Below are positions 1 through 64,000 of a stretch of DNA of 64,000 bases, piece after piece. A program made the position numbers and the translations under genes. The notes beneath the pieces are model-generated. The model saw only the letters and a program-made list of their open reading frames with translations. It had not been told where the DNA came from and made no database searches. This DNA is from Desulfococcus multivorans (lineage in GTDB: Bacteria > Desulfobacterota > Desulfobacteria > Desulfobacterales > Desulfococcaceae). How positions within the stretch are numbered: the stretch's first letter is position 1; each line of letters begins with the position of its first letter. The stretch covers positions 3,631,001 through 3,695,000 of the forward strand of contig NZ_CP015381.1 in assembly GCF_001854245.1 (NCBI RefSeq), in the 5' to 3' direction.

Positions 1-181
1 GCGGCTCAACTCCTCCTTGGCCCGGCGGAGGGCCTTTTCCGCCTGCTTCTGCTCGGTGACGTCGACGGAGACCGCAAGGGAGCGGACGATGCGGCCGTCC
101 GAATCCCTGTCGGCAATGGCCGACAGGAGGATGTCGATGACCTCGCCGTTTTTACGGACGTACCGGTAGGGAATGTCCTTG
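1..181 (-). pseudogene. Downstream fragment of IS-disrupted PAS sensor kinase
   Basis: Read on the minus strand, this stretch encodes the second half of a PAS/PAC module: KDIPYRYVRKNGEVIDILL, then a beta-strand stretch, then VTEQKQAEKAL, the usual link into a signalling helix. It is open to the window edge, so the kinase or next sensor domain lies outside. It has no start of its own. Removing the insertion element and one copy of CCTTG joins its first codons in frame to the end of the fragment at 2089-3322 (GFC-KDIP), so both are pieces of one gene. Known: PAC motifs follow PAS domains in membrane sensor kinases. Inferred: the gene is inactive unless the element excises precisely. Confidence 0.85.
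177..181. repeat. Target site duplication, left copy (CCTTG)
   Basis: CCTTG here is repeated at 2089-2093 directly outside the other end of the insertion element. Deleting the element plus one copy restores the sensor-kinase frame, which supports the boundary. Confidence 0.8.
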
Positions 182-2088
182 CTAATCTTTAACAGTGAGC
201 GGTCGTTCAATGAACATAACCACCCGAAATCACGATACCGCTTTTTGAAAAGTCCGAAAAAGGTAGTGCCACAGAATTGTGCTTTTATGCTTGATGCATG
301 GTTTTCAAGCAGCTATCATGGGAGTGACGCTGAGAATGGAGGCTCCCATGTTTGCACGCATCAAAAAGTCCGGCAGATATCAATACCTGCAGATTGTCGA
401 AAATCGCAAAGAGACCGGTAAGGTCAGACAACGCGTGATTGCCACATTGGGTCGTATGGACCAGCTGCATGACAAGGGCCGGGTCGAGACGCTGATTCGT
501 TCCCTTTCGCGCTTCAGTGAACGGGCACTGTTGATCCTTTCCGGCAAAAGCGACGTGTCCATGGATGCCGTAAAGATCGGCCCGGTGCTGATTTTCGAGC
601 GGTTGTGGCGGGAGACCGGCATCAAAACAGCTATCGAACGACTCTTGATCGATCGCAGATTCGAGTTCGATGTGGAACGGGCCATATTTCTGACCGTACT
701 GCATCGTTTGATGGTTTCCGGTTCGGATCGATCCTGCCACAGATGGCAAAGAGACTATCTCATCGACGGTGCGCATCACCTCGAACTGCATCACCTGTAT
801 CGGGCCATGGCCTTCCTGGGAGAGGAACTCGAAGACCAGGAAGACGCCGTCCCGTTTTCGCCGCGCTGCTGCAAGGATCTGATCGAAGAATCGCTCTTCA
901 CGCACCGCAGAGACCTGTTTTCAAGCCTGGATCTCGTCTTTTTCGACACCACCTCGATCTACTTCGAAGGCTGCGGCGGCGAAGCTCTCGGACAAAGGGG
1001 TTTCAGCAAGGACCATCGGCCGGATCTGAAGCAGATGGTTGTGGGCGCGGTCATCGATGACAAAGGGCAGCCGATCTGCTGCGAGATGTGGCCCGGCAAC
1101 ACCACCGACGTCAAGACGCTGCTGCCGATTGTGGCGAGACTGCGAAACCGTTTCAACATCGGCCGTCTCTGCATTGTTGCCGATCGCGGGATGATCAGCG
1201 CCGATACCCTGAAGACGCTGGAGGATCCGGAAAATACCATCCCCTACATCCTGGGCACCCGCATGCGCCGGGTCAAGACGATTCGGGAGGTCATACTCTC
1301 GCATCCGGGCAGATACCGGGAAGTCCGCGGCGAAGGTGCGGACTCGAAAGACCCGGCGCCGCTCAAGGTCAAAGAGGTGATGCACCAGGGCGACCGCTAC
1401 GTCATCTGCCAGAACCCGAAACAGGCCCGAAAGGACGCCCGGGACCGGGATGCGATCATCGCCGCACTCCGGGAGCAGATCAGAAAAGGCCCCAAAAGCC
1501 TTGTGGGCAACAAGGGTTACCGAAAATACGTGACCCTCGAAAAGGGCAGTGCCGGCATCGACGAAGACAAAGTCAAGTACGAGGCCCGCTTTGACGGCAA
1601 ATGGGTGCTGAAAACCAACACCGATCTGGACAGCGCCCAGGTCGCTCTCAAGTACAAGGAGCTGTGGCGGGTGGAGAGAGTCTTCCGGGACGTCAAATCA
1701 CTGCTGGAAACACGGCCGATCTTCCATCAGCGGGACCAGACCATCCGCGGCCATGTCTTCTGCAGCTTCCTTGCACTGGTGATGCGAAAGGAGCTGGATC
1801 GACGTCTCGAGGCGGCCGGTCATCACTTCGAATGGGCGGATGTCAAACAGGACCTGAAAGCACTGCAGCAGGTGACCATCGAAGAAGGCGATAGACGTCT
1901 CGCGATCCGGAGTAGAAGCAAGGGCGTTTGCGGCAAAATCTTCCAGGCGGTCGGCGTCGCCATGCCGCCGACGATCCGGGAGGTGTGAGCCCATGCGGAT
2001 AAACCCGTGCGGTAGTGCCAAGACCTTTTTTGACTGCAGTAATCTGTTGAAATAAAAGTAGAATCGAAAATTAAGTGTCAAAGATCAG
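182..2088 (+). mobile_element. IS1634-type insertion sequence, intact-looking
   Basis: The element is about 1.9 kb and carries one transposase gene. Its ends are imperfect 13-bp inverted repeats: CTAATCTTTAACA at 182-194 and, reversed, CTGATCTTTGACA at 2076-2088 (2 mismatches). It is flanked by a direct repeat CCTTG at 177-181 and 2089-2093; the next base can be assigned either way, so the duplication is 5 or 6 bp. The host gene reads through perfectly once the element and one repeat copy are removed. The conserved duplication and full-length transposase suggest a fairly recent insertion. The IS4/IS1634 assignment rests on the transposase motifs and is moderately sure. Confidence 0.85.
348..1988 (+). 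CDS. IS1634-family DDE transposase
   Basis: This 546-residue transposase catalyses cut-and-paste movement of the surrounding element. The start at 348 was chosen because GGAGG lies just upstream at 339-343 and the protein then begins MFARIKKSGRYQYLQIVE, typical of this family. An upstream ATG at 279 in the same frame lacks this signal. The likely DDE triad is D200 (FFDTTSIYFEG), D279 (VADRGMIS) and E443 (ELWRVERVFRDVK, the Y-(2)-R-(3)-E-(6)-K-like signature of IS4 relatives). The C-terminal HQRDQTIRGHVFCSFLAL is also family-typical. Length is normal and there is no frameshift, so it could be active. Confidence 0.9.
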   Translation: MFARIKKSGRYQYLQIVENRKETGKVRQRVIATLGRMDQLHDKGRVETLIRSLSRFSERALLILSGKSDVSMDAVKIGPVLIFERLWRETGIKTAIERLLIDRRFEFDVERAIFLTVLHRLMVSGSDRSCHRWQRDYLIDGAHHLELHHLYRAMAFLGEELEDQEDAVPFSPRCCKDLIEESLFTHRRDLFSSLDLVFFDTTSIYFEGCGGEALGQRGFSKDHRPDLKQMVVGAVIDDKGQPICCEMWPGNTTDVKTLLPIVARLRNRFNIGRLCIVADRGMISADTLKTLEDPENTIPYILGTRMRRVKTIREVILSHPGRYREVRGEGADSKDPAPLKVKEVMHQGDRYVICQNPKQARKDARDRDAIIAALREQIRKGPKSLVGNKGYRKYVTLEKGSAGIDEDKVKYEARFDGKWVLKTNTDLDSAQVALKYKELWRVERVFRDVKSLLETRPIFHQRDQTIRGHVFCSFLALVMRKELDRRLEAAGHHFEWADVKQDLKALQQVTIEEGDRRLAIRSRSKGVCGKIFQAVGVAMPPTIREV

Positions 2089-2093
2089 CCTTG
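2089..2093. repeat. Target site duplication, right copy (CCTTG)
   Basis: Second copy of the 5-bp duplication at 177-181. The following C is also shared, so a 6-bp duplication (CCTTGC) with slightly shorter inverted repeats is equally possible. Confidence 0.8.
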
Positions 2094-3322
2094 CAGAACC
2101 CCTTGCGGAAAAAGGTCGGAATCATGTCGTGCTCGGCCAGCCGCCGGGACGCCTCGGTCATGAAATCGGTCAGGGGGCGGCCGATCACCTCGCCGTAGTC
2201 GTACCCCATGGCCGTAAGCCAGTAGTCGCTGACGCTCAGCAGCCGCCCATCGGGGCCGATGGAATGCAGCATCGCCGGGGTGTTGTGGTAAAGAGAGCGA
2301 TAGCGCTCCTCGTTTTCCCGAAGGGCGACCTCCATCCGCTTCCGTTGGAGGATATCCTCACTTGCCTTGTAGTAGAGGATGACCACACCCAGCCCGATGA
2401 GCACGCAGAGGACCAGTACGATGGATCCGGTCATGCGGATCAGGGAGGTCTCCACCGGCCGGGTAATGACGTCGGCCGAGGTCAGGTAGTTGACCTTCCA
2501 GCCCGGAAAATGCGGGATCTCCATCTGTTCGAACAGGTAGCGCTTCCCGTCGAGGAATGCCGTATCCGGCGTCTCGCCGGGCTTGAGACCGATCCACTCG
2601 TGTCCGCCGTCCCCGAACTGCCGCTCCTCCCGGATCCGCGCCAACTCTTCGGGGGAAGGCTCCCAGGCCAGCTGAAAAAGCCAACCGGGCTGGTTGGTGA
2701 TGAAGATCACCCCGTCGGGAGAGGTGAAGAGCATCATCTCCGACGGCGACAGTCCCAGCCGCTCCTCCACGGCATCGATGGCGGATTTGACGACGACGAC
2801 GCCCAGGGGATTGGGATCGGACCCTGAAAAGACCGGACGGCTGCTGTAGACGCCCCGTCGGCCCGAGGTGACGCCCAGGGCCAGGTAGCCGAGAGGATTC
2901 CCCGCCATGGCGCTGGTGAAATAGGGCCGAAAGGCAAAGTTCTGCCCCATGAAGCTTTCCGGCCGGTTCCGGTTGCTGGATGCCCTCGTGATCCCCCGGG
3001 CGTCCATCAGGTAACAGACGTTCGCCCCGAGGGTCTGCTGAAAACGGTCCAGCACCTCGTGGGCCGCCGCCAGAGCCTCGTCGGAAGGGCTGCGCAGCAG
3101 TCGGGCCAGGGCCGGAGCCGCCGCAAGGGTCTCGGTAACCTGCATGTTGGCGGTCAGGTGGTTCTCCAGACTGTGGGCGATCAATATCAGGCGGGTGCGG
3201 GCCTGGCGTCGGGACGCCTGGATGGAGGCGTCCTGAATCGCTTCAAAATAAAAAAACCCCCCGGTGGACGCGGAGCCCACGGCAAGGATGGACAATACCA
3301 GCAGAATCAGGCGAAGGCGCAT
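2089..3322 (-). pseudogene. Upstream fragment of Cache-PAS sensor kinase, cut by IS
   Basis: The fragment encodes an N-terminal membrane segment (about residues 5-25), a periplasmic double-Cache-like sensor region (for example FMGQNFAFRPYFTSAMAG and GVVVVKSAID, typical of dCache), a second membrane segment near residue 295-320, and the first half of a PAS domain (LLSVSDYWLTAMGYDYGEVIGRPL). It then runs into the insertion element and stops at 2078. The missing half lies at 1-181. Intact homologues are extracytoplasmic small-molecule sensors coupled to histidine kinase or cyclase output. As it stands the product would be a membrane protein with no output domain. Confidence 0.85.
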
Positions 3323-3904
3323 AAGGGTTGCTCCCGTTAGACATCGCTCTGCGGAAACGCAGGGGCAATCGTAAGCAGAGACCTTCTCATGTAGGACGAT
3401 CCGGCGAAATAGTCAATGCTTCAACCTTGGGGGGTCAGGCTGAAGACTGATGGCTGAAGGCTGAAGGGGTGCGGTTGGGACGGCCGGGGTCCTTTGTATC
3501 GAGTACGTTGAAACAAAATTTGTCCCAAATTGTCAAAATTTGCAACCCGGGCGCCGATACGCGAACGTTTTTTGTTGCCGTTCCGGTTTCAAATCGGAAG
3601 ATTGATGTCGGTCGCGGCACCACCCCATGAACACCGGAAATCGAACTGTAATTTAACAGCTCCAAAGGGCATATACTTTGCATTGCTATTCCAAAAGTGA
3701 TAGAGACGGCTTGGGGAGTCGCTGAATATTGAACATTTTACCCCACATTCAAATCGTTTGACACGTCGCCGGTTTTTCTGGAGAACGCCGCTCATACTCG
3801 AGACCCCGGGAAACGGCGGACTCTTTTTGCAGTCAGGTTCAGTTCAAGGATGAACGTTGAAACGCTGCCAATACCACCACTCTCACCACCAAGGAGAAAC
3901 AGAC
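3323..3904. other. Divergent intergenic region, about 580 bp
   Basis: The region lies between the divergently read sensor kinase and the VWA lipoprotein. It contains a half-copy of the GGCTGAA heptad repeat (3437-3469) and an AT-rich middle (about 3500-3730). Open frames here carry no recognisable protein motif. Promoters for both flanking genes should lie here, but I see no convincing -35/-10 pair. AAGGAG at 3890-3895 is the ribosome site of the lipoprotein gene. Confidence 0.5.
3437..3469. repeat. Heptad repeat, single arm (AGGCTGAAGACTGA...)
   Basis: Tandem 7-bp units of the GGCTGAA/GACTGAT type end in AAGGGG, followed by TGCGG. The same arm occurs at 38220, 42781 and 47386, where an inverted second arm follows; here the second arm is missing. 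It is probably a degraded member of that family. Confidence 0.7.
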
Positions 3905-5203
3905 ATGGTTAAACATCGCCCCCGCTTCTATCTGTTGACGGCACTGTTCCTTATTTTCTCAATTGTCGGATGTTCAGGAGGCGGCGGCGACGACGATTCG
4001 CCGCCGGCTCCCGATCCGAAAACCCTGGAAGTGTCGCCGACCAGTTATGATTTCGGCATCGTGACCTTCGGCAACCTGCCGACACCCCTCAGCGTCAAAA
4101 TCACCAATACCGGTACGGAGCCGATCAATATCCAGAACATCGCTCTGTCGGACCCCGCCAACTTCGCGTTGGACCCGGCCTCCTGCACCACCGCTTCGCC
4201 GGTTCTCCCCGTCGGGGCCCAATGCGTGGTCGAGGTCTCCTTCCAGCCGACAGAGCTCGGGGTCTTCACGGCCGACCTGACCATCTCGTCGGACAGTCCC
4301 TCATCCCCCGAAACCCGGGTCGACCTGAAGGGCACCTACGAGGCAGCATCCGATCTGACCGTCAGCATCAACCAGGTCGAAAGCGACGGGGCATGCCCGG
4401 CAGCCAACATTACGGCATATGTCTCCGTTCTGGATCAGGGGGGATATCCGGTAACAGGGCTTTTGAAGAACCATTTCTCGATCCTTGAAAACGGCGTATC
4501 CCGGCCGCTCCCGACGGATCCCAGGTTTGCCGAGGAGGTCAACGAACCGATGTCCGTGGCTTTCGCGCTGGATTACAGCGGAAGCATCACCGACGTTCCG
4601 GAAAATGTAAACGACATGCAGGACGCCGTCGCCGACTTCATTCGGCAATTGGGGGACGACGATGAAGCTGAAATCATCAAGTTCGATTCAAAGTTCGAGG
4701 TCGTTCAGGGGTTTACATCGGACAAAACCCTGCTGTTGAACGCGATATACGCAGACTGGGACAACGGCCGGCAAACCACGCTTTACGACGCCGTTTCACT
4801 GGCCGCCCAGGAGACGGCGGGAAGAAGCAATCCCCGGAAAGCCGTGATCGTTGTAACCGACGGAGAAGATAAACCGGAAGGCGTTCCCGTCACCACGCTC
4901 GATGATGTCATTACAACCGCCAATACAGGGGGCATTCCGGTCTTCACCATCGGGCTCGGAAACATCCAGAACGTCGTTCTTAAACAGATGGCCGCCGATA
5001 CGGGAGGCCAGTTCTACGATGCCCCGACATCGGACAATCTCGGCAACGTCTATCAGCAACTGGTCGATCTTCTGCTGGAGGACCAGTATATTCTTACCTA
5101 TGTATCCGGTCTGGGCATTGGAGACAGCGCCGATCTCAAAATCAAAGTCGACTCCCCCCCCAATTCGGGAGAGGCTGTGAAGCGCATCACCCCCTGTCCC
5201 TGA
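3905..5203 (+). CDS. VWA-domain lipoprotein with ASH-like domain
   Basis: A predicted lipoprotein of 432 residues. ATG 3905 follows AAGGAG with good spacing; an in-frame upstream ATG at 3857 would bury the signal peptide. The signal peptide ends in a lipobox SIVGC with C23 as the lipidated residue, followed by a Gly/Asp-rich linker. Residues 40-145 form an ASPM-SPD2-Hydin-like beta domain (LEVSPTSYDFGIV, VSFQPTELGVFTADLTI). Residues 215-410 form a von Willebrand A domain with the MIDAS motif DYSGS (223-227), a later T and a downstream VTDGED acidic motif. The family binds partner proteins through a metal ion. It stands alone, with no operon partner, and its exact role is unknown. Confidence 0.85.
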   Translation: MVKHRPRFYLLTALFLIFSIVGCSGGGGDDDSPPAPDPKTLEVSPTSYDFGIVTFGNLPTPLSVKITNTGTEPINIQNIALSDPANFALDPASCTTASPVLPVGAQCVVEVSFQPTELGVFTADLTISSDSPSSPETRVDLKGTYEAASDLTVSINQVESDGACPAANITAYVSVLDQGGYPVTGLLKNHFSILENGVSRPLPTDPRFAEEVNEPMSVAFALDYSGSITDVPENVNDMQDAVADFIRQLGDDDEAEIIKFDSKFEVVQGFTSDKTLLLNAIYADWDNGRQTTLYDAVSLAAQETAGRSNPRKAVIVVTDGEDKPEGVPVTTLDDVITTANTGGIPVFTIGLGNIQNVVLKQMAADTGGQFYDAPTSDNLGNVYQQLVDLLLEDQYILTYVSGLGIGDSADLKIKVDSPPNSGEAVKRITPCP

Positions 5204-5441
5204 CCCGATCCGTCCGTGAAAGGATGTCGTCCACCGCCGGCGAAGGCGTTGGGCCCATCCGGATCGGAGTTTCAAAACAGCGTCATTCAGCTATATTTTC
5301 AGTAAGTTTTCAATATAATCAGTCGGCAGGAGACGGTTGAGGTCCCCTGCCGACCGCGTCTGAAAGGAACCTGTCATCGATACGGACAATCGGTTATTTC
5401 TGGAAAACATCGAATGGTTCGACGACACGGGGAAGGCTCTG

Positions 5442-6500
5442 GTGCACCGGATCCCGGAGGCGGGTTCGGGAGAAATCAAGTACGGGGCGCAGCTGACGGT
5501 TCGGGAGAACCAGGCGGGGGTCTTTTTCTACCAGGGAAAGGCCGTGGGGGTTTTCGGCCCGGGCCGCCACACCCTCAAAACCGCAAACATCCCGCTGCTC
5601 ACCAAGATCGCGGCGATGCCCTGGGGGTTCACAAGTCCCTTACGGGCCGAGGTCTACTTCGTCAATATGAAGACCTTCACCAACCTGAAATGGGGGACAC
5701 GGGATCCCGTGGCCTTCAAGGACGCGGCATTGGGGTTGATCCGGCTCAGGGCTTACGGCGTCTTCAATCTCCGCGTCGTCCAGCCCGTCCTTTTCATCAA
5801 CCGCATGGTGGGCACACAGGGGGTTTACACCACGGCGGATGTTTCGGCCTACCTCAGCCAGGTCATCGTCTCCCGCTTCAACGACACCCTCGGAGAGATC
5901 CTGGACACCCTGGCCCGGCTTCCGGCCCGGTACGATGCCATATCACAGCGTCTTTCCAGGCGCCTCCGGGAGGATTTCGGCCATTTCGGCCTCCTTCTCA
6001 CCCATCTTTACATCGGCGCCGTGACGCCCCCCGCCGAGGTGCAGCAGGCCATCGACGACCAGAGCCGCATGGAGGTCATCGGCGATATGGATCGTCTGCT
6101 GCGGATGAAGGCGGCCATGGCCGTGGAAAAGGCTGCGGGATCCGGGGCCGGGGATGGCATGGGCGCGGGCCTCGGGCTGATGATGCCCGCCATGTTCGCC
6201 CAATATCTGGCCCCTTCGGCTTCCGGCGGTCGGACGCCTGAACCCGGAAGCGGTTTTGCCTGTCCTGAATGCCGGAGCCGGATTCCGGAAGACGCCCGCT
6301 TCTGTCCCCAATGCGGCCATCAGCAGGTGATCTTCTCCCAGTGTGCCAATTGCGGAAAGAACCTCACCCCCAACGCCCGGTTCTGCCCCCGGTGCGGCTG
6401 TTCGACGACGGAAAAGCCGTTGAACCGGCCCTGCGGCGCATGCGGGGCGGAAAACCTCCCCGGCGCCGTTTTCTGCAACCAGTGCGGAGAGCGGATGTGA
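5442..6500 (+). CDS. SPFH-domain protein with C-terminal zinc ribbons
   Basis: The N-terminal part resembles the COG4260/YdfI-type SPFH family (EIKYGAQLTVRENQAGVFF, VFGPGRHTLKT, AEVYFVNMKTFTNLKWGT). A Met/Gly-rich linker near residues 225-260 is followed by three CxxC-type zinc-ribbon pairs (CPECRSR/CPQCGHQ, CANCGKN/CPRCGCS, CGACGAEN/CNQCGER). SPFH proteins oligomerise at membranes; zinc ribbons bind partners. GTG 5442 is the first canonical start, but the frame is open back to 5364 and encodes LENIEWFDDTGKAL, which fits the family N-terminus. No ATG, GTG or TTG exists there. ATC at 5376, 7 nt after AAAGGA (5363-5368), may be the true start. The end overlaps the next gene (ATGTGA). Confidence 0.85.
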   Translation: MHRIPEAGSGEIKYGAQLTVRENQAGVFFYQGKAVGVFGPGRHTLKTANIPLLTKIAAMPWGFTSPLRAEVYFVNMKTFTNLKWGTRDPVAFKDAALGLIRLRAYGVFNLRVVQPVLFINRMVGTQGVYTTADVSAYLSQVIVSRFNDTLGEILDTLARLPARYDAISQRLSRRLREDFGHFGLLLTHLYIGAVTPPAEVQQAIDDQSRMEVIGDMDRLLRMKAAMAVEKAAGSGAGDGMGAGLGLMMPAMFAQYLAPSASGGRTPEPGSGFACPECRSRIPEDARFCPQCGHQQVIFSQCANCGKNLTPNARFCPRCGCSTTEKPLNRPCGACGAENLPGAVFCNQCGERM

Positions 6501-7750
6501 CCGGATTCCGCGTCGAGCACCAGTGCCCCCAGTGCGGGGCACCGGCATGCCTTGGGGAGGCGGACCGGATCTTTACCTGCGACTACTGCCGAACGGCCTC
6601 CTACCTGGTGCCCCGGGATCATTTCCGTTACATGCTGCCCCACACGGCTCCGGAAGGAACGTGTCTTGTCTATGTCCCCTATTGGCGGTGTCGCGGCATG
6701 TTCTTCTCGTGTACGGCGGCGACCGTCCGGCAGCGTGTGGCGGACCATACCCAGCCGGCCGTTTCCGTTCCCCGCCTTCCCGAGAGCCTGGGGTTGAGAA
6801 GCCAGGTCATGACGCTGCGGCCGGCCGCGGCCCATGACGGGGCGCGATTTCTCGTCCCTTCGGTCTCCCCCGCCGCGGCGGTCTCCCGTTTCAACACCCG
6901 CTTCCAAGCCGTCTTTACGGAATCCGCCGCCGTGACGGCCCTTATCGGCGAAACCCTCACCCTCATCTACGCGCCCTTCTATGCCCTGGGCGACACCCTG
7001 ATGGACGGGGTTCTGAACCGCCCGGCGGCGCCGGGCCATCGGGTCGGGGGCGATCTGAACGACATCCCGACGGAAGCCCCGGACGGGTCGATCCGGTTTG
7101 TACCGACTTTGTGTCCCAACTGCGGATGGGACATGGCGGCGGAGAAGGCGGCCGTCTTCCTGTCCTGCCCCCAATGCCGGTCCCTTTGGCGGGCCGGTCG
7201 AAACGGCCTGACCCGGATGAGATGTGCGTTTCTTGCCGATGCCGAATCGGCGGCACGGCATTATTTCCCGTTCTGGCGGATCACGGCGACCATTTCAGGG
7301 ATCCCCCTGTCGTCCTACGCCGACTTCGTGCGGCAGGCCAACCTGCCCCGGGTGATTCAACAGGATTGGGACAAGAGACCGTTTCACTTCTGGGTGCCCG
7401 CATTCAGCCTCTCGCCCCAGGCTTTTTTACAGACCGCCCGCACCATGACAACGGCCCAGCCCGAGGCGTCGGTCAACCCCGGCATCCCCGACGGCGGGCT
7501 CATTCCCGTCAATCTTCCCGCCGCCGGCGCGGTCGCGGCCCTCAAGGTCCTCACGGCGGCGCTCCTGCGCCCGAAAAATCGCATCATCCCCAGGCTGGAG
7601 GGCACGTCCGTAACACCCACGGCGGCACTGCCGGTCTACGTGCCGTTCCGGGAGACCCCCCATGAATACGTCCATTCCCGCTGCGCGCTCTCCATCAACC
7701 GGAACATGCTCCGGTTGATCCGGCGTACTCAGGGAAGCGGCATATCATAA
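6497..7750 (+). CDS. Zinc-ribbon protein coupled to SPFH gene
   Basis: This 417-residue protein starts at GTG 6497, inside the last codons of the SPFH gene (GTG overlaps its TGA), which indicates translational coupling. Two CxxC pairs are visible: CPQCGAP with CDYC near residues 8-30, resembling a TFIIB-like zinc ribbon, and CPNCGWD with CPQC near residues 205-230. Between them lie beta-rich segments with repeated YFPFWR/YVPYWR-type motifs (VYVPYWRCRGMFFS; HYFPFWRITATIS). There is no signal peptide, so it is cytosolic. The arrangement suggests it works with the SPFH scaffold, but no enzymatic motif is seen and the function is unknown. Confidence 0.75.
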   Translation: MTGFRVEHQCPQCGAPACLGEADRIFTCDYCRTASYLVPRDHFRYMLPHTAPEGTCLVYVPYWRCRGMFFSCTAATVRQRVADHTQPAVSVPRLPESLGLRSQVMTLRPAAAHDGARFLVPSVSPAAAVSRFNTRFQAVFTESAAVTALIGETLTLIYAPFYALGDTLMDGVLNRPAAPGHRVGGDLNDIPTEAPDGSIRFVPTLCPNCGWDMAAEKAAVFLSCPQCRSLWRAGRNGLTRMRCAFLADAESAARHYFPFWRITATISGIPLSSYADFVRQANLPRVIQQDWDKRPFHFWVPAFSLSPQAFLQTARTMTTAQPEASVNPGIPDGGLIPVNLPAAGAVAALKVLTAALLRPKNRIIPRLEGTSVTPTAALPVYVPFRETPHEYVHSRCALSINRNMLRLIRRTQGSGIS

Positions 7751-7879
7751 TTTTCCTTGATCAGGAGCCGCCGTTCGGGATATCCAGAAGATCGTCCCGC
7801 CCCGTTCGTCGGGGAAAGGGAGATCATCCGCATGCCATGTCGGACATCGCTGTCAATCCCGGATAGAGGAGGACCTCGT

Positions 7880-8221
7880 ATGAGCCATCACCACGACCAC
7901 GAAGATCATCACCATCACGATCACGGCGACCATCACCACGAGCACGAAGATCATCACCATCACGATCACGAAACGCATCATCACGGCCATGAGCCTCACC
8001 CGCCCGAACCTGAGGCCATGTCTTTTGAAGAGAAGATGAAGAAACTTTTGACGCACTGGCGGCGGCACAATGCCGATCACGCCCGGACTTACGGGGATTG
8101 GGCCGAGAAGGCACGAGCCCACGGGATGGACGAGACAGCCGGGCTGATCCATGAAATCGAGGAGATGACCCTGGCCATCAACGCCAAGGTCGACGCGGCC
8201 CTGGAGAAACTCGGCCGGTAG
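7880..8221 (+). CDS. Histidine-rich small protein, likely metal-binding
   Basis: A 113-residue protein; ATG 7880 follows GAGGAGG. Residues 1-40 are almost entirely His, Asp and Glu in HxHDHE-type repeats, a strong divalent-metal-binding tract (Ni, Co or Zn). After PHPPEPEA, residues 46-113 form a predicted two-helix domain (FEEKMKKLLTHWRRHNADHA, then the MTLAINAKVDAALEKL helix). The His tract is encoded by short tandem CATCACCACGAC-like repeats, so slippage could change its length. It converges with the corrinoid operon (16 bp apart). A role in cobalt or nickel storage or delivery is an inference from composition and position. Confidence 0.75.
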   Translation: MSHHHDHEDHHHHDHGDHHHEHEDHHHHDHETHHHGHEPHPPEPEAMSFEEKMKKLLTHWRRHNADHARTYGDWAEKARAHGMDETAGLIHEIEEMTLAINAKVDAALEKLGR

Positions 8222-8237
8222 CCGGAGATGCCGGATC

Positions 8238-9026
8238 CTACCAGCCGGCCCAGGTAAAGATCCGGTCTCCGATCAGGGCCTCGCAGGCACGGGCCGTTTG
8301 CACCGTTTCGGTGTGGAGGACGTTCATGAGGGCCATGGTCAGGCCCGCCTCGGCCAGCATGGGAAGATAGGCGGCCTCGAGACGCCGTTTCCGGTCCCGG
8401 GGTCCCGGGCCCGTCGTCAGGTTGGAGAGACCGGCGACGGTTCTCACGGGAAACCCGAGAAGGTCGGGCAGGGTGCGGATCACCGAGAGGATGGCCATGT
8501 TCTGACGGTTGCCGTTCTCCCACATGACCGGAGCGACGATGGGATCGATGATCAGCCGCTCCGGATTGCCCCCCGCCTTCTGGAAGGCTTCGAAAAGCGT
8601 CACGGCCACGCCGAGCCGCTCGGATTCGTCGCCGGGAACGTGGCTGTTGGGATAGAGCAGATACCCGATAATGTCGACGTCGTATTTCCCGGCCAGCGGG
8701 AGGATATATTCCAGTTTGGCGGGCTCGAGGGAAAATCCGTTGATGACGGTCCGGCCCTTCGCGGCCCGAAGCCCGGCTTCCATGGCCTTCGGGTTGGTGG
8801 TGTCCAGGAACACCGGCAGGTCGGTGACCGACCGGACTGCCGCCACCAGAAAGGCCATCTTTTTCTCGGGCTCCCGCACCAGGGGACCCGAATTGATGTC
8901 GATCGCATCGGCGCCCGCGGCGACGCACCGCCGAACCAGGTCCTGAATGGGCGCGGGATCCAGCGTCCGGACCGCACGGTCGATGTCGGGATGGGTGATC
9001 TGCAGATTGTCCGAAACCAGCATCAT
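8238..9026 (-). CDS. Pterin-binding methyltransferase (AcsE/MtrH-like)
   Basis: This 262-residue protein has the dihydropteroate-synthase-like TIM-barrel signatures of methyltetrahydrofolate:corrinoid methyltransferases: AIDINSGP, LDTTNPKAMEAGL, IIDPIVAPV and AGLSNLTTG. These correspond to the pterin-binding loops of AcsE. It lacks the PABA-site motifs of true FolP and is short, like AcsE. Its start overlaps the stop of cbiR by 4 bp (ATGA), so it is the last gene of the cbiB-cbiR operon. Likely reaction: transfer of a methyl group between a folate and a corrinoid cofactor. The true corrinoid partner is not in the window. Confidence 0.8.
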   Translation of the reverse strand: MMLVSDNLQITHPDIDRAVRTLDPAPIQDLVRRCVAAGADAIDINSGPLVREPEKKMAFLVAAVRSVTDLPVFLDTTNPKAMEAGLRAAKGRTVINGFSLEPAKLEYILPLAGKYDVDIIGYLLYPNSHVPGDESERLGVAVTLFEAFQKAGGNPERLIIDPIVAPVMWENGNRQNMAILSVIRTLPDLLGFPVRTVAGLSNLTTGPGPRDRKRRLEAAYLPMLAEAGLTMALMNVLHTETVQTARACEALIGDRIFTWAGW

Positions 9027-9883
9027 GGTGTATACTTTCTCCCGGCAGCCGTCCAGGCTGCATCCAGATGTTTCATCGACGGGGCCAGGTGCCGATGGGA
9101 AAAAACCTCCAGGGAGACCACGCCGTCAAAATCCTTGAGAATCGCCATGACGGCGGCGAAATGCTCGGGAGGCATCTCCTCGAGCCCCACGTGGTCCCGG
9201 CCTGCGCCGTCTCTGGTGAATCGGACGCCGTGGAGATGGATGAGACGGATGCGGCGTCGGAAGCGCTTGAAAAACGCGGCAAGATCGACACCGTAAAGGA
9301 TCAGGTGGCCGATGTCCATGCAGACGGAGAGATCAAAGGCCTCCACGAGGGGTGCCGCCCACGCGAAAGGATAGTCAAGGGTCTCGACGGCGAGCAGGTT
9401 TCGCGGAGCGCCGGTCTCGAGGAGACGGCCGATTCCCTGAGCCGCGGCTGCCTGCCAATGCCCGATCCCGTCGGGATCCGTGGCTCCCCCATCGAACGGC
9501 AGATGAAGGGCGTAAGCCGACGGCGAGAGCGGCGCCGTCGCCGAGACGAACCGCCCCAGCACGGCCGAGGCCCGCGCCCGCTCGTCAGGATCCTCGGCGG
9601 CAAGGGAGACGTCCGTGGGCAGGTGAATGTTGTAGCCCACATCCATTTCGGCGGAGAGCCGGGCCAAAGCGTCGATGGTCGCTCCGGCCGGCAGACTGTC
9701 GGCCCGGCGACTCTCGAACATCAACAGCTCGATCTCATCGAGATGAGGCCCCAGCACCTGGACGTTGGGGAGGTAATCGTCCGGGTAGATGAAGGAGGTC
9801 GTGCCCAGCCTGAACGGGTACCGTCCCTTCACGGATAGGGGCGGCGGCGGATAGGCTCCGGACGGATCCGGAAGAGACGTCAT
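9023..9883 (-). CDS. cbiR: Cobamide-remodelling phosphodiesterase CbiR-like
   Basis: A 286-residue TIM-barrel protein of the xylose-isomerase/AP-endonuclease-like fold. Near the N-terminus it has YPFRLGTTSFIYPDDYLPNV and IELLMFES, as in CbiR. Metal-ligand candidates follow the fold: E in LAVETLDYPF, D/H in CMDIGHLILYG, H in LIHLHG and E in VVSLEVFSH. Known: CbiR removes the lower ligand of cobamides, giving cobinamide phosphate products for rebuilding. Its place directly after cbiB, with only 6 bp between, fits this role because CbiB acts in the rebuilding step. The assignment rests on motif memory and context. Confidence 0.75.
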   Translation of the reverse strand: MTSLPDPSGAYPPPPLSVKGRYPFRLGTTSFIYPDDYLPNVQVLGPHLDEIELLMFESRRADSLPAGATIDALARLSAEMDVGYNIHLPTDVSLAAEDPDERARASAVLGRFVSATAPLSPSAYALHLPFDGGATDPDGIGHWQAAAAQGIGRLLETGAPRNLLAVETLDYPFAWAAPLVEAFDLSVCMDIGHLILYGVDLAAFFKRFRRRIRLIHLHGVRFTRDGAGRDHVGLEEMPPEHFAAVMAILKDFDGVVSLEVFSHRHLAPSMKHLDAAWTAAGRKYTP

Positions 9884-9889
9884 GAGCCC

Positions 9890-10855
9890 TCAGCCCCCCA
9901 ATGCCGCAGTGAACATCCCCGCGAACCCGATGACGACAAACCACAAAAACGCCGCCAGTTCCATCAGGTCGCACGCCCGGGGAATATCCCTGGGAACGAC
10001 ATCGGCAAAGCCGCCCCCGATATACGGCTTGTCCACGCGCCTGCCGTGGTAGATGTTGGGCCCTCCCAGCTTCACCTGCAGGGCGCCGGCAAAGGCGGCT
10101 TCCGCATAACCGGCATTGGGGCTGCCGTGGCGTCGCCCCTCCTGAACGGCCCTCCGGAAGGCCCCGATACCGCGGCGGTTCAGGAGCTGGGCCGCCAGGG
10201 CGATGACCGGAACGGCCAGCCGGGCAGGCAAATAGTTGGCGACGTCGTCGATGCGGGCCGAGACCATGCCGAAGGCCCGATACGTGTCGTTTTTATACCC
10301 CACCATGGAATCGAGGGTGTTCACCATCTTGTAGGCCGCCGCCAACGGCACGCCGCCCAGCAGAAAAAAGAAGAGCGGTGAAACGAATCCGTCCACGAGA
10401 TTTTCCGCCGTCGTCTCCACGGCGGCCCTGGCGACCCCGGTCTCGGAAAGCGTCTGGGTCTCCCGGCCCACGATCAGGGAGAGTCTGGAACGGGCCTTCC
10501 GGAGATCCCCGGTTCTGAGAAGGCCGTAGATTTCAAGGGCGGCCGTCGAAAGCCCGCGGGAGGAGATGCAGAAATAGAGCAGAACAATCTCCAGAATCGT
10601 CCGCAGCACGGGGGATACGAGGCCGGCCCCCGCGATCCCGAGTGCGGCGGCAGCCCAGGTCCCCAAAACGAGGAAAAGGGCAAAAAGACCCCCGGACGCT
10701 GCAAGGGGCATCGGGAGCCGTCGAAAGCGCGGCTCCATGAAGGCGACGGCCCGGCCCATGTAGCGCACCGGATGGTGAGCGAACTGGGGATCTCCGATGA
10801 AGAAATCGAGTACAAAAGCGGCGGGCAGCACCAGCAGGCCCATGGATATGGACAT
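9890..10855 (-). CDS. cbiB: Adenosylcobinamide-phosphate synthase
   Basis: A 321-residue membrane protein of the CbiB/CobD family, which joins cobyric acid to an aminopropanol-type linker in the inner membrane. Family signatures are LDFFIGDPQFAHHPVRYMGR at the N-terminus, ETTAENLVDGFVSPLFF, KMVNTLDSMVGYKN and GSPNAGYAEAAFAGAL. Four or five hydrophobic segments are visible and length is normal. ATG 10855 was chosen because AGGAG lies upstream and the conserved N-terminus begins right after it; the longer open frame to 11026 has no homology-like features. It is the first gene of a three-gene operon with cbiR and the methyltransferase. Confidence 0.9.
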   Translation of the reverse strand: MSISMGLLVLPAAFVLDFFIGDPQFAHHPVRYMGRAVAFMEPRFRRLPMPLAASGGLFALFLVLGTWAAAALGIAGAGLVSPVLRTILEIVLLYFCISSRGLSTAALEIYGLLRTGDLRKARSRLSLIVGRETQTLSETGVARAAVETTAENLVDGFVSPLFFFLLGGVPLAAAYKMVNTLDSMVGYKNDTYRAFGMVSARIDDVANYLPARLAVPVIALAAQLLNRRGIGAFRRAVQEGRRHGSPNAGYAEAAFAGALQVKLGGPNIYHGRRVDKPYIGGGFADVVPRDIPRACDLMELAAFLWFVVIGFAGMFTAALGG

Positions 10856-10914
10856 ATCCCCCCATCTCCTTTCTTGAAAACGCGGGACATCACGCCGTAA
10901 CGGCGGCGCAGACG

Positions 10915-11002
10915 ACAACGGGGGAGCCGGAATCCGCGTCTGAAAGCTGCGGCCTTTCCTGACTCCCCCGTCGCAATACCAGATAATGACCTGCGGTGTC
11001 AA
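10915..11002 (-). promoter_or_regulatory. Possible promoter and hairpin leader of cbiB
   Basis: On the minus strand, TTGACA (11002-10997) is followed after 18 bases by the weak -10 TATTGC (10978-10973). A long inverted repeat (CGGGGGAG at 10970-10963 pairing with CTCCCCCG at 10926-10919) covers the presumed leader. It does not contain the conserved cobalamin-riboswitch core (no CCCCCGCAACTG box), so I do not call it a riboswitch. A structured leader or a terminator of the upstream operon are both possible. Confidence 0.35.
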
Positions 11003-11072
11003 TCCGCGGGATTTCCGTGACATCATTTCACGTCACATCGATGCGGACGACACCCTGCATCGTCCCCTGCGG

Positions 11073-12215
11073 TTAAAATCGGAAGCGAACGTCCCCTTTT
11101 ACCGGCATGAGCTCCGAACTCTGCTTGTTGTGATTCTTGCGGCCGTTGGAATGCAATTTCCCTAAAATGCGGTATCGGCCTTTCAAATTGTCCTGAAGCA
11201 GGTTGAAAAGCTCCAGGATGAGTTGGTCGCGCCTCCCGCTGCCGTCCATCAGGTTGATCATGCGCTTTTCAAGATCGTCGAGACGGTTTTCAATCATCTC
11301 GAGCTTCCGTTCGACGGGAAATCGACGATCCGGTGCGGAAGCCCCCCCTCCCTCATCGAATCCGACGTAACCCTCTTCATCATCCTCTTTAACGTTCAGT
11401 GGATTGAAACCGCCGACTTCCCGTTCCCGGATCACCGAATCGACGACGTCACGGCCGATGGTCTCCAGTCCGTCGGCAAAACCATACACCAGCGCAGTGT
11501 CGCACAGGATGTTGATGAGCCTGGGAATCCCCCGCGAATAGGCCCAGACAGCCTCCAGCGCATCCTCCTGAAAGATGTCCCGGCCCTCCACCCCTGCGAT
11601 CTTGAGGCGATACTTGACGTAGTCGACCACCTCCCCGGCGTCGAGGCCGCTGATGTGGTAATGCACCGAAACCCGCTGGGCAAGCTGTTCCAGGGCCTTC
11701 TGCCGCAGCTTGTACCGCAGCTCGGGCTGGCCGACCAGGATCACCTGAAAGAGGTGCTGCTTGTCCAATTCGAAATTGGACAGCATCCGGACCTGCTCCA
11801 GGGCTTCCAGGCTGAGATTCTGGGCTTCGTCAATGATGAGAATAACCCGCTTTCCCAGGGTGTACTGCTCCACCAGAAACTGATAGAACGCCGTCATGAG
11901 CTCTGTTTCGTCCAGCCCCTTGACCTCGATCTCGAAATCCTGGCACAGCATTTTCAGCAGATCGGCGGGTTTTACCAGGGTGTTGTTGACCAGCGCCGTG
12001 GTGATATTCGTCTCGATCTTTTCGAGAAGATAGTTGATCAGGGTCGTTTTGCCGGAGCCGATTTCACCGGTGATGACCACAAAGCCCTTGTTCTCCAGAA
12101 TACCGTATTCGAGATGGGTATACGCGCTCTCGTGGACCTTGCTCATGAAGAGGTAGGCCGGATCGGAAAGAATCTGGAAAGGCTTTTCCTTCAGCCCATA
12201 AAATTTTTCATACAT
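11073..12215 (-). CDS. XrtA/EPS-associated ExeA-like ATPase
   Basis: A 380-residue AAA+ ATPase of the ExeA/GspA type associated with XrtA exopolysaccharide loci. It starts MYEKFYGLKEKPFQILSDP, the family hallmark. The Walker A motif is GEIGSGKTT (residues 50-58) and Walker B is ILIIDEA (125-131). The sensor/arginine region is SRGIPRLINILCD. The C-terminal 100 residues are an acidic, coiled-coil-like tail with VERKLEMIENRLDDLEKRM. It is cytoplasmic and probably powers or regulates polymer assembly with the kinase and chain-length protein encoded just upstream on the same strand, 7 bp away. Confidence 0.85.
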   Translation of the reverse strand: MYEKFYGLKEKPFQILSDPAYLFMSKVHESAYTHLEYGILENKGFVVITGEIGSGKTTLINYLLEKIETNITTALVNNTLVKPADLLKMLCQDFEIEVKGLDETELMTAFYQFLVEQYTLGKRVILIIDEAQNLSLEALEQVRMLSNFELDKQHLFQVILVGQPELRYKLRQKALEQLAQRVSVHYHISGLDAGEVVDYVKYRLKIAGVEGRDIFQEDALEAVWAYSRGIPRLINILCDTALVYGFADGLETIGRDVVDSVIREREVGGFNPLNVKEDDEEGYVGFDEGGGASAPDRRFPVERKLEMIENRLDDLEKRMINLMDGSGRRDQLILELFNLLQDNLKGRYRILGKLHSNGRKNHNKQSSELMPVKGDVRFRF

Positions 12216-12222
12216 AGTGGTT

Positions 12223-13071
12223 TCAGTTCGTCCTCGATTTGTTCAGCACCATGCCGATCATCTCGATATCGGTCAAGAGCTTGAGCGCTTTTCGGAGATC
12301 GTCGCCGGTGGTCTTGTCCTCCTCGACGACGAAAAGAACATTCTTGACGAATTTGGTCAGTTGAAACGGATCCGAACAGGCCAGGACGGCAGGGGCGTCA
12401 AAGATGACGATCCGATCCTTGTACCGCGACCGGATGTCCTTGACAAGCCGTTCCATCTGGGGCGAACCCAGCAACTCCGAGGAATTGTGAAGATAAGTCC
12501 CCCCCGGGAGGATGGTGAGCTTGTCGATGCCGGGGTTGATCAGGGCATCGTTGAGATCGACCTTTCCCTGAAGCACGTCCGCGAGACCCGTCTCGACATC
12601 GACACTGAAAAAATCCTTTGCAAAATCATAGTGATCCTTTGCCGGATTCTTAAGATCGGTGTCGACGATGAGGACCGTCTTGTCCAGTTCCTGGGCGATG
12701 CTGACCCCCAGATTGATGCTCGTGAACGTCTTGCCTTCGCCGGGGTTGGCGCTGGTGATCATGAAATCGTTGGCCCCGAGTTTTTTCAGTTTGTTCAGGA
12801 CCTGAGACCGGAGGGTCTTGATCTGATCGTTGACCTTCTCCTGTGAAAACAAGGCAAATATCTTGTTTTGCCTCAGCTGGTCATGAGATACCGGCCGGAC
12901 CTTCGTATTGGAGTAGTTGACGTTCACCTCACGCCGCGGAACGGAAGGTTCGCCCGGAACGGGAATGGGCGTCACCTCACGTTTTTCAGGGGTGTGAAGC
13001 TGGATGCTCGGATATTCGCTTTTGGCCTTTTCCAAGGCTTTCTTCAATTTGCTCATAGTGTCTGTCGTCAC
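12223..13071 (-). CDS. BY-kinase-like EPS tyrosine kinase / P-loop ATPase
   Basis: A 282-residue ATPase of the Wzc-C/CpsD family. Motifs: Walker A SANPGEGKTFTS (107-118), Walker A' VLIVDTDLK (about 133-141) and Walker B IVIFDAPAVL. The first 80 residues form a linker ending in NDQIKTLRSQVLNKL, the EYRTLRTN-like activator helix of the family. In the family it autophosphorylates on a C-terminal tyrosine cluster to control chain length, but the C-terminus here (DIEMIGMVLNKSRTN) has no tyrosines, which is unusual. Its start overlaps the stop of the chain-length gene by 4 bp, so the two are coupled. Confidence 0.85.
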   Translation of the reverse strand: MTTDTMSKLKKALEKAKSEYPSIQLHTPEKREVTPIPVPGEPSVPRREVNVNYSNTKVRPVSHDQLRQNKIFALFSQEKVNDQIKTLRSQVLNKLKKLGANDFMITSANPGEGKTFTSINLGVSIAQELDKTVLIVDTDLKNPAKDHYDFAKDFFSVDVETGLADVLQGKVDLNDALINPGIDKLTILPGGTYLHNSSELLGSPQMERLVKDIRSRYKDRIVIFDAPAVLACSDPFQLTKFVKNVLFVVEEDKTTGDDLRKALKLLTDIEMIGMVLNKSRTN

Positions 13072-14816
13072 ATATTTTTCGCATTAAGAATCATCGAATC
13101 CCATATCTCCCGAATGGGCACAAATTCGTCAAGGACTTTCGCGCCGATCAGGACAACCGCAAAAACGGCGAAAGCCCATGCCAGTCCCCGAAGCATTCCC
13201 TTGACGCGCTCTTGTCTTGTCTGGACATTGGAGATGACCGTCAGCACGGGAACGCTGACCAGTTCGCTCAACTCCTTGTCGTTTTTGACGGAGTGATCGA
13301 AAAATTCCCGAACCGCCGCGACCCCGAACGCGAAACTCGAGGCCAGGACAAAGCCCAGCAGCATAATGGCGATTCGGTTCGGCTTGTAAGGCTTGGTCGG
13401 CAGGTAGGCCTGGCTTTTGATTTCAAACCGTTGACCATGCTGCCCCTCCTCCATCCCCTGGGCCACCTTCGCGGTCATCAGCTTGTTCATGATTTCATCA
13501 TACTTCTCTTTGGTGATGGTGTAATCCCGGGTCAACTCACCGTACTCTTTTTCAACCATCGGCGCAGTCTCGATCCGCTGCCGATATCTGGCGAGGTCGT
13601 TTCGAACGCTCGCCTTGTCGCTCACGAGGCCGGCGATGGAGGCGTCAATGGAGGCGATCTGGGTCGTCAGGCTGATGTACAGCGGGTTGTCGGGCACCTC
13701 CCGCGCCATTCTGCGGGTATCACCGCTTCTTCTCTGGCCGGCGATGGACCGCTCCAGGATGTCGATCTCCTTTTCCAGCTTGACGACATCCGGATGCCTG
13801 GCGCCATAACGGCTTTTCAGCCCGGCCAGCCGCACTCTCAGGTCGTCGAGCCGCTTGATCTCCTCCCCGCTGACGCCGGACGCCCCGACCTGGCCTTCCA
13901 GTTTCTCGATTTCACGCTTGAGCTTTTTGACGTCCGGATGTTTGTCCGACAGAACCGATTGCAGACTGATCAGCTTGAGACGCAGGGATTTGAGCTGCTC
14001 CGAAGGATTTCTCGCCACATTCTGACCGTCCACCTGAACGGGCATCAACGGATCGACGCTCATCCGCTGGCCCTGAAGGGAGATCTTCTGTTCCTGGAGA
14101 CTGCGAATCTGCATATCGATCTGGTCGAGTTCCCGCTCCAACCGCGCAACCGCATCGAGATTCACCTTGTTGTGCTCGGGCAATTCACCGAAGTGCGCGC
14201 TTTTGAATGCGGTAATCTTCTGTTCGTGTTCCTGGATTCGCGCTTTCAGGGCTTCGGCCTCGGCCATGAGAAAATCGGTGGTGGCGCCGGTGATGCGCTC
14301 CTTGATCCGGGTTTCTTCCTCCAGAAAGAGCCTGCCGAGAACGTTCGTCACCTTCTGGACCGTTTCAGGATCCCGCCCTGCATACGAGAGGAGAAATGCG
14401 ATGGTGACGCTCATGGGCCTGCCGGTTTTCGGATCCATGAAAGCGGTGCTCTCGGGTTCGAGCCCGATGGCTTCCTTCATGGCCCCAATGGCAGCCCCCA
14501 TGCCTTCCGCCTCCCGGATATCCGGATACAGGTCGAATTCCTCGATGATGTCCCGGAGACGATCATTGCTGAGCACCTGCCGCTGAATGACGTTCAGCCG
14601 CTCCTCGGCATAGGATGTGATGGTCGACTGAACCAGGTTCTCCGGAATCTGCCGATCCTCGATCAGGATCGTCGTCTCCCCGCGATAAATGGAAGGCAGC
14701 GCAAGCGCGAGGATGACGAAAGAGATGAAGGTAATCAGGAAAGCGATAATGAACGATCGCCTCCGCCTCCGGATGAAACTTTTGACGTCCTTCCATTCCA
14801 ATTTTTGATCTGCCAT
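13068..14816 (-). CDS. XrtA-type polysaccharide chain-length determinant (Wzc/GNVR)
   Basis: A 582-residue inner-membrane protein. Residues 10-45 hold RRRRRSFIIAFLITFISFVIL, a first membrane helix after a basic patch, followed by a Wzz-type periplasmic start (GETTILIEDRQIPENL). A long coiled-coil region (about 190-420) with repeated KHPDVKKLKREIE and RHPDVVKLEKEI units follows. Near residue 490 is the GNVR-type PTKPYKPNRIAIMLLG segment, and there are two C-terminal membrane helices. Known: this family sets polymer length together with a BY-kinase. ATG 14816 was chosen since the membrane-protein N-terminus starts there; the frame extends upstream without homology features. Confidence 0.9.
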   Translation of the reverse strand: MADQKLEWKDVKSFIRRRRRSFIIAFLITFISFVILALALPSIYRGETTILIEDRQIPENLVQSTITSYAEERLNVIQRQVLSNDRLRDIIEEFDLYPDIREAEGMGAAIGAMKEAIGLEPESTAFMDPKTGRPMSVTIAFLLSYAGRDPETVQKVTNVLGRLFLEEETRIKERITGATTDFLMAEAEALKARIQEHEQKITAFKSAHFGELPEHNKVNLDAVARLERELDQIDMQIRSLQEQKISLQGQRMSVDPLMPVQVDGQNVARNPSEQLKSLRLKLISLQSVLSDKHPDVKKLKREIEKLEGQVGASGVSGEEIKRLDDLRVRLAGLKSRYGARHPDVVKLEKEIDILERSIAGQRRSGDTRRMAREVPDNPLYISLTTQIASIDASIAGLVSDKASVRNDLARYRQRIETAPMVEKEYGELTRDYTITKEKYDEIMNKLMTAKVAQGMEEGQHGQRFEIKSQAYLPTKPYKPNRIAIMLLGFVLASSFAFGVAAVREFFDHSVKNDKELSELVSVPVLTVISNVQTRQERVKGMLRGLAWAFAVFAVVLIGAKVLDEFVPIREIWDSMILNAKNM

Positions 14817-14847
14817 GATTGTTGCCTGCCTTGCCTGTATATATGTA

Positions 14848-16056
14848 TCATAAAGTGTTGGGAAAGCCGAATTCGAACATGACCCAGACGCGATTCCGAT
14901 GCCTGTCCCGATCGTCTTCGAGGGACCTGTCATAATCGATCGTATAGCTGTATGCCAATCGGACGGCGTGATCCTCCGTCATCTGATATCGCAGGGAGGG
15001 AATGACATCCAGAAAGATTTCGACATCGTCGAAGTTGGAATAATTGTCCTCATTCGTCACAAAAAAATTGCCTTTGAAATCAAAATATAATCGTTCGGTG
15101 ATGAATTGGTTCAACCGGCAGAAAAGCCGGGAGACATTGACGGCCCGGCCGTTCGACGCCGTTCCGATGTCATGGCTGAAACCGAGGTCCAGCACGCGGG
15201 TCTCGCCCCGTTTCGTCAACCATATGTTGGCCGTGCCGCCCCAGTCGTCGTCTTCTACATTGCTGTCTTTGAAGCTCTCTTCGGTGTATCGGACGCCGAT
15301 ATCGGTGTAGAGGCTCAGGGTCTCGGTAAACAGATGATGCCAGGCCAACGCCAGGTTGTAGCTGTCGTATTCGCTGATGTCGGAGTCGTTATAGGTATAG
15401 CCCAGCCTCGGCCCGATGCGATCCCTCTGGTTATTGAGCGCCCGGAAGTAAGTCAGATCGACGACATTCCGGTCATAGTCGTTGTTCTCTTCGAGGTCGT
15501 AGTCATTCCTCAGGTACCGGTACTTGACCCCCAGCTCCGAGATTTCCGTCAGCCGATATTGCATGCCCGCCCAGGCCCTGTAGTACTTCCGTTCCGAAAA
15601 AAAAGTTTCGATGCCCGGATCGACGGGAAGCTCATCGAAGTCGACATCCGGCTCCGCCAGATCGACGATCCGCGACTCGGCTGCATAATCCTGAATGTAA
15701 TTGAACCGCCCGTTCACCGTCATTTTCTCGGTCATCCGGTATGTTCCATTCAGATAAACATAATAATCCTCCCTGTCGTAGTCATCATCCGAGAGATATC
15801 TCCTGAAAGAAATGCCGGCCAGGGAGTTCAACGCCAGCGATTCCGTGTTGTAGCCCAGCTCCAGGGCGGGAGCGAGGCTCAGGATAAAATCGTCGGTCCT
15901 GTCGTTTCTGAGAAAAAGGATATTGTCGTTGTACTCCCCCGTGACGCCCAGGCGGGGGGTAAAGCGGATGTCCTGCGCGGATGCCGACAGCGGCATCACA
16001 AGGCTGAACATCAGCACCGCACCGACCCACAACTTCCGTTTGATATCCGTCATCAT
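14848..16056 (-). CDS. Outer-membrane beta-barrel, EPS-associated
   Basis: A 402-residue protein with a signal peptide (LWVGAVLMFSLVMPLSASAQ, cut near residue 28) and an alternating aromatic/charged pattern throughout (YVYLNGTYRMTEKM, YRYLRNDYDLE, RLAYSYTIDYDRS), ending in EFGFPNTL. That is the pattern of an outer-membrane barrel similar to the PEP-CTERM/XrtA-associated outer membrane protein family. It sits between the chain-length determinant and the Wza-like exporter, so it may form the outer-membrane exit for the polymer. Acidic DDDYDRED-like loops may bind cations. The exact family name is not certain from inspection. Confidence 0.75.
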   Translation of the reverse strand: MMTDIKRKLWVGAVLMFSLVMPLSASAQDIRFTPRLGVTGEYNDNILFLRNDRTDDFILSLAPALELGYNTESLALNSLAGISFRRYLSDDDYDREDYYVYLNGTYRMTEKMTVNGRFNYIQDYAAESRIVDLAEPDVDFDELPVDPGIETFFSERKYYRAWAGMQYRLTEISELGVKYRYLRNDYDLEENNDYDRNVVDLTYFRALNNQRDRIGPRLGYTYNDSDISEYDSYNLALAWHHLFTETLSLYTDIGVRYTEESFKDSNVEDDDWGGTANIWLTKRGETRVLDLGFSHDIGTASNGRAVNVSRLFCRLNQFITERLYFDFKGNFFVTNEDNYSNFDDVEIFLDVIPSLRYQMTEDHAVRLAYSYTIDYDRSLEDDRDRHRNRVWVMFEFGFPNTL

Positions 16057-16120
16057 GCCACCTTCATTTCACAACCAGAAATTAGCGATCAGCCACGGCC
16101 GTCCGATGCCGTGATCCCGA

Positions 16121-16148
16121 AAAATCGTCTGCCTGCCGGGGCAGGCAG
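16121..16148 (-). terminator. Rho-independent terminator after Wza-like gene
   Basis: A perfect 9-bp stem, CTGCCTGCC/GGCAGGCAG with a GG loop (16129-16148), lies 20 bp after the stop of the exporter gene. On the minus strand it is followed by ACGATTTTT. It would limit readthrough from the exporter gene into the barrel gene. Confidence 0.65.
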
Positions 16149-16169
16149 GGGTGATTCGGCACGGATACA

Positions 16170-16724
16170 TCACGGCACGACAACGACATCCCCCCGCTGG
16201 AGGGTGATATTCTGATTGAGGTTCTCTCCTTTGAGCACCTCCTTATAGTCAAACGGGAACTTGAGGGTCTTGTCCTTCTGCCGTCTGAGAACGTGAATAC
16301 GGCTTTCAGCCGCAAAGGGATTGAGTCCGCCCGCCATGGAAAGGACCTGCATGACGCTGGTGTCCATTGAAATGGGAAACACCCCGGGGTTGTTGACCTT
16401 TCCGATGACATAGGCCTTCGTGCTGTTGATTTCGAGGAGCATCACCGTCACGACGGCGTCCTGGACATACTCCTTCAGCCGCTGGGTGACGTTTTTCCGG
16501 ATCTCCGTGACGGTCATGTTCCGGACATTGACGTCGCCGATGAGCGGAAATGCAATCATGCCGTCCGGCGGCACCACCACCTGGCGGCTCAGGCTCTCAT
16601 CCTTCCATACCGAAATCTCCAGGACGTCGCCGGGGCCGACGCCGAATCCGGTTTCCAGGGCATAGGCACTTGTCATACAGGTCAGGACCAGAATACCGGC
16701 GATTAACAATCCTTTGATCTTCAT
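16170..16724 (-). CDS. Wza-like polysaccharide export protein
   Basis: A 184-residue secreted exporter. ATG 16724 follows AAAGGAG with ideal spacing. The signal peptide is residues 1-22 (LLIAGILVLTCMTSAYA). Residues 26-75 hold the Poly_export domain (FGVGPGDVLEISVWKDES, VPPDGMIAFPLIGDV). Residues 108-184 hold one SLBB domain (AYVIGKVNNPGVFPI, MAGGLNPFAAESRIHVLR). It is shorter than Wza of E. coli and similar to the one-SLBB exporters of XrtA loci. It is the first gene of the assembly cluster, with a promoter visible just upstream. Confidence 0.9.
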   Translation of the reverse strand: MKIKGLLIAGILVLTCMTSAYALETGFGVGPGDVLEISVWKDESLSRQVVVPPDGMIAFPLIGDVNVRNMTVTEIRKNVTQRLKEYVQDAVVTVMLLEINSTKAYVIGKVNNPGVFPISMDTSVMQVLSMAGGLNPFAAESRIHVLRRQKDKTLKFPFDYKEVLKGENLNQNITLQRGDVVVVP

Positions 16725-16761
16725 GCTGCGCTCCTTTGAAATAATGACATTAATAATAAAG

Positions 16762-16770
16762 ATTATACCA
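16762..16770 (-). promoter_or_regulatory. Extended -10 promoter for EPS assembly genes
   Basis: On the minus strand TGGTATAAT (a consensus TATAAT preceded by TG one base upstream) lies about 38 bp before the ATG of the Wza-like gene, in an AT-rich stretch. No good -35 box is found at 16-18 bp spacing, as is common for extended -10 promoters. Transcription would start near 16755 and give a leader of about 30 nt. Confidence 0.5.
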
Positions 16771-16913
16771 GATACCATTCCATACCGAAATACAATACAA
16801 ATTACAAATGTTTGTTCATTTTTTTCCGCCGGCCGTCCGCGACCGCCGGCAAAATCCGAATTCAAAGAGAATTATTCGGCAATTTGAATACGATCCGCCC
16901 ATGAACAAGACGA

Positions 16914-17864
16914 TTATTTTACAAAAATCCGGACCTCCCAATCCGTGCCGTCCGAATGTCCGTCAACGGCATAAACCTCTGGTGACGCACTGTCTTCGCC
17001 GGTAAAAAAAGAAATGTGATGGCAGGCCGTCCAATCCGGACTGAATTCGTTCGGACGGATAAAATCCATGGCGGCAAAATCGAGTTCTTCCTCCGTCATG
17101 CGGATATAGGATAACGCAATGCATTCACCGTATCTCCCCGTATAGGTACCCTGGAGAGGCATTATAAATCCGTCCCGGTATTTTACAAGCCCCCCTGCAG
17201 GTCGCAGGGTGGTTCGCGGATATTTAAAAAACTTTCCCTTTATGTATTCAATGATATTTCTGCGAAGCAATACCCGGCTGTTTTCAACAAAGACAGGACC
17301 TTGTGCCGCATTGAATTCAATCTTCGCGTATTTCAGGGCCGGTAGAACCTTGCGGCTCACGCCATAAACAAAATAGTAGGAATTATGCTTCGAGCGAGGG
17401 GCGATGACCCTGTCATTGACCTTTTGGTCGAGCACGAAATGATATGCCAGCAACCAGGGCCCCAACAGCGTCTCCGCCCTGTAAATCGCGACAAGTCCCG
17501 GCGCGGGAGCGGCGTCGATACAGGGAACCATCAGGTAATATCCCTCGCACGGGGAAATAAAGGGAAAGGATTCCCGGCTGCCTTTCACCGCATCGCCGTG
17601 ATAGTCCCATTGATGCAGATCCCGGCTCGTAAACATCCCGATGTACTGTCTTCTTGCCGGAAAAGCGACTTCGGCGAACAGCACCCAAAGCCCGGCCGCA
17701 GGGTCATATTGGATAAAGGGATCGGCAACAAACTTGCATTCGCCCGGAGCATCATCTTTCGAGATTCTCGCCACCTGTTGAAACGAGGATATTTGTTGTT
17801 TAAACCGGGCGATCCTGTTTGCCGGGTTATCGTCATCCTCGCGATCTCCCTGCCTGTCTTCCAT
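16914..17864 (-). CDS. GH43-like beta-propeller (IPCT-type) protein
   Basis: A 316-residue cytosolic protein. KFVADPFIQYDPAAGLWVLFAE and YIGMFTSRDLHQWDYHGDAV resemble the five-bladed propeller module seen beside glucosamine inositolphosphorylceramide transferases and formyl-transfer enzymes of polysaccharide loci. Each blade has a W/F-rich motif, and LRPAGGLVKYRDGFIMPLQG is the usual later blade. There is no signal peptide, so it is not a secreted glycosidase. Similar modules are thought to bind or modify sugar intermediates, so a role in building the repeat unit is likely but unproven. The first 25 residues are acidic and may not be translated from this exact ATG. Confidence 0.65.
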   Translation of the reverse strand: MEDRQGDREDDDNPANRIARFKQQISSFQQVARISKDDAPGECKFVADPFIQYDPAAGLWVLFAEVAFPARRQYIGMFTSRDLHQWDYHGDAVKGSRESFPFISPCEGYYLMVPCIDAAPAPGLVAIYRAETLLGPWLLAYHFVLDQKVNDRVIAPRSKHNSYYFVYGVSRKVLPALKYAKIEFNAAQGPVFVENSRVLLRRNIIEYIKGKFFKYPRTTLRPAGGLVKYRDGFIMPLQGTYTGRYGECIALSYIRMTEEELDFAAMDFIRPNEFSPDWTACHHISFFTGEDSASPEVYAVDGHSDGTDWEVRIFVK

Positions 17865-18186
17865 AGAGCCTCCTGTGTTACCGAATTTTTGAGATTAAGA
17901 CCTGAACCCGGGCAACCTCAAGCAGCAGCGTCAACCTTGCGATTTTCAAGGAGCGATTTCCAATGGTGGGCCAAAGCAAGGTTCGTCATTCAGGCTGGAG
18001 CCGCAGCGACAATCCGCTTGCCGGTTTATTCAGCCGTTTCAGTCATATGCAGAGACAACTTCCTTAACGGCATTGCCGGGCTGGGTTGAGGTAACGGCAT
18101 CGATGAATCAATGGGATGTTCCGCGACCACATTTTACAACGCCGCCAGTATACTAAAGTCTTCGCTTCAAGGCGAGGGATTTTCTC
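17865..18186. other. Intergenic gap, about 320 bp, nothing recognised
   Basis: No open frame with a recognisable motif, tRNA or strong hairpin is visible. Base composition shifts here from GC-rich to AT-rich toward the two acyltransferase genes, so it may mark the boundary of a transferred segment. The promoter of the propeller gene should lie within it. Confidence 0.4.
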
Positions 18187-18684
18187 CTATTCCCCGAGTG
18201 GGACATCAATATTTTTTGGGGGCGAACTCACCAAAGTAAATTGATTTTTTTCAATGACAGCTCTCGATGCCATATTATTTTCCTCAGCCCAGACAATACA
18301 TCTTTTAAAGCCCTTGTTTTTCAAATAGATCATCATCTGTTTAATCAAGGCCGTGTGCATTCCTCTATTCCTGTATGCCTTTACTGTAAAACCGGATATG
18401 AGTGATGCCTCTTTTGATCCCAGTTCCACTTCCTTTGTACTTTTATAACAAATTCGTGCCCACGCAATAATTGTATTTCGGTCCCTAATAATAAAATAGT
18501 CATCCTTCCTGACCAACCATCTCATGAAATTTAATTTTGTATTCCCGTAAAAATAACTCCTGATGAAATCCAAAATGGTAGCCTTACCCATATGATACTT
18601 TTCAAGGCGATTCTCTGTTATTGGATTTGTTAAATCGTAAACATAAATTCTCAAATTCTGTGCGTTCTTTTCTATAATTTTCAT
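18187..18684 (-). CDS. GNAT-family acetyltransferase
   Basis: A 165-residue protein with a GNAT core: substrate-side strands (FIIRDRNTIIAWARICY), then LISGFTVKAYRNRGMHTALIKQMMIYLKN, which is the acetyl-CoA-binding loop (Q/RxxGxG/A form: R-N-R-G-M-H-T) followed by the alpha3 helix, and NMASRAVIEKNQF, the typical last helix. It probably acylates an amino sugar or a small amine. The gene is clearly AT-rich compared with its neighbours and clusters with the following FemAB-like gene, which is also AT-rich. Substrate unknown. Confidence 0.75.
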   Translation of the reverse strand: MKIIEKNAQNLRIYVYDLTNPITENRLEKYHMGKATILDFIRSYFYGNTKLNFMRWLVRKDDYFIIRDRNTIIAWARICYKSTKEVELGSKEASLISGFTVKAYRNRGMHTALIKQMMIYLKNKGFKRCIVWAEENNMASRAVIEKNQFTLVSSPPKNIDVPLGE

Positions 18685-18768
18685 TGAAGGCTGCTCCTGA
18701 TCAAAAATGTCCGGCTATATTTTTGCTTGTCCGGGAACTTTTTCGGCTGAGATAATGTCAAATATCAG

Positions 18769-19548
18769 TCAGATATTTTCTGAAGCCGACGGCTTCCTGA
18801 ACCTGTTCTTTATAAACTCGACAATTTTATTCAGTCTTTGTCCTTTGTTATAATATAATAGTACAATAATGCGTTTTTTTAATTCATATTTACTTGTTTT
18901 CCCGTTGGATCCTTCTTCTTTAATATATTTTCTATATGGAAACAGTACCATTTCCCTGATGTAATCCTTCTCCGCCATCGGGTTGTCCTTAATAATTTTA
19001 GAAACATACTGCCATTTATATGATTTTGTTTTTCCTTCAGAATGTCGAATCAGGAGATCTTTCCAGGTTCCAATATTTCCACCACCTAAATCAAGCCATT
19101 CAATCCCGGGGTCCTGGACGGCATAACGGATTAAATTGAACCACATGTATTTTGCTATCGAACGATCCATATGTTTGATTTTATCATATATCGGTGCATA
19201 ACATTCGACATAACCATCATGTTGTTCAACGAAATGCAACGATATAATATCATCCTGTTTTTCTTTTTTTCTGGCGACAAAACAGGATAACATTTTTCTC
19301 TCATTGAGATATTGCAGGTATTGAAGAGAAAAGCTCCATTTGGCAAACCTGTTCCCGACAATTTGCCTCTCCCACATCCGCATGAATTGATCGACCAATG
19401 CCGCGTCGAAATCTATTTTCGCATATTCAAGGTCTTCGTTTATTTTGATGATGCTTTTATAATTTTTTTTTGCGGCCTTTGACAGGCTTTGTAAATAGTC
19501 ATCGAATGTCACATCATGAACATTGACCAGCAAAGGGGTATAGTGCAT
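18769..19548 (-). CDS. FemAB/BioF2-like GNAT acyltransferase
   Basis: A 259-residue protein with the GNAT fold of the Acetyltransf_6 (FemAB/BioF2-like) type. Motifs: YLQSLSKAAKKNYKSIIKINED, the family N-terminal helix; DIISLHFVEQHDGYVECYAPIYD, the central strands; and IEWLDLGGGNIGTWKDLLIRHSEG, the conserved DLGGG/FK-type segment. In exosortase-linked polysaccharide loci such proteins add aminoacyl or acyl groups to sugars. It is AT-rich, with codon use unlike the flanking GC-rich glycosyltransferase, which suggests separate acquisition with the neighbouring GNAT gene. Exact substrate unknown. Confidence 0.75.
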   Translation of the reverse strand: MHYTPLLVNVHDVTFDDYLQSLSKAAKKNYKSIIKINEDLEYAKIDFDAALVDQFMRMWERQIVGNRFAKWSFSLQYLQYLNERKMLSCFVARKKEKQDDIISLHFVEQHDGYVECYAPIYDKIKHMDRSIAKYMWFNLIRYAVQDPGIEWLDLGGGNIGTWKDLLIRHSEGKTKSYKWQYVSKIIKDNPMAEKDYIREMVLFPYRKYIKEEGSNGKTSKYELKKRIIVLLYYNKGQRLNKIVEFIKNRFRKPSASENI

Positions 19549-19688
19549 ATCCTTATTCCTTGCACCCTGTTCAGGGCGTGCCGAACCATTTGCAACCGGC
19601 TAAAAATATATCCGGTTTTTGCCGAACAACCGACGTTGCGGCGTTATTGTTGCCGATAATATAGGCCGATGTGTTCAGCAGGCCCCAG

Positions 19689-20810
19689 TCAAGGGACTTG
19701 CTCGAAAAGTCGAACAATTTTATCGGCATTTCGGGTTGAGAAGTATTCGAGAGCGAAACTCTGGGCATTCATTCCCAGACGGCTTCTGAGATCGTCATCT
19801 TCAATCAATGATGCGACATCCGTTTTAAGCCGTTCGAAGGAGCCCGATACAAACCCCAGCCGATATCGTTCGATCAAGCGATCGGGATTTACCGTCAGAC
19901 TGACCACGGGCACCCTTCGGAACCAGGCCTGTATGAACGTATTCGGAAATCCCTCACGATCACTCGTGTTGACAAAGATATGGGATTCAGCCAGAAGTTC
20001 GTTAACCTCTTTCTGGCTTCTGGGCCCCAGATACGTGAGGCCGGGCACCGAATTCATGAATTCCATATACTTCCGTTTCTGGATCGTGTTTCCCTGGATC
20101 GCGCCGACCATCAGGAAGCGTGCCCGGTTCAAATGCTGCAGTTCGGCCGCCAGGCGCATGAAAATTTCCGGTTGCTTCAACGGTTTGAGATTCGCCACCC
20201 ACACCACCTGAACAGGCTTGTTTTTTGAAATGACTTCGGTGGGTGCCGGATGAAAGTTGGGAATAACCACGGACGCCTTTCTTCCGAAATTCCTTTCAAG
20301 AAGCCTTCTCTGATCCCAGGTTTGAGCGATGATATGAGAGGCATGTTTAATACCATAGTTCAGCATATACCTGTCGAGTTGTTTATACACGAACAGCCGT
20401 GAAGCAGATATCCTGGGAGGTTCAAGATCGTGTTCATGTGCGATGTGCCAGATCATCCTGCAACGATTTTTAAGGGCATACCGCGCGGCGATTCCGGTCT
20501 GGGCGCAGCCGACCCTCTGGTAAATGACGTCCGGATCGATTCGTTTCAACAGTCTCGGCAAAAGAATCAGCTCGAAAAGATGCCGGTGGGATCCACGCAT
20601 GCCCGCGCCCGGATAGCCGTAATGAATCAGCCTGTAGCCGTCCGGCGTGTAATTCGGATCGCACCCGCGGGTTAAATAAAAAATATCATACCGATCCATT
20701 TTCCGAAGTTCCTCGATAAGGCATTTAGCCTGATATTGAGACCCTCCCATGATCTGGCTCCAATGGCCCGGTATCATGATGCAGAGCCGTTTACGGCGAG
20801 CATTTTTCAT
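19689..20810 (-). CDS. Glycosyltransferase family 4 protein
   Basis: A 373-residue GT-B enzyme. The N-terminal acceptor domain starts CIMIPGHWSQIMGGSQYQAKCLIEEL (glycine loop MGGSQ), and the donor domain holds VVWVANLKPLKQPEIFMRLA, HIFVNTSDREGFPNTFIQAW and VPVVSL. The usual E-x7-E motif reads E-x7-Q here, a change in the position that normally contacts the nucleotide sugar, so activity may be altered. The acceptor sugar cannot be told from sequence. It is read with the upstream WecG-like gene on the same strand, 63 bp away. Confidence 0.85.
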   Translation of the reverse strand: MKNARRKRLCIMIPGHWSQIMGGSQYQAKCLIEELRKMDRYDIFYLTRGCDPNYTPDGYRLIHYGYPGAGMRGSHRHLFELILLPRLLKRIDPDVIYQRVGCAQTGIAARYALKNRCRMIWHIAHEHDLEPPRISASRLFVYKQLDRYMLNYGIKHASHIIAQTWDQRRLLERNFGRKASVVIPNFHPAPTEVISKNKPVQVVWVANLKPLKQPEIFMRLAAELQHLNRARFLMVGAIQGNTIQKRKYMEFMNSVPGLTYLGPRSQKEVNELLAESHIFVNTSDREGFPNTFIQAWFRRVPVVSLTVNPDRLIERYRLGFVSGSFERLKTDVASLIEDDDLRSRLGMNAQSFALEYFSTRNADKIVRLFEQVP

Positions 20811-20873
20811 ATATGCACGAGACTCCCCTTGAAAATTCGATACAAAATTCTTTCCGGCGGTTTTCGGAAGGAA

Positions 20874-21632
20874 TCAACGGCGATTTTTGCGTCTCCGGCG
20901 ATACGCTTCCCATACCATCCATATGAACACGGGGTTGCTTTTCGCGTAACGCAGCCACATCCGCCGGGGTTCCTCTACAATCCGATACACCCATTCCAGG
21001 CCGGATCGCTGCATCCACAGGGGTGCGCGTTGGGTCAAGCCGGAAACGACGTCGAAGCTTCCCCCCACGCCCATGCAGAACGGCACGCCCATTCGGGGCA
21101 TCCAGCGGTTCAGAAATTTCTCCTTCTTCGGAGAGGAGACGGCCACGAACAGCATATCCGCTCGTGAGGCCCGGATCTCATCCGCGACGTCCGCCGCCTC
21201 ATCCTCGCTGAAATAACCGTTCCTGAATCCCGCGATGTCCAGCCGAGGGTATTTTTCCCTGAAGACGGCCGTCGTCCGCTGCACCACTTCCTCCCGGGCT
21301 CCCAGAAAATAGGGACGATACCCCTTCATCGCCGAGATCTCCACCAATCTCTGGAAGAGATCGATCCCGGCCACCCGGTCCGGCACCGGGGTCCCGAGAA
21401 TCCGGGATGCCCACACCACGGGCATGCCGTCCACATTGACCACGTCACAGCTGTTGACGATCCGCCTCAGATCCGGATCCTTCCGCATCAGGGTAAACTT
21501 GAGGGCATTGACAACAACGTGCTGCCGCGGCCGCCCCTCCCGGATGATCTCTTCCACAAGCCGGATGGTTTCGTCCATGGTCAGGGCGTCGATTCTGCAG
21601 CCGAGCAGGTCGACTTTCCGGGTGTTCATCAC
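20874..21632 (-). CDS. WecG/TagA/CpsF-family glycosyltransferase
   Basis: A 252-residue protein of the WecG/TagA family, which transfers N-acetylmannosamine-type sugars to lipid-linked acceptors at the membrane. Motifs: VVNALKFTLMRKDPDLR, VNVDGMPVVWASRILGTPVPDRVAGIDL (catalytic Asp/Thr region), PYFLGAREEVVQRT and GVPFCMGVGGSFDVVSGLTQRAP with ERVYRL-like GLEWVYRIVEEPRR near the C-terminus. Full length. Its start codon overlaps the stop of the heparinase gene (TGATG), so the two are translated together. Confidence 0.9.
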   Translation of the reverse strand: MMNTRKVDLLGCRIDALTMDETIRLVEEIIREGRPRQHVVVNALKFTLMRKDPDLRRIVNSCDVVNVDGMPVVWASRILGTPVPDRVAGIDLFQRLVEISAMKGYRPYFLGAREEVVQRTTAVFREKYPRLDIAGFRNGYFSEDEAADVADEIRASRADMLFVAVSSPKKEKFLNRWMPRMGVPFCMGVGGSFDVVSGLTQRAPLWMQRSGLEWVYRIVEEPRRMWLRYAKSNPVFIWMVWEAYRRRRKNRR

Positions 21633-23674
21633 GGCGCCTCGCTTTCGGTACGATCGCGGCCTTCCCGGTCCGCGACCTTCCCCTGAACCTGGATATGAAT
21701 GTCCGTCCTCAGGGATGTCGTTTGCGAAATGCGGTTCTCGGCCGCCGCGGTAACGGCCGGCACCCGCTCCTCATATCTTCGGGAAACCCATCCCCGGGGC
21801 GGGACCTCGTCTCCCCGGTACAGGGAGAGCCGGGTGTCGGGCGGATGGGTCGTCAGGTGAATCCGAACCCCGTTCCTTTCGGCGACGATGCTCCCACCGT
21901 TCAATACCACCTTGCAGTCTTCATGAAAATGCCAGAACCGTTCAACGACGTGATCGGCCGCGCATTCCAGGATGTCTTCAACCGACAGGATATCCCGTTC
22001 CTTGTCGAAAACGACCTTTCTCCGGTGCATGACCGGATCGCTGAGCCGACGGTATCCGTCATGGGACCCTTCAAAAACGTCCCGATCGGGCGCAATCTCG
22101 AAGGTTGCCGCCCGCGCGTTCGCTTTTTTGAGCCACATGAACTTTCCGCCGGACAGGGATTGGTCGGCGCCGTCGATTCTCACGGTGTTGTGTGCCGCAG
22201 TCCCCCTGAAATATGCCCGCCACAGGTCTCCGCCGTGATAGCTGAAGGTTCCCGGGTCGATCAGAAATTCCGCGCCGCCGACGGACAGATACAGGGCCAG
22301 GGCGTCGGCATGGCCGTGGGCCGCGATGGAAAGATACCCCAGGGGGCCGCAGTCGACGATACATCGGATCTCATCTGCCGTTTCGAAATTCCGGCCGAGA
22401 ATGAAATATCCCCCCTCCGGAAATGCCCTTTTCGTATCAAGCGCCTTTGACGGGAGCGACATCGCGGTCTCGGCAAAGGCCCCCGTCAGCCACCGGGTTT
22501 TATCATCGATGCGCCGGGCTTTCCGGAAAAAATCGGATCGCGTGAAGAGGACCGCGCCGGTCGCCAACTGGGATTGATATGGACAGAAATCCGGTTCCTG
22601 CGACAGGTTAACGACATATCCGTCATCCGCGTCCCCGATCATTGGGAGGTTCCCGGCGACATCCATCATGGCGGCCACAAACGCCAGACGTCGCTCGATG
22701 CTTTCGGAATATGCGGGCGGAAAGGATACACCCGCGGCCTTTGCGGATATGAGGGACAGTATCAGAAAATCGAGAACAAACTGCTGGTACGCCATGGCCT
22801 GTTCCTTGCCCGCACCGTCCGGATGAACCTGTCTGACGGCTTCATCGGCCAGGATACCGAACCCGGTGCGGCGCCATCGGCCGGTAACCTTTCCCCAGTA
22901 CGGCCACGTGTTTGACCCGATAAAGAGGCCGGCCGCCTCGCCGATCAGGTGATTGTTCGCGGAGGAATGGCGGGAAAAATGGCCGGATATGAAGGCCATG
23001 TGGCGGTAGACGGACGAGAGCCACCGGTCTCGGAGGCGCACCCCGTCGTCACCCTCGAAAAGCACGCTGTCGGCACGTCCGATCAATTGCCAGACAACGC
23101 TCCAATTGATCAGGCGAACGGCGAGTTCGAGAGAACTGGACCAGTTGGGACCCGCGGGATAGGGGCATTGCGCCAGCCACGTGCTCAGATGCAGCTTCAG
23201 TGCCTTGAGATAGACCCCTTTCCCGGAAAGCCGGTAGGCCTGGGCCAGCAGCGGCAGATGGAGATGGCGGTTGGGCTCCCAGAGATATTTGATATCCCCG
23301 ACAAGGGCGCGGTCGTGGCAGTCGATGGTCTTTCCAAAGGTCATGGGGGCTGCGGTTCGGGTCTTGGGATCCCTGTTCCAGTTCAGGATCACCGCATCGG
23401 CATCCACGTCCAGTTGGAAAATCCTGAGGCTCCCCTTGATGATGCGGTTTGCCGCCGCAGCATATCGCTCTTTATCCGAAAGCCCATCGGGGACGGTAAT
23501 CCAGCATTTCGTCGGTTGCATCACGGGCGGGGGGACGGGAGGGAAAATCCCCCGCCTGAAGGCACGGATTTCGCGACCGGTTTCAATCTGCTTTACGGCC
23601 CGGTAGAGGATCTCCCGGATCGACATGCTTTTCAGCCGATTCAACAACCATTGATATCTGGTGGAAAGTACCAT
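21629..23674 (-). CDS. Heparinase II/III-family polysaccharide lyase-like protein
   Basis: A 681-residue protein. The N-terminal alpha-helical toroid (about residues 60-330) contains YLWEPNRHLHLPLLAQAYRL and NNHLIGEAAGLFIG, including a candidate catalytic Asn-His pair. The beta-sandwich half (380-660) starts with YFILGRN and holds the Heparinase II/III signature SIAAHGHADALALYLSVGG with conserved His residues. No signal peptide is seen, although similar EPS-locus proteins are exported or act on intermediates. The presence in an EPS locus suggests it trims or remodels a uronate-containing polymer. Catalysis is inferred from family. Confidence 0.85.
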   Translation of the reverse strand: MVLSTRYQWLLNRLKSMSIREILYRAVKQIETGREIRAFRRGIFPPVPPPVMQPTKCWITVPDGLSDKERYAAAANRIIKGSLRIFQLDVDADAVILNWNRDPKTRTAAPMTFGKTIDCHDRALVGDIKYLWEPNRHLHLPLLAQAYRLSGKGVYLKALKLHLSTWLAQCPYPAGPNWSSSLELAVRLINWSVVWQLIGRADSVLFEGDDGVRLRDRWLSSVYRHMAFISGHFSRHSSANNHLIGEAAGLFIGSNTWPYWGKVTGRWRRTGFGILADEAVRQVHPDGAGKEQAMAYQQFVLDFLILSLISAKAAGVSFPPAYSESIERRLAFVAAMMDVAGNLPMIGDADDGYVVNLSQEPDFCPYQSQLATGAVLFTRSDFFRKARRIDDKTRWLTGAFAETAMSLPSKALDTKRAFPEGGYFILGRNFETADEIRCIVDCGPLGYLSIAAHGHADALALYLSVGGAEFLIDPGTFSYHGGDLWRAYFRGTAAHNTVRIDGADQSLSGGKFMWLKKANARAATFEIAPDRDVFEGSHDGYRRLSDPVMHRRKVVFDKERDILSVEDILECAADHVVERFWHFHEDCKVVLNGGSIVAERNGVRIHLTTHPPDTRLSLYRGDEVPPRGWVSRRYEERVPAVTAAAENRISQTTSLRTDIHIQVQGKVADREGRDRTESEAP

Positions 23675-23785
23675 GATTAATATCTCATTCTGCCCGGTTC
23701 AGGCAAACCGTCTCAAATGACGGACAAAAAGGTATCGAGGTATCGGTATGATGCTCTCGACGGCACCCTTCTCCGAAGGGATCCG

Positions 23786-24892
23786 TCAGAGCCGCTCATA
23801 CAGCGCCGTGAGCTCGCGCGTGATCATCTTCTCCGCATCGAATATCCCGGCGACCCGTTGGCGACTTTCCCGGCCCATTGAGAGACGTTTTTCCTTCGAC
23901 ATCACCAGCGTCCTGAGTGCATTTCCCAGCCCGTCAATGTCGCCGGGGTCGACCAGATGGCCGTTGACGCCGTCTTCGACCAGTTCGGGAATGCCGGCGA
24001 CCCATGTCGATACGATGGGGAGCCCGTAGGCCATGGCCTCCAGAATCGACATGGGCAATTGCTCATGGTAGGACGGCAGAACATAGATGTCGGCATTCGA
24101 CAGATACCGTTCTTTCACCTTTCCCGAAATCCATCCCGGAACGTTCACAATCGCATTCAAGCCATCCCGGTTCACGATAGCACGCACCGCATCCACATCA
24201 CCGTCCCCCGCGATCGTGAACCGAACCCCCAATTCTTCGTAGAACGCCCGCCGTGCCCCGATGCATTCCAGCAGGTCATAGACCCCTTTCCGCGTGGAAA
24301 GCCGCCCCAGGAAGAGGATATTCAGTGCCGACCGGGTGTGATCGACATCCACCCATCGAGGCCTGGGCGCGGGATTGAACAATTTGACGACATGCGATTT
24401 ATCCGCAAATTTTTCGATTCCGGCTTTCCACTCATCGGAAAGCACGATGACCCGATCCGCCCTGTTGAACACCGTTCGCGTCATCCATCGATTAAAGCTG
24501 TTTTCCGTCATGAACCGCTCAAAGTTGGAGCCGTGGATATGCACCATCACTTTGCAGCGAAATATTTTGGCAATCCGGAATATCACCCATTTCCTGTAGA
24601 AACTGCCGTAATGGGAAACATGCAGGTGGCAGATGTCCACCCGGCTTCTCATCATCGTGCGCAGGGTGATGATGATGCATTTCAGAAAAAAAAGAGCATT
24701 TTTAATCCTCGAACCTTCGGTTGTCGTTGGTATGAAAATAAACGGCATCTTCCTGTGCAGACCGGCTTTTAAATATTCCAGGACCACAAAAGAGATGCCG
24801 CCTTTCAGCCCCAGATCCGGGCCGAACATGGCGACAAGAGGTTTTTTTTTCACACGGACGGCCTTTTTGTGAGGGGCTATTTTATCTGCCAT
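23786..24892 (-). CDS. Glycosyltransferase family 4 protein
   Basis: A 368-residue GT-B glycosyltransferase. GPDLGLKGGISFVVLEYLKAG is the acceptor-side glycine loop and the donor side has ILFLGRLSTRKGVYDLLEC and YVLPSYHEQLPMSILEAMAYGLPIVS with an intact E-x7-E motif. ATG 24892 is preferred because AAGGA lies upstream; an in-frame ATG at 24940 has none. It is separated from the heparinase gene by about 110 bp and is probably part of the same transcript. Sugar specificity unknown. Confidence 0.85.
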   Translation of the reverse strand: MADKIAPHKKAVRVKKKPLVAMFGPDLGLKGGISFVVLEYLKAGLHRKMPFIFIPTTTEGSRIKNALFFLKCIIITLRTMMRSRVDICHLHVSHYGSFYRKWVIFRIAKIFRCKVMVHIHGSNFERFMTENSFNRWMTRTVFNRADRVIVLSDEWKAGIEKFADKSHVVKLFNPAPRPRWVDVDHTRSALNILFLGRLSTRKGVYDLLECIGARRAFYEELGVRFTIAGDGDVDAVRAIVNRDGLNAIVNVPGWISGKVKERYLSNADIYVLPSYHEQLPMSILEAMAYGLPIVSTWVAGIPELVEDGVNGHLVDPGDIDGLGNALRTLVMSKEKRLSMGRESRQRVAGIFDAEKMITRELTALYERL

Positions 24893-25027
24893 ACGGGACA
24901 TCCTTACTGTAAGATACCATGACGGCACCTTTGGCATCAACGTAGCTTTCGAACTATAATGGTTCGAATCCTATAACAAGAAATTATTTCACAAAAGCGA
25001 CAGGATGCGTCTTCGGGATGCATGCAA

Positions 25028-25915
25028 TCACATCTGTTCCGAATTCAACCTATGGTATCCATCAGCCGGTGCCGGTCCCCCCCATGCGCCGCATTCCAGC
25101 AAATGATGTTCATGAATATAATCCGCCAGAAGTTCACCCACCAGGTCACAGCCGAGGGGCGTAAAATGGCCGTGAGACTTTTCCCAATACAGCTTTTCCC
25201 CCCGCCTTTCCCTGAATTTCGAAATCGGCGACACGATGTTGAAAAGTCGGTCGGCACCTTCTTTCAGCGGGAAATTGGATACGAAACGGGTTCTGGATAA
25301 TCGGGACGGGATATCCAGAATCATAAAACGGCTGTCGTTGGCAAGACATTCATTTTGAATCTTTTTCAGAAGGTGAATCGTCAGCTTGTTTTTGTAATTC
25401 AACTTCCGCTTCAGCGTTTTGTTCCGGTCTGAAGCGGCTGCTTGATCTCCGTTCGGTTTCTTTTCGGAGGCATTGGATCGTATATTCACCAACCCCTTTT
25501 TGACATTCAAGGCGGCCCAGTCCCTGACAAAGATGAACCCGGCAGTCGCCGGCAGAATCCACCAGCCGACAAAAGCCCACTGGACGGCATCCTTTTCCTG
25601 AATCAGCGGCCAATGAACACTGATCTCGATTTTTTGGGACAGCACCAGCAAAAACGCGGCAAAAAGCAGATAGGCGTATGACTTCGCCTTTTCTGCAATG
25701 GTCATTCTTTCGCGATCGATGATGATCGAGGCCGTGTAATCGAGAAAAGTGGAAATCACCAGCAGAAACAGAAATCTGACGTCCCACCAGCCATAGAATA
25801 TGTAACTCGCCGCGAAAAGAACAAGGTTCTGCCGCTTGTAACTTCTTTGGTTCAACCGGTAAACGGTATAGACAATGATAAAGAAGACAGCGAAAGTCCA
25901 GGTATTGAACAGCAC
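25028..25915 (-). CDS. Chimeric MBOAT N-terminus / SGNH C-terminus
   Basis: Residues 1-130 match the start of AlgI-like membrane-bound O-acyltransferases (MLFNTWTFAVFFIIVYTVYRL, VLFAASYIFYGWWDVRFLFLL, FLDYTAS) with four hydrophobic segments. From about residue 175 the protein instead resembles the C-terminal part of AlgX/AlgJ-type SGNH hydrolases: LTIHLLKKIQNECLANDSRFMILDIPSR and later GHFTPLGCDLVGELLADYI, including a terminal H-F-T-P box. The MBOAT catalytic His region and the SGNH GDS block are both absent. It looks like an in-frame deletion joining two adjacent O-acetylation genes, so it is probably inactive. An unusual functional fusion is less likely. Confidence 0.6.
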   Translation of the reverse strand: MLFNTWTFAVFFIIVYTVYRLNQRSYKRQNLVLFAASYIFYGWWDVRFLFLLVISTFLDYTASIIIDRERMTIAEKAKSYAYLLFAAFLLVLSQKIEISVHWPLIQEKDAVQWAFVGWWILPATAGFIFVRDWAALNVKKGLVNIRSNASEKKPNGDQAAASDRNKTLKRKLNYKNKLTIHLLKKIQNECLANDSRFMILDIPSRLSRTRFVSNFPLKEGADRLFNIVSPISKFRERRGEKLYWEKSHGHFTPLGCDLVGELLADYIHEHHLLECGAWGGPAPADGYHRLNSEQM

Positions 25916-25928
25916 CGCGCAGGGCCCC

Positions 25929-26684
25929 TTATCTTAAATTATTTGACAATTCAACAAGGTACGGCCGGAGGAGCTCATTCAAACGCGCGTATGCCCTGTC
26001 GGTGAGATGAAGCATGTCCTTTTCGAATTCAGGATGAATAAATCGATCTTTGCTCAAAACAGAATCGGCATCAATCACGGAAATGCGTTTATCCGTGATT
26101 TTCAAAAGGAAGCGATTTGTTTCCTGAATCGCGGCATCGATCTCCTGCGGCCAGATCAGGGATCTCACGAATCCCGGTTCTCCCGTCGGAAAAATCGTCA
26201 TCACAACGACAGCGATACCGTCGGCCTTGAGGGTTTGAATCATCTCGTAGAGGTTCGCTTTACACTCCGACAGGATACGCTTGCTGTTTTCCGGAAACAA
26301 TCCAATGGTTTTAAGATCATTCACCCCGGCCTGCAGGACAACTATATCCGGTGAACAGGACAACACATCCTTTTTCAGACGCAGCTTCAATTGTGCCGTC
26401 GTTTGTCCCGATAACCCCTTGTTGATGAAGGTACAACCGGCCACGTCAGGTTCGGGACGCCAACGGGCGATTCGCGAATCCCCGAAAAAGACGATCAACG
26501 GTCTCTTCCCGACGCGGCTCTCGACATCCTGTCCGCCGCCCCCTTTTTCCGACTCAAGCGGATCCAGTCTCAGGGCATTCAGCGCCTTGTAATAGACTAT
26601 CGCTTTTTGAAATAAATAATAATTTGTGACCAGGCTCAGACATAACACAACCCAAGGAAATATCATCAAAGGCCGTTTCAACAT
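25929..26684 (-). CDS. Membrane-anchored SGNH/GDSL-family hydrolase
   Basis: A 251-residue protein with an N-terminal membrane segment (residues 6-25, MIFPWVVLCLSLVTNYYLF) and an SGNH domain: block I IVFFGDSRIARW (Ser70), block II NKGLSGQTT, block III LQAGVND, and the terminal D-x-x-H in DMLHLTDRAY. All catalytic residues are present, so it is likely an active esterase or acetyl-transfer partner facing the periplasm. ATG 26684 (MLKRP) is preferred over ATG 26714, as a GGGGG-rich site precedes it. The stop lies 13 bp before the chimeric MBOAT/SGNH gene, which suggests a former O-acetylation unit. Confidence 0.8.
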   Translation of the reverse strand: MLKRPLMIFPWVVLCLSLVTNYYLFQKAIVYYKALNALRLDPLESEKGGGGQDVESRVGKRPLIVFFGDSRIARWRPEPDVAGCTFINKGLSGQTTAQLKLRLKKDVLSCSPDIVVLQAGVNDLKTIGLFPENSKRILSECKANLYEMIQTLKADGIAVVVMTIFPTGEPGFVRSLIWPQEIDAAIQETNRFLLKITDKRISVIDADSVLSKDRFIHPEFEKDMLHLTDRAYARLNELLRPYLVELSNNLR

Positions 26685-27230
26685 GTCAGCCCCCCATGGA
26701 AACAAAACATTCATGACCGCTTCGCAGCAACTTCAGGAAGGAGGCGTCAAGCGGTAATTGAAAACACCTCGGCAGAAGACTCTCTGAAAACAAGAGACCA
26801 CCCGCGATCCGGAAGGGGGTAAATCCGTATCGATAAACCCGTTTGGCAGCATAAAGACCTTTTGCGACTCTCGCGATATGCTGATATAAAAAACCGTTAA
26901 AAAAATCAAGCAGCAAAGAATAGAAATGAGCTAACCGATCAAGATAAACTAAAAAAATACAGACATCGCGGAATACAGATCATCCTGCAACGGTTGGACG
27001 GGATGGCCGGAAAAAAGCCACCGAATCGGGGGGAGAGGAAGGCCTTTTATGAGGGGTCCCGCCGGTTGACCGGCATCTGTCGCGGCGCGAAAAAGATGAT
27101 CGTCACGATATTACAGTACAAACCGGCGGGCATAGGATCAATTCGATATTGGCAAGCCCCGAAACGACATTCAAAACTCCGGGTCTTATTCATATTCGGC
27201 GATTTCAGGCATCATCGCCGGGGATGGATG
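26685..27230. other. Intergenic gap, about 545 bp, with IS-end-like remnant
   Basis: This gap separates the SGNH hydrolase from the first heparin-lyase-like gene. It holds the IS-end-like segment at 26824-26905 and otherwise no recognisable coding sequence. The region from 26930 to 27000 is AT-rich. I see no convincing tRNA, terminator or riboswitch. Confidence 0.5.
26824..26905 (+). mobile_element. Remnant resembling the IS1634-type right end
   Basis: About 60 bp align with the segment between the transposase stop and the right end of the IS at 182-2088 (about 1996-2056). Shared blocks are ATAAACCCGT, AAGACCTTTT, GACT, and TG.TGA.ATAAAA, in the same order and near-identical spacing. The inverted repeat itself is not clearly preserved. 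It is most simply a decayed end of a related element; no transposase sequence remains nearby. Confidence 0.5.
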
Positions 27231-28100
27231 CTATTGGCTCGATGACGCGCCCTTCAATCTCAGCGTATTCGGCGGTTCCATAAAAGAAGGCTCTACCGGG
27301 GCTGGTGCGCTGCCTTTCGGGGCGACCTCGGCATATGAAGAGTTGGAATCCCCGATTCTGATCTCATCATAATACACTGTAAGTCCACTAGATGTCTGAG
27401 AGTAAATTCCAATATGAAACCTCGGGCCTTTAGCATCATTCCAGCAGTTTATCCCATAATCATCTTTTACCAGCACGCCATCGACCCATACTTTAAAAAA
27501 TGGATTATTGTCAGCTCTGTAATCAAACTTGAAATGTATCACGATGTCATGCCACTTGCCGGGAGTGTAGGTTGCATAAGAGCTATGAACCCTGTCCTTG
27601 GAGGTATTTGTACACTTGGCAGAAACACCTTGTGTATAAATTCTCCATTGCCCTTGAGTGGGCGTGTAGAAAAACGTGCCGGTAGGTCCATTTGAAACGC
27701 TATTATCACAAGCATCCCCTGCGGAATGAAACTGCATTGTTGCACCGTGGTTGCTGGGCCTATAAGGCGTTTCAAAATCAGCAGGAAGATACAAGCTGTA
27801 TCCTATCCAAAACTCCTTATTGTAAGGAAAGTTCTGGATGTAGATGGGACTGTTTCTTGCGTTCAACAGAAGTTCAACATGGCTGTTGGATGTAGGGTAT
27901 GGCTTTTGAGTGAATTTATAACTTGAAGAACCGGCCCGTGCTTTTTCAGGTGAAACTTCAATAATATTTGTATACGGTTTCGGGTACCAGTCTGTCAGAG
28001 ACCACTCATTTTCACAGTCGTCGTAAAAAAGGACCGCAGACTGAGCGGGCGCCGCACAAAGCCATAGCAACATGACTGTAATACAGAAATACTTCTTCAT
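27231..28100 (-). CDS. Secreted heparin lyase I-like protein, copy 1
   Basis: A 289-residue protein with a signal peptide (FCITVMLLWLCAAPAQSA) and a jelly-roll of the heparin lyase I type: VLFYDDCENE, RAGSSSYKFTQKPYP, EFWIGYSLYLPADF, GATMQFHSAG, GKWHDIVIHFKFDYR, FFKVWVDGVLV and LTVYYDEIRIGD. Four or more cysteines may form disulfides. A Pro/Ala-rich tail ends the protein. Family members cleave sulfated or uronate polysaccharides, and the candidate catalytic His/Tyr lie in the GATMQFHS and VYYDEI segments. A paralogue follows on the same strand upstream, so this is a tandem duplication. Catalytic activity is not established. Confidence 0.75.
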   Translation of the reverse strand: MKKYFCITVMLLWLCAAPAQSAVLFYDDCENEWSLTDWYPKPYTNIIEVSPEKARAGSSSYKFTQKPYPTSNSHVELLLNARNSPIYIQNFPYNKEFWIGYSLYLPADFETPYRPSNHGATMQFHSAGDACDNSVSNGPTGTFFYTPTQGQWRIYTQGVSAKCTNTSKDRVHSSYATYTPGKWHDIVIHFKFDYRADNNPFFKVWVDGVLVKDDYGINCWNDAKGPRFHIGIYSQTSSGLTVYYDEIRIGDSNSSYAEVAPKGSAPAPVEPSFMEPPNTLRLKGASSSQ

Positions 28101-28267
28101 CAGATTCCCTCCGCGAACACAAAGCCGTAAATTCTGGTTTCGCCGTGTCTGACGGTCAGAACAATGATGCCTTCACCCTTGGACGACGGAAATGTGTTGA
28201 TGCCCTGGTAATTGTCCCAAATACGCCATCTCCTCATCGCCGTCCGCCATGACAAGGAGATGGCCAT
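28100..28267 (-). CDS. Possible 55-residue protein between lyase paralogues
   Basis: An open frame fills almost the whole gap between the two lyase-like genes: it starts at ATG 28267, just after AAGG downstream of the upstream gene's stop, and its TGA overlaps the next gene's ATG (TGATG). The product begins MAISLSWRTAMRRWRIW and has no recognised domain. The coupled start/stop argues for translation, but it could be the degraded end of a larger gene. Confidence 0.3.
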   Translation of the reverse strand: MAISLSWRTAMRRWRIWDNYQGINTFPSSKGEGIIVLTVRHGETRIYGFVFAEGI

Positions 28268-28272
28268 TTACC

Positions 28273-29145
28273 TTAGTTGGTAGAAATGACTTTCAATGTG
28301 GGTGGTGCCGGAGAAGAGCTTTCTGCCGGCGCCGCAGCCGCGCTGCCTTTCGGAGCGACCTCGTTGTAGGAAGACGTCTCATCTCCAACCCGAATTTCAT
28401 CATAATAGACTGTAATTCTACTGGATGAATTTCCATAAATTCCCATTTTAAAGTATGGCCCCATTGCATCATTATAACAGTTGGCACCTGTATCATTCGC
28501 TACCAGTTGGCCGTTCAACCACATCTTGAAAAAAGGACTTCCGCTATTAGTATAGTTATATCTGAAATTTAAAACAACATCATTCCATGCGCCCTTTTTG
28601 AACTGCGCCGTATAGGCCTTGGCACGACTCAAGTGACCATTGCTGCACCGGTCATCCGTAGCCCGGACAACGGTCCGCAGACCACCAACAGCACTATTTG
28701 TAAAGAACGACAAGCACGGCCCCATGGGTTGATCACAACTTTCCGTAGCCCCGTGGAACTGACTCATCGTCGCCCATTCATTCTTACTTTCGTTCGGGAA
28801 AACGAAATCATGCGGGATATATATGCTCCACCCCATCCAATATTCCTGACCGGTCAAGAAATTTCGCACTTGTGGGCTTGCAGTGAATCCGCGCAGGACC
28901 AGTTCAACCCTGTTTTGAGTACCGGGTGTGCCATAAGGCGCAAGAGAAAATTTATAACTTCTGCTTCCGGCACGCACCCTCTCACCTGAAACACTGAGAG
29001 AATTGGCGCCGCCATCACCGACGTTCGACCAATCCGACGAGGTATTCGGCGCATTTTCAGCATCATCATAGAATATAACTCTTGCAAACGCATGTTCTGC
29101 AATAAGCATCAACATCAACAGGGCCACGGTCATTACCTTTTTCAT
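28273..29145 (-). CDS. Secreted heparin lyase I-like protein, copy 2
   Basis: A 290-residue paralogue of the protein at 27231-28100, with a signal peptide (VALLMLMLIAEHAFA) and the same motif order: VIFYDDAENA, RAGSRSYKFSLAPY, EYWMGWSIYIPHDF, ATMSQFHGA, GAWNDVVLNFRYNY, FFKMWLNGQLV and ITVYYDEIRVGD. The tail is rich in Ala, Ser and Pro. The two copies share the core but differ in loops and tails, which suggests an old duplication with divergent substrate or location. It sits within the polysaccharide locus, so a role in processing the locus product is the natural guess. Confidence 0.75.
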   Translation of the reverse strand: MKKVMTVALLMLMLIAEHAFARVIFYDDAENAPNTSSDWSNVGDGGANSLSVSGERVRAGSRSYKFSLAPYGTPGTQNRVELVLRGFTASPQVRNFLTGQEYWMGWSIYIPHDFVFPNESKNEWATMSQFHGATESCDQPMGPCLSFFTNSAVGGLRTVVRATDDRCSNGHLSRAKAYTAQFKKGAWNDVVLNFRYNYTNSGSPFFKMWLNGQLVANDTGANCYNDAMGPYFKMGIYGNSSSRITVYYDEIRVGDETSSYNEVAPKGSAAAAPAESSSPAPPTLKVISTN

Positions 29146-29395
29146 TGAAAACTCCTTAAACTTGTATTGTATTTGATTTACAGTGGCCGGAGGTTACAGA
29201 AACGGTTGTCCAAAAACGAGGAATTATTTCACATTTTCCGTCAAATCGTCATCCGGATCGGGTTTGTAACCGATTACGGGATTAATCTGCCTTTCAGCTC
29301 GACAGAAATTTTTGATTTGCCTATTGGAGCCCAGTTTTCGATCTTCAGGATGGTGACCGGGAAGCGATATCGGAAGAGAATGACCGAAGCCCTGG

Positions 29396-29953
29396 TCATT
29401 TGGTAAGCGTTTTCAGGATTTTTGCCGGATTTCCGGCAACAAGGGTATTTTCAGGAACATTTTTTGTGACAACGGAATACGCCGCAACAATGGCATTTTC
29501 GCCAATCTCCACGCCCTTGAGTATCAGGGCGTTCATTCCCACCCAGACGTTGTCGCCGATGATAATCGGAGCGCTGTTCGGCGTTTTTCGCCTCTCGATG
29601 ACATCTATGGAAATCCGGTGAGAATCATTGTCCACTATTTTGGTGCCTGGCCCAAACATACAAAAACGGCCGATAGTGACTTTCGTTCTACAGTGAATCA
29701 TGGTGCCATTTAAATTGCAGTTATCACCTATGCGAATCACGGCATCTTCACAATGGGTTTGAAGCCCTGTTCTATAGGGCTCACCATCGGGAAATGATTT
29801 TAAGCTCACATTATTTCCAATAATGATCTGGCCGATATTTTTAACAACAACCCGATTTCCTTTAATTCGATTTCCATATTTTACACCATATGCTTTTAAT
29901 TTTAATCTCAAACCAATTCTATAGAACAGCTTAGCTGGTATATTTAACATCAT
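29396..29953 (-). CDS. Hexapeptide-repeat acyltransferase
   Basis: A 185-residue left-handed beta-helix enzyme. Hexad repeats run from about residue 40 to 175 (IIIGNNVSL, VIRIGDNCNLNGTMIHC, VTIGRFCMFGPGTKI, PIIIGDNVWVGMNALILKGVEIGENAIVAAYSVVT). The W in GDNVWVG and the C-terminal VPENTLVAGNPAKILK are typical of sugar O-acetyltransferases. The putative catalytic His is in NDSHRI. It likely transfers an acyl group from acyl-CoA to a sugar of the polymer precursor. Either of the two first Met codons could be the start. Confidence 0.85.
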   Translation of the reverse strand: MMLNIPAKLFYRIGLRLKLKAYGVKYGNRIKGNRVVVKNIGQIIIGNNVSLKSFPDGEPYRTGLQTHCEDAVIRIGDNCNLNGTMIHCRTKVTIGRFCMFGPGTKIVDNDSHRISIDVIERRKTPNSAPIIIGDNVWVGMNALILKGVEIGENAIVAAYSVVTKNVPENTLVAGNPAKILKTLTK

Positions 29954-30079
29954 TATTCAATACTCATCTCAACTTTTGGCGTTCAGAAACCGTTGCCGCG
30001 GGAAAATGCTCAGGCCCTTTTCGCTTCATCCTAAAAAATAACCAATGCTGTCTTCCGCTGTTGGGCACCCAACTGATTA

Positions 30080-31048
30080 TCAATACCGAAAGGTCGCGGA
30101 TGTCGTGACAACATCACTGATATTTTGTATTTTGCCTCGCCGAATCAGATTCATTCCATCAACAAGCTTATAGAAGTGCATTCGCACTTTCCCGATTCTT
30201 CGCGCAGGCCCTTGGTATAAGATCGGATAACCCAATTCACGCAATCGATCCACAGCAATCATCTCGATCATCTGCCGAATTTGTGGGGCCATTCGGGTTT
30301 CATATTTTCGTGTATTGTTTCGGACGATGAAAGCCTTGCCCTTTGCATCACCACTGGTGTCTGAAGGTCGTAAAAGTGTGAGCATAGCACTATCGAAACC
30401 AACACCGATAAATTCGCATATGATCTGAAGTTCCCGCTTTGGGTTTTTTAAAATGTTCTCATAGGTGACCTCGAGATATCCTTTAATACCTTTACCGTCG
30501 GTTCTCGCTTTGTCCACGTAATCCACCCAGCGTTGAGCTGCCCGCAGCATATTTTTATTCCAGGTATGATGGAGTGACAGACAATAATCCCGGACATCGC
30601 GAATGATGTGGATAATACGTGCATCGGGGTATATTTTTTTGATGAGCGGTATCTGAACAAGGTATGATGGCGTTTTATCCCCCCAGATCACATCCGAATC
30701 TCTATCATTTTCAGTCTGAGATCGAATCAGCCCTTCAAACACACCCGCAGTATCATAGGTTCTACAGTTTTGATACCAATCCGATGCTGTTACCAACCGA
30801 TTCAACTTCAAATAATTGCGCATATAACGCAATTTGAGATTCTTATGATAAAACGCTTTAAATCGCTGATAGTCGCTGAGATCCCCATAATTCTGCCAAT
30901 GTTGATACCAGAAAGGAAGGAATACGGTTTCCATGGTATCGATATAGATCTTTGGATGCCGGTTCAACAGATTGCGCAATAATTTCGTACCGGAACGTGG
31001 CATACCAACAATAAACAGTGGTCCATGATTCGTGACAAAGTAATCCAT
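30080..31048 (-). CDS. Sulfotransferase
   Basis: A 322-residue PAPS-dependent sulfotransferase. LFIVGMPRSGTKLLRNLL (residues 11-28) is the 5'-phosphosulfate loop and IIRDVRDYCLSLHHTW (from about residue 148) is the 3'-phosphate-binding region. ATG 31048 was chosen because AAGGAAAA lies upstream and the PSB loop then falls in its usual place; the frame is open for 19 further codons without a matching signal. The likely acceptor is a hydroxyl or amino group on a sugar. It sits between an acyltransferase and a GT4 gene. A second sulfotransferase lies at 36159-36971. Confidence 0.85.
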   Translation of the reverse strand: MDYFVTNHGPLFIVGMPRSGTKLLRNLLNRHPKIYIDTMETVFLPFWYQHWQNYGDLSDYQRFKAFYHKNLKLRYMRNYLKLNRLVTASDWYQNCRTYDTAGVFEGLIRSQTENDRDSDVIWGDKTPSYLVQIPLIKKIYPDARIIHIIRDVRDYCLSLHHTWNKNMLRAAQRWVDYVDKARTDGKGIKGYLEVTYENILKNPKRELQIICEFIGVGFDSAMLTLLRPSDTSGDAKGKAFIVRNNTRKYETRMAPQIRQMIEMIAVDRLRELGYPILYQGPARRIGKVRMHFYKLVDGMNLIRRGKIQNISDVVTTSATFRY

Positions 31049-31076
31049 TTTGTATTTTCCTTCAGATTGATCCGGT

Positions 31077-32258
31077 TCAGGGCCTGAAAGCCTTATCCAC
31101 TGCACCGGAAAAACTCAAAGATGCCGTTTCGATATCATTTTTTGACTGTTCAGCGCCCATTTTTAGCTTAAGATACAAATTCGGATTTTTCAAAGCCAGT
31201 GTCAACGCCTCGGCCAACGATTCATAGTCGTTGGTTTTAAACAGCAGCCCGTTATGTCGGTCCTTTATCAGGTAAGGAAATGGACCGCTGTCGGGTGCCA
31301 CAACAGGCACCCCCATAAAAATGCTTTCCATTGCCGTCATGCACCGTGCCTCGGTGGCTTCGTTTGAATCTTCCCATACGCTTCGGGTCGGCGTCACCAC
31401 AACAAAGCTGCTTTCAATAATTCTGAACACGTCTTTGTGCGGAACAGGGTCTCTGAAGTGAACACGGTCGGTCAGGTTGTCTTCGGCCACCCGCCTTTTC
31501 AGGTCTTCGAGATCCTTGCCCGTTCCCACGTAAAGAACACAAGCGGATGTCTGCTCCGCACCGAGTGCTTTAAAGGCTTGATAAAGATCAAAAACGCCTT
31601 TACTTTTCTCAATTCTTCCGATGTAGGAGATTGTAGGTCCTACGCTCGGAGCGACAAATGCGAATGTATTTTCGTTTCTGACGGCCGACGCTTCGAATGA
31701 TATATCGAATTGAATGACTTTATCCGGCGGCAATCCCATTCCCATCAGCTGATCTCTCAGATATGGGCCGTGACAAATGACGGCTTTTGATTTCATCATG
31801 CAGAACCTGTCCAGGGTATCCGTCAATCTCCTGAGTCCATCCTTCCGAGGCTTTATAAGGGTTTCATGCCGGGAATGAATCAATAGCCTGGAAAATATTG
31901 CAGCATATAAAAAACTTGCCCATAGCATTGCACCGGAGCGACCGCATATGATTCTATCCGGCCTGAATTTAAGCATCAGGATCACTGTTCTCAGAAAACT
32001 CATAAGTCCCAGAACAGCGGCGACGACGGCTTTGGCATTATTGGATCGATATGGAAAAACATAGGCTTCGATATTCTTCTTTTTCATCCGTTTAGGCCGA
32101 TGCGACGCAGACAAAAGCAGAATCGGTTCCATCTTGATGTAATTGGCCAGCAGATCGGCAAGAAAAGCATCCGGTCCACTTTTATCGATTTCACCGCTGG
32201 CGATGATTCTCGACAACTGCTCGATGACATCTCCGTTTTTAATATACAGATAGCGCAT
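31077..32258 (-). CDS. Glycosyltransferase family 4-like protein
   Basis: A 393-residue GT-B protein. The donor half shows TISYIGRIEKSKGVFDLYQAFKAL, VLYVGTGKDLEDLKRRV, VTPTRSVWEDSNEATEARCMTAMESIFMGVPVVAPDSG, the last an E-x-type donor motif with an acidic insertion before it. It contains no signal peptide and acts at the cytoplasmic face. The start gives MRYLYIKNGDV, a common GT opening. It is directly followed on the minus strand by the sulfotransferase, 28 bp away, which suggests co-transcription. Sugar unknown. Confidence 0.8.
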   Translation of the reverse strand: MRYLYIKNGDVIEQLSRIIASGEIDKSGPDAFLADLLANYIKMEPILLLSASHRPKRMKKKNIEAYVFPYRSNNAKAVVAAVLGLMSFLRTVILMLKFRPDRIICGRSGAMLWASFLYAAIFSRLLIHSRHETLIKPRKDGLRRLTDTLDRFCMMKSKAVICHGPYLRDQLMGMGLPPDKVIQFDISFEASAVRNENTFAFVAPSVGPTISYIGRIEKSKGVFDLYQAFKALGAEQTSACVLYVGTGKDLEDLKRRVAEDNLTDRVHFRDPVPHKDVFRIIESSFVVVTPTRSVWEDSNEATEARCMTAMESIFMGVPVVAPDSGPFPYLIKDRHNGLLFKTNDYESLAEALTLALKNPNLYLKLKMGAEQSKNDIETASLSFSGAVDKAFRP

Positions 32259-32330
32259 ACGATGTTACCTTACTTATCCTTCGGCCTTCGTTCTCCCGCC
32301 CCGGCCCATGAATACCGAAAATTGAATTGT

Positions 32331-33554
32331 TCATTTCAAATTCTGGTAATAAGTCTGTTCAACACTGTCGGCAATGATCCCATAGGTTCGATTCCGAAAC
32401 ACCCACCGTCTTCCCCTTTGCCCCATTATTGCATTGATTTCCGGGTGCTTCAGCAGATATACAACGGCGTTAGCGAATTGACTTTCCTCATAGGGCACGC
32501 AGAGCCCGCCGCCGCTTTCCGTGATAACGCGTTTTTGCTCCGGATGGTCGTTGGCCACAACCGATTTGCCCAGCGCCATATATTCGATCAGCTTTGTGGG
32601 TGACGTGGAATTGAGTATCGGCGTGGGATAGAACGGGGAGAGGCAGACATCCGCATTCCTGACGATTTCCATGGCTTTTTGTCGCTCCAGAAACCCCGTA
32701 AAAACAATGGCGTCGAGAATGCCCAGACGTCGGGCTTCTCGTTTCAGTATGCGGATGTCTTCATCCGTCTCGCCCGCCCCGATCAGATAGAGCTTCGCGT
32801 TGGGGATATCTTTCAGGACCATGGAAAAAACCCTGACCAGGAAATCTATTCTTCTCAGTTTCATTAACGTACCCAGATAGATGATCCGAGGTTCTCCATC
32901 GACCTCGGCGGTATCCCGCTCAACAGGCTCGGCCTGAAATCGGTCCGCTTCAAAGCCCATGGGCACGGCAGTCATTTTTTCTCCGGCAATGCCACAGGCC
33001 TGGATATCCTTTTTCATCTGTTCGCTCTGAACGAACACATGATCTGCATAGACCATAATGATCTTATAGAGCAAAAACCGGTAAAGCATGCCGCGAATCA
33101 GGTACACGATGGGATATCTTGCGGCTTTGATACGGATCTCATACAGCGAGGCCTCGGCAAAAGGATAGGAAAGCCAGTAAAAATATTTCCTGTTGCATAT
33201 CCTGGCCGCCGCCAGATACAGCACCGCCGTTAAAAAACGGTCTTTGACCTGGATGATATCATAAGGCTTCCTGAACAACAGGCGCGTGCATGCAAGATTA
33301 TGCAGAAATCCAAGCAGGTGCTTGTGCAAACGGTGAAGAAAGCTTGTCCCGTTGTCCGTGGGACCCACCCAGACATCGCCGCCCTGCCACCGGGTCTGCC
33401 GGCCTTTATTGCAATCCGCCTGAGACTGCAGCACCCAGTCGATTTCATGTCCTCTCCCGGCCATTTCCTTCCCGAACAGGACGGCGACATCGACTCTGAA
33501 AGGCGGAAACTGGTCCCGCGCCACAAACAATATCTTCAATGGCTTCTGTTTCAT
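32331..33554 (-). CDS. Glycosyltransferase family 4 protein
   Basis: A 407-residue GT-B protein. The acceptor half starts ILFVARDQFPPFRVDVAVLFG, and the donor half has RIIYLGTLMKLRRIDFLVRVFS, LIGAGETDEDIRILKREARRLG, and SPFYPTPILNSTSPTKLIEYMALGKSVVA with a G-K-S-V-V-A donor tail. A hydrophobic stretch near residue 130-155 may make it membrane-associated. Specificity unknown. It is separated from the next glycosyltransferase gene by about 90 bp. Confidence 0.85.
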   Translation of the reverse strand: MKQKPLKILFVARDQFPPFRVDVAVLFGKEMAGRGHEIDWVLQSQADCNKGRQTRWQGGDVWVGPTDNGTSFLHRLHKHLLGFLHNLACTRLLFRKPYDIIQVKDRFLTAVLYLAAARICNRKYFYWLSYPFAEASLYEIRIKAARYPIVYLIRGMLYRFLLYKIIMVYADHVFVQSEQMKKDIQACGIAGEKMTAVPMGFEADRFQAEPVERDTAEVDGEPRIIYLGTLMKLRRIDFLVRVFSMVLKDIPNAKLYLIGAGETDEDIRILKREARRLGILDAIVFTGFLERQKAMEIVRNADVCLSPFYPTPILNSTSPTKLIEYMALGKSVVANDHPEQKRVITESGGGLCVPYEESQFANAVVYLLKHPEINAIMGQRGRRWVFRNRTYGIIADSVEQTYYQNLK

Positions 33555-33646
33555 GATTCAACCGGCTTTTTCAAAGTGACATCAACAAGCCGTCCGTCGC
33601 CGGACGGCCGTGAAGCGTATCGGCAGGAAGTCCCGCTGCAAGGCTG

Positions 33647-34789
33647 TCATCCGCAGGATTCCCGTACCAGATCGTAGAGTTTCCGGCCCGCAGCGCCCCA
33701 GTTGAGTCGTTCGGAATATTCCCTGAACGAAGAGAGGGACAGCGCGTCGTATTCCTGCCGCGATGATATCAATCTCTCAATATAATCGCAGTATTGTTCG
33801 GGAGCGGCATCCAATGGAAACGTCCGGCCGTTCTTGCCGTCCTGAACGACTGTTGGAATCCCCCCGACGTTTGTTGCCAATGAAGGCAACCCGAAGGAAC
33901 TGGCCTCGGCAAAGACCAGACCATAGCATTCAGCCCGCGAGGGGAGGATGAAGAAATGGGACTCGCTCATCAGTCGATCAAACGTTCTTCTGCCTTCTTC
34001 GGTTTTTTTCGACAAAAATCCATAGGACTTGACAAAGGACGGCAGACGGATCCCCGGATCACAACCGACAAGGTGCAATTCGGACCGGATCCCGCGTTGA
34101 TTCAGCAGCTCGACAACCTTTAAAGCGAGTTCGCCGCCTTTTCTGATCCAATCCACGCCCACAAACAACAGTTTGCAGATATCGAAATGTTTGCCTTGGA
34201 CAAGGGTCTCGATATCCTGCATGTTGCGGTTGCAGTTGATATTGGCGCCGAAGGGAATCACCTTGACCTTTGCCGGATCGACGTCATAATGTTGTATCGC
34301 CGTGTTTGCGGCCCACTCGGAGGCATAAAGCGCCAGACGGCATTTTGACAGGGCCGACTGTTCCATCCGGTTCCCGTCCCTGATGCTTTCGGCGCACAGG
34401 TTGCTGAAGCCCGGATAAAAATCGATCATGCCGGCAAAGGTCGCATCGGTCCAGAAAACGATGGGTTTCCTGGTTTCCAGATAGGCAATGGGCATCGTTC
34501 CCGGACTGAACACCAGATCGCAGTCCATCGATTTGAGGGCGACCGCCACCTGATCGGCGTAGTTTTTCAGGACTGCCGGCTCGCGATCGAGAAGATATTT
34601 CCTGGATAGCAATTTGGAATACAGGGCTTTTTTAAACCTGAATCCGCGAGGAGGGTCCGCCTGCTTTAAATTGGCGATGATCTCCGTCTGGAAGCCGGAA
34701 TCCTGGAGCGCCCCGAGGATATGGGTGCCGAGCCCCGACCAGGCATGAACGTCCGATGAATTATAGGTTGTGACATAAGCGGTTCTCAT
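33647..34789 (-). CDS. Glycosyltransferase family 4 protein
   Basis: A 380-residue glycosyltransferase. ATG 34789 lies 5 bp after the stop of the polymerase-like gene, with a GGGA-type site, and begins MRTAYVTTYNSSDVHAWSGLG, a GT4 N-terminus with the acceptor loop W-S-G-L-G. The donor side carries KLLFVGVDWIRKGGELALKV and FFILPSRAECYGLVFAEASSFGLPSLA with an intact E-x7-E. The frame is open for about 59 codons further upstream, but that part lies inside the preceding gene. Sugar unknown. Confidence 0.85.
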   Translation of the reverse strand: MRTAYVTTYNSSDVHAWSGLGTHILGALQDSGFQTEIIANLKQADPPRGFRFKKALYSKLLSRKYLLDREPAVLKNYADQVAVALKSMDCDLVFSPGTMPIAYLETRKPIVFWTDATFAGMIDFYPGFSNLCAESIRDGNRMEQSALSKCRLALYASEWAANTAIQHYDVDPAKVKVIPFGANINCNRNMQDIETLVQGKHFDICKLLFVGVDWIRKGGELALKVVELLNQRGIRSELHLVGCDPGIRLPSFVKSYGFLSKKTEEGRRTFDRLMSESHFFILPSRAECYGLVFAEASSFGLPSLATNVGGIPTVVQDGKNGRTFPLDAAPEQYCDYIERLISSRQEYDALSLSSFREYSERLNWGAAGRKLYDLVRESCG

Positions 34790-34794
34790 TCCCG

Positions 34795-36111
34795 TCAATC
34801 CCTTCCCTGAAGCGCTCTTGCTGATCCGGTTTCCGTTCTTTCCATCAGATATCGTTTTGCGGCAAGAAACCCGGAAATATAAACAAACGGATACATCAGT
34901 CCGTTCTGTGTGATGAGGTGTTGATAGGGCATTGCCACGACCAGTACGGCGACAACACCAGTCCATCCGAGAGCGACGGCACCTGAAATATCCGTCTGCT
35001 CCCGCAATTTCATGGCGTCACTCAACACCAACAGCATGAACCACAGAATGTAAAGAATCCCCAATAGACCGATTTCCCAGATAAAATGTCCCAAACCCGT
35101 CTGTTTTCCCCCCAGGCGCCTGTATTCATCGGTATATTCCCCCTGGAGCTTCCTTGAAAAAGCGACACCGGCATTGCCAATCCCAACGCCCCAGAACAAT
35201 CTGAACAAATCGTCGGCATTTTCCTGATAGGCGTATATGATCGAATCGATTCTGCTGGCCTCGGTCTCGATGCCGCCGATCACATATTCGGCGTCCTTGC
35301 CTTTGTACAGGTAGTCCGCGGCATTACCCTCAGTGTAGAACTCGATGACACTCGTATTGTTTCGCGCATACATGTTGTCATAGATGTAGCTGAAACCCAT
35401 GACCGTTATCACTAAAGCCGGTATCACGCCCGCGAGAACTTTAACGCGCGAGGCTTTGTTTACGCCAAAAATCGTGGGCAGCAGAATGGCCAGGGGCAGC
35501 AGAATGATTGTGGCCTTGGTTTCATTGATGGCGGTCGGCAGGAACGATACGGCAACCAGTATCGCGAAGGTTTTCAGGGCAATGCGCTTTTTCAGATAAA
35601 ACCCGATCAAGACCGCGATCGTGCAGATCAGAAACAGGGTCAGGATCGGCGCGGCCGTCAAGGTGCCGGCGATATAGTCTCCGGAAAACATATGGGCATA
35701 TTCAAATAGCCTCTGGTATAATGCCAGAGGGAATTGAAGGACAGCGATGGACAGCAGGGCAATGAGATGCCCTTTCATCTTCTCGTCGGAAATATCGCAT
35801 ATCATCGGCAGGAAATAAAACGGCAGGAACTTGAAATAGGTTCTGATTCCGGCTAGAATCGCAAAGGGTTGAACCTGGTTTCCGATCAATCCGATGGCAA
35901 TGTGCACCGTGAACACAAAATAGAAAAACAGGTAGCGCGGCTGCACTTTCATTTTTCTGTACAGCGCGAAATAGAGCAATACGTATACGCCGACGACCAT
36001 CGAAATCATTTCCGGCAGAATTGCAAATACCTTCAGCTCTAATCCGATTTTCTTAATTACATACTCAATGATGTACACAAAGAAAAACAATAGATAAACA
36101 AGATAGTTCAT
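34795..36111 (-). CDS. O-antigen ligase/polymerase-like membrane protein
   Basis: A 438-residue integral membrane protein with about ten hydrophobic segments. A large periplasmic loop (about residues 230-320, including SVIEFYTEGNAADYLYKG and RLFWGVGIGNAGVAFSRKLQGEY) lies before the C-terminal helices, and FRLFWGVGIGNAG-H-like features match the Wzy_C/O-antigen-ligase fold. It likely polymerises or ligates lipid-linked repeat units. No Wzx flippase gene is seen in the window. The last two codons nearly meet the next gene, so both are one transcript. Confidence 0.75.
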   Translation of the reverse strand: MNYLVYLLFFFVYIIEYVIKKIGLELKVFAILPEMISMVVGVYVLLYFALYRKMKVQPRYLFFYFVFTVHIAIGLIGNQVQPFAILAGIRTYFKFLPFYFLPMICDISDEKMKGHLIALLSIAVLQFPLALYQRLFEYAHMFSGDYIAGTLTAAPILTLFLICTIAVLIGFYLKKRIALKTFAILVAVSFLPTAINETKATIILLPLAILLPTIFGVNKASRVKVLAGVIPALVITVMGFSYIYDNMYARNNTSVIEFYTEGNAADYLYKGKDAEYVIGGIETEASRIDSIIYAYQENADDLFRLFWGVGIGNAGVAFSRKLQGEYTDEYRRLGGKQTGLGHFIWEIGLLGILYILWFMLLVLSDAMKLREQTDISGAVALGWTGVVAVLVVAMPYQHLITQNGLMYPFVYISGFLAAKRYLMERTETGSARALQGRD

Positions 36112-36158
36112 GATGTAATAACTTTTGTATTATGAGGATGGGTTACGTTCTATCAATA

Positions 36159-36971
36159 TCAATCCAACAGGCCCTTTGCCTTTTCATAGACAGGAAGGCA
36201 GAGCTGATCGACGATATTTCGTTCTCTGTTGGAAAGCCGATTTTTCTTGCCGGTGCTTTTCCGGTGAATGTGATCGCAGTATCGATCCTGATAATCGAGA
36301 TCAATAAACCGGTAGATTTTGGGAAGCCGACGCTGGGGGTCGTTGACGAGATCGTCGTACTCGATCACCATGACGGCATCCTTATCGAGCCTTTCTTTAA
36401 GCTCGAACAGTTGAGAAACCTTTCCGTTGTATGACAGACACGCCTTCATCAATCTCGAGATGGCGATCGGCCCGAAGCGACGGTATCTCCGGGCCAGGCG
36501 GTCATCCAGAAACCCGGCGCCGCAGGCCTTGAAAAGCTCGTCCAGCGTCCATCGTCGCCAGTTGTACATCAGGGAATACACCACCGAGAACGGATTTCTC
36601 AGTACCCAGAGGATCCTGCAGCCGCAGTCATGTTCGAAATACTCCCGGTAACACTCATTCAGATAGGTCGTTTGAAAACAGAAGCGGCCGGGGGCATCGA
36701 GTTCCACTTCACCCGCCAGGATAAGGGCGGCGTCAAGTTCATCGTCTTTCCCGAACCAGTAGTTGGTCATCCCGTCACTCAGGGTAATGACCCTGGAAAG
36801 CATGGTGGTTCCCGACCGCTGGCAACCCGTTACCAAAACGGATTTCGGGAATCGATCCAGCCGGTTCAGCAAACGGCATCCTCTTGGCCTCACCCGGCGG
36901 GCAAACTGTCGCCAGGTCTTGATTCCGCATTTCTCTGTGTGCATGGGTCCGCTGATTTTCGTCATCTGCAT
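36159..36971 (-). CDS. Sulfotransferase, second copy
   Basis: A 270-residue sulfotransferase-like protein. SVLVTGCQRSGTTMLSRVI (residues 45-62) is the phosphosulfate-binding loop, and RILWVLRNPFSVVYSLMYNW is the 3'-phosphate-binding segment. EYDDLVNDPQRRLPKIYRFI is the usual C-terminal helix. It is shorter than the other sulfotransferase (322 residues) but contains both binding motifs. Two sulfotransferases in one locus suggest a polymer sulfated at two positions. Substrate unknown. Confidence 0.8.
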   Translation of the reverse strand: MQMTKISGPMHTEKCGIKTWRQFARRVRPRGCRLLNRLDRFPKSVLVTGCQRSGTTMLSRVITLSDGMTNYWFGKDDELDAALILAGEVELDAPGRFCFQTTYLNECYREYFEHDCGCRILWVLRNPFSVVYSLMYNWRRWTLDELFKACGAGFLDDRLARRYRRFGPIAISRLMKACLSYNGKVSQLFELKERLDKDAVMVIEYDDLVNDPQRRLPKIYRFIDLDYQDRYCDHIHRKSTGKKNRLSNRERNIVDQLCLPVYEKAKGLLD

Positions 36972-36986
36972 CTCGCTAGATCGTGA

Positions 36987-38177
36987 TTAATTTTGGGCGA
37001 TGCGTTGATACAATCCGGCATATTGGCATAATACATTCACCCAATCAAATTCCCGCGCTTTTTTCAGTGCGTTCTTCCCCATTTCCTGCTGTAATTTTTC
37101 ATTATTCAACAAAATCGACAACTTCTCGGCAACCTGATGCGGACGCCCAGGTTCGATGATAAATCCGTTTTTCCCATCTTCCAATGCGGAACTGGCATCG
37201 CTGTTGTTGAATATACGAGTCGCGACGACCGGCTTGCCCACCGCCATGGCTTCAAGGGTCGTCAGCCCGAAGGATTCCGAGAAGGATGTACTGATAAAGG
37301 CATTGGCAGCCGAATAGTAATCCAGCAACAACCTGTCCGGCGTCTGAAAATTCATCGGATCGATGTGTTCGTTTTTGGGAATCTGCCCGGGAAAAATGAC
37401 GTTGGCATACAAACCATATCCGGATACGAGATCGGACAACATTTTTTCATTGTCTTTCCCGACCAGTACGAGTTTCACATCCGGCACGGATTCTTTCAAC
37501 GTCGCCATACCCGCCAATAAGATATCGAAGCCCTTCACTTTATTGTTCCTGCCGACGGCGATGACGATTTTATCGCTTTCCTTCAGGCCTAACCGTTCTC
37601 TTGCCGCTTTCATCCCGGACGCATGACGTCGGATATACTGAAGGTTTATCCCGTTCGGAATCATAACGGATTCTTTTTCGGCCAACTCATCAATATTTTT
37701 TTTGACGATAGCACTGATAGCCGTGTTGCAAGCCGATCCTTTTAAAATATCCCGGATTTCAAGCTCTCGTTTCCGGTCGATCCGCTCTCCGTAACCGATT
37801 TCTCCACATTTCAAGATATCATCCCCGTGGGGCGTCAGAATGGTCTTATACCCGATCCGTTTTTGATACCTGTTGAGAACCATGCCCATATCCATGATGC
37901 CGTGCAGATGGATAACGTCGATGCCGAACACTATTTTTTCGATCAGTAATATCAAAAAATAATTCAAGTCTTTATTCCGGCACAATTTCGGATAGACGTG
38001 GTACGGATAGGGAAAATTATTTTTTATCCGGTATCTGAAATTCCCACACCGCAGCAGTCTTGCATCCAATGCATCGTAATCGCGCAACAATCTCATGATA
38101 TTGTGGACGACGATCTCCTTTCCGCCGATGTGCGGCAAAAAGGACGAACACATCAGGACTATTTTTTTTTTCTTCAT
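36987..38177 (-). CDS. Glycosyltransferase family 4 protein
   Basis: A 396-residue GT-B protein. The N-terminal loop is LMCSSFLPHIGGKEIVVHNIMRLL, the donor half has IVIAVGRNNKVKGFDILLAGM and FISTSFSESFGLTTLEAMAVGKPVVA with an intact E-x7-E, and the C-terminus is NALKKAREFDWVNV. It is followed on its strand by the shorter sulfotransferase gene with a 15-bp gap. A heptad-repeat hairpin lies between it and the next upstream gene. Sugar unknown. Confidence 0.85.
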   Translation of the reverse strand: MKKKKIVLMCSSFLPHIGGKEIVVHNIMRLLRDYDALDARLLRCGNFRYRIKNNFPYPYHVYPKLCRNKDLNYFLILLIEKIVFGIDVIHLHGIMDMGMVLNRYQKRIGYKTILTPHGDDILKCGEIGYGERIDRKRELEIRDILKGSACNTAISAIVKKNIDELAEKESVMIPNGINLQYIRRHASGMKAARERLGLKESDKIVIAVGRNNKVKGFDILLAGMATLKESVPDVKLVLVGKDNEKMLSDLVSGYGLYANVIFPGQIPKNEHIDPMNFQTPDRLLLDYYSAANAFISTSFSESFGLTTLEAMAVGKPVVATRIFNNSDASSALEDGKNGFIIEPGRPHQVAEKLSILLNNEKLQQEMGKNALKKAREFDWVNVLCQYAGLYQRIAQN

Positions 38178-38219
38178 TCGGCAAAAGTCCTCTGGTCAAC
38201 TTTCGGCTTTGTAGAGATT

Positions 38220-38301
38220 GAAGGCTAAAGACTGAAGGGGTGCGTCTGTGACGAACGGCGTGTTTATGCCCCTTCAGTCTTCAGTCTTCAGCCTTCAGCC
38301 T
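38220..38301 (-). repeat. Heptad-repeat hairpin, copy 2
   Basis: The left arm (38220-38240) is made of AAGGCTAAAGACTGAAGGGG-type heptads; the right arm (38269-38300) is its complement in reverse order (CCCCTTCAGTCTTCAG then more heptads). The spacer TGCGTCTGTGACGAACGGC is nearly the same as in the copy at 47386. It starts about 20 bp after the stop of the upstream minus-strand gene, so it would form a strong 3' hairpin in the transcript. Confidence 0.75.
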
Positions 38302-38320
38302 TATTTCAGCCTTTAAAGCC

Positions 38321-39484
38321 TCACTTGAACAACATCGTTATCTCATTCGATAGTCTGGATGCCGTTTTTTCGATGGACTGCTCCCGGAGAAACCGTCTGA
38401 TAGGGTCATAATAGTAAACAGCACCCCGATGCTTCGCCGTCAATATGGCCTCTTTCAACGATTGGTCATCTCCGGGTTTGTATAATATCCCGACGTCGTA
38501 TTTTTCCACGCACTCGTTTAGCGGGTAGATATCCGGGCCGATAAAGGGCCTTTTGTTGACCAGGCTGTCGATCATCAGACCGGTCAACTGAACGTTTTTC
38601 TCATACTTGTTCATAATGGGAATGATGGAAAAATGCGCCTTCTGAATTTCATCGTGATAGGCTTGGTGGGTCAGATAATTCAAATTGACGATAATATTTC
38701 CGCCATGATCTGAATGCGATCTGAGCAGTGCCTCATAATCGGCATCCAACCCCTCGGCAACGGCGCCGCCGACATAATAATCGATATCGTCATGGTTTCC
38801 GACGACATCGATCACGGACGGGATATCCTTATCATCCCGGATAATGCCCAGGGTGCATATTCTGAATCGCTCATGCATCCGATGTCGGTTGTCCACATCG
38901 ATGAGATCTTCCGAAACGGTGTTGTAGGGAATCAACAGCCTGTGATTTTTGCTTCCCGTTCTCTTGAAAAATTTTTCATGGTCTCCTGCCAGGTACAAAA
39001 TCAACTTCGATCTCGACAGGTTATAATTCAGAAGAAAGGGAACCCAGAAGGATCTGCCCCAGGGCCTTATTTTCCCCCTCAAATGTTTCAGGGAGTGGAC
39101 AACGGGGATCGTATGTTCAAACCGGATTCCTGAATAGCAGATGAAGGGCACCGTATAGACATCATAGGATGACAGGATCCATATGTTGACATCCGTCGCC
39201 GATAATTTTTTTCCGATGTCCCTGTAGAATGCCGCCAAAGCCGGATGGACCATGAGACCGACAAACCTGCTGGATTCCAGCGCGGAAAAGCGCTTTGTCG
39301 GCAAGGCATCGGCGACATTGACCATGCTGAAATCCTCTTTTTCATATCTTCGATGCAGGGTATGGTTAAAATCGGCGATCAGCACCTCGATCCCGGCGGT
39401 TCTCAGCAATTCCGCCAGATAACGATTGAAGTAGGCGTGGTGTCCCTCTTCACGAAGAGACGGATCTATGATTCCTATTTTCAT
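38321..39484 (-). CDS. Glycosyltransferase-like protein (GT-B)
   Basis: A 387-residue protein starting MKIGIIDPSLREEGHHAYF, with an acceptor loop E-G-H-H. The second half shows RICTLGIIRDDKDIPSVIDVV and SIIPIMNKYEKNVQLTGLMIDSLVNKRPFIG in the place of the usual donor-binding motif; the E-x7-E motif is not intact (EKNVQLTGL), so it is a divergent GT-B enzyme or an inactive homologue. It has no signal peptide. The stop lies about 20 bp before the heptad-repeat hairpin. Function in sugar transfer is inferred from context. Confidence 0.65.
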   Translation of the reverse strand: MKIGIIDPSLREEGHHAYFNRYLAELLRTAGIEVLIADFNHTLHRRYEKEDFSMVNVADALPTKRFSALESSRFVGLMVHPALAAFYRDIGKKLSATDVNIWILSSYDVYTVPFICYSGIRFEHTIPVVHSLKHLRGKIRPWGRSFWVPFLLNYNLSRSKLILYLAGDHEKFFKRTGSKNHRLLIPYNTVSEDLIDVDNRHRMHERFRICTLGIIRDDKDIPSVIDVVGNHDDIDYYVGGAVAEGLDADYEALLRSHSDHGGNIIVNLNYLTHQAYHDEIQKAHFSIIPIMNKYEKNVQLTGLMIDSLVNKRPFIGPDIYPLNECVEKYDVGILYKPGDDQSLKEAILTAKHRGAVYYYDPIRRFLREQSIEKTASRLSNEITMLFK

Positions 39485-39526
39485 TGCGACATCAAATCCT
39501 TCGACATAATTTACCCCTTGTGAGGA

Positions 39527-40390
39527 TCAGCCGGCCTGTCGTTTTTTTCGGGATTGACGGTTTTGATCGTGGAGGATATCGGTCCAGAACGATTTATCGT
39601 ATTTGTGCCAGGCATGGCATCCAAAAGGCAAAACCAGATTATTCCTTTCAAAACAATATCCCGGATCTTTATCAAATCCAAACTTCAATGCCAGTTCCGC
39701 CGGTGAAACCTTGAAATCCGGATAAAAATATTTCGCATGATCAGCCCAGAATCCGTCCTCGTTTCGGGTGTAGCCGTACTTGATCAGAATTGATTTTCTG
39801 AGCTTGGGCGTAAAAAGCAATAACAACAGCGGCAGCATGAACATCTTTTCCGCCCTGGATCTCTTGATCGTGATCAGTTTCCAGAGTTTCCAATTGCTTA
39901 TGGTGGTTTTCGTCGAATCGAGAACCCTTAAAAAGCTCTCTGTTTTTCTAAGGGAAAAGCCGCCGTTTCCACATCGGCCCAGCACCTTCCCGGAACCGCC
40001 GGGAACCTCATGAATCCACGGCGGGGCAATGTAATCATAGTCCAGTTGACACCATGCTTCCAACTGATCCGAAAAAACCAATGCATCCAAATGATAAATC
40101 AACAAGAATTCATAGTCTGAAAAAGACCGATAAAACTCAGGCGACAGCAATAACTTATTATGGGCCTGTGCGCTTCCGAAGTACTTTTTGTCAAACTCCT
40201 TGATCCTGAAGTTCATATCCGGATTCCGGGCTCCCCGGGGGGCGACAAAATAGCGGTCATACCGGCTCAAACAGCGATTCAACTGGTTTAAGGATATTCT
40301 CTCCTCTTCCGACAATTCATTGTTGAGGGACAACGGCACCGCAACGGCAACCAATTTCGTGGGTTCTGCTTCTGGAGGATTCATCATCAT
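39527..40390 (-). CDS. DUF5672-like glycosyltransferase
   Basis: A 287-residue protein of the DUF5672 type, frequent in polysaccharide loci. Conserved pieces are LLSPEFYRSFSDYEFLLIYHLDALVFSDQL (D-x-D-like HLDAL), YDYIAPPWIH, GRCGNGGFSLRKTESFLRVL and EDGFWADH. The GNGGFSLR and EDGFW motifs are typical. Family members behave like GT-A glycosyltransferases that use a nucleotide sugar. The ATG run at 40382-40390 gives the start; the frame is open further upstream into the acyltransferase gene, so the exact first codon is uncertain. Confidence 0.7.
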   Translation of the reverse strand: MMMNPPEAEPTKLVAVAVPLSLNNELSEEERISLNQLNRCLSRYDRYFVAPRGARNPDMNFRIKEFDKKYFGSAQAHNKLLLSPEFYRSFSDYEFLLIYHLDALVFSDQLEAWCQLDYDYIAPPWIHEVPGGSGKVLGRCGNGGFSLRKTESFLRVLDSTKTTISNWKLWKLITIKRSRAEKMFMLPLLLLLFTPKLRKSILIKYGYTRNEDGFWADHAKYFYPDFKVSPAELALKFGFDKDPGYCFERNNLVLPFGCHAWHKYDKSFWTDILHDQNRQSRKKRQAG

Positions 40391-40412
40391 GGCGTTATCT
40401 TTTGAGGTTGGG

Positions 40413-41108
40413 TCAGGCGGGTATATCCTGACGCTTTTTAATGACCGTTGCCGGGTTACCCGCGGCAATACTATCAGGAGGGATATCCCGGGTAACTAAA
40501 GATCCGGCACCAACGACCGCATTCTCTCCGATGGTCACGCCGCTCGTTACAATAACCCCCACCCCCAGCCAGGCGCCGTCTCCGATAACGATCGGCCCCT
40601 TGCTTTCAAGCGGCTGATCAACGATGAGCATGCCGGGTTTCACGCCGTGATTATAGGAGTAGAGGCAGCAATAGGGGGCCAGCATGACATGTTTGCCGAT
40701 GTGAATCGATGAATGAAAGGCATTGATCTGACATCTGGGGTGGATACTGGCCTTCTCATCGATGAACAGGCTTCCCCCTGTTCCGGTTTCCATGAAAACC
40801 TGGCGGAACACCTTGACTTCATCCGCCAGCACCATTTTCCCCGTGCCCTGCCTTTTGAAAAGGATGCATCCGTCATCGATAAACACGTGCCTGCCAAGGG
40901 TGAGTTCATCATGGTCGACGATTACGGAAGGCGCAATGTATCCGCTGTCGGCCAGGTATGCCAATCTCACTCTGGATTTGTGCGGCGCCGTGAACAGGGC
41001 CGCCATTCTCATGGCAAAACGGCCGAAGGGATTCAAACCGCCGCTTCGGATCCAGAATTTCGTCCAGAGCCGCACAATTCTGTAGTCCGGTCTGTAAAAA
41101 GGTTTCAT
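40413..41108 (-). CDS. Hexapeptide-repeat acyltransferase
   Basis: A 231-residue left-handed beta-helix protein of the maltose/galactoside O-acetyltransferase-like type. Hexad repeats: LTLGRHVFIDDGCILFKR, GSLFIDEKASIHPRCQI, SIHIGKHVMLAPYCCLYSYNHGV and PIVIGDGAWLGVGVIVTSGVTIGENAVVGAGSLVT. The candidate catalytic His is in SYNHGV. C-terminal IPPDSIAAGNPATVIKKR is typical. The first 50 residues are a non-repeat cap. It likely acetylates a sugar in polymer synthesis and is a second acyltransferase besides the one at 29396-29953. Confidence 0.85.
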   Translation of the reverse strand: MKPFYRPDYRIVRLWTKFWIRSGGLNPFGRFAMRMAALFTAPHKSRVRLAYLADSGYIAPSVIVDHDELTLGRHVFIDDGCILFKRQGTGKMVLADEVKVFRQVFMETGTGGSLFIDEKASIHPRCQINAFHSSIHIGKHVMLAPYCCLYSYNHGVKPGMLIVDQPLESKGPIVIGDGAWLGVGVIVTSGVTIGENAVVGAGSLVTRDIPPDSIAAGNPATVIKKRQDIPA

Positions 41109-41145
41109 ATGCGGTATATATCTCCAGGATTACGCCGGGTGCGCG

Positions 41146-42090
41146 TCAGTCGCCTTTATGTCCTCGATCGGCAGGGAAACTCAACGCCAACGGCATCAGG
41201 CCGGAAAATGTCTTGACGACCTTTATTTTCTGGTATGCACTGAAGGCGATCATCAGTACCGCTGCGCCGATGGTCACGGCGGCATCGACCCACGTGATGC
41301 CGCTTGTTCGATATAGAGAACAGGCAGGAACAAGCAACAGCATCATCGGGAGGATATGGCCGACAAAGACCGTTTTCATGCCGTATATCGGAGAAAACGG
41401 TGCCGGGTAACGGTTGCGGGAATAGGCCGTTATCACGTATCGAATGTGGCTGATCCATAAGCCGGCGTTGATGATCGCGCAGGAAAGGATCAGCACGGCG
41501 ATGAAGATGTACCCCGGGCCCGCTGCCTCCGGAAACCCCACGCTCGCCGTGAGGAAACCCGCACCGCCGTACAGACCGGCGGAAATCAAAAGCCACGGCA
41601 GACGGTTATGACGCCACGCGGATACGGCCTTTCCCTGATAGGGCATGAACCCCTGGCTGACCAGAAAGCCGGCGGCCGACAGCACGGCAAGGCCTTCCAG
41701 GACACCATGCGGCCAAATATAATTTGCAGCGGCGGAAAAAATAAATAAAAGTCCGGAAAGGGCTTCACGAGACACCCAGGATTCTTTTATATTATTAAAC
41801 AAATACAGCGCATTATACATCCTGTTCGTTTTCAGCGCCAGGGGTATGAACCCGATGGCCGCCATACCGGCGCATATCACCGGATAGAGCGGACGGGAAT
41901 CCCCGTCGGCAATGCCTGGGACAGCGATCGCTGCCGACATGACCAGATACCAGCCGGCTGCCGCCCCCCCCAGCACGAAATTCAGCGCAGCGGGAAATCC
42001 CCACGCCGTCTGATTGCTCCTCTGGACCACATTCAGGCTTTTCAATCCTTCTCTCCCGGAGATGCCTGCTCGCAATATGCCGACCACCAT
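41146..42090 (-). CDS. DmsC/NrfD-like membrane anchor subunit
   Basis: A polytopic membrane protein of about 314 residues (eight hydrophobic segments, for example ALNFVLGGAAAGWYLVMSAA, GLLFIFSAAANYIWP, GFLTASVGF). It has the character of DmsC/PsrC/NrfD anchors, which hold a ferredoxin subunit and exchange electrons with quinone. ATG 42090 overlaps the ferredoxin gene by 48 bp; the homology-like part starts near WGFPAALNFVLGG, so a later start is possible. It is encoded directly after the four-cluster ferredoxin. No molybdopterin catalytic subunit lies beside it; the GMC flavoprotein upstream is the only nearby candidate partner. Confidence 0.65.
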   Translation of the reverse strand: MVVGILRAGISGREGLKSLNVVQRSNQTAWGFPAALNFVLGGAAAGWYLVMSAAIAVPGIADGDSRPLYPVICAGMAAIGFIPLALKTNRMYNALYLFNNIKESWVSREALSGLLFIFSAAANYIWPHGVLEGLAVLSAAGFLVSQGFMPYQGKAVSAWRHNRLPWLLISAGLYGGAGFLTASVGFPEAAGPGYIFIAVLILSCAIINAGLWISHIRYVITAYSRNRYPAPFSPIYGMKTVFVGHILPMMLLLVPACSLYRTSGITWVDAAVTIGAAVLMIAFSAYQKIKVVKTFSGLMPLALSFPADRGHKGD

Positions 42091-42728
42091 TCAGGAACGA
42101 TGAAAAAAACAGCCGGCCCCGTCGACATCTGCACCTGCATCTGCGTTGTTAAGTTGTCCCGGATCAGATGGTTTATCCTGCTGTCCGGGTCATCGAGATC
42201 TCCAAAGTGCAGGGCGCCTGAACTGCACGTCGCGACACACATCGGCGTTGCCGCCTCATCTTCGCCCGGCGTCAACCCCTTTCCGAGCCCCTCGTCAATA
42301 CGGGTGTGACAAAAGGTGCATTTCGTACAGAGCCCTTTTTTGTCGATTCTCGACCGAACGTCGGAGCCCATCAACTCGCTTTCACCGACAACGACATTGT
42401 CCGCCTTCAAAACGGTCCGCGCCCCATAGGGGCAGGCAAGAACACATGAGCCGCATCCCACGCATTTGTCATGGTCTATCAGGACGATCCCGTCCGATCT
42501 GATGTAGGATGCCGTTGTGGGGCATACCATCACACAAGGCGGATCATCACAGTGCATGCAACTCTGATGGACGAATAAACGCTGCCGGTCCGAAACCGGA
42601 TTGTCGGCGCAATCGATCACCCGTCGCCACCTGTTTCCATGGACATGATGAAATTCACTGCAAGCGGTTACACACGACTCGCACCCGATACATTTTCTCA
42701 AATCAACAACCATTCCCCATCGCGGCAT
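42042..42728 (-). CDS. Four-cluster 4Fe-4S ferredoxin subunit (DmsB-like)
   Basis: A 228-residue electron-transfer protein. Four cysteine sets are visible: CIGCESCVTAC (residues 13-23), CMHCDDPPCVMVCP, CVGCGSCVLACP (near residue 89) and CTKCTFCHTR with a late CVATC. This is the DmsB/NrfC-type arrangement with four cubane clusters. It has no Tat signal, so it is on the cytoplasmic side. Its gene overlaps the anchor gene and follows the GMC oxidoreductase after the heptad-repeat hairpin. Electron donor and acceptor are unknown. Confidence 0.85.
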   Translation of the reverse strand: MPRWGMVVDLRKCIGCESCVTACSEFHHVHGNRWRRVIDCADNPVSDRQRLFVHQSCMHCDDPPCVMVCPTTASYIRSDGIVLIDHDKCVGCGSCVLACPYGARTVLKADNVVVGESELMGSDVRSRIDKKGLCTKCTFCHTRIDEGLGKGLTPGEDEAATPMCVATCSSGALHFGDLDDPDSRINHLIRDNLTTQMQVQMSTGPAVFFIVPEWWSAYCEQASPGEKD

Positions 42729-42780
42729 AACATGTCTCCCGTAATTGATCGGATACCTCGGCTTTCGGCGTTATCAGAGG

Positions 42781-42850
42781 GTCAGGCTCAAGACTGAAGT
42801 GGTGATGTCGTAACGAATGCGGCCCTTATCCCCCTTCAGTCTTCAGCCTA
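42781..42850 (-). repeat. Heptad-repeat hairpin, copy 3
   Basis: The left arm is GTCAGGCTCAAGACTGAAGTGG and its inverted partner CCCCCTTCAGTCTTCAGCCTA is at 42830-42850. The spacer differs more than in copies 2 and 4 but keeps GTCGTAACGAATGCGG against GTCYGYRACGAACGG. It lies 5 bp after the stop of the GMC gene and before the ferredoxin gene. Confidence 0.7.
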
Positions 42851-42855
42851 TCCCG

Positions 42856-44499
42856 TTACAGCTTTTTCACATGGTCGGCCAGACGCACGGCCAGGGCCAC
42901 GGTGGTCACGACAGGGTTCGCATACCCGCTCGTCGGGAAAACCGAGGCGCCGGCGATATACAGGTTCGATATGCCGTGAACACGGCAATCTTTGTCCACC
43001 ACGCCCTTTTTGGGATCCACGTGCATGCGGGTGGTCCCCATGTGGTGCCATCCGCCGCGCAGGAACCGAGGGGTTTCCCCTTCCTTCATCTCGATGATGA
43101 GCCGGCCAAGGCCCTTCTTTTTCAACGCGTCGCTCAGTATCTCCTGCGTTCTGATCATGCTCTTCAGATCCTGGGGCATCAACTCCCATTTCAGCTTGAT
43201 GCGATTCATGCCGAAGGCGTCCTTCTCCTCATCCAGCAAAACCCGGCTTTCCGGATTGGGGACCTGTTCTGCCATATGATTCAAGCGATACACGACCATG
43301 CGTTCACCGGCGACATATTCCTTCAAAAAACGGTTCGTAAAGTGCCGGTAGGACTCCCTGGACAGAGAAGGGATATCTCTTGCGACATCGATCAGCCGGC
43401 TTTTGAGGTTTCGGGGTATTTTTTTCTTTTTCAGATCGTAGACCAGGGATTTTCCCGAATAATAGCCTTTTGACCAGCTCCGTTTATAATAGGCCTTGCT
43501 TCTGTTGAAGTCCGGAGCGATGTGTATCGAGTGATTCAACAGACGCTCCCTTCGTTTAACGGCGTCATTCAATGCCAGCTTTCCCATGATGGTCACACCG
43601 TTGACCTGGTGCATGCCGTAAAAGGCGAGCGCATGGGACATTTCCACATCGGCCGGGATGAAGGCTCCGGAAGTCAGGTGGGGATGCTCCATGAAAAACC
43701 GCCCCACCAGGTCATTGCCGTTTCCCAGGCCCGCCTTTTGAACGTGATTCGAGGCCAGCAGCAACCGGGGGACTTCGATACCGCCCGCCGCCAGGATGTA
43801 GGTCCTGGCCTTGACGTTGAAACGGGGTCCGTTCAGGCATGCCGCCTGGAGCGCTGTAACGACCTGTGCATTATCGTCAACAGCGATGTTGACGCAATTG
43901 GCATGGGTAAAGACCCTTATATTTTCTGAACGATCAAGGGCATCTCGGTAGGTCTTGAAAAAAACTTCGCGATCGCCGAACTGAAACACCGTCGTTTCGA
44001 ATTCTTCTCCCGTTAGGCGGGGCTGCCGCCGTTGATCCTCCGATGACATCCAGTCTGCCGGATCATAACTGTAGGGTCCGATCCGGCATATTTGGTGAGC
44101 CCTTCGATAGAAGGGTTCCAGGTGGGATATATCAAAGGGCCACCCGCTGTAAGGCACCCAGTCACGCGCTTCGAAATCGATGGGATCGAGCCCCCTCAAC
44201 CGGACACCCAGCCTGTTGTCGCCGATGGGGATGTGCCAGAAATGGCTTGTTCCGCCAAAAAACCGGGCCCTGGATTTATCCAGTTCGAAATACGGAAATC
44301 CGATATTTTTTCCCCAATTCAGGGATTGCGTTACTCTGTCGGCTTCGATGCCGCCGCTCTCCAGCAGACATACCCTGTACCCGGCGTCGATGTATTCCAT
44401 CGCAAATGAAATTCCCGCCACGCCTGCTCCGACCACGCAGATATCCGTCTCGATGGTAGAGTCCGGAGACAGTTCAAATGCGTTGATTAACATGGGCAA
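42856..44499 (-). CDS. GMC-family FAD-dependent oxidoreductase
   Basis: A 547-residue GMC oxidoreductase. CVVGAGVAGIS is the FAD-binding loop (24-29), ILAAGGIEVPRLLLAS is the second FAD segment, and GWHHMGTTRM with H485/H486 plus N528 in ANPVVTTVALAVRLAD is the active-site His-Asn pair of the family, as in pyranose 2-oxidase. Typical substrates are sugars or alcohols. In an anaerobe it would need an electron acceptor other than oxygen; the ferredoxin and membrane anchor encoded next may be that partner. There is no signal peptide, so it acts on cytoplasmic substrates, perhaps a nucleotide sugar or lipid-linked sugar. Confidence 0.85.
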   Translation of the reverse strand: MPMLINAFELSPDSTIETDICVVGAGVAGISFAMEYIDAGYRVCLLESGGIEADRVTQSLNWGKNIGFPYFELDKSRARFFGGTSHFWHIPIGDNRLGVRLRGLDPIDFEARDWVPYSGWPFDISHLEPFYRRAHQICRIGPYSYDPADWMSSEDQRRQPRLTGEEFETTVFQFGDREVFFKTYRDALDRSENIRVFTHANCVNIAVDDNAQVVTALQAACLNGPRFNVKARTYILAAGGIEVPRLLLASNHVQKAGLGNGNDLVGRFFMEHPHLTSGAFIPADVEMSHALAFYGMHQVNGVTIMGKLALNDAVKRRERLLNHSIHIAPDFNRSKAYYKRSWSKGYYSGKSLVYDLKKKKIPRNLKSRLIDVARDIPSLSRESYRHFTNRFLKEYVAGERMVVYRLNHMAEQVPNPESRVLLDEEKDAFGMNRIKLKWELMPQDLKSMIRTQEILSDALKKKGLGRLIIEMKEGETPRFLRGGWHHMGTTRMHVDPKKGVVDKDCRVHGISNLYIAGASVFPTSGYANPVVTTVALAVRLADHVKKL

Positions 44500-44762
44500 A
44501 ATATCCTTTTAACACTTTTGAATTCAGCGAATTGCTGTTGACAAGCCGTTTTGGGCAAAGGCGAACCCTGAATCGCGGAGACCGCTCTGCAGCGGCCGAT
44601 TCACGGCATCACGGCTGAGGTCGGGTCGACACACGCGCCGGCCCGTCAGGATGCCCGCGGCAACATCCCCGGCATCCGATGGAATTTGTGCGGTGATCGA
44701 CACGGCAGGCAGCATCGTTTCAATGGACGGCCGGACACGGCCTTGTGCCGTGAGCGCCCGGG

Positions 44763-46019
44763 TCACAGGATCCTGCCATAGATGCTGCGAAAGGTTCTGC
44801 CGAAGACGCTGTGCAGGTGCTTCCGGTCGACGGTCGCCAGGGGTCCCATGGTTCTCGACGTCCATTCCTCAACCTTTTTCCGCTTTTCGAATTCATCGAT
44901 TTTGACCTGGACCACCTTCAGAAGGTCCTCCCGGCCGATCCGTCTCAGCGGTTCAAACAACTCCCGATACATGGGCAGATTGTTGGGTCTTACGATTACC
45001 GAGGCTTCGACCCGCGCCGTAGTGACATTATTTTCCGCGAAGGCCCCCGAACGATCCAGCACGCCGCAGCAGAGCATGGCCAGCATGGTTCTGACGCATT
45101 TCTCGCAAACGCCGCAGTTGAGGATCTCCTGCTGATAGGTTCGAGAGTCGTTGCACACCCTCAGGTTGTCGATAGCGACCTGCCAATCGGAAATGATCCG
45201 CGTCTTTTCATACCGGGAAAAATTGATGCCCTCGTGCCGGATGCGCAGATCCGCACTGCTGTAATACGGGTTGACAAGAGGGTGCGAGCTGTAGGGAATC
45301 AGATTCGGGATGTCGTGACAGGAATTGATGGAGAAAAGGGAAAACCGTCCGGACAGGGCGTGGATCGCCGCCCCGAAGGTGGCGCCCATGTATTGTTTGA
45401 GCCAGAAATCCGCCCAGAAGGTCCGGTCGTTTTCAGGACCCAGTTCCCGAATGTTCGTATAGAGCGGTGTCATTCGGATGTCGGCGTCGGCGGCGATCAC
45501 CTCGAGATGTCTCAACACATGGTTGAAGCTGACGTCGTTCTGCACCTCCAGGCCGTAAATGATCAGGCCGTCGAGAATCCGGGCCGGGTGGCCCGAAGGA
45601 TAGTTCAGGTGATTGTGCCGAAGGGTCGCCAGGGAGTCGACACCCCCGGAAAAAAGGAATCCGGCGCGCGACGTTCCTTCGGCCGCGGCAGGTCTCATAC
45701 CGGCGGTCGCGATGGGGATGGGCTTTCGCCTCCCCGGATAGAACCAGTGAACGATCCAATGGAGGGCGACATCGATGTTTTCCAGCAGCTGCGGGCAGAC
45801 CGGTCCGTCGACCCAGATCCTTTTTTCTCCAAAGTGCATGGCGGGCAGGGCGCCGGCGATCAGGAAGGCATGGGGATCCGGCACCAGGCCCTCGGCATAT
45901 GCCGTCGGGGTTTCGAAATAAAGCGTTTGCGCGGGATGGTCGTTCTCTTCCCAGATCAAACGGGCGGAAACGCGCTTGCGGCCGTTGATATCGGTCGAAG
46001 TGAAGTCTTGTATTTTCAT
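44763..46019 (-). CDS. QueC-like PP-loop ATPase, copy A
   Basis: A 418-residue protein. The PP-loop SGGVDSL begins at residue 124, typical of adenylating ATP-pyrophosphatases. A cysteine set C289, C302, C305 and C308 (RVC...NCGVCEKCVRT) matches the zinc-binding C-x(n)-CGxCxxC site of QueC, the deazaguanine synthase. The N-terminal ~115 residues are a separate domain that I do not recognise. QueC itself is about 230 residues, so this is not QueC but likely uses the same chemistry, activating a carboxylate with ATP. A paralogue follows. The substrate is unknown; an amide or ligation step on a sugar or amino sugar is a hypothesis. Confidence 0.65.
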   Translation of the reverse strand: MKIQDFTSTDINGRKRVSARLIWEENDHPAQTLYFETPTAYAEGLVPDPHAFLIAGALPAMHFGEKRIWVDGPVCPQLLENIDVALHWIVHWFYPGRRKPIPIATAGMRPAAAEGTSRAGFLFSGGVDSLATLRHNHLNYPSGHPARILDGLIIYGLEVQNDVSFNHVLRHLEVIAADADIRMTPLYTNIRELGPENDRTFWADFWLKQYMGATFGAAIHALSGRFSLFSINSCHDIPNLIPYSSHPLVNPYYSSADLRIRHEGINFSRYEKTRIISDWQVAIDNLRVCNDSRTYQQEILNCGVCEKCVRTMLAMLCCGVLDRSGAFAENNVTTARVEASVIVRPNNLPMYRELFEPLRRIGREDLLKVVQVKIDEFEKRKKVEEWTSRTMGPLATVDRKHLHSVFGRTFRSIYGRIL

Positions 46020-46053
46020 GAACGGGCTCCCATGATTTCTTTAGATCAACGGC

Positions 46054-47307
46054 TCATTTCAGATGATTGACGGCCCGGCTTCCCGTCAGGCGTTTTTTGA
46101 GACGGCTGAGTCCGCCGTGCAAAACGGTTTTATCCGTTTTCCTGACAAGGTCCATGGGGGTCATGGCCCGGCCCAGGGCCCGACCCAGGGAAATTCTGAG
46201 AGAGGCGGCCAGGTCCCGACGGCCCGAGTGGGCAAGCGCATCGATCAGTTCGCGGTAATCGTCGGCCAGTCCCGGTTTGAACCGGATGTTTTCAATGTCG
46301 GCCACGGTCATATCGTTCTTCGGAAACGAACGGGTTTTGTCCAGCGCGCCGACAGCCGTGAGGGCCAGCATGGTTCGCAGGCATTTTTCACACTGCCCGC
46401 AATTTTCGCCGGGCCAGTTGGGTTGACAGACGCGAATGTTGTTGAGGGCAACAGGCCACTGGGCCACCAACCGCGTCTTCTCCAGGCGCCCCGAGGTCAT
46501 GCCGACGTGACGGATTCTCAGACGCCAGCTGCTGTAGTAGGGATCGATGAGGGGGTGGGAGCCGAACGGCTTGAACGTGTCCCGTTTCACGAGCGCGAGC
46601 CCCGGAATGCTGTCGCTGGCGGAAATGGACACGGAATCGACGCGCCCCGATACGATATGGGAGACGGCTCCCAGAATCGCGCCGTGGAAAACATCGACAA
46701 AAAACCGCGTCGCGTCGTCCAATTCTCGCAGATTGGTGTAAACCGGGAGGAGAGAGATGCCGGATTCGCGCGTCACCTCGGACAGGGCGGCCATCGCCTT
46801 TTCGAAGGTTTCCGGCCGATGGTCCGACTCTGGGTTCTGGCCGTAAATCAGTATGCCGTCCCTGAAAAAACCGGAATGGGATTCGGGATACCGGGAATGA
46901 TTCTCCCGCAGGGCCGCCAGGGAATCGATGCCCCCGGAAAAAAAGAGGGCCGAGCGCGACACGGCGGGTCGGGGCGATGGTCGCTCTTCCACGTCGGCCT
47001 CGATCTGGACCCCGGAACGGTAGGCCTCGTGCCACAGGCCCATGAACCCCATCACGGTGTGGAGACCGTCGCGAAGCTCCGGGCAAATGGCTCCGTCGAT
47101 CCGCAGTCGCCTTTCACCGTGATGCAAGGCCGGGAGAAGGCAGCCCACCGCATAGGCGGCGGCTCCGGAATCCAGGGCGTCGGCAAACCGATCGAGGGTG
47201 GCGAAATAAATTTCCTGACGCGGCCTGGGGGAATCCTCCCAGGTGACGACGGCCTTGACGGCCGGTTTTCCGTTGTGTTCTTCCAGACGAATGTTTTCGA
47301 CTTTCAT
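46054..47307 (-). CDS. QueC-like PP-loop ATPase, copy B
   Basis: A 417-residue paralogue of the preceding protein with the same architecture: an unrecognised N-terminal domain, PP-loop SGGIDSL at residue 124, and C294, C303, C306, C309 in RVCQ...NCGQCEKCLRT. The C-x8-C-x2-C-x2-C spacing is exactly that of QueC zinc sites. The two copies are clearly homologous along the full length but differ in loops, so they may form a heterodimer or act on different substrates. It sits between the ATP-grasp gene and copy A, 34 bp away. No other queuosine genes are present, so tRNA modification is unlikely. Confidence 0.65.
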   Translation of the reverse strand: MKVENIRLEEHNGKPAVKAVVTWEDSPRPRQEIYFATLDRFADALDSGAAAYAVGCLLPALHHGERRLRIDGAICPELRDGLHTVMGFMGLWHEAYRSGVQIEADVEERPSPRPAVSRSALFFSGGIDSLAALRENHSRYPESHSGFFRDGILIYGQNPESDHRPETFEKAMAALSEVTRESGISLLPVYTNLRELDDATRFFVDVFHGAILGAVSHIVSGRVDSVSISASDSIPGLALVKRDTFKPFGSHPLIDPYYSSWRLRIRHVGMTSGRLEKTRLVAQWPVALNNIRVCQPNWPGENCGQCEKCLRTMLALTAVGALDKTRSFPKNDMTVADIENIRFKPGLADDYRELIDALAHSGRRDLAASLRISLGRALGRAMTPMDLVRKTDKTVLHGGLSRLKKRLTGSRAVNHLK

Positions 47308-47352
47308 ATCACCTGCCGTATCATAATTGATTCAACTTCCGGTATTCATGGG

Positions 47353-47384
47353 GCGGCCCGGAAACGCACTTGCGTCCGGGCCGC
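47353..47384 (-). terminator. Hairpin upstream of QueC-like gene B
   Basis: A perfect 10-bp stem, GCGGCCCGGA/TCCGGGCCGC with a 12-nt loop, immediately next to the heptad-repeat hairpin. It lies after the ATP-grasp gene and 46 bp before the start of the QueC-like gene B. No T-run follows on the minus strand, so it may stall or protect the transcript rather than terminate it. Confidence 0.5.
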
Positions 47385-47385
47385 T

Positions 47386-47494
47386 GAGGTTGAAGGCTGA
47401 AGGCTAAAGGCTGAAGGGGTGCGTCCGCAACGAACGGAGCGTTGATGCCCCTTCAGTCTTCAGTCTTCAGCCTTCAGCCTTTAACTTTCAGCCT
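47386..47494 (-). repeat. Heptad-repeat hairpin, copy 4 (longest)
   Basis: The left arm (47386-47418) is GAGGTTGAAGGCTGAAGG-like; the right arm (47448-47494) carries CCCCTTCAGTCTTCAGTCTT followed by more heptads and ends in GCCTC. The spacer TGCGTCCGCAACGAACGGAG is almost the same as in copy 2. The right arm supplies the TGA stop codon (47488-47490) of the ATP-grasp gene, so the element overlaps that gene's end. Confidence 0.75.
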
Positions 47495-48813
47495 CTTTGC
47501 CGTTTCATGTGCGCCAGGTAGACCCGGGGAAAGGGCGTTTCCCCAAGGGGGGTTTCATGGGCCATCTGCATCGCCTCCACCCCCCAGAAGAGATTTCCCT
47601 CCACCAGCATCGGCCCATCGTCCGTAATGGCGACGTCCCAGCCGATGAACGCGTAATCCTTGAAGACCCGATGTGCCTCGCGGCACAACGCGAGGGTTTC
47701 CGCCCAGAAGGGCAGCTGAAATCCGTTCACCCGCTTTTGGGTGTCGGGATGGACATCCCATCGCGTCGTCGGTTCCGCACCCACGACGCCCCTGCCGAGC
47801 ACGCCTGTTTCCAGGTCGATGGAAACCGCCATCCCCCCGGTATGGAAATTGTCGGTGCTTCGCCCACGGGCGGCCATCTTGAAAATGGCGCACGGCAGCA
47901 CGCCCTCCGATCCGTCGGGTTCCCGATAGGTCACGATGCGACATGTGGAAAGGGCGTCCCCCACCAGCGCCGCCACGTCGGCATGGTTTAAGATCCGCTC
48001 CTGAAGGATATACGGCGATGACAGGGAGCAGGCCGCAACCCGGGCCATTACGTCTTCCTTTGACAACCGGCGGCCGCTTTCGCTCCGATATCGCCCCGGG
48101 CCGTCGTATCGAAACGCCATAATGCCCGTGCCGCACCTGCCGCCTTCGGGCTTGGCAAACCAGTCCGCATCACGACCGCCGTCGTCGATGAAAGCCGCCT
48201 TTCCATTCTCGAACCGCGCCGCAATGGGTATCGTCCTCAAGCCGGATTGTCGGCATTTTTCAAAAAATGCCGTCTTGTTCTCGAATATACGGTGGTCCGT
48301 ATCCCGGTTGATGCCGTCCAGCAGCCCCAGAATTTCATGATCCTGCACGTAAAGCGACGCCGATGCCGTCCGACCGGGATGGTAAAGCCCGTAATAATAA
48401 TAGGTCCGCGGTCCCATATAAAGCACGTGGGCAAGATAGACGAGGTCCCGGACCTGGCGGGAAAGGGGCACCCCGAACTGTTGTGCGACATGCCTGCCGT
48501 GGCGGGCGACCCGTCTCAGGATGAATATGGGGGAGACGACGGGCCAGAGCAGGGTCGTCAACAGGGCGCGGGTTCTGTTCTTCCGCCAGAGAATCCGGGT
48601 GTGGCACCAGTGGACTGCGGCCATGTGAGCGCTGCTTCGGGCCGCCGGACGCCAGTTCAGGTTCATCCCGCAACATTCATCCCGCAGTATTCCGGCCTGT
48701 GTTTCCCTCAACCGCCGAAAACGGGTCATCACGGCGCGATATGTCCATCGTATCGAGGGCATCTGCAACAGCTGCCGCATCCGGTCTGGAACGGCGCGTG
48801 GTATCGGTCGCAT
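47488..48813 (-). CDS. Sugar-transfer-associated ATP-grasp protein
   Basis: A 441-residue protein of the ATPgrasp_ST type, which joins a carboxylate to an amine or hydroxyl using ATP and is common in polysaccharide loci. FAKPEGGRCGTGIMAFRY is the ATP-clasp with a flexible glycine loop (near residue 225), followed by ILQERILNH, GVLPCAIFKMA and AFIGWDVAITDDGPMLVEGNLFWG, whose D, E and N are the metal ligands. The N-terminal ~110 residues form a helical region. The stop is inside the heptad-repeat hairpin. It precedes the two QueC-like genes, so ATP-dependent modification of a sugar is likely; the substrate is unknown. Confidence 0.8.
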   Translation of the reverse strand: MRPIPRAVPDRMRQLLQMPSIRWTYRAVMTRFRRLRETQAGILRDECCGMNLNWRPAARSSAHMAAVHWCHTRILWRKNRTRALLTTLLWPVVSPIFILRRVARHGRHVAQQFGVPLSRQVRDLVYLAHVLYMGPRTYYYYGLYHPGRTASASLYVQDHEILGLLDGINRDTDHRIFENKTAFFEKCRQSGLRTIPIAARFENGKAAFIDDGGRDADWFAKPEGGRCGTGIMAFRYDGPGRYRSESGRRLSKEDVMARVAACSLSSPYILQERILNHADVAALVGDALSTCRIVTYREPDGSEGVLPCAIFKMAARGRSTDNFHTGGMAVSIDLETGVLGRGVVGAEPTTRWDVHPDTQKRVNGFQLPFWAETLALCREAHRVFKDYAFIGWDVAITDDGPMLVEGNLFWGVEAMQMAHETPLGETPFPRVYLAHMKRQRG

Positions 48814-48819
48814 CCCGAA

Positions 48820-50190
48820 TCATCCCTCCACGGCCATATGGGAGAAATCCATTCCGTCTCCGCCCGGCCGGTATTCGGTCGTCCACTTCAACAGGGGGCG
48901 GACAACGCCGCGAATTTCCCTGGCATAATCCCCCCGAGCCGAATCGCCATCGAGATTGTCGTAAACACTGAAGGCGATGGCGTTTTTTTCACTGAACATC
49001 ACGGCATCGGGATTCAGGGAAAGACAATTCACGCTGATATAGATCATCCCCTCGGACAGCAGGTTGCCCGGAATCAGCGCCGTACTCACGTATGTCCCGG
49101 CCGGGCGCGGCCGTTTCCGCCACTCGGGATCCTGGTCCAGGGTCAGGAAGGCACACACCCCCTCCCGGTTCTTCACGGTGAAATGGGGCATCAGGACACG
49201 GCCGGAGGCGTACACGTCAAAGGTCATCTCGAGACGGATCGGTTTGCGGATATCGAAGGCTTCAAGAACCTCGCGGTTTTCATTGCATGCCCTGACACCG
49301 CGAAGCCGGACGACATCATTCCCCGGGGCTTTCTCCACATCGGGCCAATGCCTCGCCGAAGTCACCCCGAGGTTGGAATTGAGATACGCGCCCACAACCT
49401 CGCTGGCGGATCCCGAATTCACGATCCTTCCGCCCTCGAGCAGCAGGGCCTTTGTACACAGCCGCGTCACCGCCGCCATGTTGTGGGACACGAAAAGGAC
49501 CGTTCGCCCTTCCTGGCCGATGCTCTCCATCTTGTTGAGGCATTTGGCCTGGAAATCGGCATCTCCCACGGCGAGCACCTCGTCGATGATCAGCAGTTCC
49601 GGTTCGAGATGGGCCGCCACCGAAAAGGCGAGCCGGACCTTCATGCCGCTGGAATAGCGCTTGACCGGGGTGTCGATGAATTTTTCCACACCTGAAAACT
49701 GGACGATCTCGTCGAACTTCTCCTCGATTTCCCGCCGCCTCATCCCCAGGATCGTCCCGTTGAGAAAGATGTTGTCCCTGCCGGTGAGTTCGGGATGGAA
49801 GCCGGTCCCCACCTCCAGAAGGCTCGAAATTCTTCCCCGGATCTCCGCGTACCCAATGGTGGGGTCCGTAATCCGGGCCAAAATCTTGAGCAGGGTCGAC
49901 TTGCCCGCGCCGTTCCGGCCGATCAAGCCGAGAACCTCTCCCGGCGCCACCTGGAACGAGACCCCTTTCACGGCCCAGAGGATATCCGGAGACGCCTGCT
50001 CCTCCGCGTCGAAATCGATGTCGGCCACGCCGCCTTTGAACCGGTACAGCGACCGGTATTTCCTGAAGTTGTAAAAAGGGCTGACCAGCATGCGCAGGAT
50101 TTCTCCGCCAACCGTGTCCTGGCGTTTTTCTTTCAGGCCGATGCGATAGCGCTTGCTGATGTTATCGACCCTGATTGCCGGTTCCGTCAT
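48820..50190 (-). CDS. ABC polysaccharide exporter ATPase (Wzt-like)
   Basis: A 456-residue Wzt-type ATPase. Walker A is GRNGAGKSTLLK (near residue 95), the signature is YSSGMKVRLAF, Walker B is LLIIDEVLAVGD and the H-loop is FVSHNMAAV. Residues about 275-440 form a C-terminal carbohydrate-binding Wzt_C-like domain, which in O9-type systems recognises the modified end of the polymer. It pairs with the permease at 50249-51070, 58 bp away. The export substrate is probably the locus polymer. Confidence 0.9.
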   Translation of the reverse strand: MTEPAIRVDNISKRYRIGLKEKRQDTVGGEILRMLVSPFYNFRKYRSLYRFKGGVADIDFDAEEQASPDILWAVKGVSFQVAPGEVLGLIGRNGAGKSTLLKILARITDPTIGYAEIRGRISSLLEVGTGFHPELTGRDNIFLNGTILGMRRREIEEKFDEIVQFSGVEKFIDTPVKRYSSGMKVRLAFSVAAHLEPELLIIDEVLAVGDADFQAKCLNKMESIGQEGRTVLFVSHNMAAVTRLCTKALLLEGGRIVNSGSASEVVGAYLNSNLGVTSARHWPDVEKAPGNDVVRLRGVRACNENREVLEAFDIRKPIRLEMTFDVYASGRVLMPHFTVKNREGVCAFLTLDQDPEWRKRPRPAGTYVSTALIPGNLLSEGMIYISVNCLSLNPDAVMFSEKNAIAFSVYDNLDGDSARGDYAREIRGVVRPLLKWTTEYRPGGDGMDFSHMAVEG

Positions 50191-50248
50191 TTCGCAGTCC
50201 TTATCCTGAATTCCAGTTCAAACATCATCCACTGAATCCTTTTCGATG

Positions 50249-51070
50249 TCATATTACGTCCGCAAAGATACGCTCCATCCGCTTGAAGTACAGTCCCCCG
50301 GTCACGAAAACCAGGGCCGCGGTGAGCATCCCCGGCCATATATAGGCCCACGGCATGGGCGTCCCCAGAAGCGCCGCCCGGAATCCCTCGATGACGCCCA
50401 CGATGGGATTGAGGGAATAGATGAGCCGGTATTTATCGGGTATGGAGGCCGCCGAGTAGACAATGGGCGCGGTATAGATCAGCATTTTCATGACAAAGGG
50501 CATGGCGTACTTGAAATCCCGGTATCGGATGGCAAAGGAGGAGAGCCACATGCCGACGCCGGAGGCCACCATGACCATGAACACGAGGAAAACGGGAAAA
50601 TAGAGGAGATTCCAGGTGGGCGTCACGCGATACCAGAACATGACACAGGAGAGCAGCAGGATGGATATCGTGAAATCCACCAGCCGGGCGAAGGCCGGCG
50701 CCAGCGGAAAGATCAGACGCGGAAAATAGACCTTTCCGAGCATGCTCTGGCCCTGTACGAGGCTCTGGCTCGATTGGGTCATGGCCTCCTGCATATAGGT
50801 CCACGGGATGACGGCGACACTCGAGAACAGGGCATACGGAATGCCCTCGGTGGGCACCTCCGCCACCCGCCCGAACACCACCGAAAAGACGACGATCTGA
50901 ATCAGCGGATTCAGGATGGCCCATGCGAACCCCAGAATCGTCTGGGCGTACATCACCTTGATGTCCCGCAGAACAAGAAAGTAGAACAGATCCCAGTACT
51001 CCCTGAGTTCCCCGAGATCGATCACCTGCCAACCCGATCTCGCCTTGATATAGGTAATACGATTGGTCAT
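50249..51070 (-). CDS. ABC polysaccharide exporter permease (Wzm-like)
   Basis: A 273-residue inner-membrane permease with about six hydrophobic segments (DLFYFLVLRDIKVMYAQTILGFAWAILNPLIQIVVFSVVFG, LLSCVMFWYRVTPTWNLLYFPVF, YSLNPIVGVIEGFRAAL). LRDIKVMYAQTILGFAWAILNPL is the hallmark of ABC-2-type polysaccharide permeases. It works with the adjacent Wzt-like ATPase. A GGGAG site precedes ATG 51070, and two hairpins lie upstream. Confidence 0.9.
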   Translation of the reverse strand: MTNRITYIKARSGWQVIDLGELREYWDLFYFLVLRDIKVMYAQTILGFAWAILNPLIQIVVFSVVFGRVAEVPTEGIPYALFSSVAVIPWTYMQEAMTQSSQSLVQGQSMLGKVYFPRLIFPLAPAFARLVDFTISILLLSCVMFWYRVTPTWNLLYFPVFLVFMVMVASGVGMWLSSFAIRYRDFKYAMPFVMKMLIYTAPIVYSAASIPDKYRLIYSLNPIVGVIEGFRAALLGTPMPWAYIWPGMLTAALVFVTGGLYFKRMERIFADVI

Positions 51071-51092
51071 AAAACTCCCGTCGACGTTAAAA

Positions 51093-51130
51093 TCGGGCCG
51101 CCTTTTCCGGCAGAGAAAAGACCGGCCCGA
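51093..51130 (-). terminator. Hairpin upstream of Wzm-like gene
   Basis: Arms TCGGGCCG (51093-51100) and CGGCCCGA (51123-51130) are complementary, and on the minus strand the hairpin is followed by TTTTAACG. It lies 22 bp before the permease start, so it could be an intrinsic terminator for the gene at 51233-51946 or an attenuator in the permease leader. Confidence 0.5.
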
Positions 51131-51156
51131 ATGCTGGATAAAAATTCACGTTCAGC

Positions 51157-51206
51157 CCCGGGCAGGACGGTTGCTTCCACAAGGACAAACCGCTGCCCTG
51201 CCCGGG
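51157..51206 (-). terminator. Rho-independent terminator after small secreted-protein gene
   Basis: Arms CCCGGGCAGG (51157-51166) and CCTGCCCGGG (51197-51206) pair perfectly, with further pairing of ACGGTT to AAACCG. On the minus strand GCTGAACGTGAATTTTTATCC follows. It lies just downstream of the stop at 51233. Confidence 0.55.
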
Positions 51207-51232
51207 CGCATCCACATATCGTCACCGCGCAC

Positions 51233-51946
51233 CTATCGGGAACGGGTCTGAAGCCGCTCCTTCAGAATCGCGATGTGATGGTCGCGCACCTCGATTCGAT
51301 GCCCGGGACTGATGGTTCTCAAAACATCCCGAATCTGGTGTCTCAGGACGAGTTGATTGTAGGCGAGATCGCACACTCGCAACGGGGGACCCGAATCCTC
51401 CAGCGACGCCGTTTCGGCATCGGTGTTGTCGTCCAGGGCCGTCGTCAGCAGAGACTCGATGGGAGTGCCGCCGTCAACCCCGCCCGCGGCGCGAACGATA
51501 TTGCCCCGCGTGATGCCGTCGCTCTTTCCGTAGAGGGACGGAAGCCTTTCGGCCGCCTCTTCCGGAAAGACCTCGAAGACCTTCGTGGCCACGCTGAAAT
51601 CGTTGCCGCGGCTGATCTTGCGGCCTGCCGCGACTTCGGTCAGGGGCCCCTGCAGAATCCGTTCGGCATATGCGACGGCTTCCGTTCGCCTGTGTTTGAA
51701 AATCCGCTCCACCGCCACGTAGGCCACGTCTTTTTTAAGCCGGATGGCGGGATCCTTGAGCCGATTGAAGGCCTCGGGGATGTCGCGGTCGGCGAGGGCA
51801 TCTATCTCCGCCTCTTCCGACGCCGTCATAACCGGCGCCACCTTCGGGCGCCGGACCGGATCGGCGCCGGCGATCGTCGGCGCAAGGGAACCGGCAGCCA
51901 CGACCGCGGTCATCAGCATGCTGAAAAACAGGTAACGTATCATCAT
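51233..51946 (-). CDS. Small secreted helical-repeat protein
   Basis: A 237-residue secreted protein. ATG 51946 is chosen because AAGGAG stands 7 nt upstream; a second ATG follows directly. The signal peptide is residues 1-27 (FFSMLMTAVVAAGSLAPTIAGA). The rest is alpha-helical with HEAT-like spacing (DIPEAFNRLKDPAIRLKKDVAYVAVERIFKHR; YGKSDGITRGNIVRAAGGV; NQLVLRHQIRDVLRTI). No enzymatic motif is visible. It lies between the giant secreted protein and the ABC exporter, with terminator-like hairpins behind it, so it is probably transcribed with the giant gene. Function unknown. Confidence 0.7.
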   Translation of the reverse strand: MMIRYLFFSMLMTAVVAAGSLAPTIAGADPVRRPKVAPVMTASEEAEIDALADRDIPEAFNRLKDPAIRLKKDVAYVAVERIFKHRRTEAVAYAERILQGPLTEVAAGRKISRGNDFSVATKVFEVFPEEAAERLPSLYGKSDGITRGNIVRAAGGVDGGTPIESLLTTALDDNTDAETASLEDSGPPLRVCDLAYNQLVLRHQIRDVLRTISPGHRIEVRDHHIAILKERLQTRSR

Positions 51947-51990
51947 TGAACACTCCTTATGTCCTGACATTATGACCCATTGTCGACCGC

Positions 51991-54900
51991 TTACCACTGT
52001 TCCGAGGGCGGTTTCGTAAAATCGTAGTAATCATAATAGGGCTCGATCGCCTGAATGATCTCCCAGAGTTCGTAGTCGCTGGCGCCGTTGACATAGGCCG
52101 TCAGGTATGCCGCTACGGCATATTCGCCGTCCGACGTGGATTTGAGGGAGTAGAAGAAGACTCCCCGCTGGAACGTGTCGGTATAGTAGTGGCCGCTGTC
52201 GCATCCGGAATAGAACAATCGGGCGTATTTCATCTCCGACTTGGGAACCGCCAATGCCTTCCGCTTCACCAGGGTCTTGTAGCCGTAATGCCGCTTGGGA
52301 TAATCGACATTGTCGAGGAAACGCGCGTCCGAAGGATTGTCCGCAGGCTCGATCATTACGCCGTCGGCGACCACGTTCCCGTCGGCGTTGTCCTTCAACA
52401 CCACCGAGTAGGCATTGATCCCGAATCGGAACGTGCCGATCCTGTTCCACTTTCCACCGTTGGTCCGCTGATTCACCGTCACCGTCGTACTCCCGTCCGC
52501 ATGATTGACGGTATAGGGCGCATTGGAGGCATTGCCCGACGCGGCGGGGTACCAGACATAGACGTTGTAGTTCCCGGACCTGGTGGTCCTGAACATCCAT
52601 CTCGCCGTGTCGGCGCCGGTGCCGGGCGACGAATACTCGTAGTTTTCCTGATAGAAGTTCGAGAGGGTGTCGGTGTCCACCCAATTCCCGACGCGCTCGA
52701 AAGAGGGCGACCAGGGTTCGGGATTGGTGATGTAGTACATGTCGTGGTTCGGGTTGTCAGGGTCGGGAGTGTCCCCGTCGGGATCGTACCATGCCGGGCC
52801 GTCCCAGTCCGCGAAGCGCTCGATGGCGCCGTTCTTGACCGTCTCGATCTTGTAATGAGTCGGATCGCCGGGGATCTGGTAGGTGGGATAGTAGTTATAG
52901 GCCGGATCGCCGTTGGGATCCCCCTTCACGTAAGGCGCAAGGGCGCTGGTCCCATCCTTGTACACCGGCCACCAATGGGGATACGCCTGGCCGGTTCGCA
53001 TGCCGCTGACACTGAGGTTGACGATGGGCGAAGAGAGATTCAGAATCCGGTCGTCATCCACATACCGAATGTCCTGAATCACCTGATCCCTGAACTCCTG
53101 GCTGGTGGCGAACACCTGGCCGCTGCCGTAATTGGAATGGCCGAAATACAGCACATGGGCATCCTGCGTCTTGAGGGCGGTGGCAAACTGCGCCGTTGTC
53201 GTGACGGGATGCATCACGTACCGCTTGTTCCGCGCCGTGTTGACGTAGGTCCAGACGCCGTTGGCGTATGTCGCCCCCATGTTCTGGAGGGTCGTGTTCA
53301 TCAGGCCCATCGCGTTCACCGAGGCGTAGGCGGGTGCAAAAAAGATATGCTCCGTCGTCTGCACCCGGGTGTCGCTGACCTCCACCTTCGACTGGATCTC
53401 CGAAGACCAGAGACCTGAATTGTCCCGAACCTTGAAGAATATCGTGTGCACCCCTTCGGAGAGGGATGACGTGGTGAAGGTCGCCTGGCTGCTCAGGGGG
53501 CCGTCGAGAGTGGAATACCAGCTGTAGGCGACGATGCTGCCGCCGATGTCGGTTCCCGATCCCGAAAATGTCACCGCCTGACCGGGCAGGGCGGTGGTGG
53601 GGCTGATCTCGTGGATCACCGCACTGGGAGTGGTGCCGCTGACGACCGTGAGGGTCGCCGTATTGCTGGTGACGCTGCCCGCGCTGTTGGTCACCCCGCA
53701 CCGGAACTTGGCGTTGTTGTCCGAAAGGACCACGGCCGGGGTGGTGTAGGTGCTCCCGACGGCGCCCGAAATGTTGACGCCGTTTTTCTGCCACTGATAG
53801 CCGAGGGGCGCCGCGCCCGTCGCCGTAACACTGAAGGTCGCCTTTCCGCCCACCACCGCACTCTGGTTGGCCGGCTGCGTCGTGATGACGGGGGCCGTCG
53901 CGGACGACGTAACCGTCAAGGTCGCCGCGTTGCTGGTGACGCTGCCGGCACTGTTGGTCACCACGCACCGGAACTGGGCGTTGTTGTCCGTCAAAGTCAC
54001 GGCCGGCGTGGTGTAGGTGCTCCCGGCGGCGCCTGAAATATTCGCGCCGTTTTTCTGCCATTGGTAGGTCAGAGGCGCCGTACCCATCGCCGCAACGCTG
54101 AAGGTCGCCGTCGAACCCACCACTGCGCTCCGGCTGACAGGCTGCGTCGTAATGACGGGTGCCGTGGACGTGCCGCCGGAAACGGCGCGCACCTCGATAG
54201 CCGATATCTTGGCATTGTCCACCGATGCGGCGAACTGGATGTCGAGGCTGCCGTCCGTCACCAGGATCTCGCCGAAACGCTTGACCAGCGCCGTGTTCGG
54301 CCCCGTCTCCGCCACGATATCGAGATTGTCGAGGCTGCCCTGGCCGTTCTCCACATCCACGTCGAACACCCGGGATCCCGCGGTGGTGAAATAGAGCTCC
54401 GCAAAATGCAGGTCAACGGCATAGATCCCCGGCGCCACCGGCAGGCTGTAGCCCATCGCTTTACCGAACCGCTCCGTCTGGTACAGCACGTCGTCAACCG
54501 TCCCGGCGATGGCCTTGACGGCGCTGTAGGTGCGTGTCGAACCGGTGTAATACTGATCCGCGCTCCAGGCGACACCGCTCGTGGTCACGGCGGATCCCCC
54601 GCCGTTGATGCGATGGACCGCTTCCCCGCCGCTCGACGTGACCGTCAAGGTCGCGGCGTTGCTGGTGACGCTGCCCGCGCTGTTGCTTACCACGCACCGG
54701 AACTGGGCGTTGTTGTCCGTCAAAATCACCGCCGGCGTGGTATAGCTGCTCCCGGCGGCGCCTATAATATTGGCGCCGTTTTTCTGCCATTGGTAGGTCA
54801 GAGGCGCCGTGCCCGTCGCCGTCACGCTGAAAGTCGCCGTCGCCCCCTCCGTCACGCTACGGCTTACAGGCTGCGTCGTGATGACGGGTGCCGTGGACGT

Positions 54901-57900
54901 GCCGCCCGAGACGGCGCGCACCTCGATGGCCGATATCTTGGCGTTGTCCACCGATGCGGCGAACTGGATGTCGAGGGTGCCGTCCGTCACCAGGATCTCG
55001 CCGAAGCGCTTGACCAGCGCCGTGTTCGGCCCCGTCTCCGCCACGATGTCGAGATTGTCGAGGCTGCCCTGGCCGTTCTCCACATCCACGTCGAACACCC
55101 GGGATCCCGCGGTGGTGAAATAGAGCTCCGCAAAATGCAGGTCAACGGCATAGGTTCCCGACGCCACCGGCAGGCTGTAGCCCATCGCTTTACCGAACCG
55201 CTCCGTCTGGTACACTACGTCGTCAACCGTCCCGGCGATGGCCTTGGCGGCGCTGTAGGTGCGTGTCGAACCGGTGTAATACTGATCCGCGCTCCAGGCG
55301 ATCCCGCTCGTGGTCACGGCGGATCCCCCGCCGTTGATGCGATGCACCGCTTCCCCGCCGCTCGACGTGAACCCGCTGCCGACGAGGCCGACGACAAAGG
55401 GAGAGTTGTCCCCGTCATGGGTTACGGTCACCGTCGCCGAACGCTCCCCGTCCGCGACGGGCTGAAAATCGATGTTCAGCGGGACCGATGCCCCCGGGGA
55501 CACGCTGAAGCTCGTCGCCCCGTCGTAACTGAAATCACCCGTTCCGCCGCCCACGACCACATTGCTCACCGCAAGCCCGACGTTCCCCGTGTTGCTCAGG
55601 GTCAAGACCCGGGTCGTCGGGGTCCCCGTCGCCTGATCGCCGAAGTCGAGCGGGTTCGGAGACGCCGTAAGCACCGCCGTGGATGTGCCGCCGGAGACGG
55701 CCCGAACCTCGATGGCCGATATCTTGGCGTTGTCCGCCGACGCGGCGAACTGGATGTCGAGGGTGCCGTCCGTCACCAGGATCTCGCCGAAGCGCTTGAC
55801 CAGCGCCGTGTTCGGCCCCGTCTCCGCCACGATGTCGAGATTATCGAGGCTGCCCTGGCCGTTCTCCACATCCACGTCGAACACCCGGGATCCCGCGGTG
55901 GTGAAATAGAGCTCCGCAAAATGCAGGTCAACGGCATAGGTTCCCGGCGCCACCGGCAGGCTGTAGCTCATTGTCCTGCCGTACCGCTCCGTCTGGTACA
56001 GCACGTCGTCCGTCGTCCCTGCAATGGCTTTGGCGGCGCTGTAGGTACGGGTCGAACCGGCATAATACCCGTCCGCGCTCCAGGCGATCCCGCTCGTGGT
56101 CACGGCGGATCCCCCGCCGTTGATGCGATGGACCGCTTCCCCGCCGCTCGACGTGAACCCGGTGCCGGCCAGGTTGACAACGAGGGGGGAATTGTTGCCG
56201 TCATGGGTCACGGTCAGCGTCGCCGACCGGGTCCCGACCGCAGTGGGTTGAAACTCAATGTTCAGCGGGAGCGACGCCCCGGGAGAGAGGCTGAAGCTCG
56301 TCATGCCGTCGTAACTGAAATCGCCTGTTCCGCCGCCCACGACCACTCTGCTCACCGCAAGTCCGACGTTCCCCGTGTTGCTCAGGGTCAAGGCCCGGGT
56401 CGCCGGGGTACCCGTCGCCTGGTCGCCGAAGTCGAGCGGGTTCGGAGACGCCGTAAGCACCGCGGTCGCTTCCGTGACCGTGAGGGTTGCCGCGCTGCTG
56501 ATAGCGCTGCCCTCACTGTTGCTGACCACGCACCGGAACTGGGCATTGTTGTCCGAAAGGGTCACAGCCGGGGTGGTATAGGCACTCCCGGAGGCACCCG
56601 GAATGTTGGCGCCGTTTTTCTGCCATTGGTAGCTCAGAGGCGCCGTACCCGTGGCTGCAACACTGAAGGTCGCCGTCTCGCCCGGCGCCACGCTCCGGCT
56701 GACAGGCTGCGTCGTGACGGCAGGCGGTCCCGATGAGATCGCCGGGGCTATCTTGACGGCATCGGCGCAGGTGCTGTAGTTGGCGCTCCCGCCGGGTACG
56801 GCGGTGATGGTGATGTCGTAGGACTTCCCCGCCTCGAAGGTGTAGACGCCCAGGCTGTTCCATTGGCCGCCGTTGGCCTGTTGGTTGACCTGCACCGTCG
56901 CGGTCTGGACGGCGTTCTCGATGGTGACGGGAATGCTGCTCGCCCGGGAGGTGAAAGCCGTCCACCACATGGCGATGTCATAGGTTCCGGAGGCCTGGGG
57001 GGTGAAGGTCCAGGTGTAGGTGCTCCCGTCCCGGCTCCACAAGGATGTCGCGTTGGCGTCCGAGGGATCATAGGGGTTCTCTCCCCCCGACGCGGGCCAG
57101 GAACCGGTAAAAGCGGTACCGGGATCGCCGTTGTCGATGATGATCGCCGCGGCGGCGTCCACGTTGAAATGCTGAACGGTGTTACCCAACGTATTGGCGG
57201 CCGCTACGGTAACGTCGTGAACACCGTCCTGGGCGGGGGTCGGGACCCATGTGATCTCCCCCGTACCGGCGTCGATCGCCATTCCCGGCGGCGACGTGGT
57301 CAGGCTGAATGTGGGTGCGGGGCTGCCGAGAGCGCCGACGGGATACCGGAATTCCATACCCGCGGTCGCCGTCGTCACGGGCGAACTGTAAATAAACGGC
57401 GGAAATTCGGCACATGTGGGCAGCAGCCTGGAAAGGATGCCCATCCACTTGCCGGCCATTTTGACATATCCGACATTGAGCGGATGGACGAGGTCCCACA
57501 TATCGACAGCGTAATTCAACGCGCTTTCCATGTCGACCTGAAGGATCTTGTCCCCCTGGGCGATTCTCGCCTCGGCCATGGCCGCGACATTGTCGTTGAA
57601 CAGCGTGGTATCCAGGTGGCTGATTTCCCGATTGATGATGCGCGCCAACACCACCGCCACCTCGACGTCGTTGTCAGCCTCGTACCGGTCGATTTCATCG
57701 AGTATCCGCTCCACGTCGCCCGGATCCGGCGTCAGCGCATTGGTGCCGATATGGAGCAGCACGATCTCCGCCGGATACGCCGTCAGCCGGTTGTAGATGC
57801 CGGCGGCTACCTCGGCATCCGTGATCCCGGGAATCCCCTGGTGATGAATGTCAAACGGGGGGGTCACATAGAGGCCGGTGCTTCTCTCCCCCACGAGATC

Positions 57901-58806
57901 GAAGTAATAGCCGGCATCGGCCAACAATCGGAACAACGGCTCCCGGTAGCCCGTAATCAGATTTTGATCGCTGATTTCGCCGAGGCCGTAGGTGATGGAG
58001 TCACCCAGGGGCATGATGGATACCGGCTTCGCGCAGTCCCGGACCACGACCAGCGTCGCCGCCGGTTGGGACCAGATGCCCTGATCGTCCTGAACCCGGA
58101 AGAAAATCGTGTGCGTCCCCGGGGTCAGCGCATCGGATGTGAACGATGGCTGATTGCCGATGACGCCGTCCAGGTCCGAACGCCACTCATAGGTTTCCAC
58201 GGCGCCGTCGCCGTCAATCCCGTGCCCCTGAAAGCCGATGAACTGTTCCGGCCTGGCCGCGCGAGGCTCGACAGCGTCGATGACCGCCGTCGGCGGCACG
58301 TTGACGTCCGGCCGGTATTTCATCTGAACCGCATCGGCGCAGGTGCTGTAGTTGGCGCTCCCGCCGGGTGCGGCGGTGATGGTGACGTCGTAGGAAACCC
58401 CCGCCTCGAAAGTGTAAACCCCCAGGCTGTTCCATTGTCCGCCGCCCGCCTGCTGGTTGACCGGCACCGTCGCGGTCTGGACGGCATTCTCGATGGTGAC
58501 CGGAATATTGTTCGCCCGGGAGGCGTATGCCGTCCACCACATCAGGACTTCATGGGATCCGGTCTCCGTCGGCGTGAAGGTCCAGGTATACGTCGCTCCG
58601 TCCCGGCTCCACAGGGCCGTTGCGGATGGATCGACGGGATCGTAAGGATTTGTCCCCCCGGAGACCCCCCAGGTGCCGGTAAAGGCCGTTTTGGGGTCGC
58701 CGTTGTCGATAATCTCGTCGCCGACGGCCGCCCCCGCACCGATCAGGCCGCATGCCGTGACCAGAAGGAAAAAAGCCGTCAAAACCCTGAGGGTATACTT
58801 CACCAT
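51991..58806 (-). CDS. Giant secreted protein: golvesin, GDSL, Ig, malectin, caspase-like
   Basis: A 2,271-residue exported protein; ATG 58806 follows AAAGGAAG. After the signal peptide the order is: golvesin-like beta domain (58,700-58,310); PKD-like (to 58,045); GDSL-type hydrolase with IMPLGDSITYGLGE and a terminal DLVHPLN (about 58,035-57,410); an Ig/cadherin-like domain; a second golvesin-like domain (57,135-56,750); then Ig-like, ASH-like and three near-identical malectin domains mixed (56,735-53,640); a PKD-like domain; and a C-terminal region (53,355-51,991) with FGHSNYGSG and YSGCDSG, a His/Cys pair as in caspase-like proteases, separated by a third golvesin-like domain. All domains are carbohydrate- or surface-associated, so it probably works on the cell surface polymer. 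It could be an adhesin with lyase/esterase and protease activities. Confidence 0.75.
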   Translation of the reverse strand: MVKYTLRVLTAFFLLVTACGLIGAGAAVGDEIIDNGDPKTAFTGTWGVSGGTNPYDPVDPSATALWSRDGATYTWTFTPTETGSHEVLMWWTAYASRANNIPVTIENAVQTATVPVNQQAGGGQWNSLGVYTFEAGVSYDVTITAAPGGSANYSTCADAVQMKYRPDVNVPPTAVIDAVEPRAARPEQFIGFQGHGIDGDGAVETYEWRSDLDGVIGNQPSFTSDALTPGTHTIFFRVQDDQGIWSQPAATLVVVRDCAKPVSIMPLGDSITYGLGEISDQNLITGYREPLFRLLADAGYYFDLVGERSTGLYVTPPFDIHHQGIPGITDAEVAAGIYNRLTAYPAEIVLLHIGTNALTPDPGDVERILDEIDRYEADNDVEVAVVLARIINREISHLDTTLFNDNVAAMAEARIAQGDKILQVDMESALNYAVDMWDLVHPLNVGYVKMAGKWMGILSRLLPTCAEFPPFIYSSPVTTATAGMEFRYPVGALGSPAPTFSLTTSPPGMAIDAGTGEITWVPTPAQDGVHDVTVAAANTLGNTVQHFNVDAAAAIIIDNGDPGTAFTGSWPASGGENPYDPSDANATSLWSRDGSTYTWTFTPQASGTYDIAMWWTAFTSRASSIPVTIENAVQTATVQVNQQANGGQWNSLGVYTFEAGKSYDITITAVPGGSANYSTCADAVKIAPAISSGPPAVTTQPVSRSVAPGETATFSVAATGTAPLSYQWQKNGANIPGASGSAYTTPAVTLSDNNAQFRCVVSNSEGSAISSAATLTVTEATAVLTASPNPLDFGDQATGTPATRALTLSNTGNVGLAVSRVVVGGGTGDFSYDGMTSFSLSPGASLPLNIEFQPTAVGTRSATLTVTHDGNNSPLVVNLAGTGFTSSGGEAVHRINGGGSAVTTSGIAWSADGYYAGSTRTYSAAKAIAGTTDDVLYQTERYGRTMSYSLPVAPGTYAVDLHFAELYFTTAGSRVFDVDVENGQGSLDNLDIVAETGPNTALVKRFGEILVTDGTLDIQFAASADNAKISAIEVRAVSGGTSTAVLTASPNPLDFGDQATGTPTTRVLTLSNTGNVGLAVSNVVVGGGTGDFSYDGATSFSVSPGASVPLNIDFQPVADGERSATVTVTHDGDNSPFVVGLVGSGFTSSGGEAVHRINGGGSAVTTSGIAWSADQYYTGSTRTYSAAKAIAGTVDDVVYQTERFGKAMGYSLPVASGTYAVDLHFAELYFTTAGSRVFDVDVENGQGSLDNLDIVAETGPNTALVKRFGEILVTDGTLDIQFAASVDNAKISAIEVRAVSGGTSTAPVITTQPVSRSVTEGATATFSVTATGTAPLTYQWQKNGANIIGAAGSSYTTPAVILTDNNAQFRCVVSNSAGSVTSNAATLTVTSSGGEAVHRINGGGSAVTTSGVAWSADQYYTGSTRTYSAVKAIAGTVDDVLYQTERFGKAMGYSLPVAPGIYAVDLHFAELYFTTAGSRVFDVDVENGQGSLDNLDIVAETGPNTALVKRFGEILVTDGSLDIQFAASVDNAKISAIEVRAVSGGTSTAPVITTQPVSRSAVVGSTATFSVAAMGTAPLTYQWQKNGANISGAAGSTYTTPAVTLTDNNAQFRCVVTNSAGSVTSNAATLTVTSSATAPVITTQPANQSAVVGGKATFSVTATGAAPLGYQWQKNGVNISGAVGSTYTTPAVVLSDNNAKFRCGVTNSAGSVTSNTATLTVVSGTTPSAVIHEISPTTALPGQAVTFSGSGTDIGGSIVAYSWYSTLDGPLSSQATFTTSSLSEGVHTIFFKVRDNSGLWSSEIQSKVEVSDTRVQTTEHIFFAPAYASVNAMGLMNTTLQNMGATYANGVWTYVNTARNKRYVMHPVTTTAQFATALKTQDAHVLYFGHSNYGSGQVFATSQEFRDQVIQDIRYVDDDRILNLSSPIVNLSVSGMRTGQAYPHWWPVYKDGTSALAPYVKGDPNGDPAYNYYPTYQIPGDPTHYKIETVKNGAIERFADWDGPAWYDPDGDTPDPDNPNHDMYYITNPEPWSPSFERVGNWVDTDTLSNFYQENYEYSSPGTGADTARWMFRTTRSGNYNVYVWYPAASGNASNAPYTVNHADGSTTVTVNQRTNGGKWNRIGTFRFGINAYSVVLKDNADGNVVADGVMIEPADNPSDARFLDNVDYPKRHYGYKTLVKRKALAVPKSEMKYARLFYSGCDSGHYYTDTFQRGVFFYSLKSTSDGEYAVAAYLTAYVNGASDYELWEIIQAIEPYYDYYDFTKPPSEQW
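54165..54645 (-). repeat. Malectin-domain DNA repeat, copy C
   Basis: Third in-frame copy of a malectin-like domain (VHRINGGGSAVTTSG to KISAIEVRAVSGG). Long stretches are almost base-identical to the copies at 54,895-55,372 and 55,680-56,160, so this is a recent internal duplication or a gene-converted array. Confidence 0.75.
54895..55372 (-). repeat. Malectin-domain DNA repeat, copy B
   Basis: Second copy of the malectin-like domain. It is followed (C-terminal side) by an Ig-like repeat and preceded by an ASH-like domain. Most differences from copies A and C are single bases. Confidence 0.75.
55680..56160 (-). repeat. Malectin-domain DNA repeat, copy A
   Basis: First copy in reading order. 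ASH-plus-malectin units (ASH at 56,165-56,460 and 55,375-55,675) were probably duplicated together, since the ASH parts (SPNPLDFGDQATGTP) are also nearly identical. Confidence 0.7.
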
Positions 58807-58914
58807 TTCAACTTCCTTTCCCAATAATGCGTTCAGACCCGATCCCATGACGTCTCCGAATCGGATACGGCGTGACCATCACGGTGTTGTCATCCATCCC
58901 AAAATTACAATCTC

Positions 58915-58967
58915 AACCTTCGACCTTCATAGGCGGGTGCCGGTCACCATCATGAAGGTCGAAAGTT
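58915..58967 (-). terminator. Long hairpin at end of nucleotide-sugar operon
   Basis: AACCTTCGACCTTCAT (58915-58930) pairs with ATGAAGGTCGAAAGTT (58952-58967) with one mismatch around a 21-nt loop. It lies about 40 bp after the stop of the oxidoreductase gene. On the minus strand it is followed by GAGATTGTAATTTTGG, so termination is plausible though the T-run is weak. The GACCTTCA/TGAAGGTC units recall the heptad-repeat hairpins. Confidence 0.5.
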
Positions 58968-59008
58968 GCGTTACAACGTTCAAATGCCGACCAAAACGAC
59001 AACAGCAA

Positions 59009-60292
59009 TCATGAACCGGGAAAACAGGCATCCTGTTCACGCCGCAGTTTGTCACACAAGCGGCCTTCCGGAATTTCGACATCCTCATAGGCGATGGTGC
59101 GGTCCCTGAGGATATCCCGTTTGAGCCGGCAGCCTTCGGAAAGCCCCATCGGCAGCAGATTCTCTCCCCGCTGAATCGCGGCATTCTCGATCATGCCGTA
59201 GGCGGTGAATCCGCCGATGCCGTCCAGCACCTCGCCCGCTTTCAGATCCTTTTTCGCCACGGTGATCACCTCGCAGACGGGACCGGCAAGGGGTGTCACG
59301 GCCGCATCCTGAAAGAGCACCGCCCGTGCCGCCGTCAGATGAACCTCCAGATGAGGAAGGTGATACGGCACATAAAAGGCATAAAGCGGTCCGTCCCCCA
59401 TCTTGAAATACCGCATGTACCCCCGGCGGACGGGGTCGTCGTTGTAGCCGAGAACGAAAACGCCGGGGCCGGGCTCGGCCCCCAGGATATAATCGACCAG
59501 ACCCGTCTCCCGCATCTTGTCCAGCGGAAAGAGGTTGACCGCCTCCCGGACGTGATCGCAGCGGGGGCCGTACATCCCGCGACGACCGACCCTGAAGCCC
59601 GTGGCATTGGCGACGACGGCGTTCTCCATCGATATCTTGGTGCCGTCGGCGAAGGACGTGGCCATCTTCGGACTGATATGGTGCTCCGCCGCGAACGCCT
59701 TCTGAGTTTCGGGGGTTCGGTAATAATCCTGAAGCCCCTTGATGTTCCCTGCCAGCACCGGGTTGTAGCCGATGGATTTCACGAAGCGGAACAGGTTCAT
59801 CATCACTCCGGGCTGGTCCCCGTCGGCATTGGTGATGACCACGCCGGCCCGATCCGCATAGACCTTCAGGATGGGGCCCACGGTGGCATCCAGCTCCGCG
59901 TTCATCAATACGACGTGTTTGCGGTGTTCGATCGCCGCCAGGACGACCTCGGCGCTGAAGGCCACATCCCCGGTCGCCTCGATGATCACGTCGATGCCGT
60001 CGGCCTTGCAGACCAGCATCGGATCCTCGGTGATCACATACCGTCCCCTGGAAACGGCGTCCTCCACCTCGGCGACGCTTTCGGCCGTAATCGCCTCACG
60101 TCCGGCATCCTGATAAGCCTGACGCGCTTTGGACAGGGTTCTGTTGGATATGGCCGCAAGCCGCATGCCGTCGACGTATTGTTCGATCTGAAGCGCGACT
60201 CCCCGGCCGATATACCCCGCGCCGATCACGGCGACCCGAACGGGATTGTTCTCTGCCTCACGTTTTGCCAGAGCGGTGTCTACAATAATCAT
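59009..60292 (-). CDS. NAD(P)-dependent homoserine-dehydrogenase-like oxidoreductase (SAF-type)
   Basis: A 427-residue protein with a Rossmann fold at VRVAVIGAGYIGRGVALQIEQ (about 18-38), a dehydrogenase-like middle (VIIEATGDVAFSAEVVLAAIEHRKHVVLMNAELDATVGPIL) and a C-terminal SAF-like region (VAKKDLKAGEVLDGIGGFTAYGMIENA). Similar proteins are annotated as homoserine-dehydrogenase or DRL-like enzymes and often sit among sugar genes, so the substrate is probably not homoserine. It overlaps the nucleotidyltransferase gene by 4 bp (ATGA), hence one operon, and it likely acts on a nucleotide sugar made by its neighbours. Substrate unknown. Confidence 0.75.
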   Translation of the reverse strand: MIIVDTALAKREAENNPVRVAVIGAGYIGRGVALQIEQYVDGMRLAAISNRTLSKARQAYQDAGREAITAESVAEVEDAVSRGRYVITEDPMLVCKADGIDVIIEATGDVAFSAEVVLAAIEHRKHVVLMNAELDATVGPILKVYADRAGVVITNADGDQPGVMMNLFRFVKSIGYNPVLAGNIKGLQDYYRTPETQKAFAAEHHISPKMATSFADGTKISMENAVVANATGFRVGRRGMYGPRCDHVREAVNLFPLDKMRETGLVDYILGAEPGPGVFVLGYNDDPVRRGYMRYFKMGDGPLYAFYVPYHLPHLEVHLTAARAVLFQDAAVTPLAGPVCEVITVAKKDLKAGEVLDGIGGFTAYGMIENAAIQRGENLLPMGLSEGCRLKRDILRDRTIAYEDVEIPEGRLCDKLRREQDACFPGS

Positions 60293-61080
60293 GTATTCTC
60301 AGTCTCCAGTGATTGAATATTCTCCCTGACGGCCGAATAGAGGTCCTCGGGCGTGCCGATGTCCACGTAACGGCCGTCTTCGAACACAACGGTTTCGGCC
60401 CTCACCCCCTGGGATATCGCAGTCCGGACGACATCGCCCACATGCAGCTCGCCCGGGGGTCTCTTGTCGGCGGCCTGCGCCGCCGCCAGGAAGCCGTTCA
60501 TAAATCGGGTAAACACAGGGGTCCAGACGGCGATAATCCAGGTATGCGTCAGATCGGTAGCGCCGGGTTTGATGACGATTTCCCGAATCCGGCCTGAAGG
60601 ATCCAGCGCAACCATGTCCATTTTATGGGGTCTGCTCGCCCGGTACAGTCCCAGAACGATATCTGCATCGGTCTCCGTTTGCCGCCCCAGAAGCCGCAAA
60701 AAAGCATCGTCCGGATCGAAGACGATGTCGGGAAACCCGAAAAGAATCAGGGCGTCGTTTACAAACGGAAAGGCCTGGTCCAGGGTATAGGGGGCCCCCG
60801 GCGTCGGATCCGTCATGATATAGGCCAGGCCGACCCCCATTCCTTTCCCGCTGCCCAGATAAGCAGGGATATCCCATTTGTCGGGCCGCGTAACGATAAA
60901 TGCCGTCTTCGCGCCGGCCGTCGCCATCTTTTCGAGCAGGGATTGACACGCGACCCTCGGCCGCCGGCCCCCCTTCCCTCCGGCATTACCGTATCCTACG
61001 GGAAAGATCTCCTTGCTGCACGGCAGGGGAGCGATCCGGTTCGCGGAACCCGCGGCGGGGACGAGGCCGACCCGCTTCAC
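60289..61080 (-). CDS. Sugar-phosphate nucleotidyltransferase
   Basis: A 263-residue nucleotidyltransferase of the RmlA-like type. The N-terminus VGLVPAAGSANRIAPLPCSKEIFPVG is the nucleotide loop; the usual GGxGTRL is altered to AAGSANRI, as in one subgroup of these enzymes. VNDALILFGFPDIVFD holds the D-x-x-D-type metal site, and DGRYVDIGTPEDL is the typical C-terminal motif. It makes a nucleotide-diphosphate sugar for the adjacent RmlC-like and oxidoreductase genes, with which it is overlapped (ATGA at both sides). Confidence 0.8.
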   Translation of the reverse strand: MKRVGLVPAAGSANRIAPLPCSKEIFPVGYGNAGGKGGRRPRVACQSLLEKMATAGAKTAFIVTRPDKWDIPAYLGSGKGMGVGLAYIMTDPTPGAPYTLDQAFPFVNDALILFGFPDIVFDPDDAFLRLLGRQTETDADIVLGLYRASRPHKMDMVALDPSGRIREIVIKPGATDLTHTWIIAVWTPVFTRFMNGFLAAAQAADKRPPGELHVGDVVRTAISQGVRAETVVFEDGRYVDIGTPEDLYSAVRENIQSLETENT

Positions 61081-61643
61081 CGATCGCCCTCCTCATCCGG
61101 GAGATTCCCCCGACCGGCATAATCCGGCCAACTGCCGTCCTTGTCGGATACGATGACGTTTTCCACCGCCGGCCACGATACGGCGAAAAACGGATCGTTC
61201 CAGCGAACCCCCCTTTCAGCGTCGGGATTATAGAATTCCGATACAAGATACATGACCTCGGTATCATCGGCAAGGGCCATGTAGCCGTGAGCGCACCCTT
61301 CCGGCACATACACCATCCGATCTTCCCGGGCATTCAACGTGATCCCGTACCAGGATTCGAATGTGGATGAATCGGGGCGAAGATCGATCATGACGTCGTA
61401 AATGGCGCCCCGGTTGCACCTGAACAGTTTCGCTTCGGCATGGGAGGCCAACTGATAGTGCATGCCCCGAAGCGTTCCTTTCCGGCGGGTGCCGGCGATA
61501 TTGGTCTGAACGACCGTCGCTGCGAGGCCGTGGGCCGCAAACTCCCTTTGGCACCAGGCGCGGGCGAAAAAGCCTCGTTCGTCTTCACGTTTCTCGAGTC
61601 GGACAGCATAAGCCCCTTCAATGGGAAGCGCATCGAAAATCAT
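61077..61643 (-). CDS. rmlC: dTDP-4-dehydrorhamnose 3,5-epimerase-like
   Basis: A 188-residue cupin enzyme. LRGMHYQ carries a catalytic His, DLRPDSSTFESWYGITLNA the Asp/beta-strand pair, and VPEGCAHGYMALADDTEVMYLVSEFYNPDAERGVRWNDP the conserved cupin and Tyr/Trp motifs. These are the RmlC signatures, so it epimerises a 4-keto sugar. Because Ugd and a UDP-sugar epimerase are beside it, the real substrate may be a UDP-linked ketose instead of dTDP-4-dehydrorhamnose. It overlaps its neighbours by 4 bp on both sides. Confidence 0.8.
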   Translation of the reverse strand: MIFDALPIEGAYAVRLEKREDERGFFARAWCQREFAAHGLAATVVQTNIAGTRRKGTLRGMHYQLASHAEAKLFRCNRGAIYDVMIDLRPDSSTFESWYGITLNAREDRMVYVPEGCAHGYMALADDTEVMYLVSEFYNPDAERGVRWNDPFFAVSWPAVENVIVSDKDGSWPDYAGRGNLPDEEGDR

Positions 61644-62992
61644 GGATTCATCTCCCGGTAGCCGATACCCGCATAGCGGGCCACGGCGTCCCTTCCGATC
61701 ATTCTGCGGCCGTCGACGACCAGCGGTTGAACGGTTCTTTCCGCGATGATCTCCGGCAGCCGTCGAAAGACATCCCAGCGCGTCAGCACAACGACGGCAT
61801 CGGCCTCCACCACCGCGGTTTCCATGTGTTCATGGTAGGATATTCCCCGGTCTCCGAACAGTTTCCGGGCCGCCGACCCGGCCACGGGGTCTACGGCATG
61901 AATGTCGGCGCCTTCATCCTGAAGCCATTGGATCACCGGGATGGCGGGCGACTCCCGCATGTCGTCGGTGTCCGGCTTGAAGGCCAGTCCCAGCACCGCC
62001 ACCCGAATGTCTTTCAGGCTCCTGAAATGGTCCTTCAACAATCTGATGATCTGATCGGGCTGGGTCCGGTTGACCGTTACGGCCCCGTCGAGGAGGGTCA
62101 TGGGCTGCCCCAGACGGCGGCCGTGAGCGATCAGGGCCTTGACGTCCTTTGGGAAACAGCTCCCGCCGAATCCGCATCCCGCCTCCAGATAGGTGGTGAA
62201 CCCGGGAACGACCCGGCTGCCGTCGGGAAGAATCGGGGAAAGCCGCTTGTCAAGGTGGACGCCCCGCATCACATCCACCACGTCGACACCCCCCAATGCA
62301 GAACATAAATTTCCGATTTCATTTGAAAAAGATATCATCGTCGCCAGAAGCGAATTGGCGGTGTACTTGATCATCTCCGCGGTTTTACAGGTGGTCCGGA
62401 TCTTGTCGACGCCGTCGAACGGGCGATAGAGCAGATCGAGGCATTCAATACTCCGGTCGTCGATACCGCCCATGACGATTCGATCAGGGTTCATGAAGTC
62501 GGCCACGGCGTCGCCCTCCCTCAGGAATTCGGGATTCATGCCCAGGCCGAAGGCCTCCCCGGCACGTTTTCCGGAAGCCGCCTCCAGGCCGCGACGGACG
62601 GTTTCGTCGGTCGTCCCCGGCACCACCGTACTCTTGACCACCACCACGTGATACCCGGACTTCTCGCGGAGGACCGCACCGATCTCCCTTGCGGCCGCCT
62701 TGATTTGAGAGAGGTCGATCTCTTCTCCGTCAAAGGGCGTCCCCACGGCGATGATGGACAGCTCGGATCCGTGTACGGCGTCCGCGAGGTCCGTGGTCGC
62801 CCTGAGGTTCCCCCCGATATTGCGCTGCAACAGCGCATCGAGCCCCCGTTCGTAAATCGGCGAAATCCCGGCGTTGATCCGGGCGATCTTGTCGGCATCC
62901 ATGTCCACGCAGACGACGCGATGCCCCTTCTCGGCCAGGCATACGCCCGACACAAGGCCGACATACCCCGTACCGATAATGGAAACGTTCAT
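61640..62992 (-). CDS. ugd: UDP-glucose 6-dehydrogenase
   Basis: A 450-residue NAD-dependent enzyme that oxidises UDP-glucose to UDP-glucuronate. GTGYVGLVSG (7-16) is the Rossmann loop, GMNPEFLREGDAVADFMNPDR is a Ugd-specific motif, and GFGGSCFPKD contains the catalytic Cys. AVLGLAFKPDTDDMRESPA is the C-terminal UDP-binding hallmark. The start overlaps the stop of the epimerase gene (TGATG) and the stop overlaps the RmlC-like gene. UDP-glucuronate would feed the epimerase or decarboxylase and the polymer itself. Confidence 0.95.
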   Translation of the reverse strand: MNVSIIGTGYVGLVSGVCLAEKGHRVVCVDMDADKIARINAGISPIYERGLDALLQRNIGGNLRATTDLADAVHGSELSIIAVGTPFDGEEIDLSQIKAAAREIGAVLREKSGYHVVVVKSTVVPGTTDETVRRGLEAASGKRAGEAFGLGMNPEFLREGDAVADFMNPDRIVMGGIDDRSIECLDLLYRPFDGVDKIRTTCKTAEMIKYTANSLLATMISFSNEIGNLCSALGGVDVVDVMRGVHLDKRLSPILPDGSRVVPGFTTYLEAGCGFGGSCFPKDVKALIAHGRRLGQPMTLLDGAVTVNRTQPDQIIRLLKDHFRSLKDIRVAVLGLAFKPDTDDMRESPAIPVIQWLQDEGADIHAVDPVAGSAARKLFGDRGISYHEHMETAVVEADAVVVLTRWDVFRRLPEIIAERTVQPLVVDGRRMIGRDAVARYAGIGYREMNP

Positions 62993-64000
62993 CAGGCATC
63001 CTCCCCGTTCCGGTTGTCGCCGTACCAGATCAACATCCGCCGCAATCCCTCCTCCAGCTCGATTCCCGGAGAATATCCCACCTCCGCGCGGGCCTTTTCA
63101 ATGATGGGGCACCGCCGATTCGGGTTGTCGGTCAGATAACTCTCGTCTCCGCTTTGGCGGCGGACCACCCGACCCGGGTAGCCGAAGAGGTCGCGTCCCA
63201 ACCCGACCACCTTCTCGGCCAACTCCCGCATGGAAATCTCGGGGGTGGAGACACCGATATTATAGGCCTCCCCGGGGCGACCGTGGACCAGTACCCTGAA
63301 ATAACCCATGACGGCGTCCGCCACATAACAGAAGGTCCGGGTGGGGGAACCGTCCGACAGGAGGACGATGTCCTCCCCATTCAAAATGTTCCGCGCAAAA
63401 TCCGGCAGAACACGACGGTCCGTGATCTTGAGGCCCGGTCCGTAATTGTTGAAAGGTCGGACAATCTTGATCGGAAGGCCGTATTGCCGGGCGAAGTTGA
63501 CCGACAACGTCTCTCCGAACCGTTTGGACTCGTCGTAACAGGCTCGCGGCCCGGTGCAGGAGACCTCACCGGGATACGTTTCGTCGGTCGGAATACGATG
63601 GGGCGGGGGATCGCCGTATATCTCGCTGCTGGAGAAAAAGAGGAACCCCTCCACCGCTTTTTCCGCGGGTTGGCGCCGGCAATACTCCAGAAGCCGCCTG
63701 AGGCCGTTGACGTTGGCGTCCATGGTTTCGATGGGATGCTTTCGGTAGTATATCGGCGACGCGATGGACGCGGCGTGAATGATATACTGGAAATCGGGCA
63801 TCGCATCCGGCAGGGGACCCGTAATGTCGTGCCGGACCAGGGTCAGGTCCGGATTTCCCGACAATGCCTTCAACCATTGGGGAACCCCGCGAATGTAATT
63901 GTCATATACCGTGAGCCGGATTCGCCGATCCGCCGGGACGTCGCCGTTCCGGGACAGAATGGCCTGAACCAGATAGTAGCCCAGAAAGCCGGCCCCTCCG
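62992..64000 (-). CDS. NAD-dependent epimerase/UDP-glucuronate decarboxylase-like, partial
   Basis: An extended short-chain dehydrogenase whose N-terminus lies beyond the window end. Reading in from the edge gives GGAGFLGYYLVQAI, the Rossmann GxxGxxG loop, then IHAASIASPIYYRKHPIETM, SSSEIYGDPP, YDESKRFGET (catalytic Tyr-Lys), NNYGPGLKITDRRVLPDF and AYNIGVS. The pattern best fits UDP-xylose synthase-like decarboxylases, and the adjacent Ugd would supply UDP-glucuronate. A dTDP-glucose 4,6-dehydratase relative is the alternative. The stop overlaps the Ugd start (TGATG). At least 336 residues are encoded here. Confidence 0.8.
   Translation of the reverse strand, partial: GGAGFLGYYLVQAILSRNGDVPADRRIRLTVYDNYIRGVPQWLKALSGNPDLTLVRHDITGPLPDAMPDFQYIIHAASIASPIYYRKHPIETMDANVNGLRRLLEYCRRQPAEKAVEGFLFFSSSEIYGDPPPHRIPTDETYPGEVSCTGPRACYDESKRFGETLSVNFARQYGLPIKIVRPFNNYGPGLKITDRRVLPDFARNILNGEDIVLLSDGSPTRTFCYVADAVMGYFRVLVHGRPGEAYNIGVSTPEISMRELAEKVVGLGRDLFGYPGRVVRRQSGDESYLTDNPNRRCPIIEKARAEVGYSPGIELEEGLRRMLIWYGDNRNGEDA

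Follow-up and report, generated by a model that had tools for sequence, protein, structure and literature searches.

What reactions can be expected of proteins built on the QueC scaffold, familiar from nucleobase synthesis and of late also from phage defence (PMC13279940)? As described in that account, QueC uses ATP to activate a carboxylate, to which ammonia is then added, in Cap9 the place of ammonia is taken by a protein N-terminus, and the reaction of QatC is an open question (PMC13279940). Precedent for the amidation of a uronate in a capsule is reported for the ATP-grasp domain of Cj1438C (PMC11800379), and PesC, an asparagine-synthetase-like nitrile synthetase for which ToyM/QueC is named as precedent, is described as converting an acid to an amide and then to a nitrile in two ATP-dependent steps (PMC13060819). 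Here we characterize two adjacent QueC-like paralogues, A and B, in a 64,000-nucleotide stretch of Desulfococcus multivorans DNA (the window), which are best read as members of an undescribed, widespread family of ATP-pyrophosphatases within the QueC/QatC group; searches of open-licence papers found no description of this QueC-like family.

Genes A and B and the predicted fold of B

The genes discussed below are all encoded on the minus strand, with L numbers denoting the loci with which the window was compared.

40413..41108, minus strand: acetyltransferase-like protein, so labelled by eye; matches in L004, L157, L187 and L242
41146..42090, minus strand: NrfD-related membrane anchor, assigned through its L004 homologue, which matches NrfD PF03916 (E 2.1e-8)
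42042..42728, minus strand: 4Fe-4S protein resembling DsrO (Fer4_11 E 2.2e-14; DsrO E 4.7e-46, below cut-off)
42856..44499, minus strand: GMC-family flavoprotein oxidoreductase (GMC_oxred_C E 8.4e-26)
44763..46019, minus strand: QueC-like copy A, 418 aa, with N-terminal domain, SGGVDS PP-loop and C-x12-C-x2-C-x2-C
46054..47307, minus strand: QueC-like copy B, 417 aa, with N-terminal domain, SGGIDS PP-loop and C-x8-C-x2-C-x2-C
46972..47307, minus strand: N-terminal domain of B, residues 1-112; close relatives conserve W92, C75-P76 and E65
47488..48813, minus strand: ATPgrasp_ST protein, 441 aa (PF14397 E 3.8e-44; 151.4 bits, cut-off 31.4)
48820..50190, minus strand: Wzt-type ABC transporter ATPase (ABC_tran E 1.9e-21; Wzt_C E 0.0018, below cut-off)
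50249..51070, minus strand: Wzm-type ABC transporter permease (ABC2_membrane E 1.5e-16)
59009..60292, minus strand: DRL-type oxidoreductase, upstream of Wzm/Wzt (PF21135 E 7e-52)
61640..62992, minus strand: UDP-glucose dehydrogenase-type protein (PF03721 E 3.5e-60)

A and B are separated by 34 bases, both reading frames are open and full length, and the products are 35% identical over 429 alignment columns (E 2e-87 in a single comparison). The original prediction, made from the DNA alone, of two full-length paralogues with SGG(V/I)DS PP-loops and zinc-type cysteines is borne out by the sequence, in which the cysteines form C289-x12-C302-x2-C305-x2-C308 in A and C294-x8-C303-x2-C306-x2-C309 in B, the latter with exactly the predicted spacing. 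It is further confirmed by the relatives recovered in whole-genome searches, where S124, G125, G126, D128 and all four cysteines are kept in 49/49. As these 49 are different sequences and lack both seed peptides of our collection scan, the pattern of PP-loop and cysteines does not reflect chance; within the collection set (L003-L082), CGxCEKC is conserved partly by construction, this stretch having served as a seed of that scan.

Neither protein rises above any Pfam or NCBIfam cut-off. In a Pfam search extending to E 0.1, the QueC model PF06508 misses both copies, and among 66 relatives it matches four at E <= 0.01, the best at 7.6e-5. No NCBIfam family is matched by A or by B up to E 0.1, the WbpG-type N-acetyl sugar amidotransferases thus included, and among the six NCBIfam families listed for the 66 relatives none is of that type; a Pfam search finds the Asn_synthase domain in neither copy and in 1/66 relatives (E 0.0016). 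The nucleobase motif of QueC is absent from the family, a pattern search for Y[PS]DC giving 0/66 members, as against YPDC in 18/18 canonical QueC sequences by the same search. The QatC model NF041925, with matches in 19/297 genomes searched, gives none in this one at E <= 1e-5, and T-x-T-x-H-P, formed by the residues T277, T279, H281 and P282 that are invariant in 14 QatC sequences, does not occur in A or B. A sequence-only search for PDB chains returned none for A and a single chance match for B (E 1.5), and a profile of the 66 relatives gave nothing better than E 0.045 for NAD synthetase, GMP synthetase, MnmA, QatC and LarE. PADLOC gave no match for B, and for the 66 members, A among them, it gave three families with one member each (E 0.002-0.009), all Cas8e or Csn2.

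The relationship becomes clearer at the level of predicted structure. The AF2 model of B (pLDDT 91.7, pTM 0.88) supports the anticipated ATP-PPase fold for this copy, and the structure searches that had been proposed, run on B, led to QueC by Foldseek and to QatC by VIA. With VIA, the best match is QatC (9y01; Z 15.2, rmsd 4.8, 300 residues aligned, spanning model residues 1-370); QueC (3bl5; Z 11.9, 176 aligned) matches over the core only, as do LarE, MnmA and other thiolases at Z about 9-10, and Cap9 (9nto) scores Z 11.6. Foldseek placed QueC at the top with a probability of 1.00 and E 4.6e-3, and returned no match as good as E 0.001. A profile comparison with the 14 QatC sequences gave a probability of 95.5% (E 1.3e-8).

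The unrecognised N-terminal domain, originally put at some 115 residues, spans about 112 and has no family match in Pfam or NCBIfam. Modelled alone from 63/66 relatives, one being too short and two left out by hand, that of B reaches pLDDT 96.4, and Foldseek with this model yields a best E of 0.06 and no convincing relative; an RNase H/integrase-like arrangement, with a best VIA Z of only 5.3, was not relied on. Whole-protein alignments with QatC, by structure and by profile, cover the N-terminal domain of B; for the domain alone, QatC is not among the VIA matches listed, and the profile comparison with QatC gives a probability of 0.8%. Residue 75 is Cys in 47/49 close relatives and Ser in 33/66 of the broader set.

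A genome search with QueC and QueD located a canonical QueC with an adjoining QueD some 557 kb away from the window (4.25 Mb). Another QueD-type gene lies at 0.66 Mb, and the QueC model gave one further, marginal match at 2.67 Mb (22.3 bits against a cut-off of 22). Both PF06508 places and both QueD-type genes thus lie outside the window, and for these two genes it was right to say that no queuosine genes are nearby. Since the genome has a canonical QueC, a role of the pair as its preQ0 synthase was dropped.

Genomic setting of the family

By Pfam search, the neighbours of A and B in the window are ABC transporter, ATPgrasp_ST, GMC and FeS genes; QatB is described as having no Pfam model (PMC13329287). 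With the Wzm/Wzt genes adjoining and the ATPgrasp_ST gene next door, placement inside a polysaccharide (EPS) locus was correctly recognised, and the neighbourhood comparison revealed a recurring link of the QueC-like genes with polysaccharide genes. We refer to this arrangement, in the window and its relatives, as type II; its ten loci come from at least three phyla. A GMC cassette lies downstream of the pair, or of A alone, in six of them (the window, L003, L004, L010, L157, L242), and the remaining four (L005, L006, L153, L158) have a contig end within 1.5 kb of the QueC-like gene. Wzt stands one gene or less upstream in 7/10 (the window, L004, L010, L153, L157, L158, L242); neither L005 nor L006 has Wzm/Wzt or GMC within the stretches examined. 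The window's GMC protein is 52-57% identical to those of L004, L010 and L157, and its NrfD-like membrane anchor, which itself has no NrfD match by Pfam search, aligns with that of L004 at E 5e-39. Copies of the DRL-type oxidoreductase, 57-73% identical, occur in L010, L153, L157, L187, L188 and L242.

The QueC-like genes are absent from two close GMC cassettes, L187 and L188. The pair is therefore an optional insert, placed between Wzt and the GMC - FeS - NrfD-like cassette, rather than part of a fixed system of three ATP-using enzymes as had been proposed, and the expected co-occurrence with GMC holds for the six loci named above and fails for these two cassettes. Seven genomes of the order carry a GMC relative, three with the pair and four without; the latter comprise L187 and L188 and, in addition, L189 and L190, where the GMC gene is a more distant one and its setting a different one. 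In the trees, A and B fall into separate clades, with support of 100/92 in one tree and 84/81 in another for A, and of 100/98 in both for B. B is accompanied by A in 4/4 cases, and A is on its own in L242 and, by search of the genomes, in L005, L006 and L010 (the L005 and L006 genomes may be incomplete). One cultured carrier of a single A-type gene is Leptolyngbya sp. FACHB-8. A separate lineage, L243, has a multi-copy array in which two sub-types alternate.

The identity of the ATP-grasp gene adjoining the pair is secure, but its partnership with the pair, as originally envisaged, holds only in part. ATPgrasp_ST is found also beside the array of L243, the single positive among 15 loci compared, and L056 carries a relative of the window's ATP-grasp, a match independent of the model later built with it. 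An ATP-grasp-like frame is present in only 4/80 collection loci, namely two of type I, one marginal match on the opposite strand, and L056, itself part of the search model. ATPgrasp_ST is thus an occasional partner of the QueC-like genes; the idea of a fixed partner was dropped, the commoner type II partners being Wzm/Wzt and GMC-FeS-NrfD.

In the type I setting, from Desulfobacterota-like genomes, a single QueC-like copy stands behind a RimK ATP-grasp and a GNAT gene; Desulfocicer vacuolatum DSM 3385 is one cultured carrier. RimK is adjacent in 35/43 copies, GNAT upstream in 32/34 and GshB nearby in 17/24, counts that leave out L110 and L154, where no QueC-like frame was picked, and L153, which is type II. 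Judged by family, all three neighbours would be amide- and acyl-forming enzymes. Glycan models, biased towards the broad set because it was their source, match 0/46 type I loci, which makes one sugar substrate shared by the whole family unlikely. Among distant relatives, polysaccharide pyruvyl transferases make up 21/68 adjacent genes, a count free of that bias. An 887-residue frame in L110 was rejected as a fusion protein, its front part resembling, by eye, a GC-rich open frame.

Possible reactions of A and B

The explanation that we favour, while giving it slightly less than an even chance, is that this QueC/QatC-group pair adenylates a carboxylate and forms an amide on a polysaccharide destined for export or on a precursor of it. 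The PP-loop of A and of B would bind ATP, AMP would be transferred to the carboxylate, and a nitrogen nucleophile, ammonia or an amine, would displace it to leave the amide, while the four cysteines would coordinate a zinc ion in a structural role, as is the case in QueC and QatC. A and B would act together or one after the other in decorating the polymer or its precursor. A uronate supplied by the window's UDP-glucose dehydrogenase would be one candidate substrate; among the 15 loci compared, this gene occurs only in L153, L187 and L188, and its presence in L153 but not, within the stretches compared, in L003, L004, L010, L157 or L242 weakens the uronate reading.

How the two copies share the work leads to an alternative that we hold to be unlikely, in which the two act in succession on one carboxylate, for instance forming an amide and then a nitrile, or the two assemble into a heteromer with one mainly structural copy. 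The age of the two types and their retention together, B coming with A in 4/4 cases, speak for such a division of labour, as do the alternating sub-types of the separate lineage L243 and the precedent of two ATP-dependent steps described for PesC (PMC13060819). On the other hand, the PP-loop and cysteines are intact in both copies, so that neither looks dead, and the four loci with A but not B indicate that A may work alone. A glycan branch forming amides (or nitriles) with an old heteromeric A/B pair, together with a type I sister branch that makes a glutathione-like peptide with its GNAT, RimK-type ATP-grasp and glutathione synthetase, is possible, if still on the improbable side.

The structural match to QatC over most of B invites a different substrate: A and B could couple a small acid, be it a deazaguanine or some other carboxylate, to a partner protein at its N-terminus and thereby switch it on, the partner belonging, for example, to the machinery that makes or exports the polymer. 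Action on protein N-termini is described for QueC-group defence proteins, as shown for Cap9 and proposed for QatC (PMC13279940), and QueC and QueD are encoded elsewhere in the genome. Against this stand the lack of YPDC throughout the 66 relatives, the missing T-x-T-x-H-P of QatC and the failure of NF041925 to match anything in this genome at E 1e-5, and beside the pair no small gene for a partner with glycine at its N-terminus was noticed; we consider such protein modification distinctly unlikely. Very improbable, finally, is a transfer of sulphur or another nucleophile, in which the PP-loop would activate a carboxylate or carbonyl for thiolation of the LarE type. The thiolases among the structural matches to the core point in this direction, and the conserved C75-P76 of the N-terminal domain could, speculatively, carry sulphur; but the arrangement of the four cysteines is that described for QueC, whereas LarE is described as having a three-cysteine Fe-S set (PMC13329287), and C75 is replaced by Ser in half of the broader set.

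If glycan amidation is correct, A and B would represent a new class of enzymes adding nitrogen to acidic groups of bacterial surface polymers. A large family of QatC-like architecture, placed both among polysaccharide genes and in an operon of peptide type, points to new substrates and could help to explain QatC-like enzymes; should the two-branch reading hold, the reaction of QatC would be a single instance within a broader family of amide-forming enzymes that began in metabolism.

Comparison with known systems

Cj1438C of the Campylobacter jejuni capsule resembles the proposed system in forming an amide on capsule glucuronate in an ATP-dependent manner (PMC11800379), but has an ATP-grasp fold, and at best it is the ATPgrasp_ST neighbour, and neither A nor B, that can be compared with it. 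The WbpG-type N-acetyl sugar amidotransferases, like A and B, are PP-loop proteins of polysaccharide loci, yet their cysteine pattern is given as CxxC(x)6CxC (PMC13329287), and A and B have no NCBIfam match. Cap9 of type IV CBASS shares the QueC-type core with B, but is described as a minimal core of about 185 residues in which the nucleobase residues are kept (PMC13329287). QueC itself, the 7-cyano-7-deazaguanine synthase, has the same PP-loop ATPase core, and B shows the C-x8-C-x2-C-x2-C spacing described for it (PMC13329287), with x12 in A; unlike QueC, both have extra N- and C-terminal parts and lack YPDC. Overall architecture is shared with QatC of the qatABCD anti-phage system, which likewise consists of an N-terminal domain, a QueC core and C-terminal helices, with the PP-loop, the four cysteines and a structural match extending over residues 1-370 of the B model. 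A conserved HP stands between PP-loop and cysteines in both; the two were equated by eye, and the profile alignment pairs them otherwise. The two differ in that A and B do not have T-x-T before HP and have 12 and 8 residues, respectively, after the first cysteine, compared with 19 in QatC, and in that A and B stand among polysaccharide genes.

The locus and its type II relatives

The original prediction gave coordinates, PP-loops and cysteine patterns for the QueC-like paralogues A and B which, re-read in the sequence, are correct. The two genes are the sole copies in the 4.46 Mb genome (search at E <= 0.001), and their locus reads as follows.

Gene order in the window, in order of transcription (all on the minus strand)
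Epimerase, UDP-glucose dehydrogenase-type protein, RmlC, nucleotidyl transferase
59009-60292: DRL-type oxidoreductase (PF21135)
51991-58848: giant protein with Malectin, Golvesin and Ig domains
254-residue protein with no family assigned
Wzm and Wzt: ABC transporter permease and ATPase
47488-48813: ATPgrasp_ST protein
46054-47307: B, 417 residues
44763-46019: A, 418 residues
41146-44499: GMC oxidoreductase, DsrO-like 4Fe-4S protein (FeS), NrfD-related membrane protein (labelled via its L004 homologue)
Acetyltransferase-like protein (labelled by eye), DUF5672 protein
Farther along: sulfotransferase, glycosyltransferases

Gene order in the other type II loci, the window-like settings of relatives
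L004 (L156 being this locus from a second source): Wzm, Wzt, B, A, sulfotransferase, GMC, FeS, NrfD, acetyltransferase
L157: DRL, Wzm, Wzt, B, CapA, A, GMC, FeS, NrfD, acetyltransferase, DUF5672
L010: RmlC, DRL, Wzm, Wzt, CapA, A (interrupted by unknown bases), two small genes (one a weak GNAT match), GMC
L242: RmlC, DRL, Wzm/Wzt, DegT aminotransferase, A-side copy, GMC, FeS, NrfD, acetyltransferase
L003: B, A, enolase, histidine phosphatase, A, start of GMC at contig end
L153: UDP-glucose dehydrogenase, RmlC, nucleotidyl transferase, DRL, one gene, Wzm, Wzt, QueC-like gene truncated by contig end
L158: end of Wzt, A, M20 peptidase, contig end
L005, L006 (cyanobacteria): A; Wzm, Wzt and GMC not found in the stretch examined

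The ten loci of the window's clade, window included, span at least three phyla: Nitrospirota (L003, L242), Chloroflexota (L010) and the window's own (window, L157). The placement of L004 varies, between a deltaproteobacterium label and Myxococcota in the tree, and genome G564 is listed in the window's order. GMC lies downstream in six of the ten, window included, and in the remaining four the contig stops less than 1.5 kb from the gene; Wzt is at most one gene upstream in seven, L005 and L006 being without it and the upstream side of L003 lying beyond the stretch.

The QueC-like pair is an optional insert in the GMC cassette locus. A GMC relative at E <= 1e-120 occurs in 7 of 291 genomes of the window's order, three of which (the window's, G555 and G564) carry the pair. 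Loci L187 and L188 share the DRL - Wzm - Wzt - GMC - FeS order with GMC straight after Wzt and no pair, and their genomes (85% and 97% complete) gave no QueC-like match at E <= 1e-50. In L189 and L190 the GMC genes are more distantly related and lie in different surroundings.

What else recurs in these loci? The DRL-type oxidoreductase, a DXP-reductoisomerase-like protein, is 57-73% identical in L010, L153, L157, L187, L188 and L242, just upstream of Wzm/Wzt, where its presence hints at an unusual sugar or alditol. GMC flavoprotein, DsrO-like protein and NrfD-related anchor are encoded together in the window, L004, L157, L187 and L242, as if, in a polysaccharide locus, a flavoenzyme stood in for the molybdenum subunit of a quinone-linked oxidoreductase. 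The giant proteins upstream of Wzm in the window and L004 (1354-5691) have a common C-terminal part with GHSNYG, then SGC or DSC, which looks caspase-like by eye.

In a 72-row tree, the type II copies group together in 13 rows (support 100/99). This group contains a B clade (window, L003, L004 and L157; 100/98) and an A clade of nine copies (100/92); another sampling gives 100/98 again for B and 84/81 for A. Every locus with B also has A (4/4). Loci with several copies recur in the family, 12 of 80 collection loci holding more than one (split gene of L010 excluded). In a separate lineage, L243 (8021-16113) carries an array of QueC-like genes: four are full-length, alternate between two sub-types and are accompanied by fragments of another copy. 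About 0.7 kb upstream of the array lies an ATPgrasp_ST gene (6144-7298), and a 2OG-Fe(II) oxygenase gene sits mid-array on the opposite strand.

Conservation, fold and active site

Searches of Pfam and NCBIfam up to E 0.1 gave nothing for A and, for B, DUF6395 alone (E 0.045, below cut-off). Scanning genome contigs with the seeds HPL[VI][ND]PYY and NCG[VQ]CEKC gave 103 relatives, with 80 loci kept; among 66 aligned relatives, A and B included, DUF6395 is matched in 5 and QueC in 4 at E <= 0.01. Because the seeds bias the motif, conservation was checked on 49 other relatives, found by whole-genome searches and holding neither seed: S124, G125, G126, D128, the four cysteines, W92, N192 and P252 are kept in all 49, S129 in 48 and H251 in 45. 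The N-terminal domain of B has a Cys-Pro, C75-P76, whose cysteine is shared by 47 of 49 close relatives; at this place the 66 broader relatives include Ser in 33, Cys in 20 and Asp in 10.

Structural matches of B, the copy modelled (AlphaFold2, pLDDT 91.7, pTM 0.88), together with profile comparisons indicate that the family branches off at the edge of the QueC group, with a predicted architecture closest to QatC. Foldseek against the PDB placed Bacillus subtilis QueC first (probability 1.00, E 4.6e-3), with no match as good as E 0.001. VIA-align 2, run over the best 1000 Foldseek matches, ranked QatC 9y01_B best (Z 15.2, rmsd 4.8, 300 aligned, model residues 1-370) and 9y02_B second (Z 13.5); QueC 3bl5 aligned in the core only (Z 11.9, 176 aligned), and Cap9 9nto_B gave Z 11.6. 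The profile of the 66 relatives matches that of 14 QatC over 279 columns (95.5%, E 1.3e-8) and that of 18 canonical QueC over just 35 cysteine-region columns (81%, E 1.2e-5); QatC and QueC match each other more strongly (98.6%, 5.3e-16). As the N-terminal domain of B, modelled alone (pLDDT 96.4), has no convincing relative by structure or profile, its kinship with that of QatC rests on whole-protein alignments.

According to PMC13279940, a Tyr/Asp pair reads the nucleobase in QueC and Cap9, with two threonines there in QatC. Since the QueC nucleobase motif is absent (Y[PS]DC in 0 of 66 relatives, against YPDC in 18 of 18 canonical QueC), the substrate is probably not a deazaguanine. Like QatC, the family has a conserved HP between PP-loop and cysteines, a correspondence drawn by eye where the profile alignment pairs the HPs otherwise; the preceding residues are P-Y-S-S in A, P-F-G-S in B and T-x-T-x in QatC. 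The genome's own QueC and QueD lie far from the window, and the QatC model (NF041925) has no match in this genome. A second marginal QueC-model match, in a 344-residue frame (G000 C1:2666163-2666666), reaches 22.3 bits against a cut-off of 22.

Type I and broad-family settings

Relatives of either type at E <= 1e-50 occur in 45 of 291 genomes of the order; in a phylum sample, 8 of 395 genomes have a relative, the window's genome being included in each count. Most of the relatives placed in the 72-row tree form a distinct type I clade of 48 rows (six pairs identical; support 99/100), including Desulfocicer vacuolatum (L007) and an uncultured Desulfobacteraceae (L017). Where a type I locus includes 1 kb or more of upstream sequence, a RimK-type ATP-grasp gene is the upstream neighbour in 35 of 43 cases; where it includes 3.5 kb or more, a GNAT protein is encoded on that side in 32 of 34. 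The 24 loci with wide flanks hold TLC/HEAT/cNMP transporter-like (19), GshB (17) and family-5 solute-binding (12) proteins, and neither GMC nor ATPgrasp_ST (0 each). This neighbourhood, a candidate pathway for a glutathione-like or acylated peptide, recurs in L007, L090-L095, L106-L112, L140-L152 and L159-L175, with GNAT proteins of up to ~665 residues.

Among 68 same-strand adjacent genes of the broad family (52 loci, gap <300 bases, 150-650 residues), the best 25 of 48 families include polysaccharide pyruvyl transferase (21), GT2 (7), flippase (3), Asn_synthase (3) and Wzt_C (2). An ATP-grasp-like frame is present anywhere in only 4 of 80 loci. Glycan models match 38 of 73 broad-family loci, the set from which they were built, versus 0 of 46 type I loci.

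Proposed chemistry and known enzymes

In QueC-group enzymes a carboxylate is adenylated and then attacked by nitrogen (PMC13279940). Because of this chemistry, of type I partners that are amide- and acyl-forming by family, and of the polysaccharide settings of type II and the broad family, we tentatively favour, at slightly less than an even chance, a reading in which A and B would form an amide on a carboxylate of a glycan; we infer the reaction, its acceptor and the division of labour between A and B. The ATP-grasp domain Cj1438C, of a different fold, offers a precedent: it forms an amide on capsule glucuronate (PMC11800379). Counting against a glycan amide are the GMC cassettes without the pair, the non-glycan type I setting, and UDP-glucose dehydrogenase, which was not found in the stretches examined of L003, L004, L010, L157 and L242.

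How does the family stand among known enzymes? The PF06508 model matches neither A nor B, and we found no description of the family in open-licence literature. A PF06508 survey covers QueC, QatC, Cap9, LarE, WbpG, GMPS and a PfkB-linked cluster, leaving three archaeal clusters unanalysed; the A/B family is not among the clusters it describes (PMC13329287).
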